A stretch of 33,508 nucleotides of DNA from Candidatus Omnitrophota bacterium. Lineage in GTDB: Bacteria; Omnitrophota; Gorgyraeia; Gygaellales; Profunditerraquicolaceae. The position numbers and the translations under genes are program-made. Shown here piece after piece: positions 1 to 33,508 of this stretch. Within the stretch, counting starts at the first letter, position 1; every line of letters begins with the position of its first letter. The stretch spans positions 1 through 33,508 of the forward strand of contig JAKQSG010000009.1 in assembly GCA_029563245.1 (NCBI GenBank), written 5' to 3'. The notes below the pieces were generated by a model. The model was not told the DNA's origin. It did no database searches and saw nothing but the letters and a program-made list of their open reading frames with translations.

Positions 1-1
1 G

Positions 2-808
2 AATAAGGATTTTAGCATTGAAAAGTTACATAAGGTATTATGCCCAAGGCCCGGGCATGCGGATCTTGCGGGCCTCTTGAAGTATGGCTTTAATGATATC
101 CGTGAAGTTTTAGAGCGTGCCTCAGCCAGGGGTACGGTTGCTACCGTAGGTATAGGTGCTTTATGCAAGATTTTTCTAAGAGAGTTCAATATTGCCATAT
201 CCAGCAGGGTTTTATCTGTTGCCGGAGATAATTCTCCTGTAGGCATGAAGGCGGCAATAAGCGAGGCTATAAAGTTTAAGGATACTGTCGGGGGGATATT
301 CGAGGTCAGGGCCTGCGGGGTTCCCGTAGGATTAGGCAGTTATGTCCAGCCTGACAAAAGACTTGATGGCCGCCTGGCTCAGGCAATAATCTCTATCCCG
401 GGTATTAAGGCTTTAGAATTCGGTTTAGGTTTTGGTTATGCTGTAAGCTTTGGGTCAGAAGTGCATGACCCGATATATAAGAATAAGGGGCGGGGTTTTT
501 TCCGCAAGAGCAATAATTCAGGCGGTATTGAAGGCGGCATATCAAACGGTGAAGATATAATCTTGCGTGCCTGCATGAAGCCGATCTGCACATTGATGAA
601 CCCGCTCGATTCAGTTAATATCAAAACTAAAAAGGCATCCAAAGCAGCTGTTGAGCGTACAGATACCTGCGTGGTAAGTGCTGCCGGAGTTGTGGCAGAA
701 TCTGCCTGCGCCTATGTCCTGGCAGAACTTTTCTTGGAAAAATTTGGTTCGGATTCCCTAACGGATATAAAAAGTAATTATAGGAATTACTTGAAAAGAA
801 TTAGTTAG
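2..808 (+). CDS. aroC: Chorismate synthase, 5'-truncated by window edge
   Basis: Frame open from base 2 (NKDFSIEKLHKVLCPRPGHADLAGLLKYGFNDIREVLERASARGTVATVGIGA...), with typical AroC motifs RPGHADL, RASARGT and GGIEGGISNG. The ORF-track start at 77 is an internal TTG. Confidence 0.95.
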   Translation, partial: NKDFSIEKLHKVLCPRPGHADLAGLLKYGFNDIREVLERASARGTVATVGIGALCKIFLREFNIAISSRVLSVAGDNSPVGMKAAISEAIKFKDTVGGIFEVRACGVPVGLGSYVQPDKRLDGRLAQAIISIPGIKALEFGLGFGYAVSFGSEVHDPIYKNKGRGFFRKSNNSGGIEGGISNGEDIILRACMKPICTLMNPLDSVNIKTKKASKAAVERTDTCVVSAAGVVAESACAYVLAELFLEKFGSDSLTDIKSNYRNYLKRIS

Positions 809-817
809 ATTTTGCTG

Positions 818-846
818 CCTCCTTCGTCTATTGGTGTAGAAGGAGG
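818..846 (+). promoter_or_regulatory. RNA hairpin sequestering the spoVG Shine-Dalgarno
   Basis: CCTCCTTC (818-825) is perfectly complementary to GAAGGAGG (839-846), with a 13-nt loop and two flanking G-U wobbles. The AGGAGG is the SD for the ATG at 855. Confidence 0.55.
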
Positions 847-854
847 TGATAGCA

Positions 855-1112
855 ATGTCTGAGGGGTTAGGTTTAAAGGTAGTCAGGCTTTACAGGCTAG
901 AGGGAGGCTCAAAGACTAAGGCCTTTTTGGATATAGCCTTAGGAGATTTTATCGTTAAGGGGCTGAAGATTATCCAGGGGCAAAAGGGCCTATTCCTTAG
1001 TATGCCTCAGGATAAAGCTAAAGATGGTAAGTGGTACAATGCCTTTTATCCTGTAACTAAAGAGGCGCGTCAAGCCTTGACGGATATAGTCTTGGCTGCC
1101 TACCAAGAGTAA
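855..1112 (+). CDS. spoVG: SpoVG family (septation/RNA-binding regulator) protein
   Basis: KAFLDIALGDFIVKGLKIIQGQKGLFLSMPQDKAKDGKWYNAFYPVTKEAR matches the SpoVG pattern (fvv.di.vi.g..GlFvamPs....dG.....a.Pi). ATG 855 is preceded by a strong SD, AGGAGGTGATAGC. Confidence 0.85.
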   Translation: MSEGLGLKVVRLYRLEGGSKTKAFLDIALGDFIVKGLKIIQGQKGLFLSMPQDKAKDGKWYNAFYPVTKEARQALTDIVLAAYQE

Positions 1113-1123
1113 AATACGTTATG

Positions 1124-1165
1124 GTATAGGCAAGGGCCTTAGTCTTTGCCTATACTTTAATTTAA
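1124..1165 (+). terminator. Putative intrinsic terminator after spoVG
   Basis: Perfect 10-bp inverted repeat GTATAGGCAA (1124-1133) / TTGCCTATAC (1146-1155), 12-nt loop, then TTTAATTTAA. Confidence 0.5.
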
Positions 1166-1183
1166 TAAGAGGATATTACAGCA

Positions 1184-1690
1184 ATGAGCAATATTTATTT
1201 GGTCGGTTTTATGGGGACCGGAAAGAGTGCGGTAGGCCGCGAATTGGCTAAGAAAAAGAAATGGCGTTTTGTGGATTTAGATGAATTAATTGAGTTAAGG
1301 GAAGGTAGATGCATAGCCGATATTTTCAGCAAGAAAGGGGAGCCGTACTTCAGGCGCCTCGAGAAAAAGATATTGGCAGAGGTGGCTGGCGAGGATAAAT
1401 TTATAGTCTCTTGCGGAGGCGGGGTTGTTACCAGCGAAGATAATATAAAGATGATGAAGAAGACCGGCCTCATTGTTTGCCTTAAGGCTACGCCTGGCGT
1501 TATCCTCAGGAGAACAAAACAGCTGGCAGGGTGCCGGCCGTTGCTTAATGTCAATAATCCCAAGGAAAGAATAGAGTTTTTACTTAAATTACGGGCTCCT
1601 TATTATGCCAAAGCGCATAAATCAATAAATACATCCAGGCTTTCTGTTAGCCAGGTTGCGGCAGGAATTATAAAATTGCTTAAAAGATGA
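1184..1690 (+). CDS. aroK: Shikimate kinase
   Basis: P-loop GFMGTGKSAVGRELA, DLDELIE, FRRLEKKIL, SCGGGVV and GCRPLL motifs. Confidence 0.95.
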   Translation: MSNIYLVGFMGTGKSAVGRELAKKKKWRFVDLDELIELREGRCIADIFSKKGEPYFRRLEKKILAEVAGEDKFIVSCGGGVVTSEDNIKMMKKTGLIVCLKATPGVILRRTKQLAGCRPLLNVNNPKERIEFLLKLRAPYYAKAHKSINTSRLSVSQVAAGIIKLLKR

Positions 1691-2775
1691 ACAAGCTTGA
1701 AGCTTTGGTCGCCTTGAATAAGGTCGGCGGGATAGGTAGCGTTAAACTTAATAAGCTGATTGAGTATTTTCGTAGCCCCGAAGGTATCCTGCGCGCCCCT
1801 TATGAAAGGCTTTCGTCGGTTCTTGGCATAAAAGATCGAACCGCCGAGAGGATTGTTGCTTTAGGGAAAGAGGGCGTGAAAGAAGAACTGCTCTTTGCCG
1901 AGAAAATGGGGCTTAAGATATTAACGATTGAGGATAAAGGTTTTCCCCTCAATCTTAAAAGTATACCTTCCTGCCCTCTGGTGCTTTATGTAAAAGGTGA
2001 ATTAAGGCCTGAGGATAATTTTTCTATCGGTATTGTAGGATCACGCAGGGCTTCCTTTTACGGATTAAGCCAGGCTCAGGAATTTGCCTTTGGTTTAGCC
2101 GGTCAGGGATTTACGGTTGTTTCGGGCATGGCCCGCGGGATAGATACCTATAGCCATAAGGGGGCGTTAAAAGCAGGTAAGCGCACTATTGCTGTAATCG
2201 GAAGCGGTTTTAATCATTTATATCCCGAAGAGAATAGAGGTTTAGCTCAGGAGATATCTGAAAATGGGGCGGTAATCTCCGAGTTCCCTCTGGATGCCAA
2301 GCCTCTGCCTCAGAATTTTCCCAGGCGTAACCGCTTAATAAGCGGGATGAGCCTGGGGGTTTTGGTGGTCGAGGCAGCTAAGAACAGCGGGGCTCTTATT
2401 ACTGCTGATTTTGCACTGGAACAGGGCAGGGAAGTTTTTGCCATACCGGGTAAAATTGATACGGCAAACTCTTTTGGTACAAACGAGCTGATAAAGCAGG
2501 GGGCTAAGTTAGTTACTAATCTTAATGACGTATTGGAGGAATTTAATCTACCATCTTTATCCTTAGATAAGAAGCCGGCTGAAGTTAAGCTTATTCCTAA
2601 GGCAGTAGAAGAGGATAAGGTGTATGGCTTAATATCTAATCAGGCTCTCCAATTGGACGACCTTGTTGAACTTACGGGGATGGATATCCCAAGTATCTCC
2701 GGTATACTTTTTAGGCTTATGGTAAGAAAGCTGATTAGGGAACTTCCGGGCAAACATTATACGAGGTATTCTTAA
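1687..2775 (+). CDS. dprA: DNA-processing protein DprA
   Basis: GIVGSRRASFYG, GMARGIDTYSHKGAL, SEFPLDAKPLPQNFPRRNRLISGMSLGVLVVEAA and a C-terminal winged-helix-like tail. ATGA overlap with aroK. Confidence 0.95.
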   Translation: MNKLEALVALNKVGGIGSVKLNKLIEYFRSPEGILRAPYERLSSVLGIKDRTAERIVALGKEGVKEELLFAEKMGLKILTIEDKGFPLNLKSIPSCPLVLYVKGELRPEDNFSIGIVGSRRASFYGLSQAQEFAFGLAGQGFTVVSGMARGIDTYSHKGALKAGKRTIAVIGSGFNHLYPEENRGLAQEISENGAVISEFPLDAKPLPQNFPRRNRLISGMSLGVLVVEAAKNSGALITADFALEQGREVFAIPGKIDTANSFGTNELIKQGAKLVTNLNDVLEEFNLPSLSLDKKPAEVKLIPKAVEEDKVYGLISNQALQLDDLVELTGMDIPSISGILFRLMVRKLIRELPGKHYTRYS

Positions 2776-4754
2776 TGAAGAAAAAGAATTTAGTGGTCGT
2801 AGAGTCTCCGACAAAAGCAAAGACTATCGCAAAGATACTGGGGGATGGTTTTGTTATAGTATCTTCAATGGGGCATATTATTGATCTGCCTTTAAAGAAG
2901 CTGGGCGTAGATGTTGAAAATGGGTTCGAGGCTGAGTACGTAACTATACCTGGCAGACAGAAGGTTTTAGCGGCGCTTAAGAAGGGGGCCAAGGGGAAAG
3001 AAGCTATTTATATTGCTACCGACCCTGACCGTGAGGGCGAGGCTATCGGCTGGCAGTTAAAGCAAAGGGTTTTTAAGAAGGGCGATAATGTCTTAAGGGT
3101 TACTTTTCATGAAATAACCCCGGCGGCGGTTAAAGAGGCATTTACCCATCCGCGCGAATTTGACATTAATATGGTTGAGGCCCAGGTGGGAAGGCGGGTC
3201 CTGGATAGGGTGGTAGGTTATTTCTTAAGTCCCTTGCTTTGGAAAAAGATCGCCCGGGGCTTAAGCGCAGGAAGAGTGCAGTCGGTAGCCTTAAGGTTAA
3301 TTATTGAAAGGGAGAGGCAGATTCAGAAGTTTATCTCTAAAGAATACTGGGAAGTTGAGGCAGAGCTTTCAAGGGACGAAAGTAAATTTTTGGCTAAGCT
3401 TGATAAAAAAGATAAGGCAAAGATTGAAATAAAAAATAATATAGAAGCAGAGAATATCTGTAATGATTTAAAGGATAGGGAATTCAGGGTATCTGAAGTT
3501 AAGGGGTCTGAGAAAAAACGTTACCCCAGCCCTCCCTTTATCACCAGTACTATGCAGCAGGAGGCCTTTAATAAATTAAGATTTAACGCCAATAAGACTA
3601 TGTCTGTGGCGCAGGGGCTCTATGAGGGTATTGATATAGGGCAGGATAATCCGGTAGGTTTAATTACCTATATGCGTACTGATTCTCCGCGCGTGGCTCC
3701 TGAGGCAATTTCCGAGGTGCGTGATTATATAGCTATGAATTTTGGAAAGGAGCATCTTCCGGAGAAGCCGAATTACTATAAGGTAAAGAAATTAGCGCAG
3801 GAAGCGCATGAGGCAATCAGGCCTACTTTTGTATCGCGCCATCCCGAAAGCCTGAAAAATTTCTTAACTCCTGATCAGGTTAAATTATATACGCTTATTT
3901 ATAATCGTTTTGTAGCTAGTCAGATGAAGCCGGCAATTTATAAAGTTACGGCTGTAAGCATAGAGGCAGGTGAATATCAATTAAGCGCCTCTGGAAGTAT
4001 CCTTGATTTTGCGGGATTTACAGCTGCCTATAACGATAATGTTGAGGATGATGAGAATGGTAGGGATAAACCCGTTAAAAATACAGTCCCTTTTTTATCC
4101 AAGGGTGATATCTTAGAATTGTTAAAGGTTTTGCCTTCGCAGCACTTTACCAAGCCTCCGGGAAGATATTCTGATAGTTCTTTAATAAAGGCGCTGGAAG
4201 AAGACGGTATCGGCAGGCCTTCTACTTATGCCCCGATAATTTATACTTTGATAATGCGCGATTATGTACGCAGGGTTAAGGGTTATTTTAACCCTACAGA
4301 ATTAGGTTTTAAAGTCTGCGATTTATTGGTTGAGTATTTTCCAAAGATTGTGGATGTCGGGTTTACCGCGCTTATGGAGGAGGAGCTGGATGAAGTTGAG
4401 GAGGGCCGGCTTGATAAGCTTAAGGTCTTACAAGATTTTTATTCGCCATTCAAAGTCAGCCTTGACTTTGCGCAGGCAAATGTAAAAAAAGAAATTATTA
4501 CTACGGATAAGGTTTGCCAGCTTTGCGGAAAACCGATGATTGTTAAATGGGGCAGAAGGGGCAAATTCTTAAGTTGTTCGGGTTTTCCGGAGTGCAAAAG
4601 CTCCCAGTCAATTACTTCCGGAGTGAAATGCCCGGAGGCCGGCTGCGGCGGAGAGTTGATTGAGCGTCGTTCAAAGCGGGGATTCTTCTACGGATGTTCA
4701 AATTTTCCCAAATGCAGGTTTGTTTCCCGTACGTTACCGGAGGATAAAGAATAA
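2775..4754 (+). CDS. topA: DNA topoisomerase I (type IA) with C-terminal zinc ribbons
   Basis: VVESPTKAKTIAKILG, DPDREGEAI, GRVQSVALRLI, LITYMRTDSPRV (catalytic Tyr) and two C-terminal Cys4 ribbons. Confidence 0.97.
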   Translation: MKKKNLVVVESPTKAKTIAKILGDGFVIVSSMGHIIDLPLKKLGVDVENGFEAEYVTIPGRQKVLAALKKGAKGKEAIYIATDPDREGEAIGWQLKQRVFKKGDNVLRVTFHEITPAAVKEAFTHPREFDINMVEAQVGRRVLDRVVGYFLSPLLWKKIARGLSAGRVQSVALRLIIERERQIQKFISKEYWEVEAELSRDESKFLAKLDKKDKAKIEIKNNIEAENICNDLKDREFRVSEVKGSEKKRYPSPPFITSTMQQEAFNKLRFNANKTMSVAQGLYEGIDIGQDNPVGLITYMRTDSPRVAPEAISEVRDYIAMNFGKEHLPEKPNYYKVKKLAQEAHEAIRPTFVSRHPESLKNFLTPDQVKLYTLIYNRFVASQMKPAIYKVTAVSIEAGEYQLSASGSILDFAGFTAAYNDNVEDDENGRDKPVKNTVPFLSKGDILELLKVLPSQHFTKPPGRYSDSSLIKALEEDGIGRPSTYAPIIYTLIMRDYVRRVKGYFNPTELGFKVCDLLVEYFPKIVDVGFTALMEEELDEVEEGRLDKLKVLQDFYSPFKVSLDFAQANVKKEIITTDKVCQLCGKPMIVKWGRRGKFLSCSGFPECKSSQSITSGVKCPEAGCGGELIERRSKRGFFYGCSNFPKCRFVSRTLPEDKE

Positions 4755-4772
4755 GTCAGGTTATAACTGTTT

Positions 4773-5642
4773 ATGGATAAATATATCGAGAAATTCATCC
4801 GCTATCTGGAGATCGAAAAGAATTATTCTCCCCATACTATTTTAAATTATAAATTAGACCTGGATGATTTTAAGAAATTCTGCGGAGGGGTTGAGCTAGA
4901 GAAGATAGATTACCTGTATTTAAGAAAGTACCTGGCAGTTTTAAAAGAAAAAAACTTAGGTAACAGGAGCGTAGGAAGGCATCTCTCTGCGCTGCGTAGC
5001 TTTTTCAGGTTCTTAACCCGCGAAAATTACCTAAAAACCAATCCTATCCTTATGCTTTCAAGCCCTAAGCTGGATAAGCACCTGCCGCTTTTTATGACCG
5101 AGGCTGAGGTAGCGCAGCTTATAGAGTCAGCGTTCGCTAAAGACGATAAAGATGAAAGGACGCTGCGTGACCGGGCCATTCTGGAAACTTTCTATTCGAG
5201 CGGATTACGTATCTCCGAGCTGGTAGCCATGGATTCAAGCAATGTGGATTTTATAAGCGGCATAATCAAGGTTATGGGAAAAGGAAAGAAGGAGAGAATT
5301 GTCCCTTTGGGCGATATTGCCACAAGGGCCTTAAGGAGATATCTTGAGGGAAGGAAGAAAAAAAGCGATATTATTTTCTTGAATAAAAACGGCAAGCGGA
5401 TTACTACCCGCGGGGTCAGGGATATCGTCTGTAAGTATTTAAAGATAGCCGGAATGAACCGGGGGATTTCTCCCCATACCCTAAGGCATTCTTTTGCTAC
5501 CCATCTGTTAAACCGGGGAGCAGATTTACGAACGGTGCAGGAATTGTTGGGTCATGCTAACCTATCTACTACGCAGATTTATACGCATCTAACTACGGAT
5601 AAATTAAAAAGTGTTTATAATAAAGCGCATCCGCATGCTTAA
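4773..5642 (+). CDS. xerC: Tyrosine recombinase XerC/XerD family
   Basis: SAM-like N-domain (FIRYLEIEKNYSPHTILNYKLDLDDF) and catalytic set R (SSGLRISEL), HTLRHSFATHLL, LGHANLSTTQIYTH. XerC versus XerD cannot be decided from sequence alone. Confidence 0.9.
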   Translation: MDKYIEKFIRYLEIEKNYSPHTILNYKLDLDDFKKFCGGVELEKIDYLYLRKYLAVLKEKNLGNRSVGRHLSALRSFFRFLTRENYLKTNPILMLSSPKLDKHLPLFMTEAEVAQLIESAFAKDDKDERTLRDRAILETFYSSGLRISELVAMDSSNVDFISGIIKVMGKGKKERIVPLGDIATRALRRYLEGRKKKSDIIFLNKNGKRITTRGVRDIVCKYLKIAGMNRGISPHTLRHSFATHLLNRGADLRTVQELLGHANLSTTQIYTHLTTDKLKSVYNKAHPHA

Positions 5643-5668
5643 GGATAGTCCGAGTTTGTATATCTAAA

Positions 5669-6925
5669 ATGAAAATATTATATGATTTTGTATTTTTAAT
5701 TTTTATCTTAATAAGCTTACCGGTTTATTTATTAAAGGGCAAATTCCACCGCGGTTTCTCAAGGAGACTAGGGTTTCTGCCTAATGATCTTCCCTCTGAC
5801 CGCCCCATCTGGATTCATGCAGTAAGCGTAGGTGAGGTTGTATTAATGCGGGGTTTAATTTCACGATTGCGCTCCTCTTATCCTTCCAAAAGTTTTGTAA
5901 TTTCTACTGTTACCCCTACGGGGAATAAAATTGCCCGTTCCCTGGCAGAAAACTCAGATTTTATTACCTATCTTCCTTTTGATTTAAGTTTTATTACAGA
6001 CAGGGTGATGAGAAAGGTCAGGCCCTGCATATTTATTATTGCTGAGACTGAAATCTGGCCTAATCTTATAAGCTCTCTTTACAGCATCAAGGTCCCTATT
6101 GCCGTGCTTAATGCACGTATATCAGATAAATCTTTCAAAGGGTATTCCGCTATAAAATATTTAATTAAACCGGTTTTAAATAAAATTCATGTCTTTTGTG
6201 CCCAGTCTAAAAACGACAGGGATAGGTTGATTTCTTTAGGGGTTGATCCTGAAAGAATAGAAGTTACCGCAAGCATGAAGTTTGATCAGGCCCGGAAATT
6301 ATCAGAGGGGGTAAATAGTTCTAAGGACAAATTATCGCTGAAGGAGGGAGAGGTTCTTTTAGTAGCAGGTTCAACCCACCCGGGTGAAGAGAGAATTTTA
6401 TTAAACATCTATCGTAAACTTCTGGGGGCTTTCCCTTATCTTCGTCTTCTGCTTGCCCCGCGTCATCCGGATAGGGCGGATAAAATCGCAGCCCTGGTAA
6501 GGCATTTTGGATTTAAACCCTCTCGGATAAGTTTATTCCAGCCTAAAGAGGCTTTGAAGGATACGGTTTTCATTTTGGATACGGTAGGAGAGTTAATTTC
6601 ATTTTATGCGGCCGCAGATATAGTTTTTGTAGGGGGAAGCTTGGTGAAAAAAGGAGGGCAGAATATTCTGGAGCCTGCTTCTTTGGGAAAGCCGGTAATC
6701 TTTGGCCCGCATATGTTTAATTTTCGCGATATTGCCGCGGAGTTTTTAGGGAGCAAGGCGGCGTTGCAGGCCTTAACCCCAAAAGACCTGCTATTGATAA
6801 TAAAGGATCTTTTAGAGAATAAGGGCAGAACAATTGAACTTGCCAGGAATTCAAAAGAGGTAATATTGAAGAATCAAGGCGCTACCGAGAAAAGCCTTGG
6901 TTTAGTAAGAAAACTCATTGTTTAG
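5669..6925 (+). CDS. waaA: 3-deoxy-D-manno-octulosonic acid (Kdo) transferase
   Basis: WIHAVSVGEV, IFIIAETEIWPNL, VLNARISDKS, AGSTHPGEE, RHPDR and GGSLVKKGGQNILEPA are WaaA/KdtA motifs. Confidence 0.95.
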   Translation: MKILYDFVFLIFILISLPVYLLKGKFHRGFSRRLGFLPNDLPSDRPIWIHAVSVGEVVLMRGLISRLRSSYPSKSFVISTVTPTGNKIARSLAENSDFITYLPFDLSFITDRVMRKVRPCIFIIAETEIWPNLISSLYSIKVPIAVLNARISDKSFKGYSAIKYLIKPVLNKIHVFCAQSKNDRDRLISLGVDPERIEVTASMKFDQARKLSEGVNSSKDKLSLKEGEVLLVAGSTHPGEERILLNIYRKLLGAFPYLRLLLAPRHPDRADKIAALVRHFGFKPSRISLFQPKEALKDTVFILDTVGELISFYAAADIVFVGGSLVKKGGQNILEPASLGKPVIFGPHMFNFRDIAAEFLGSKAALQALTPKDLLLIIKDLLENKGRTIELARNSKEVILKNQGATEKSLGLVRKLIV

Positions 6926-6956
6926 AATCGGCGATCATGTTACTATTTATCAAATT

Positions 6957-7676
6957 ATGGATATAAGGGCACGGCAGAAAGATAGTGTGGTTATCTTGGA
7001 TTTATCCGGTAGGATTGACGTAAATTCCGCCAATCTGGTTGAGGCTATCGGCCAGTGCCTGCGGGATGGCTATTGCGATATTTTATGCAATCTTGAAGAA
7101 GTGGAGTTTATTGACTATATGGGTATCTCGGTTGTGGTAATTGCCTATAAGGAGGTTATTAATTCCCAGGGGAGGATTAAGTTTGCCAATGTACCGGCGC
7201 ATATCCGTAACATTTTCTGTATTGCAGGTCTGGAAAAGGTTGTAGAGGTATACCCCGATGAAGAATCCGCGCTAAAAAGTTTCAGCGAGGATAGAATTAT
7301 CGAGGATATAAAAAAGCTGCAGCTTAGGCGCAGGTTTAAGCGTCTGCCTATAGATATTAAGATAGAGCTTAAAGCTAAGGGCCAGAGGAGCCCTCAATGC
7401 CTGCATCTGGACCTGATTAATTTAAGCGCAGTAGGCGCTTTTATATTTGGTTGCGACCAATTTAAGCTGGGGGATGAGGTAATCTTGAGGATGAAATTAC
7501 CCCCGCATCAAAAAGAGATAGAATTGGATGCTAGGGTTGTCTGGATTCCCGATAAGCAAATTCAGCCACACGCTTATCCCGGCATGGGGTTAGAATTCAC
7601 CAATACTCCTACGGATATCCAGCAGAGGCTGGTGGAGTTTATTGAAAGGAACCTTTCTTTTATGTCATCGGATTAA
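6957..7676 (+). CDS. STAS-domain / PilZ-domain fusion protein
   Basis: N-terminal STAS (VVILDLSGRIDVNSANLVEAI...LEEVEFIDYMGISVVV...). C-terminal PilZ with RRFKR (RxxxR) and NLSAVGAF (NxSxxG). ATG 6957 preferred; the track start at 6918 is a non-ATG overlapping waaA. Confidence 0.8.
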   Translation: MDIRARQKDSVVILDLSGRIDVNSANLVEAIGQCLRDGYCDILCNLEEVEFIDYMGISVVVIAYKEVINSQGRIKFANVPAHIRNIFCIAGLEKVVEVYPDEESALKSFSEDRIIEDIKKLQLRRRFKRLPIDIKIELKAKGQRSPQCLHLDLINLSAVGAFIFGCDQFKLGDEVILRMKLPPHQKEIELDARVVWIPDKQIQPHAYPGMGLEFTNTPTDIQQRLVEFIERNLSFMSSD

Positions 7677-7678
7677 TT

Positions 7679-8353
7679 ATGAAAATGCACAGACTGAAAG
7701 TCAAGCCTAGGGCGGTTATTTTTGACATGGATGGAGTTATTATCGACTCCATGCCTTATCATTTCCTGGCTTGGTATGAAGCCTTAAGGCCATATGGAGT
7801 GCGGGTGAGCTGTTTTGATGTGTATTCTAAGGAAGGGGAGAAATGGGAGAAAACCTTAAAAGATTTATTAGGTAGGGCTAAAATAAAATATTCGGCAAGG
7901 ATGTTGAGGGAAATCTTCCTAAAGCGGCAAGTTATATTCAAAAAAAACTTTAAACGTTTTATCTTCCAGGGAGTAGAAGATTTTCTGATCTGCCTAAAGG
8001 GGCAGGGGTATATCCTGGGCTTGGTTACGGGTAGCCCTATAGATGAGGTTGAGAAGATACTCCCGGCCAAGGTCCGGTTATTATTTGATTCTATAGTTGC
8101 TGGTAACCAGGTTAAAAGAGGCAAGCCTCATCCTGAACCGTATCTTAAGTGCGCTCAATCAATGGGCTTAAAGCCCAGGCAGTGCCTGGTTGTTGAGAAT
8201 GCCCCTTTTGGTATAGCATCGGCTAAAAAAGCAGGTATGTTTTGTGTTGCTTTGACTACCAGCCTTCCCAAGGAATACCTTAGCAAAGCGGATATTGTAG
8301 CCGATAAGTTAAGCGATATTTTTGGATTCGTTGAAAGCTCCTGCGGGGTTTAA
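7679..8353 (+). CDS. HAD-superfamily hydrolase, beta-phosphoglucomutase-like
   Basis: FDMDGVIIDSMPYH, LGLVTGSP, GKPHPEPYL and VVENAPFGIASAKKAGM motifs. Confidence 0.88.
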   Translation: MKMHRLKVKPRAVIFDMDGVIIDSMPYHFLAWYEALRPYGVRVSCFDVYSKEGEKWEKTLKDLLGRAKIKYSARMLREIFLKRQVIFKKNFKRFIFQGVEDFLICLKGQGYILGLVTGSPIDEVEKILPAKVRLLFDSIVAGNQVKRGKPHPEPYLKCAQSMGLKPRQCLVVENAPFGIASAKKAGMFCVALTTSLPKEYLSKADIVADKLSDIFGFVESSCGV

Positions 8354-8414
8354 TTTCCAAAGAAAATTTATACATCTCCTTGTCTTTTATAGGCTTCTCT
8401 CTCTGACAAAAACA

Positions 8415-8443
8415 TTGTTTATTACATAAGGCTGTGTTATTAT
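8415..8443 (+). promoter_or_regulatory. Candidate sigma70-type promoter upstream of the GDT1-like gene
   Basis: TTGTTT (8415-8420), 17-nt spacer, TATTAT (8438-8443); an overlapping TATAAT lies at 8441-8446. Confidence 0.4.
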
Positions 8444-8467
8444 AATAAAATAATCTTAGGAGGAGAA

Positions 8468-8740
8468 ATGGACTGGAGAGTATTTTTAGGGACCTTCGGA
8501 GCTGTTTTTTTTGCGGAATTAGCTGATAAAACGCAGATGGTGGGGATTACTATGGCTGCTAAGACAGGCAAGCCACTTTTGGTCTGGCTTGGTTCGGTTT
8601 GTGCGTATATTATCGTTACGATTATATCGGTTATAATCGGAGCAGCTATGGCTAAGTTTATTAATCCTCAGGCAATACGTTATTTTAGTGCGGGTACTTT
8701 TATTCTCTTGGGAATACTTATGCTGATGAGGGTTGTTTAA
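8468..8740 (+). CDS. TMEM165/GDT1 (UPF0016) family, single-repeat half-size membrane protein
   Basis: VFFAELADKTQMVGITMAAKTGKP matches the ExGD[KR][ST] family motif (Gly to Ala here). Three hydrophobic segments in 90 aa; strong SD TTAGGAGGAGAAATG. Confidence 0.85.
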   Translation: MDWRVFLGTFGAVFFAELADKTQMVGITMAAKTGKPLLVWLGSVCAYIIVTIISVIIGAAMAKFINPQAIRYFSAGTFILLGILMLMRVV

Positions 8741-8747
8741 TATTGAT

Positions 8748-9803
8748 ATGAAAGGGTATTTTTATAGTATAGTAACAGACAGGCAGAAAGGGGCCTTGGC
8801 GGAATTGATAAAGCCTTTCCTTTTTATTCTCTCCCTGATTTACGGTATTATCATACGCGTTTTAATCTCCTGTTCTTCTTTTGATCAAAAGCGTTTTAAT
8901 TTAAGGATAATCAGTGTAGGTAATATTACCGTAGGCGGCACAGGTAAGACCTCCCTGGTTGAATTAATTTCCAGGTATCTTAAGGGACGTGGTAATTCCC
9001 TGGCCATTCTTACTCGCGGGTATAAGCGTAAAGGTCTTGACTACGCAGGAGATGAACCCAGGATGCTTGCTAAGAATCTGGAAGATACCCCGGTTATTAT
9101 TGACAAAAATAGAGCCCGTTCGGCAAGAAGGGCTGTAAGGGAATATAATTGTGATACAGCTATATTAGATGACGGTTTCCAGCAATGGCACATAAAGAAA
9201 GATTTAGATATAGTGGTGATCGATTCCCTTAACCCTTTTGGCAACAGGCATATGCTGCCGCGAGGTTTATTGCGTGAACCTTTAAGTTCCCTGAAGAGAG
9301 GGGATATTTTTGTCTTGAGCAAAACTAATTTTGTCAGCAGGGGGGATTTAGATAAAATCAGGCTTTCTTTGGTTAAATATAACCCCAGGGGATTAATCGT
9401 TGAATCTATCCACAAACCGGTCGGTTTTTATAATATAAAAGAGCCGGGTAAATTACTCAGCTTAGTCTGCCTTAAGAAAGAGAAAGTTGTCCTTTTGTCT
9501 GGCATTGGCGACCCAGTATCTTTTCTAAAGACGATCTCCGGCCTAGGGGTGGGGGTAGGGTTGGAATTGGTTTTTTCCGACCATCATTATTATACCGTTA
9601 GGGAGATAGAGGTAATTGCCGATAGGGCTAGAAGGAGCGGTTTAAAATTTATTGTTACTACGGAAAAAGATGCGGCAAGGATTTCTGAAGAGGCCATATC
9701 TATCCTGGGAGATCTTGAGATTCTTATCTTACGCATAGAATTGAAGATCGTAAAGAATGAAGAACCCTTTTTTAATCGATTACTTGGGCTGTATTCTCTT
9801 TAA
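8748..9803 (+). CDS. lpxK: Tetraacyldisaccharide 4'-kinase
   Basis: IISVGNITVGGTGKTSLVELI, LTRGYKRKG, GDEPRML, ILDDGFQQWHIKKDLDIVVID and SDHHYYT motifs. ATG 8748 preferred over the upstream TTG 8733. Confidence 0.95.
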   Translation: MKGYFYSIVTDRQKGALAELIKPFLFILSLIYGIIIRVLISCSSFDQKRFNLRIISVGNITVGGTGKTSLVELISRYLKGRGNSLAILTRGYKRKGLDYAGDEPRMLAKNLEDTPVIIDKNRARSARRAVREYNCDTAILDDGFQQWHIKKDLDIVVIDSLNPFGNRHMLPRGLLREPLSSLKRGDIFVLSKTNFVSRGDLDKIRLSLVKYNPRGLIVESIHKPVGFYNIKEPGKLLSLVCLKKEKVVLLSGIGDPVSFLKTISGLGVGVGLELVFSDHHYYTVREIEVIADRARRSGLKFIVTTEKDAARISEEAISILGDLEILILRIELKIVKNEEPFFNRLLGLYSL

Positions 9804-11664
9804 GGTATTTGGTCCGTTTCTCAGGGCAATGCCTTTAAATTTAAGCTTCTTTTTAGGGAGGCGTCTAGGCGATTTCTTCTATTATTTTGATTCTAAACAT
9901 AAGGCAATAGCATATGCCAATATTAAGAAGGTTTTTGGTTCTATCGCTTCTCCTGCCGGGCTCTCCCGTTTGACGCGAGATTTTTACCAATCTTTCGGGC
10001 AAAGTATCATCGAGGTATTTTTAATCCCCTTAATCGACCAAGATTACATAGATAAGTATATTACTATTGAAGGCAAGGAGAGGGTATTAGAGGCTTTTAA
10101 GAAGAAAAAAGGGGTAATACTTGTTTCTGTCCATGCCGGTAGCTGGGAGCTGGCCAATATTATCAGTTCTAATCTTGGTTTCCCTTTTTCTATGTTTATA
10201 AGACAGCAGGGTTTGCCCAGGCTTAATAAGCTGCTTAATGGCTATCGTAAGCAGAGGGGCTGCCGTATTATAAGCCGCGAAGGAGGCCTGAAAGAGGCTA
10301 TCGAGGCCTTGAATAATAACGAGGCAATTGGCATGACCGTTGACCAGGGCGGGAGTACAGGTTTATTAATTGATTTCTTTGGGTTTCCAGCCTCTATCCC
10401 TAAGGGAGCAGTGAAGCTGGCCTTAAGGCATAAGGCTGTTTTAATCCCCATATTTTTTGCGCGTATTAACGGGCCTAAAATCAAGGTTTGGTCAGGCGAA
10501 GAGATCTCATTATCGGGAAGCCAGGATGAAAGCGTTGATATAAGGAGTATTTTGCGTAAGGCCATCGCTATATTCGAAAACTTTATTTTTAATAATCCGA
10601 AAGAATACCTGTGGACTTATAAAATATGGAAACATTCAAATAAAAAAAAGATACTCATCTTAAACGACGGCAGGACAGGGCATTTGCGCCAGTCAGAGGC
10701 AGTAGCAAGGTTAGCGCAGGAGGTATTATCCAGGCAAGATATAGAATCAGAAGTTGAAATGGTAGAAGTAAGCTTTAAGAATAACTTTCGCAGAATTTTG
10801 TTAAATTTATTCCCTGTTTCTCTTGAAAAATCGCTTTCTCCCGATTCATTTAATAAAGTCTTTGGCATTTCCGCGGATATAATTATATCCGCCGGCTCTT
10901 CTCTCTCTGGTGTAAATTTTCTTCTTTCGCGGGATAATTTGAGCAAATCGATTGTTGTTATGCGCCCCGCTCTTTTAGGCCTAAATAAATTTAACCTTGT
11001 GATTGTCCCCCGTCATGACCTTCCGGCAAGAGGCAAGAATGTGGTTGTTACAGATGCTGCGCTTAATTTAATTGATGAAGAATCCATTGGTTTAGAGTCA
11101 AAGAAACTTTCCGCTAGTAAGGGTTTAAATAAAGGTCGCCTTTATATGGCAGTGCTAGTCGGAGGTAATAGTAAGCGCTTTAACCTCTCTCCAGTCTTAA
11201 TTCTCAGGCTTATGGAAGAATTAAAGTCCTTGAGCCGTAGTTTAAATGCTGATATCCTTCTTACTACCTCAAGGCGTACCCCCAAAGAGGCGGAAGAAAT
11301 TATTAAGAGGGAGCTAAAAGGTTTTGATGCCGTGAAACTAATGGTTATTGCCAATGAGGCAAATATTCCGGAGGCGGTAGGCGGCATGTTGGGCTTAAGC
11401 GATATTATTATTTCTACCCCCGAGAGCATCTCTATGATTTCAGAGGCAGTAAGCAGTAGGAAATATGTATTTGTTTTTAATGCCCCGGGATTAAGCTTAA
11501 AACATGAGCGTTTTTTGAAATATCTTGCGGAAAGAAAATATATCTATAGGGATGAAATTGGCAATCTGGGTAATATGATTAAAGGCGTTTGGGCGGCTAA
11601 GCCTGTTTTACCTTCTCTAAGGGATAGCCAGTTGGTTAGCCAGGCCTTAAATAAAATATTGTAG
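9757..11664 (+). CDS. Lipid A acyltransferase (LpxL/HtrB family) fused to an ELM1-like (mitochondrial-fission ELM1 / GT-B-like) domain
   Basis: N-half: VSVHAGSWELANII (HX4E motif), TVDQGG, FFGFPASIPKGAVKLAL. C-half from about 10640: ILILNDGRTGHLRQSEAVARLA ... STPESISMISEAVSS, an ELM1-type pattern. Overlaps lpxK by 47 nt. Confidence 0.85.
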   Translation: MKNPFLIDYLGCILFKVFGPFLRAMPLNLSFFLGRRLGDFFYYFDSKHKAIAYANIKKVFGSIASPAGLSRLTRDFYQSFGQSIIEVFLIPLIDQDYIDKYITIEGKERVLEAFKKKKGVILVSVHAGSWELANIISSNLGFPFSMFIRQQGLPRLNKLLNGYRKQRGCRIISREGGLKEAIEALNNNEAIGMTVDQGGSTGLLIDFFGFPASIPKGAVKLALRHKAVLIPIFFARINGPKIKVWSGEEISLSGSQDESVDIRSILRKAIAIFENFIFNNPKEYLWTYKIWKHSNKKKILILNDGRTGHLRQSEAVARLAQEVLSRQDIESEVEMVEVSFKNNFRRILLNLFPVSLEKSLSPDSFNKVFGISADIIISAGSSLSGVNFLLSRDNLSKSIVVMRPALLGLNKFNLVIVPRHDLPARGKNVVVTDAALNLIDEESIGLESKKLSASKGLNKGRLYMAVLVGGNSKRFNLSPVLILRLMEELKSLSRSLNADILLTTSRRTPKEAEEIIKRELKGFDAVKLMVIANEANIPEAVGGMLGLSDIIISTPESISMISEAVSSRKYVFVFNAPGLSLKHERFLKYLAERKYIYRDEIGNLGNMIKGVWAAKPVLPSLRDSQLVSQALNKIL

Positions 11665-11682
11665 TAGTAAAGGAGATTTGGG

Positions 11683-13770
11683 TTGAATATACTTCAAATT
11701 CTACCGGAATTAAATGTTGGGGGGGTTGAAACTGGCACTTTAGATTTAGCCAGGCACCTTATCCGCCTAAATCATAAAGCGGTTGTAGTATCTGCCGGAG
11801 GGGTTTTGGTTAAAGACTTGGAGGAGTCCGGCGCCAAGCATTACCAGCTTTCGGTTAATAAGAAGTCGATATTATCAATGGCCAGGCTAGTCCCGCTTCT
11901 GCTCGATATTATTAAAAAAGAAAATATAGATATAGTGCATGCGCGCTCAAGGGTCCCTGCCTGGATAGCTTATTTTGCCTGTCGAAAAAGCCGGGCTATA
12001 TTTATTACTACCTGCCACGGTTATTATACAAAACATCCATTTAGTTATGTGATGGGATGGGGGAAGAGGGTGATTGTATTAAGCAATATTATAGCCCGTC
12101 ACATGATAGAAGATTTTTCTGTTCCTCACGAGAGGATACGTTTAATCCCGCGTAGCGTGGATCTGGATAAGTTTAAATATTTAAGCCCTGATAAAAAAAG
12201 AGGGAGAGAGTTTAATGTAGGGATTATCGGGAGGATAACTCCTCTTAAGGGGCACCTCTACTTTGTTAAGGCGATGGCAAAGGTTGCCAGGGCGATACCC
12301 TATCTAAAGATTTGGATTGTTGGGGATGCTTCTGCATCCCGCCAGGCATATAAAGAAGAAATACAGGTCTTGGTAAAAAGGCTTGGGTTGACCCATTGCA
12401 CCGAGTTTTTAGGTACGCAAAAAAATATCCCTGAAATTCTCTCTCATTTAGACCTCCTGGTTTTGGCTACTACTACCCATGAAGCATTCGGCAGGGTAAT
12501 TATTGAGGCCCAGGCAGCGGGAGTCCCGGTTGTGGCTACAGAAGTAGGCGGAGTCGTAGATATTATCGAAAATAATAAAAACGGGCTTCTTGTCCCTCCT
12601 GCTGACCCTGATACTATGGCTGAAGCAGCCATAAGGATATTCAAAGATCCTCAACTGGCTCTTTCTTTGTCCCAAGCAGCTATAGACACGGTAAAGGAGA
12701 AGTACAATATCTCTCTGATGGTTGAGAATACACTTAAGGTTTATGAGGAGGCTTCCAGTAAATTCAGCCTTTTAATTATCAAATTAAGTTCCCTGGGAGA
12801 TATTATCTTGTCTACCCCAGCCTTAAGGGAGATACGAAGAAAATTCCCCCATCATAAAATCAGTTTATTAGTGGGGGAAGAGTCTAAAGACTTGCTCTTT
12901 AAATGTCCGTATATAGACGAGCTACTGGTAGCGGATTTTAAAAACAGGGACAAAGGTCTAAGTGGGCTCTTGGGTATCGCTAGGGGGTTAAGAAGGAAGG
13001 GCTTTGATTTGGTTATTGATCTTCAGAATAACCGTATAAGCCACATACTTTCTTTTCTCTCCCTAAGCCTCAATAGGTATGGTTATGATAATAAGAAGCT
13101 GGGTTTTTTGCTTAACCACCGGATTAAAGATAATAAACCAAAGATAGGCCCGATTGAACATCAGTTTAAGGTGCTTAAACTTTTAGGGATAGACTTAAAG
13201 GATAACCGCTTGGAGCTATGGCCCTCAAAAAGCGACGAGGAGTATGTAGAAAAACTATTAAATACCCAATGGTTAAGCCAGGAACAGATAATTATCGGGA
13301 TAAATATCAGTGCAAGCAAGCGGTGGGCCACTAAATGTTGGCCTAAGGAATACATAGTTAAGCTTTGCGATGAGCTGGGTTTAAGGAATATGCGGGTGGT
13401 AATGACCGGTACCGAAGATGACCTGCCCGCGGCAAGTATGCTTGTCAATACTGCCAAAAATACCAAGATAATTAATGCCTGCGGTAAGACTACTATTAAT
13501 CAGTTGGCTGCTTTAATTAAGCGCTGCGCAGTCTTTATATCTGCTGATTCTTCGCCATTGCATATTGCTGCTGCGGTAAATACTCCGGTAATCGCATTTT
13601 TCGGTCCGACGGATCCGTTAAGGCATATGCCTCCGGCTAAAGATTATGTTCTTATCCGCAAGGAATTATCCTGCAGCCCTTGTTATAAGGCAAAATGTAA
13701 ACATGGTAAATGTATGAATTCAATAACCGTAGAAGAGGTTATTCGGGGAATAGAGAAGCTTTTAAAATGA
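11683..13770 (+). CDS. Bifunctional-looking glycosyltransferase: GT4 domain fused to GT9 heptosyltransferase-like domain
   Basis: GT4: LPELNVGGVETGTLDLARHL, GRITPLKGHLYFVKAM, EAFGRVIIEAQAAGVPVVATEVGGV. GT9: SLLIIKLSSLGDIILSTPALREIRRKFP, FISADSSPLHIAAAVNTPVIAFFGPTDPLRH. TTG start with SD AAAGGAG. Confidence 0.88.
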   Translation: MNILQILPELNVGGVETGTLDLARHLIRLNHKAVVVSAGGVLVKDLEESGAKHYQLSVNKKSILSMARLVPLLLDIIKKENIDIVHARSRVPAWIAYFACRKSRAIFITTCHGYYTKHPFSYVMGWGKRVIVLSNIIARHMIEDFSVPHERIRLIPRSVDLDKFKYLSPDKKRGREFNVGIIGRITPLKGHLYFVKAMAKVARAIPYLKIWIVGDASASRQAYKEEIQVLVKRLGLTHCTEFLGTQKNIPEILSHLDLLVLATTTHEAFGRVIIEAQAAGVPVVATEVGGVVDIIENNKNGLLVPPADPDTMAEAAIRIFKDPQLALSLSQAAIDTVKEKYNISLMVENTLKVYEEASSKFSLLIIKLSSLGDIILSTPALREIRRKFPHHKISLLVGEESKDLLFKCPYIDELLVADFKNRDKGLSGLLGIARGLRRKGFDLVIDLQNNRISHILSFLSLSLNRYGYDNKKLGFLLNHRIKDNKPKIGPIEHQFKVLKLLGIDLKDNRLELWPSKSDEEYVEKLLNTQWLSQEQIIIGINISASKRWATKCWPKEYIVKLCDELGLRNMRVVMTGTEDDLPAASMLVNTAKNTKIINACGKTTINQLAALIKRCAVFISADSSPLHIAAAVNTPVIAFFGPTDPLRHMPPAKDYVLIRKELSCSPCYKAKCKHGKCMNSITVEEVIRGIEKLLK

Positions 13771-14867
13771 AGATAATGCACTTGATAAATCATCTTAATA
13801 TAGGCGGTATCGGAAGCTATGCCTTGAATTTATCAGCAGGTTTAATAAAGAAAGGCCACCGGTTATTTATCGCTTCTTCCGGAGGAGAATTGCTGGGAGA
13901 ATTTAACAGGCTTGGCGTAGAGCCCATTCGGGTTTCCTTAAATACAAAGAATGAGTTAAGCCCGAAGATCGTATTAAGCCTAATTAAATTATATAAAGCA
14001 GTAAGGGAGAATAAGATTGATATACTGCATTCCCATAGCCGGACTACACAGGTATTGGGTTGTCTATTGCAGAGGTTTACAGGCGTAAAGCATGTTTTTA
14101 CCTGCCATGGTTTCTTCAAAAGGCGTTTTTCACGCAGGGTTTTTCCCTGTTGGCCGGATAAGATTATTGCTATAAGCGACCAAGTCAGAGAACATCTAAT
14201 TAATGATTTTAAATTAAGTCCGCAGAGGATAGATTTAGTCTATAATGGTATTGATATGGATAAGTTTAGCCCGCCATCTTTTGAAAACAGGCAAAAGGCC
14301 AAACTGAAAATAGGGCTGGGGTCTGGGCCAGTAGTGGGAATTTTAGCGCGTCTATCCGATGTAAAAGGGCACAGGTATCTTATCGAAGCAATGAAGGATA
14401 TCCTGCCGATTTATCCTCAGGCTCGATTGCTTATTGCAGGAGAGGGGAAGATGGAGAAAGAGTTAAGAAAACTCACCGAAGATTTCGGCATCAAAGCGAA
14501 TGTTATATTCGTAACCAATACCATAGATACCAGAGAGGTTCTTTCTGCCATAGACTTTTTTGTGATGCCTTCACTCAATGAGGGGTTAGGAATGGCGTTG
14601 ATGGAGGCGATGAGTATGGGGCTTACGGTTATAGGCTCTAGCGTAGGAGGGATAAAGACTTTAATCAAGGATAAAGAAAATGGTTTGTTGGTTAATCCGA
14701 AAGATCCCCGCGGCATTTCTCAGGCTATTATTAGTTTAATCTCTGATTCCAAGAAGGCCCTTGACCTGGGGAGGAATGCGCATAAGTATATGGTGAATAA
14801 TTTCTCTCGAGATAAGATGGTTTTTAACACAGAGCAAATATACTTGCGATGCCTGCAGGGTAACTAA
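13767..14867 (+). CDS. Glycosyltransferase family 4
   Basis: MKIMHLINHLNIGGIGSYALNLSAGL, ILARLSDVKGHRYLIEAM, NEGLGMALMEAMSMGLTVIGSSVGG. ATG 13767 overlaps the previous stop (ATGA), so the track start at 13710 is unlikely. Confidence 0.9.
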   Translation: MKIMHLINHLNIGGIGSYALNLSAGLIKKGHRLFIASSGGELLGEFNRLGVEPIRVSLNTKNELSPKIVLSLIKLYKAVRENKIDILHSHSRTTQVLGCLLQRFTGVKHVFTCHGFFKRRFSRRVFPCWPDKIIAISDQVREHLINDFKLSPQRIDLVYNGIDMDKFSPPSFENRQKAKLKIGLGSGPVVGILARLSDVKGHRYLIEAMKDILPIYPQARLLIAGEGKMEKELRKLTEDFGIKANVIFVTNTIDTREVLSAIDFFVMPSLNEGLGMALMEAMSMGLTVIGSSVGGIKTLIKDKENGLLVNPKDPRGISQAIISLISDSKKALDLGRNAHKYMVNNFSRDKMVFNTEQIYLRCLQGN

Positions 14868-14883
14868 AGGACTAAATTTACCA

Positions 14884-15906
14884 ATGAAGGATTCAGGGAA
14901 CAAGAGAGTATTGATTTTCAATGTTAACTGGTTAGGGGACGTTTTGTTTTCTACCGCCGCCATCAGGAATATCCGGCGTAATTTCCCGCATAGCTTTATC
15001 TCCTGTATCGTACCTAGCAGATGTTACCCTATATTAAAGGGTAATCCTAATTTAGACGAGATTCTTATCTTCGACGAAAAGGACAGGCATAAGGGGATAT
15101 TCCAGCGTTTTGAATTTGTCCGTACCTTAAGAATGAGAGATTTTGATATTGTTTTTCTTTTGCACCGGTCTTTCAGCCGGGCGCTTATGTGCCGGTTAGC
15201 CGGTATCCCCGAGAGGATAGGCCATTACACCAGGAAAAGAGGGTTTTTATTAACTAAGAAGATTATCCCCCCGCACAGGGATTCTCTTCACCGCATAGAT
15301 TATTATCTGGATATTATTGAAAGGGCAGGTTTTAAAGTAGAAGACAGATATACGGAATTCTTTTATAGCGATAGCGATGAAAAGCGCGTGAAGGAGTATT
15401 TAAAGGCCAATCTGGTAAAAGAAGATGATTCTATAGTTGTTATAAACCCTGGTGGCAACTGGCTCTCTAAGCGTTGGCCCAAAGAGTTTTGGTCTCATGT
15501 ATGCGATAGGTTGGCAGAAGAGCTTGAGGCAAAGATTGTCATAACAGGCGGGCATAATGATTTATCACTGGCAGGACAGATTAAAGATAGGATGAAGGCT
15601 AAGCCTATAATTGCCTGCGGAGTATTTAACATAAAGCAACTTGCGGCTTTATCTAAGCAGTCCAGTGTTTTTATTACGGCTGATACCGGCCCTCTTCATA
15701 TAGCAAACAGCGTAGGCGCGAAAAGAATAATTGCTATTTTCGGTCCGACCTCCCCCCAGATTACCGGTCCGTACCCGTCAAAGAATGTGGTAATATTACA
15801 AAAGGATGTAGGATGTAAGATCCCCTGCTACGAATTAAAGTGCAGGGATAACCGCTGTATGAAGGCGGTTACTCCGGATGATGTAGTTAGGGCAGTAGTC
15901 TCCTAG
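14884..15906 (+). CDS. Glycosyltransferase family 9 (ADP-heptose:LPS heptosyltransferase-like)
   Basis: VLIFNVNWLGDVLFSTAAIRNIRRNFP, VINPGGNWLSKRWPKEFW, FITADTGPLHIANSVGAKRIIAIFGPTSP. Confidence 0.9.
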   Translation: MKDSGNKRVLIFNVNWLGDVLFSTAAIRNIRRNFPHSFISCIVPSRCYPILKGNPNLDEILIFDEKDRHKGIFQRFEFVRTLRMRDFDIVFLLHRSFSRALMCRLAGIPERIGHYTRKRGFLLTKKIIPPHRDSLHRIDYYLDIIERAGFKVEDRYTEFFYSDSDEKRVKEYLKANLVKEDDSIVVINPGGNWLSKRWPKEFWSHVCDRLAEELEAKIVITGGHNDLSLAGQIKDRMKAKPIIACGVFNIKQLAALSKQSSVFITADTGPLHIANSVGAKRIIAIFGPTSPQITGPYPSKNVVILQKDVGCKIPCYELKCRDNRCMKAVTPDDVVRAVVS

Positions 15907-15956
15907 GAGATGATGGGAGAAAAGATACTTTTTACCAACTTTAGGAATATCGGCGA

Positions 15957-17189
15957 TTGTATTTTTTGCTGTCTTTAGGCGCCTTCAGGTGTGTTTTTCC
16001 TATAGGAGAGAAAATAGATCAGTCCGCAAGGCTAGAAATCAGCAACGATAGCGAGGTTATACGTATGGCCAACCATCTGGAGAGTTTTTTAAGCGCGGCA
16101 AGAAGAGTCCTGCGTCCTGGAGAAAGTCGGGGATTAGGTTTTGTTTTACCCCATGAATACAAAAGAATACTGGTTGTGCGCACGGACAGAATTGGGGATG
16201 TGGTTTTGTCTACCCCAGTCATTAAAGTTCTGCGGGATAATTATCCGCATGCCTTTATCGCGATGATGGTTTCCCCTCATTCTAAAGAGATTGTGGAAGG
16301 GAATCCTTATCTTGATGAAGTAGTGCTTTATGATAAAGACGCTAAAGAAAAGGGGTGGCTTTCTTCTATTAAGTTCTCACGGAAATTGAATAAAAGCAAG
16401 TTCGATATAGCAATAATCCTGCATCCGACTAACCGGGTTCATCTGATATCGTATTTAGCCGGCATCCCTAAAAGGATAGGTTATGATAGAAAGATGGGCT
16501 TTCTTTTAACCGATAAATTCAGCCATACAAAGCAGTTAGGCCAGAAACATGAATTAGAATATAACCTAGATTTATTGGAGAATTTAGGGCTGAGGATAGA
16601 TGATAAGAAGCTTTTTATGCCTATAAGGTCTGCCTCTGAAGAATGGGCGGAAGATTTTTTTAAATCGCAGGGGATTAATAATGCCGATAAGCTCCTACTT
16701 ATTAATCCTGCGGCAAGTTGTCCTTCAAAGATTTGGCCTTCAGATCGTTTTGCGCAGGTAGCAGAGAGGTTGGCCCAAAGATACGGCCTAAAGGTTATAA
16801 TCGTCTGTGGGCCTAAGGATGTTTTTATTGCTGAGAAGGTTATTGCTCAGATGAAGATTCCTGCCTATTCCTTGGCGGGTAAGGTTTCGCTTTCTCAACT
16901 GGCCAGCCTGTTGAAGAGGTCCGCTTTATTTATCTCGAATGATTCCGGGCCAGTGCATATCGCTTCGGCTTTGGGGGTTGCGGTAATCTCTATTTTCGGT
17001 AGAAAACAGAAAGGTTTAAGCCCTAAGCGCTGGGGGCCGATAGGTATTAGGGGCAAGGCATTGCATAAAGATGTGGGTTGTATTAATTGCCTGGCCCATA
17101 ATTGCAAGAAGGAGTTTGCCTGCCTTAAGGCAATTACCGTAGAAGATGTATTAGGGGCTGCGGACAACTTATTGAGATGCGGGGTTTAA
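15957..17189 (+). CDS. Glycosyltransferase family 9 (heptosyltransferase-like) with anomalous N-terminal extension
   Basis: Core from KRILVVRTDRIGDVVLSTPVIKVLRDNYP, INPAASCPSKIWPSDRFAQVAERL, FISNDSGPVHIASALGVAVISIFG. The 5' end is uncertain: the track start is TTG 15957, and a short GT9-like N-terminus sits upstream in another frame (see findings). Confidence 0.8.
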   Translation: MYFLLSLGAFRCVFPIGEKIDQSARLEISNDSEVIRMANHLESFLSAARRVLRPGESRGLGFVLPHEYKRILVVRTDRIGDVVLSTPVIKVLRDNYPHAFIAMMVSPHSKEIVEGNPYLDEVVLYDKDAKEKGWLSSIKFSRKLNKSKFDIAIILHPTNRVHLISYLAGIPKRIGYDRKMGFLLTDKFSHTKQLGQKHELEYNLDLLENLGLRIDDKKLFMPIRSASEEWAEDFFKSQGINNADKLLLINPAASCPSKIWPSDRFAQVAERLAQRYGLKVIIVCGPKDVFIAEKVIAQMKIPAYSLAGKVSLSQLASLLKRSALFISNDSGPVHIASALGVAVISIFGRKQKGLSPKRWGPIGIRGKALHKDVGCINCLAHNCKKEFACLKAITVEDVLGAADNLLRCGV

Positions 17190-17220
17190 GAACGCCGTAT
17201 TTCTTTTGCCCTTTTTATAG

Positions 17221-17248
17221 TTGATTTAGTTTATAATTATGCTAAAAT
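17221..17248 (+). promoter_or_regulatory. Candidate extended -10 sigma70-type promoter upstream of hldA/kds genes
   Basis: TTGATT (17221-17226), 16-nt spacer, TGC-TAAAAT (-10 at 17243-17248), in one of the few intergenic gaps over 100 nt. Confidence 0.5.
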
Positions 17249-17296
17249 TATTACTTCAAAGTGCTTAAGGCGGTTAAATAAAATTTCCCATAAAAT

Positions 17297-18310
17297 ATGA
17301 AAAGACTTAAGGATATAGTAAAAAAGTTTAAGCGCGCGCGCATTTTAGTTATTGGCGACTTAATTTTAGATGAGTATATCTGGGGGAAAGTCGAGCGGAT
17401 CTCCCCGGAGGCTCCGGTTCCGGTAGTGTGGGCAAATAAAGAGACTCACCTCCCGGGAGGGGCGGCTAATGTGGCAAATAATATCAGTTCCTACGGGGCT
17501 TGTGTTTCTTTAGCCGGAGTTATAGGAGAGGACAAAAACGCAGGCATACTCAAAGGTGTATTAAAAAAAGCAAACATTGATACAAAAGGAGTTTTTGTTT
17601 CTCCTGGCAGATGCACGACGGTAAAAACCCGCATTATCTGTGGGCATCAGCAGATAGTAAGGGTTGATTGGGAGCATACCGAAACATTGCCCAAGAAGAC
17701 AATCTGCAGGATTTTCAATTTTATCAGGAGAAATATTAACGCCTTTGATGCCATTATCATAGAGGATTACGGTAAGGGGGTAATTAACCCTCAGCTTCTT
17801 GAGGGCTTAATCCTTCTTGCCCAGTCGAATAAGAAAATAATTTTGGTTGACCCTAAAGAGGATCATTTTCAGTATTACCGCGGAGTTACCTCTATTACTC
17901 CTAACCGCAAGGAGCTAGAGAATGCCGTAAGAAATCTGAAAATTAATGATAAGGGAAATAAGCTAAAGCTGGAGAGCGACAAGCTTTTTGATGATTCCGA
18001 TATTGAGGCAGCCGGTAAGCAAATATTGGAATATCTGGGGCTTGATTCTTTACTGGTTACATTAGGGGAACAGGGGGTTAAGTTATTTGAATATAATGGG
18101 AGGGTAACAAATATCCCTACGGTAGCTCAGGAGGTCTTTGATGTTTCCGGTGCCGGAGATACGGTGATTGCCACTTTTGCCTTGAGCCTGGCTGTAGGTG
18201 CCAGCAAAGTAGAGGCAGCTCATATCGCTAATTATGCCGCCGGGATTGTTGTAGGTAAAATAGGTACGGCTACCTTAACTTCAGATGAGTTGATAAGGGG
18301 GTTAGGTTAA
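17297..18310 (+). CDS. hldA: D-glycero-beta-D-manno-heptose-7-phosphate kinase (RfaE1/HldE kinase domain, PfkB family)
   Basis: VIGDLILDEYIWGKVERISPEAPVPVV, LPGGAANVANNI, VDPKEDHFQYYRGVTSITPNRKE, VFDVSGAGDTVIATFAL. Confidence 0.92.
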   Translation: MKRLKDIVKKFKRARILVIGDLILDEYIWGKVERISPEAPVPVVWANKETHLPGGAANVANNISSYGACVSLAGVIGEDKNAGILKGVLKKANIDTKGVFVSPGRCTTVKTRIICGHQQIVRVDWEHTETLPKKTICRIFNFIRRNINAFDAIIIEDYGKGVINPQLLEGLILLAQSNKKIILVDPKEDHFQYYRGVTSITPNRKELENAVRNLKINDKGNKLKLESDKLFDDSDIEAAGKQILEYLGLDSLLVTLGEQGVKLFEYNGRVTNIPTVAQEVFDVSGAGDTVIATFALSLAVGASKVEAAHIANYAAGIVVGKIGTATLTSDELIRGLG

Positions 18311-19053
18311 TGATGGATGTGATAGGGGTTATACCGGCAAGATATTCTTCAACCCGTTTTCACGGCAAGGTCCTGGCGGATATAATGGGCAAGCCCATGA
18401 TTCAACATGTCTGGGAGAGGGTAAAACAGGCAAGGATGCTGGATGATATTATCGTTGCCTGCGACCATGAAGAGGTTGCAGAGGTTGCTTTAGGGTTCGG
18501 TGCAAAGGTAGTAATGACTTCCAAGTCGCATGTTTGCGGTACCGATAGAATTGCCGAGGTAATTAACCCTTTGGATGTAAAGATAGTGGTTAACATCCAG
18601 GCAGATGAACCCTTAATCCATCCGACCATGATTGATAGCCTCGCACGCGCCTTACTGGAAGATAACTCTGTTTCCATGGCTACAATTATGAAGAGGATAG
18701 TTGATCCAGCTTTAATAAACGATTCTAATGTTGTTAAGGTGGTAACAGATAAGAATAATTTCGCTTTATATTTCTCGCGTAGCGTTATTCCCTATGCAGC
18801 AGCTAATTCGGATGTAAAGGATCCGCAATATTTTAAGCATATCGGGCTTTACGGTTATACCAAGGACTTCCTTTTTATCTACAAGAACCTTCCGGTTTCG
18901 GATTTAGAGAGAAGCGAAAAACTGGAACAATTAAGGGTGTTGGAGGAAGGGTTTAAGATTAAGGTTATTGAGACAATGTTTGATACTATCGGCATTGATA
19001 CCCCTGATGATTTGCTTAAGGTTGAGGAGTATCTTAAGAAAGAGGCGATATGA
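18310..19053 (+). CDS. kdsB: 3-deoxy-manno-octulosonate cytidylyltransferase
   Basis: VIPARYSSTRFHGKVLADIMGKPMIQHVWER, VCGTDRIAEVI, NIQADEPLI, FSRSVIPY, KHIGLYGYTKDFL, EKLEQLRVLE. Confidence 0.96.
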   Translation: MMDVIGVIPARYSSTRFHGKVLADIMGKPMIQHVWERVKQARMLDDIIVACDHEEVAEVALGFGAKVVMTSKSHVCGTDRIAEVINPLDVKIVVNIQADEPLIHPTMIDSLARALLEDNSVSMATIMKRIVDPALINDSNVVKVVTDKNNFALYFSRSVIPYAAANSDVKDPQYFKHIGLYGYTKDFLFIYKNLPVSDLERSEKLEQLRVLEEGFKIKVIETMFDTIGIDTPDDLLKVEEYLKKEAI

Positions 19054-19880
19054 TGCGGCAGGTGAGCCTAGGCAATATTAAGATCGGCCAGGGGAGTAAG
19101 TTAATTCTTATTGCCGGGCCGTGCGTGATTGAATCGGAGGGCTCCTGTTTGAATATTGCCAAAAGGATTAAGGATATTACCTCAGGTTTAGGGGTTCCTT
19201 TTATATTCAAGTCGAGTTTTGATAAGGCTAACCGGCTTTCCCTGGAATCTTTCAGAGGGCCGGGTATAAAAAAAGGGCTGGATATATTAAGAAATATTAA
19301 GAAGAAAATAAAGGTCCCCATATTAAGCGACGTACATTGCGTAAAGGATATCTTTGAGGCTGCAAAGGTGTTGGATATTATCCAAATTCCCGCTTTCTTA
19401 AGCCGCCAAACCGATATCGTTGTTTCTGCAGCCAAGACCGGTAAGATAGTGAATATAAAGAAGGGGCAATTCTTGGCGCCTTGGGATATTCTGCCGATAA
19501 TTAAGAAAGTAGAATCTACGGGCAATAGGAATATTATTATTACTGAGCGCGGGGTATCTTTCGGGTATAACAATCTAGTTACTGATTTCAGGGCTTTAGA
19601 AATTATGCGTCAATTCGGCTATCCGGTAATTTATGATGCTACCCATAGTATCCAGATACCCGGGGGCAAGGGGAATTGTTCTTCGGGACAGCGCCAGTTT
19701 GTAGAAGGTTTATCCCGAGCAGCAGTTGCCTTTGGATGCGATGGGTTGTTTCTGGAGGTCCATTCTGATCCGGATAAGGCGCTTTGCGATGGATCAAATA
19801 TGATCGATCTTAAGGGGTTAGAGAAATTGCTTAAACAGGTAGTTAAAATAAGGCGTTCTTTAGGAGAAGAGGAGAGTTAA
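19050..19880 (+). CDS. kdsA: 3-deoxy-8-phosphooctulonate synthase
   Basis: LIAGPCVIESE, FKSSFDKANRLSLESFRGPG, PILSDVH, IQIPAFLSRQTD, KKGQFLAPWD, DATHSIQIPGG, LFLEVHSDPDKALCDG. Confidence 0.97.
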   Translation: MMRQVSLGNIKIGQGSKLILIAGPCVIESEGSCLNIAKRIKDITSGLGVPFIFKSSFDKANRLSLESFRGPGIKKGLDILRNIKKKIKVPILSDVHCVKDIFEAAKVLDIIQIPAFLSRQTDIVVSAAKTGKIVNIKKGQFLAPWDILPIIKKVESTGNRNIIITERGVSFGYNNLVTDFRALEIMRQFGYPVIYDATHSIQIPGGKGNCSSGQRQFVEGLSRAAVAFGCDGLFLEVHSDPDKALCDGSNMIDLKGLEKLLKQVVKIRRSLGEEES

Positions 19881-20849
19881 GTGAAGATAAATGTTTTAAG
19901 GAGGGGCAGAGAGGTTCTGGAGACCGAGGCTTCGGCTATAAGGGACCTTAAGAGCCGTATCAACGGTAATTTTAAGCAGGCAATAAACCTAATTCTAAAG
20001 ACTAAGGGTAGGGTTGTTGTAAGCGGTATGGGAAAGACCGGGATAATTGCCCAGAAGTTTTCCGCCACCCTGGCTTCAACCGGAACTCCCAGTTTATTTT
20101 TACATACTGCCGAGGCTATACACGGAGATTTAGGAAAGGTTACCTCTTCTGACGTGGTGGTTATTCTTTCTAATAGCGGTTCAACTGAGGAGATGAGGAA
20201 GCTACTGCCTCTTTTAAAAAAAATAGGTTGTAAGGTAATTGCCCTGACCGGTAATACTAAGTCAATCCTGGGCAAATACAGCGATGTGGTTTTAGATGTA
20301 TCAGTAAGAAAAGAGGCCTGTCCCTTAGGTTTAGCTCCTACTGCGTCTACTACGGCATCTTTAGCAATGAGCGATGCCTTGGCAGTATGTTTATTGGAAT
20401 TAAAAGGTTTTAAGGAGAAAGATTTTGCCTTTTTCCATCCCGGCGGCGCATTAGGGAGGCGGTTGCTTTTAACCGTGGCAGATATTATGCGTACCGGAAA
20501 GGATAACCCGATAGTTAAGGAGAGGGAAAAAGTTTCCGAAGTACTTCTTAAAATTACTCAGTCCCGCGCAGGTTCGGCTACGGTAGTGGATAAGTCCGGA
20601 AAGTTAACGGGGATATTTACAGACGGGGATTTGCGCCGTAACCTCAAAACAGATGCGCGTATGCCCTTTCGCAATATAAGCGAAGTGATGACTAAGAATC
20701 CTTCGGTAATAACCGAGGATATGCTGGCGGCTGAGGCAATGCGGATTATGCAGGATAGGCGTATTGATGAGCTTCCGGTAATTGATAAGAAGAGGCGCCC
20801 GGTGGGGTTATTGGATGTTCAGGATTTACTTAAAGCAGGCTTAGTTTAG
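19881..20849 (+). CDS. kdsD: Arabinose-5-phosphate isomerase KdsD/KpsF (SIS + CBS pair)
   Basis: VSGMGKTGIIAQKFSATLASTGTPSLFLHTAEAIHGDLG, SNSGSTEE, LAPTASTTASLAMSDALA, FFHPGGALGRRLL and two CBS domains. GTG start. Confidence 0.95.
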   Translation: MKINVLRRGREVLETEASAIRDLKSRINGNFKQAINLILKTKGRVVVSGMGKTGIIAQKFSATLASTGTPSLFLHTAEAIHGDLGKVTSSDVVVILSNSGSTEEMRKLLPLLKKIGCKVIALTGNTKSILGKYSDVVLDVSVRKEACPLGLAPTASTTASLAMSDALAVCLLELKGFKEKDFAFFHPGGALGRRLLLTVADIMRTGKDNPIVKEREKVSEVLLKITQSRAGSATVVDKSGKLTGIFTDGDLRRNLKTDARMPFRNISEVMTKNPSVITEDMLAAEAMRIMQDRRIDELPVIDKKRRPVGLLDVQDLLKAGLV

Positions 20850-20859
20850 CTATTTTTAT

Positions 20860-21393
20860 ATGGAAGACAACAAAAAAATAAAAGAATTTGCGAGTAAGAT
20901 AAAATTGCTGCTTTTGGATGTTGACGGAGTGCTTACCGACGGGCGTATCATTTATGACTCCCGGGGCAGGGATTCTAAGTTTTTCGATGTGCACGACGGG
21001 CTGGGGGTATATCTCTTAAGCAAGGCAGGGGTAAAGACTGTCCTTATCACTGCCAAGAGTTCCGCTACTATTAAGCCTCGGGCAAGGGATATGCGTGTGG
21101 AAGAGGTCTTTGGCGATGTCTCACCTAAAAGCGCTATACTGGGCAAGCTTCTTAAGAAGTATAACGTCAGCGAAGAAGAGGTTTGTTTTGTCGGGGATGA
21201 TCTTGTAGACCTAGGCTTAATGAGGCTGGTTGGGTTTGGAGTTGCCGTGGTCAATGCCTGTTCGGAGATAAAAAACGCAGCTTCTTATGTAACTATAAAA
21301 CATGGCGGTCGGGGGGCAGTAAGAGAGATAGCGGAATTGATTCTTAAGTCCCAAGGGAAGTGGGATGCCATTATAAGGAATTATGAATTATAA
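20860..21393 (+). CDS. kdsC: 3-deoxy-D-manno-octulosonate 8-phosphate phosphatase (KdsC, HAD)
   Basis: LLLLDVDGVLTDGRIIYDSRG, FDVHDGLGVYLL, ITAKSS, FVGDDLVDLGLM, VTIKHGGRGAVREI. Confidence 0.93.
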   Translation: MEDNKKIKEFASKIKLLLLDVDGVLTDGRIIYDSRGRDSKFFDVHDGLGVYLLSKAGVKTVLITAKSSATIKPRARDMRVEEVFGDVSPKSAILGKLLKKYNVSEEEVCFVGDDLVDLGLMRLVGFGVAVVNACSEIKNAASYVTIKHGGRGAVREIAELILKSQGKWDAIIRNYEL

Positions 21394-22279
21394 AAGTATA
21401 TATCTACTTTTATTTTTGTGTTTTTTCTTTCCCTCTTTTGTATTTGCGAATGTTATTCCTGATCAATCCGCTCAGCAGATAAGTGATTTTTCTTTAGTGG
21501 GCTATGAGGAAAAAGGCAAAAAGAGCTGGGATATATCCGGGCGTTCAGCGGATATCTTTACGGAGGTGGTTAAGCTAAAAGACGTAAACGGGAATTTATA
21601 CGGCAAAGATGAAGACGTTAACCTTACCGCTAAAAAAGGTGATTTTAATAAGGAGGACGGCAAGGTTTCCTTAAAAGAGGATGTGGTTATTACTACATCT
21701 CAAGGCGCAAGGCTTACTACTGATTCCATGGATTGGGACAGGAAGAATCAGGTGGTTACAACTAAGGATAGGGTTAACATAGATAAGGATAATATAAATA
21801 TCGTAGGAATCGGGGCGCATGGGGAGCCGGGGTTAAACAGGATGGCTTTAAATAAAGATGTACGTGTTGACATTAATCCGCTTGGCCCCGAGGATAGTAT
21901 TGATGATTTAGTGATTAAGGACAGGGTCATAATAACCTGCGACGGGCCGATGGAGGTGGATTACGCCAAGAATATCGCCTCTTTTAATATTAATGTCAGG
22001 GTGGAAAGGCCAGATATCATTATCTATAGCGATAAGATGGATATTTATTTTACAGCCCAAGATAAAGGTTCTAAGTCTATTAAGACGGCCGAATCAATGG
22101 CCGGGAGTATAGACAGGATCGTAGCCAGTGGTAACGTGAGGATAGTGCGCGGGGACAATGTCTCCTACAGTCAGGAGGCTGTATATACTGCGCAGGATAA
22201 GAGGATTGTCTTGAACGGCCGTCCAAAATTAGTTTTTTATTCTATGGAAGAGTTTAAAAATGCATCTTTTGGAGATTAA
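21383..22279 (+). CDS. LPS export protein with LptC-like N-terminal and LptA/OstA-like C-terminal regions
   Basis: N-terminal hydrophobic/signal segment ([16 protein letters not shown]), then LptC-type pattern ([23 protein letters not shown]...[28 protein letters not shown]), then OstA-like repeats ([26 protein letters not shown]...[24 protein letters not shown]). Immediately upstream of lptB. Confidence 0.75.
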
Positions 22280-22982
22280 AGATTTAAGCAAGTCTTACGG
22301 TGAGAGAGAGGTCGTGCGCGGAGTCGATATTCTGGTTAAACGCGGCGAGATCGTTGGCCTCTTGGGTCCTAACGGGGCCGGGAAGACTACAACCTTTTAT
22401 ATGATCGTAGGTATTATCCCCCCTAACCGCGGTAGGATAGTATTTGATAATTATGATATTACTAATCTTCCTATCCATGAGCGCTGTCGTTTCGGCATAA
22501 GCTATCTCTCTCAAGAGGCCTCGATATTCAGAAAGCTTACCGTTGAAGAAAATATCCTGGCCATCCTGGAGACGCTGCCGATAGGAAGGGGTGAGAGGAA
22601 AAGAAGGCTGGATAGTTTGCTCAATGAGTTAAATATTGCACACTTAAGGAAGAATAAATCTTATACTTTATCGGGAGGAGAAAGAAGAAGGCTGGAGATT
22701 ACAAGGGCCTTGGTTACTAATCCCTCCTTTATATTATTGGATGAACCATTCTCCGGGATTGACCCGATCGTGGTTAACGAAGCCCAGGAAATTATTAAAG
22801 AGTTGAGAGAGAAGGGGCTGGGGATTTTGCTGACGGATCATAATGTAAGGGAAACATTATCCATAACTGACCGCGCATACCTTATAGCTGATGGCAAGAT
22901 TCTTATTTCTGGTACAGCCAGCGATCTCATCAGCAATACTAAGGCGCGGCAGGTTTATTTGGGAGAAAAATTCAAGATGTAG
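22260..22982 (+). CDS. lptB: LPS export ABC transporter ATP-binding protein
   Basis: Walker [40 protein letters not shown], signature [15 protein letters not shown], Walker [25 protein letters not shown]. Overlaps the previous ORF by 20 nt. Confidence 0.95.
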
Positions 22983-23006
22983 GTTTTTGCCTTCAGAAAG
23001 GAAAAT

Positions 23007-23885
23007 ATGAAAACGGAAGTAAAAAGGATCGATAATAACACAAGGGAGATTAATGTTGAGGTGAGCGGGGAGGTAGTCAAGAATAAGTTTGAAGAAGTCT
23101 TTAAGCGGATATCTTCAGAGGCTAAGGTTCCGGGGTTTAGGCCCGGGCATGCACCCAGGGATATCCTTGAAAAACAGTTTGGTGCCGCGGCCCATGAACA
23201 GGTCTTAAAAGAATTAATTCCGGATATTTATAATCAGGCGGTAAATAACGAGAAGCTTGATGTTATTGAGTTGCCACAGATATCAGAGGTAAAGCTCGAT
23301 AATGATACCCTCTCTTTTAAAGCCAAGGTAGAGATAAGCCCGGAGATTGATATTAAAGATTACAGGAACATTCCCCTCAACTACAAGAATGTAAGCGTTG
23401 CAGAAGATGAGGTGAAACGCAGCATAGATTCTTTTAAGGAATCGCGTAAGCTGGATAAATTAGATGATAGTCTGGCTAGATCATTGGGGTATCCTTCTTT
23501 AGCGGAGTTAGAGAAGGTATTAGAGAAACAGATTTTTCTCCAAAAGGAGAATAACCAGAGGCAAAAACTTGAAAGCGAGATTATCGATAATCTGCTGAAG
23601 GGGCTGGATTTTAAATTGCCCCAATCCTTAGTGAAGCGTCAATCGGAGGATATGCTTCGTCAGGCTAAGATTGATTTAGCCTTAAAAGGCGTCCCTCGCG
23701 AAAAGATAGACGCGCAGGAAAGCAAGATGCGCGAAGAATTAGAGCCTGAGGCAAGAAATCAGGTTAAGGTATACCTAGTTTTATCAGCAATAGCCAAGAA
23801 AGAGGCTATCACACTCGATGACCATATGCCGCGTAAGGTTATGGAGTTTTTGCTAAGGGAGGCCAATTGGAAGATAACAGATTAG
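23007..23885 (+). CDS. tig: Trigger factor lacking the FKBP-type PPIase domain
   Basis: Ribosome-binding domain with [19 protein letters not shown], followed directly by C-terminal domain ([25 protein letters not shown]...[14 protein letters not shown]). 292 aa, with no FKBP sequence in between. Confidence 0.88.
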
Positions 23886-23902
23886 TTATTAAGGAGGTGG
23901 GT

Positions 23903-24511
23903 ATGGGTATAAGAAATCAGACTTTGGTGCCTATGGTCATTGAGCAGACCGCAAGGGGATATGAAAGGGCGTATGATATATATTCCCGTCTTTTAAAAGA
24001 CCGTATTGTCTTTATCGGTACCCCTATTGATGATTATATAGCTAACCTAATTATTGCCCAGATCCTATTTTTACAGATGGAGGATTTCAGTAAAGATATA
24101 AATGTTTATATTAATTCTCCGGGAGGATCTGTTACCGCGGGTTTGGCCATATACGATACAATGCAGTTTGTGAAATGCGATATAGCTACTTACTGCCTGG
24201 GACAGGCCTCTAGTATGGGTGCGCTATTGCTAGCTGCCGGCACCAGGGGGAAGCGTCAGTCTCTGCCTAATTCAAGGGTTATGATCCATCAGCCCTGGGG
24301 AGGGGTTCAGGGCCAAGCCGAGGATATTTCGCGCCATGCTAAAGAAATTTTAAATATGCGCGATAAAATTAACCAGATACTGGCTCAACACACGGGCCAG
24401 CCTTTAGAGAAGGTACAAAAGGATACCGACAGGGATTATTTTATGTCTGCCCAAGAAGCCAAGGAATACGGGTTGGTTGATGAAGTAATCATACCGGGTA
24501 AGAAAAAATAA
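23903..24511 (+). CDS. clpP: ATP-dependent Clp protease proteolytic subunit
   Basis: [35 protein letters not shown] (Ser), [10 protein letters not shown] (His), DTDRDYFM (Asp). ATG 23903 has SD AAGGAGGTGG, so the track start at 23867 is less likely. Confidence 0.96.
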
Positions 24512-24548
24512 TATTTTTTAAATATATTTTTAGAGAAAGGAAAATACG

Positions 24549-25688
24549 ATGAGAAAGAACTATCTTTTAACGCCGGGGCCTACACCTCTCCCTCCTGAAG
24601 TCTTAGAGGCAATGAGCAGGCCTATTATTCACCACCGCACCCCGCAATTTCAGGCAATATTAAAAGAGGCTACCCAGGGCTTGCAGTATGTATATCAGAC
24701 CAAGAATGACGTTTTTATTTTAGCTTCTTCCGGGACCGGGGCAATGGAGGCTGCGGTGGTTAATCTTTTATCCTGCAAAGATACGGCCTTGGTTATAGAG
24801 GGAGGTAAATTCGGAGAAAGATGGACGGAGATCTGCAAGGCCTACGGAATAAATACTGAAGTTATTTCCGTAGAGTGGGGCAGGGCGGTAAATCCTTTAG
24901 ATATCCAGGAGAAGATTAAGAATAACCCTGCGATTAAAGTCGTTTTTACTACGCTTTGCGAAACATCCACCGGCGTAGTCAATGATATCGCTGCGATAGG
25001 GAAGATAATTAAAGATACAAACGCGGTCTTGGCAGTAGATGCCATAAGCGGTTTAGGGGCTATTGATTTAAAGACCGATGATTGGTTCTGCGATATTGTA
25101 GTATCTGGTTCTCAGAAGGGTTTAATGTTGCCTCCGGGTCTAGGATTTATTTCCGTAAGCCCTAAGGCCTTTAAGTTCATCGATTCTTCCAACGCACCCA
25201 GGTATTATCTAGACTTGAAGAAGGCCAAAAAAGCTTTAGACAAAACTGACACGCCGTTTACTCCGGCAATCACTCTTATCATTGCCTTAAATGAGGTGCT
25301 TAAGATGATGAAAGAGGATGGCCTGGAGAATATTTTTGCCAGGCATAGAAAGATGGCAGATGCGGTTAGAAACGCAGTTTTAGCTTTAGGGCTTAAATTA
25401 TTCGCACCTGAGGCAGGCTCGGATGTGGTGACCGCGATTTGCCTGCCCGAAGGGCTGGACGGAGAGAAGTTAGTTAAGACCATGCGTGATACTTATGGTG
25501 TTACTATTGCCGGAGGCCAGGACTCGCTTAAGGGCAAGGTTTGTAGGATTGCGCATATGGGTTTTATCGAGGAGTTTGATATTATTACCGGCATATCTTG
25601 CTTAGAGAAAGTATTAACGCAGATGGGTTATAAATTTACCCTGGGATCAGGGGTAAAGGCCGCAGAAGAGACTTTTTTAAAAAAATAA
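24549..25688 (+). CDS. Class V aminotransferase (serine-pyruvate/alanine-glyoxylate type), putative phosphoserine aminotransferase by linkage to serA
   Basis: LLTPGPTPLPPEVLEAMSRPIIHHRTPQF, SSGTGAMEAAVVNL, VDAISGLGAIDLKTDDW, VVSGSQKGLMLPPGL (PLP Lys). Confidence 0.88.
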   Translation: MRKNYLLTPGPTPLPPEVLEAMSRPIIHHRTPQFQAILKEATQGLQYVYQTKNDVFILASSGTGAMEAAVVNLLSCKDTALVIEGGKFGERWTEICKAYGINTEVISVEWGRAVNPLDIQEKIKNNPAIKVVFTTLCETSTGVVNDIAAIGKIIKDTNAVLAVDAISGLGAIDLKTDDWFCDIVVSGSQKGLMLPPGLGFISVSPKAFKFIDSSNAPRYYLDLKKAKKALDKTDTPFTPAITLIIALNEVLKMMKEDGLENIFARHRKMADAVRNAVLALGLKLFAPEAGSDVVTAICLPEGLDGEKLVKTMRDTYGVTIAGGQDSLKGKVCRIAHMGFIEEFDIITGISCLEKVLTQMGYKFTLGSGVKAAEETFLKK

Positions 25689-25702
25689 CAGGAGGGTTTT
25701 AG

Positions 25703-27289
25703 ATGTTTAAGATCTTGGTAAGCGATGCGCTTTCTGAAGAAGGCCTAAAAATATTAAAAGAGGTGAAGGAATTTGAGGTTGATGTAAAGACCGGCCTTGC
25801 CCCCGAAGAGTTGAAAAGTATCATCAAAGATTATGATGCGCTTTTAGTTAGAAGTGCTACAAAGGCAAATAAGGATCTTATTAATGCCGCTTCCAGGCTT
25901 AAGGTTATAGGCCGCGCAGGTGTAGGCCTCGATAATGTTGACCTTGATGCAGCTACCTCCAAAGGGATAATTGTTATGAATACTCCGGGAGGCAATACTA
26001 TATCGACCGCTGAACACGCAGTAAGTATGATTCTATCTCTTTCCAGGAGTATCCCGCAGGCAAACGCATCTACTAAGAAAGGCGAGTGGAAACGCTCTAA
26101 ATTCATGGGAGTGGAACTTTATGCTAAGGTTTTAGGGATAATCGGTTTTGGCAGAATAGGTAAAGAAGTGGCAAGGCGTGCCCTTTCTTTCGGTATGCGG
26201 GTATTAGCCTATGACCCCTTTTTATCTAAGAATGTAGCGGAAGCTTTGGGGGTTGAAGTAGTAGAACTTAAGGAATTATTCCAACAGTCCGATTATATTA
26301 CGGTGCATACGCCTATGACCGAAGAGACCAATCATTTGATCTCAACCGAAGAATTTGCTTTGATGAAAAAAGGTGTGCGTATTATTAACTGCGCAAGGGG
26401 GGGCATCATTGATGAAAAGGCCTTAGTTGCAGCTGTTAGCCAGGGTAAGGTTGCCGGAGCGGCTTTAGACGTATTTGAGAAAGAGCCTATCTCCCCTGAC
26501 CATGAGCTTTTGAAATTTGACAATGTTATAGTAACCCCTCATCTGGGGGCCTCAACTGAAGAGGCCCAGGTAAATGTGGCTATAGAAGTAGCCGAGATTG
26601 TGCGGGATGCCTTATTAGGGAAAGGAATCCGTAATGCCGCAAATTATCCTTGCCTGGAAGCTGAGGTTTGCAAGAAATTGGATCCCTATATTAATTTAAC
26701 CGAGAAATTAGGCGGTTTTGCGGGGCAGCTGGTAGAGGGGGGATTTAAAGAGCTTGATATAAGTTATAGCGGAGAGATCGCTGCTTATGATTTAAGCCCT
26801 TTGACTATGTCTTTATGCAAGGGATTGCTCTCTCCTATATTAAAAGAGAACATAAATTTCATTAATGCCGTATCTATAGCCAAGGATAGAGGAATTAAAA
26901 TTAAGGAGGCTAAGACTTCTAAGGAAGATGAGTTTGTTAATCTTATACAGCTTGAGATAAAGACTGATAAGGAGACTAGGGTAGTATCGGGCACTTTATC
27001 CGGTAATAAGCAGCCCAGGATTGTTAAGATTGATGAATATTACATAGAGCTTGCCCCTTCGCAGGAGATGATCTATATTGAAAACTGGGATAAGCGCGGG
27101 CTGATCGGAAACTTAGGAACATTTCTGGCTAAAGAGGGTATAAACATAGCCGCTATGACCATAGGGCGCGATAAACCAGGCGGTAAGGCAATCAGCGTTT
27201 GGAATGTGGATAGCCCGGTTTCATTGGAGCTAACCCAGAAGATAAAGAAACTTGAGAATATACTGACTGCCAAGGGCATAAAAATATAA
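25703..27289 (+). CDS. serA: D-3-phosphoglycerate dehydrogenase (type 1, with ASB and ACT domains)
   Basis: LVRSATKANKDLI, GRAGVGLDNVDLDAAT, GIIGFGRIGKEVARRA, NCARGGIIDEKALV, DVFEKEP, TPHLGASTEEAQ, C-terminal ACT (GLIGNLGTFLAKEGINIAAMTIGRD). Confidence 0.96.
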   Translation: MFKILVSDALSEEGLKILKEVKEFEVDVKTGLAPEELKSIIKDYDALLVRSATKANKDLINAASRLKVIGRAGVGLDNVDLDAATSKGIIVMNTPGGNTISTAEHAVSMILSLSRSIPQANASTKKGEWKRSKFMGVELYAKVLGIIGFGRIGKEVARRALSFGMRVLAYDPFLSKNVAEALGVEVVELKELFQQSDYITVHTPMTEETNHLISTEEFALMKKGVRIINCARGGIIDEKALVAAVSQGKVAGAALDVFEKEPISPDHELLKFDNVIVTPHLGASTEEAQVNVAIEVAEIVRDALLGKGIRNAANYPCLEAEVCKKLDPYINLTEKLGGFAGQLVEGGFKELDISYSGEIAAYDLSPLTMSLCKGLLSPILKENINFINAVSIAKDRGIKIKEAKTSKEDEFVNLIQLEIKTDKETRVVSGTLSGNKQPRIVKIDEYYIELAPSQEMIYIENWDKRGLIGNLGTFLAKEGINIAAMTIGRDKPGGKAISVWNVDSPVSLELTQKIKKLENILTAKGIKI

Positions 27290-27300
27290 AGAGAGAGGAT

Positions 27301-29034
27301 ATGAGTAAAAAAATACCAATTCTACTTCTGGCCGTAATTTCCATATTTTTAGTCGGCGAAGCTGCTTTTGCTCAAGAGATCACCTTGCTTTATACCGGCC
27401 AAACACACGCTATGCTCTATCCCTGCGATTGTCCGGTTGAGGCTGATGGCGGCGTAGCCAGGAGGGCGGCTTTAATTAAGCAGTTAAGAAAAAGCAATCC
27501 TAACACATTGCTTTTGGATTCCGGTAATTATTTCGCCGGCGGATTATTGGATCAGGTTACGCAGAATACCCAATTAGATATGCAAAGGACCATTGTTAAC
27601 TTGCGCGCGATGGAGCTAATGCAATATGATGCATTAAATCTCAGTAATGATGAATTTAATTTTGGGGAAAGGTTCTTTGAGGATAGCGCAGCCAAACTTA
27701 AGTTGAATTTTGTATCTTCGAACATTCAATCCGAGAGGATATCCTACTATATAATTAAGGAAATAGCAGGGATAAAGATAGGTATCGTTGGTTTGGCTAA
27801 CCATAAGGCTAAGGAAAAGTTATCTGTCTTAAGTTTTTCAGAGCCTCTTGCGGCTTTGAAAGATTCGGTAGCAAAGCTTAAGGAGAGAGGCGTAGATATT
27901 GTTATCCTCTTAAGCAATATAGGTTCGGAAGAATGCCAGAGGTTGGTTAAGGAGGTGCCTGGTATTGATTTGGTTTTAGAGGGAGGCGGTTCTTTTAAGG
28001 AGGACATTTCGTATAAGAAAGGCGAGACGATATTCTTAAGGCCCGTATGGCAGGCGCGTAAGCTTGGCAAGGCGGTCTTAAAGATTAAGAATAAAAAGAT
28101 AGTTGATTCAAAGACAGAAGAGATCAGGGTTTCTGATAAAATAACCGATGACCCACAGGTACTTTCAATATTGCCCCGCTGTTTTTCTGATAATAACTGC
28201 AAGAAAGACGGCCTTGTCGGTTCCTGCCTGGATGCTGGCAGCGATAGTTCCCGCTGCATTTTTAGCGAGGCAGCTAAAGTAAGGTTAACAGTGGTTACTT
28301 CTAAGGATTGCGCCGTTTGTAATACTGAGGTTGCGGTTAATTCACTCAGGCAAAAATTACCCGGTTTAGAGGTAGCAAGCCTTTATCACCCTGAGAAAAA
28401 TGCGCTAGCCCTCGTAGAAAAATTGGGTATATCAGGTCTTCCGGCCTATGTTTTAGATAAGGGGATAGAGAAGGCGCAGGCTTTCGATAGCTTAAGGGAC
28501 AGCCTTAATAAGATCGGTGATTACTATGTTTTGAAACCCGAGGTTGCAGGAGTAGCATATCTTTTAGATCGGGAACGTTTTAAGGGTAGGTTAGACGTAT
28601 TTATAAGCTTATACGATAAAGATTCTTTTGAGGTTTTAGGGTTAGTAGGCGATTTTAACCCTAAAATACATTTTCTTGCCATTGCCTTGGATGATGGGTT
28701 TGACGCCCCTAAGGGGATGATGGAGGTTGAAGAAATATTGCGCTGTGTATGCGTGAATAAATATTACCCCGAGCTTTTCTTTGATTATATATCCTGCAGG
28801 GCAAAAAATATTAATAGTTCATGGTGGGAGGATTGTGCAAAGGGTTTAGATACGGATAAGATTAGAGAATGCGCCAGGCAAGGAGAGGGGGGTTCTTTAC
28901 TCAGGGAGAATATCCAGCTAAGTAAGGAGCTAAAGATTATGTTTGGTCCCGTCTATCTGCTGGATAACAAAGAAATCTTTGGCTCTAAGGGTGTTCCTAA
29001 AAAGGAAGATTTCAAGAAAATAATAAAGAGGTGA
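27301..29034 (+). CDS. Secreted UshA/5'-nucleotidase-like protein with degenerate phosphoesterase motifs fused to thioredoxin-like region(s)
   Basis: Signal peptide (ILLLAVISIFLVGEAAFA|QE). ITLLYTGQTHAMLYPCDCPVEADGGVARRAALIKQLR...TLLLDSGNYFAGG is 5'-nucleotidase-like. Trx-like segment LTVVTSKDCAVCNTEV...LGISGLPAYVL has CxxC at 28309-28320; a further Trx/DsbA-like C-terminal segment follows. Confidence 0.7.
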   Translation: MSKKIPILLLAVISIFLVGEAAFAQEITLLYTGQTHAMLYPCDCPVEADGGVARRAALIKQLRKSNPNTLLLDSGNYFAGGLLDQVTQNTQLDMQRTIVNLRAMELMQYDALNLSNDEFNFGERFFEDSAAKLKLNFVSSNIQSERISYYIIKEIAGIKIGIVGLANHKAKEKLSVLSFSEPLAALKDSVAKLKERGVDIVILLSNIGSEECQRLVKEVPGIDLVLEGGGSFKEDISYKKGETIFLRPVWQARKLGKAVLKIKNKKIVDSKTEEIRVSDKITDDPQVLSILPRCFSDNNCKKDGLVGSCLDAGSDSSRCIFSEAAKVRLTVVTSKDCAVCNTEVAVNSLRQKLPGLEVASLYHPEKNALALVEKLGISGLPAYVLDKGIEKAQAFDSLRDSLNKIGDYYVLKPEVAGVAYLLDRERFKGRLDVFISLYDKDSFEVLGLVGDFNPKIHFLAIALDDGFDAPKGMMEVEEILRCVCVNKYYPELFFDYISCRAKNINSSWWEDCAKGLDTDKIRECARQGEGGSLLRENIQLSKELKIMFGPVYLLDNKEIFGSKGVPKKEDFKKIIKR

Positions 29035-29037
29035 GAG

Positions 29038-30276
29038 ATGAATAAGAAACCAAAGATATCGTTAATTGATGTAACTAACCGTGACGGAGTGCAGACTTCG
29101 CGGATATGCCTCTCCAAGCTCCAAAAGACTATGCTTAATCTTTACCTGGATGAAATGGGGGTATTTCAGTCGGAGTTTGGCTTTCCATTAACGCGCCACG
29201 AAACTAATTATCTTAATGCAAATTTAGATCTGGTTAAAAAAGGGGTCATTGCTTCTATCAGGCTGGGAGGCTGGCTAAGGGCGACCAGCGATGATGTTAA
29301 GAAGGCATTTAAGCTAATTCCCAATTTAAAACATCTTAATCTATCAATATCTACATCAGATCAGATGATCGTAAATAAATTTAAAGGAAAGCTGGATCAT
29401 GCTTCGGTAATAAAGGAAATGACTGAGGCGGTTCATGAAGCCCGTAGCCTGGGCGCCAATTCAATAGGGGTTAATGCCGAGGACGCTTCGCGTACAAAGA
29501 TTGACTATCTGATTGAGTTTGCTCAAAACGCAAAGAAGGCCGGGGCAGAAAGAATTCGTTATTGCGATACATTAGGCTATGACACGCCATTTAGCATTTA
29601 CGAGAGGATAAAAACTTTAGCCGAATCAGTAAAGATCCCGATAGAGATACACTGTCATAATGATTTGGGGTTGGTGGTGGCTAATTCTATCGCCGGTGCT
29701 CGCGCAGCTAATGATGCCGGGGTAGATACCTATATTAATACTTGCGTAAACGGTATGGGGGAGCGCGCGGGCAATGCGGATTTAGTTTCGGTTATCCTGG
29801 CGATAAAGTACGGTAGCGGGATGGAGGGGTATGTCCTTGATGAAAAGATTGACCTAAAGAAGTCTTGGAAGGTATGCAAGTATGCCTCCTATGCTTTCGG
29901 GGTGCCCATACCGATAAATCAACCGGGGATTGGGGCTAATGCCTTTGCGCATGAGTCAGGTATTCATGCTGACGGCGCCTTAAAGGATAGGCGTAATTAC
30001 GAACTCTATGATTTCGAAGAGCTTGGCAGGGGGGAACCGGAGATTATTGAGACCGGGCGTAAGATTACCGCCGGTGAATACTCGGGGATTAAGGGCTTCA
30101 GGAATGTTTACGAGAAGATAGAGGTTGCTTTTGCTAGCGATGCTGAGGCTACTCAAGTGTTGGAATTGGTCAGGTATGCCAATGTGCATAACCAGAAGCC
30201 TTTGGTTGATGACGAGCTTAAATTTATCGCCAAATACCCCGATATCGCACGTAAAATATTTACCATGACGCCGTAA
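29038..30276 (+). CDS. Homocitrate synthase / isopropylmalate synthase-like (HMGL/DRE-TIM superfamily) protein
   Basis: DVTNRDGVQTSR, IRYCDTLGYDTPFSIYERI, IEIHCHNDLGLVVANSIAGARAANDAGVDTYINTCVNGMGERAGNADL, AFAHESGIHADG. Confidence 0.85.
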   Translation: MNKKPKISLIDVTNRDGVQTSRICLSKLQKTMLNLYLDEMGVFQSEFGFPLTRHETNYLNANLDLVKKGVIASIRLGGWLRATSDDVKKAFKLIPNLKHLNLSISTSDQMIVNKFKGKLDHASVIKEMTEAVHEARSLGANSIGVNAEDASRTKIDYLIEFAQNAKKAGAERIRYCDTLGYDTPFSIYERIKTLAESVKIPIEIHCHNDLGLVVANSIAGARAANDAGVDTYINTCVNGMGERAGNADLVSVILAIKYGSGMEGYVLDEKIDLKKSWKVCKYASYAFGVPIPINQPGIGANAFAHESGIHADGALKDRRNYELYDFEELGRGEPEIIETGRKITAGEYSGIKGFRNVYEKIEVAFASDAEATQVLELVRYANVHNQKPLVDDELKFIAKYPDIARKIFTMTP

Positions 30277-30329
30277 ATTTATAAACAAGGCAGCATAAGA
30301 ATGCAAACAAAATGAAAAGGGTAAAATAA

Positions 30330-31607
<1,278 letters not shown>

Positions 31608-31656
31608 TTGGGCTTATGTTATAGTTAACTTTCAAAAGAAGAAGGAGAGGTATAAT

Positions 31657-32283
31657 ATGAAAAACTATTTAAAGATCTTATTGGTGTTTGTGGTAAGCTG
31701 TGCTTTAACCGGATGTACTTTTATTATCCAGAAAGGTAAAAGATCGGATGCCTTAAAGATTGAAGAGCTTTCTAATCAATTAGATGAGTTATCCCAGGCG
31801 AAAAAGCTTTTGGAAGAGAGATTAGGTAAGGAGATATCCGATAAGCAGATTAAGCTGCAGATGATGGAGAAGGGGCTGGTTATTACGGTAGTCGGGGATC
31901 TTTTGTTTGATTCGGGAAAAGCGCAAATAAGACAAGAGGCTTATTCTTTGTTGGATAAGGTTTCTAGGGTCTTAAAAGATAATATGGGTAGCTTTAATAT
32001 AGGCATAGAAGGCTATACGGACAACGTTGCGATAAAGCATTCCAGCTGGAAGTCTAACTGGGAACTATCTACTGCCCGTTCTTTAAGCGTTTTACATTTC
32101 TTAGTTAATGAAAAAGGTATTTCTCCAGAGCGTCTCTCAGCGATTGGTTTTGGCGAATACCGACCGGTTGCCACTAATGATACAAGAGAGGGCAGGAAAT
32201 TAAACCGCCGGGTTGAAATTGTTATACAGCCAAAGATATCCAAGGTAAAAGATGGCGGCAGCCTCGGGGAGAATCTAAAATAA
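31657..32283 (+). CDS. OmpA/Pal-family peptidoglycan-binding lipoprotein
   Basis: Lipobox ALTGC, coiled-coil linker, OmpA domain (GDLLFDSGKAQIRQEAYSLLDKV...IEGYTDNVAI...LSTARSLSVLHFL...GEYRPVATNDTREGRKLNRRVEIVI). ATG 31657 has SD GAAGGAGAGG. Confidence 0.9.
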   Translation: MKNYLKILLVFVVSCALTGCTFIIQKGKRSDALKIEELSNQLDELSQAKKLLEERLGKEISDKQIKLQMMEKGLVITVVGDLLFDSGKAQIRQEAYSLLDKVSRVLKDNMGSFNIGIEGYTDNVAIKHSSWKSNWELSTARSLSVLHFLVNEKGISPERLSAIGFGEYRPVATNDTREGRKLNRRVEIVIQPKISKVKDGGSLGENLK

Positions 32284-32298
32284 GGCAAGGCCGGTTCA

Positions 32299-32682
32299 AT
32301 GGAAGTTTTATCGAAAAATAAACCAGTATTAATCTTATCGGTTTTATGCGTATTGCTCTTTGTTCTTAATATAGGCTCTTGCATAAATTCACAGGGTAAG
32401 GCATCTGCGTACAGAAAAGAGATGGCGCAGAGGTTTGATGTCGAGGAGAAAATAGCTAAGCTTTCCCAGGAAAAGGCCCTGCTTGTGGAGACATTGAAGG
32501 CACAAGAAAAAGAATCTCAAGAGGATAAGGCTGCTTTAGAGGTGGCTAAAAAAGCCCTGCTTCAGGAGCAGCTTGTTTGCCAGACGATTAAGGATGATCT
32601 GCAGAAATTAACTAAGATTAATGAATCGTTAGAATTGAAATTAAAGGAATCTTTAAAAACCGTGAAAAGGGTTAAAAAATGA
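32299..32682 (+). CDS. Small membrane-anchored coiled-coil protein, unknown function
   Basis: N-terminal TM (PVLILSVLCVLLFVLNIGSC), then a heptad-rich Lys/Glu helix ending in a basic tail. Confidence 0.65.
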   Translation: MEVLSKNKPVLILSVLCVLLFVLNIGSCINSQGKASAYRKEMAQRFDVEEKIAKLSQEKALLVETLKAQEKESQEDKAALEVAKKALLQEQLVCQTIKDDLQKLTKINESLELKLKESLKTVKRVKK

Positions 32683-32724
32683 TATAGGGGGGCGATAAAA
32701 GAACAGTGCTTTTCAAGGTTCTTT

Positions 32725-32749
32725 AAAGGGGATGGATTTCCCCTTTTTT
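32725..32749 (+). terminator. Intrinsic terminator downstream of the OmpA/coiled-coil genes
   Basis: AAAGGGGA (32725-32732), 6-nt loop TGGATT, TCCCCTTT (32739-32746), with a T6 run at 32744-32749. Confidence 0.7.
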
Positions 32750-32773
32750 ATTGCCAAGAAAGCGGAGGGATAT

Positions 32774-33508
32774 ATGGCTAAAATAAAGAAGGTTAAGCCG
32801 AAAACAAAGTCTAAAATAAAATTAAAGAAGTCAATGCCTAAGGCCAAATCAGCTAGTAAGATTAAGAAGGTAAGGCATGCTAAGGCTAGCCTTGTGCCTA
32901 AGGAGAAAAAGGATGATTTAAGCAAGCAGGAAGTAGTTATAGGCGCGGTAAAGTTTTCGCATGCCAAGTCAATGCTTATGCAGGATTATTCTCAGCGCGA
33001 GTTACCTTCCAGGTATGGCAGGGATATGATGGTTTTAGCAGTAAGGGACCCCTGGTGGCTGTATACTTATTGGGAAGTTAAAGATTCTACCTGGAATAAA
33101 TTCAGGGAAGAACTTAGGGAAGAATTCAACAAGGCTAAGAGGGTGTTGCGTGTTTATGATGTCAGCAGTATTCTCTTTAACGGTTTTAACGCAAATAAAT
33201 TCTTCGATATAGAGGTGCGCGAAGATGCCTTAAGCTGGTATATAGATATTGCCGTCCCGGGTAGGTCTTGGTGCGTAGACTTCGGGCTTCTATTGGCCGA
33301 CGGAAGGTTCATTACCATATTACGTTCTAATGTTGTGGAGACGCCTCTTGACGGTCCTTCTTGGATTACGGATGAAGAATGGATGGTACCGGAGGAGATG
33401 TTTATGCGTCTTTACGGAATGGGGTTTGGTTTGGGGAAGACTTCTCCGGCGGGAGGGGTTTGGCGTAAGGGCGCTGTAAGTTCTCCGGGTATTGCTTCAA
33501 TGGCAAGC
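32774..33508 (+). CDS. DUF4912-family protein with Lys-rich N-terminal tail, 3'-truncated by window edge
   Basis: ATG 32774 preceded by GCGGAGGGA; 245 codons open to the window end. Lys-rich tail (MAKIKKVKPKTKSKIKLKKSMPKAKSASKIKKVRHAKAS), then RYGRDMMVLAVRDPWWLYTYWEV...LRVYDVSS...WYIDIAVPGRSWCVDFGLLLADGRFITILRSNVVETP, typical of DUF4912. Missing from the supplied plus-strand ORF list. Confidence 0.8.
   Translation, partial: MAKIKKVKPKTKSKIKLKKSMPKAKSASKIKKVRHAKASLVPKEKKDDLSKQEVVIGAVKFSHAKSMLMQDYSQRELPSRYGRDMMVLAVRDPWWLYTYWEVKDSTWNKFREELREEFNKAKRVLRVYDVSSILFNGFNANKFFDIEVREDALSWYIDIAVPGRSWCVDFGLLLADGRFITILRSNVVETPLDGPSWITDEEWMVPEEMFMRLYGMGFGLGKTSPAGGVWRKGAVSSPGIASMAS

What the first reader, a model, noticed from the sequence alone, without database searches (positions are those of the whole stretch)
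9757..11664. Lipid A acyltransferase fused to an ELM1-like GT-B domain
One 635-aa ORF has a complete LpxL/HtrB-type acyltransferase (HAGSWE HX4E motif) followed at about residue 294 by an ELM1-type domain (LNDGRTGHLRQSEAVARLA). ELM1-like bacterial proteins are poorly characterised. Fusion to a late lipid A acyltransferase, right after lpxK, links the ELM1 family to lipid A or inner-core modification.
Basis: partly seen in the sequence, partly recalled or inferred. Interest (0 to 1): 0.62.

Follow-up and report, generated by a model that had tools for sequence, protein, structure and literature searches.

The report
Lipid A acyltransferase–Kdo transferase fusion
One bacterial protein joins an enzyme that adds a fatty acid to the outer-membrane lipid LPS with what is probably a sugar (Kdo) transferase; the fusion runs through the uncultured phylum Omnitrophota, arose a second time in an unrelated bacterium, and gives the puzzling bacterial 'ELM1' family a testable job.

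Summary
ORF 9757-11664 (635 aa) has a complete LpxL/HtrB-type acyltransferase (PF03279, residues 13-292, HX4E intact) and a complete ELM1 domain (PF06258, 308-600), each far above cut-off. It is not a local accident. The organism is a Candidatus Omnitrophota, and the same single ORF occurs across the phylum, in a conserved locus: xerC-waaA-lpxK-[LpxL~ELM1]-[GT4~GT9]-GT4-GT9. The window also carries hldE1, kdsB, kdsA, kdsD, kdsC and lpt genes. AlphaFold2 gives a confident two-domain model: an LpxM/PatA fold plus a GT-B fold. The ELM1 half is homologous to Acinetobacter baumannii KdoT (A1S_2903), shown in December 2025 to transfer Kdo from CMP-Kdo to Kdo2-lipid IVA. It keeps KdoT's SRRT motif, HD pair and DGxxGH motif. 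Methylophaga pinxianii carries an independent LpxL-ELM1 fusion whose halves group with gammaproteobacterial LpxL and with KdoT. The best reading is a bifunctional inner-membrane enzyme that adds a secondary Kdo and a secondary acyl chain to the same Kdo-lipid IVA intermediate. The fusion, its conservation and its convergence are shown. The Kdo donor is inferred from homology and locus; neither activity has been assayed. It is a new variant of known parts.

The parts
9757..11664 (+). Fused ORF, 635 aa: LpxL/HtrB-type acyltransferase + ELM1/KdoT-type GT-B domain
   Evidence: single ORF in relatives
9757..10632 (+). N half (residues 1-292), Lip_A_acyltrans PF03279, LpxM/PatA fold
   Evidence: PF03279 E 5.5e-45; profile vs LpxM 5kn7 E 4e-24; Foldseek 5knk E 1.8e-14, PatA TMt 0.85
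10132..10149 (+). HX4E catalytic motif HAGSWE, residues 126-131
   Evidence: H126, W130, E131 invariant in 57 aligned relatives
10648..11661 (+). C half (residues 298-635), ELM1 PF06258, GT-B fold
   Evidence: PF06258 E 3.9e-48; AF2 pLDDT 94.6 for the half alone; Foldseek MGD1, MurG and other GT-B
10666..10683 (+). DGRTGH, residues 304-309 (KdoT D8 and H13 equivalents)
   Evidence: Residue map; D304 and G308 invariant, H309 nearly so
11014..11019 (+). HD pair, residues 420-421 (KdoT H109-D110)
   Evidence: invariant in A2
11269..11280 (+). SRRT, residues 505-508 (KdoT S178-T181; R507 = KdoT R180)
   Evidence: SRR invariant in A2; SRR[TS] in all fused frames that are not cut short (126 of 129)
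5669..6925 (+). waaA (kdtA), Kdo transferase
   Evidence: PF04413 E 5.8e-58; NF004388 E 1.4e-109
8733..9803 (+). lpxK, lipid A 4'-kinase, overlaps the fused ORF start
   Evidence: PF02606 E 2.5e-72
11683..13770 (+). GT4~GT9 glycosyltransferase fusion, next gene downstream
   Evidence: same fusion in nearly all relatives
13710..17189 (+). GT4, GT9, GT9 core glycosyltransferases (three ORFs)
17297..18310 (+). hldE domain I (heptose 7-phosphate kinase)
   Evidence: TIGR02198 377 bits, cut-off 345
18310..21393 (+). kdsB, kdsA, kdsD, kdsC: the CMP-Kdo supply genes (four ORFs)
   Evidence: TIGR00466, TIGR01362, TIGR00393, TIGR01670 all over cut-off
21383..22982 (+). lptC/lptA-like and lptB, LPS export
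   Evidence: PF06835, PF03968; TIGR04406

Best explanation
A bifunctional LPS-assembly enzyme at the inner face of the inner membrane. The N half is a late (secondary) lipid A acyltransferase of the LpxL type that uses the H126/E131 dyad to move an acyl chain onto a Kdo-bearing lipid IVA. The C half is an ELM1/KdoT-type GT-B transferase that uses CMP-Kdo to add a further Kdo to the Kdo that WaaA has placed. R506/R507 of the SRRT motif hold the donor, and D304/H309/H420/D421 line the cleft. Fusion would put the two steps, which share one lipid intermediate, on one polypeptide, so that acylation and inner-core extension stay coupled before the GT4~GT9 enzyme goes on. Shown here: the fusion, both intact motif sets, the two-domain fold (predicted), the phylum-wide locus, and a second independent fusion. 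Inferred: the Kdo donor, the acceptor, the order of steps and any coupling.
For: Domain scores. Motif conservation: H126, E131, D304, G308, H420, D421, S505-R507 invariant in 57 relatives. KdoT (recovered from the A. baumannii OC locus) aligns to the C half only: BLASTP 28% identity, E 1e-17; hhalign 99.6%. Residue-by-residue map to the KdoT residues tested in PMC12856342. DGxxGH is shared with KdoT and Methylophaga, while the alphaproteobacterial ELM1s looked at lack the His. Locus with waaA, lpxK, hldE1, kdsB/A/D/C and lpt genes; conserved gene order. Independent LpxL-ELM1 fusion in Methylophaga pinxianii, in an LPS core locus, with its ELM1 half sister to KdoT (100/100) and its LpxL half among gammaproteobacterial LpxL (100/98). 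KdoT prefers tetra-acylated Kdo2-lipid IVA (PMC12856342), which is the LpxL substrate (established knowledge). G041 (two contigs, 96% complete) keeps lpxC and two LpxL paralogs but lacks LpxK, WaaA, a full KdsB and ELM1.
Against: No assay. SRRT-like motifs occur throughout PF06258, so they do not fix the donor. In the tree the Omnitrophota ELM1 halves are a deep branch of their own and do not nest with KdoT. The acyltransferase scores under every NCBIfam LpxL equivalog cut-off. KdoT adds a third Kdo in a core without heptose, whereas this locus has hldE1 and GT9 genes, so the acceptor position must differ or be shared. H109A, D110A, D8A and H13A each kept activity in KdoT, so conservation of those residues is weak mechanistic evidence. 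Two genomes (G038, G045) manage with ELM1 as a separate gene beside a GT9, so fusion is not obligatory.
Confidence: 0.64

Rival explanations
1. The ELM1 half is an active inner-core glycosyltransferase, but with a different donor (for example an ADP-heptose, hexose or uronic acid), so the enzyme is an acyltransferase fused to a non-Kdo core transferase.
For: GT-B folds do not reveal the donor; best structural matches are MGD1, MurG and UDP-GlcNAc epimerases. Omnitrophota ELM1 forms its own deep branch. The locus has heptose genes. A. baumannii OC loci carry other ELM1 proteins (GtrOC14, 19a, 19b, 22; PMC10327509) that need not be Kdo transferases.
Against: The only assayed ELM1 transferase uses CMP-Kdo, and the divergent Rickettsia homolog complements (PMC12856342). 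The kds genes lie in the same run. The Methylophaga fusion carries a clearly KdoT-like half.
Confidence: 0.24
2. The ELM1 half is a non-catalytic lipid- or partner-binding module that positions the acyltransferase or recruits the next glycosyltransferase.
For: Plant ELM1 is known as a dynamin-localising factor rather than an enzyme (cited in PMC10936431). Single mutations of candidate bases did not kill KdoT (PMC12856342).
Against: Donor-site motif and cleft residues stay invariant while overall identity falls to about 40%, and the predicted fold is a complete GT-B.
Confidence: 0.08
3. The fusion is an artefact or a local gene accident.
For: The window is from a 73%-complete MAG. G327 shows ELM1 broken across two places.
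Against: The single ORF recurs in independent assemblies across the phylum and the same architecture is in a complete Methylophaga plasmid.
Confidence: 0.01

Closest known systems
KdoT (GtrOC1, A1S_2903) of Acinetobacter baumannii, ELM1/GtrOC1 family (PMC12856342, PMC10936431)
   Same: PF06258 GT-B domain; DGxxGH, HD and SRRT motifs at matching places; lies in an LPS core locus
   Different: Stand-alone 296-aa protein; about 28% identical; outside the Omnitrophota branch; adds Kdo III in a core without heptose
LpxL/HtrB late Kdo-dependent acyltransferase (PF03279)
   Same: Full domain, HX4E, fold, position after lpxK and waaA
   Different: Carries a C-terminal glycosyltransferase; its clade is distinct from the two other LpxL-like paralog groups of these genomes; under NCBIfam equivalog cut-offs
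Methylophaga pinxianii plasmid pWTT2411 protein WP_226069883.1 (annotated 'ELM1/GtrOC1 family putative glycosyltransferase')
   Same: Same order of domains, PF03279 then PF06258, in an LPS core locus
   Different: Separate origin of both halves; about 75-residue linker instead of about 10
WaaA (KdtA) Kdo transferase
   Same: GT-B, CMP-Kdo donor if the inference is right; neighbour in the locus
   Different: Different family (PF04413); a separate gene here, 5669-6925

Membership tests
Lip_A_acyltrans / LpxL-HtrB (PF03279) | Whole-domain profile match over curated cut-off | tested here: met
   154 bits against 22.3, residues 13-292
Lip_A_acyltrans / LpxL-HtrB (PF03279) | HX4E catalytic dyad | tested here: met
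   H126/E131 invariant in 57 relatives
Lip_A_acyltrans / LpxL-HtrB (PF03279) | LpxM/PatA fold | tested here: met
   Foldseek 5knk E 1.8e-14; PatA TMt about 0.85
NCBIfam lpxL/htrB subfamily (TIGR02207) | Score over the curated subfamily cut-off | tested here: not met
   82 bits against 297.8: a late acyltransferase of PF03279, but not filed as a member of this narrower LpxL/LpxP subfamily
Lip_A_acyltrans / LpxL-HtrB (PF03279) | Kdo-dependent acyl-ACP transfer to lipid IVA | not testable with these tools
   Needs an enzyme assay
ELM1 family (PF06258) | Profile match over curated cut-off | tested here: met
   165 bits against 27
ELM1 family (PF06258) | GT-B fold | tested here: met
   AF2 pLDDT 94.6; GT-B matches
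KdoT (CMP-Kdo transferase) | SRRT donor motif with R180 equivalent | tested here: met
   S505RRT508, R507; SRR invariant. Motif is family-wide, so not specific
KdoT (CMP-Kdo transferase) | Falls in one clade with KdoT | tested here: inconclusive
   Unrooted tree of 40: KdoT + Methylophaga is one branch, Omnitrophota another; alphaproteobacterial types are a third
KdoT (CMP-Kdo transferase) | CMP-Kdo supply and Kdo-lipid A acceptor pathway in the genome | tested here: met
   waaA, lpxK, kdsB/A/D/C in the window
KdoT (CMP-Kdo transferase) | Transfers Kdo to Kdo2-lipid IVA in vitro | not testable with these tools
   Needs an assay

The most novel reading that the evidence does not exclude
Omnitrophota ancestrally built a single bifunctional enzyme that couples secondary acylation of lipid A to addition of a WaaA-independent Kdo, and gammaproteobacteria reached the same fusion independently. 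This would make the split Kdo pathway seen in A. baumannii an old and widespread way to assemble LPS, with acylation and inner-core extension gated together.
Probability: 0.5. Interest if true: 0.75.

Novelty: new variant of a known kind. Interest (0 to 1): 0.6.

Why it matters
Bacterial ELM1 proteins were annotated after a plant mitochondrial-fission factor, and until KdoT they had no known function. A phylum-wide fusion to a late lipid A acyltransferase, repeated independently in Methylophaga, is strong comparative evidence that these ELM1 domains work on the lipid A/inner-core intermediate. It extends the WaaA-independent Kdo step reported in December 2025 from Proteobacteria to a deep uncultured phylum, if the donor is Kdo. 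It also gives a single-protein system in which coupling of acylation and Kdo transfer can be tested directly, and it predicts an LPS feature for organisms that are hard to grow.

Tried and rejected
PDB sequence search gives no match to the ELM1 half, only to the acyltransferase half, so structural search was used. The Foldseek viral library gave only generic GT-B matches. Other taxa could not be scanned: the single genome-contig scan kept the best 80 loci, of which 78 are titled Omnitrophota/Omnitrophica, one 'uncultured bacterium' and one 'Planctomycetales', and the genome search would not accept a plasmid locus as a centre. How far the fusion reaches beyond Omnitrophota and Methylophaga is therefore unknown. 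Co-absence of ELM1 and WaaA was computed (overlap at least 9 of 27, expected 1.9) but mostly discounted, because the genes are neighbours and drop out of fragmented MAGs together; only G041, with two contigs, is a clean case. SRRT was first taken as a KdoT signature, then downgraded because alphaproteobacterial ELM1s have it too. Literature searches found no description of this fusion; most subscription-journal papers and preprints are not held.

Full report
Observation. The ORF 9757-11664 encodes 635 aa without interruption. PF03279 covers residues 13-292 and PF06258 covers 308-600, both far above their curated cut-offs. The HX4E motif is H126-E131. The ELM1 half begins within about ten residues of the end of the acyltransferase. 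lpxK ends inside the first codons of this ORF.

Locus. The window is a contig of a Candidatus Omnitrophota MAG (close relatives). Reading through it: aroC, aroK, dprA, topA, xerC, waaA, a STAS-PilZ gene, a HAD phosphatase, lpxK, the fused ORF, a GT4~GT9 fusion, GT4, GT9, GT9, hldE domain I, kdsB, kdsA, kdsD, kdsC, lptC/A, lptB, tig, clpP. The enzymes that make CMP-Kdo and the enzymes that build and export the Kdo-lipid A product therefore lie in one run on one strand.

Conservation. 59 of 59 nearest genomes match the protein, most as a single frame of 600-680 aa. All 56 clean loci among the named records are single ORFs. In the phylum sample 357 of 384 genomes carry PF06258, and nearly all of the listed matches lie in frames long enough to hold both domains. 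The poorly scoring family f38 is also fused. The gene order xerC-waaA-lpxK-[LpxL~ELM1]-[GT4~GT9]-GT4-GT9 is kept in nearly all loci that reach far enough. In the tree of acyltransferase halves, the fused ones form one clade (99/95; 98% of bootstraps), apart from the two other LpxL-like paralog groups of these genomes. That supports one fusion early in the phylum. Two genomes of family f4 have the halves apart: the LpxL half still follows lpxK at the waaA locus of G038, and ELM1 lies elsewhere beside a GT9 gene. The separate pieces nest inside the fused clades, so this is a later split.

Residues. H126, W130, E131, R164, D196 and G202 are invariant in the acyltransferase half, and D304, G308, Q312, G380, N387, H420, D421, G469-G470, S505-R507, N536, S557, S559, M560 and E563 in the ELM1 half, over 57 sequences. 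SRR[TS] is present in every fused frame that is not cut short: 126 of 129, the other three being truncated.

Structure. AlphaFold2 on the 57-row alignment gives mean pLDDT 90.7 and pTM 0.87 for the full length, which suggests a defined arrangement of the halves. Foldseek matches the N half to LpxM of A. baumannii and to PatA. The C half alone (pLDDT 94.6) matches GT-B enzymes such as MGD1 and MurG. DALI in PMC10936431 also returned MurG for the A. baumannii ELM1 protein 2903.

What ELM1 does. PMC12856342 showed that A1S_2903, now KdoT, moves Kdo from CMP-Kdo to Kdo2-lipid IVA, prefers the tetra-acylated acceptor, and relies on arginines of an SRRT motif (R180 most). I recovered the A. baumannii gene from its OC locus. 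It aligns with the C half of the window protein (28% identity, E 1e-17; hhalign 99.6%). KdoT D8, H13, H109, D110, R179 and R180 fall on D304, H309, H420, D421, R506 and R507. The SRRT motif alone does not prove the donor, because it is found across the family. The His of DGxxGH separates KdoT, Methylophaga and Omnitrophota from the alphaproteobacterial types looked at.

A second fusion. A complete plasmid of Methylophaga pinxianii encodes a 674-aa protein with PF03279 (11-296) and PF06258 (374-660), followed by GT4, GT and GT9 genes and an O-antigen ligase. The record names it only as a putative glycosyltransferase. Its ELM1 half is 35% identical to KdoT over 97% of KdoT and groups with it at 100/100. 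Its acyltransferase half groups with gammaproteobacterial LpxL at 100/98. Its linker is about 75 residues against about ten in Omnitrophota. This is an independent origin of the same architecture, and it is the strongest comparative argument that the two activities serve one intermediate.

Mechanism. Inferred: WaaA places Kdo on lipid IVA; the C half adds a further Kdo from CMP-Kdo; the N half adds a secondary acyl chain; the GT4~GT9 enzyme encoded next extends the core. Which of the two fused activities acts first is unknown. KdoT's preference for the tetra-acylated acceptor suggests that Kdo goes on first. In A. baumannii KdoT depends in the cell on the GT4 enzyme GnaT (PMC12856342). Here, too, a GT4 domain is encoded by the next gene, which is suggestive only.

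Limits. Donor, acceptor and coupling are inferred. The Omnitrophota ELM1 branch is deep, so a change of donor is possible and is the main rival. Taxa outside Omnitrophota and the plasmid and phage collections could not be searched systematically.

Verdict. The combination is a new variant built from two known families. Its phylum-wide spread and second origin make it more than a curiosity.

Noticed in passing
11683-13770: A GT4 and a GT9 (heptosyltransferase-like) domain are fused in one 695-aa ORF right after the acyltransferase-ELM1 fusion; the same GT4~GT9 fusion is in nearly all relatives.
   Followed up: partly
6918-7676: A STAS+PilZ two-domain gene sits between waaA and lpxK in many relatives: a possible c-di-GMP or phospho-signal input to LPS synthesis.
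   Followed up: no
L032-L110 ELM1 halves; absent from window residues ~343-356: Most Omnitrophota ELM1 halves carry a cysteine-rich insert (SGKYxCQGCLxCL) that looks like a possible metal or Fe-S site; the window protein and its closest relative lack it.
   Followed up: no
L143:1495-3837: A Pseudomonas plasmid ELM1 protein has a ~430-aa N-terminal part without any Pfam match.
   Followed up: no
27301-29034: A 577-aa ORF between serA-like and HMGL-like genes has no Pfam match.
   Followed up: no
L191:5416-10506 and L192:2670-4514 (genome G327): ELM1 is broken in two: its first part ends the fused gene after lpxK, its last part lies in a 1696-aa frame before the GT4~GT9 gene about 85 kb away; an inversion or a misassembly.
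   Followed up: partly
G041: A two-contig Omnitrophota genome keeps lpxC and two LpxL-like genes but lacks lpxK, waaA, a full kdsB and ELM1: possibly an outer-membrane lipid pathway without Kdo.
   Followed up: partly
L112, L113, L114: A few Omnitrophota genomes carry an extra stand-alone ELM1 of the alphaproteobacterial type (Pfam over 300 bits), probably acquired.
   Followed up: partly
H14-H22 (Acinetobacter phage MD-2021a), H5, H7, H8, L089: Records that look mislabelled: 170-380 kb 'phage' contigs with lpxL/htrB/ELM1, 3.7-4.1 Mb A. baumannii 'plasmids', and an Omnitrophota MAG titled Planctomycetales.
   Followed up: no
Fold search, 8gym_T1 and 8b6f_A0: A large subunit of Tetrahymena respiratory complex I matches the ELM1 half by fold (E 2e-8), hinting at a GT-B-like mitochondrial protein.
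   Followed up: no
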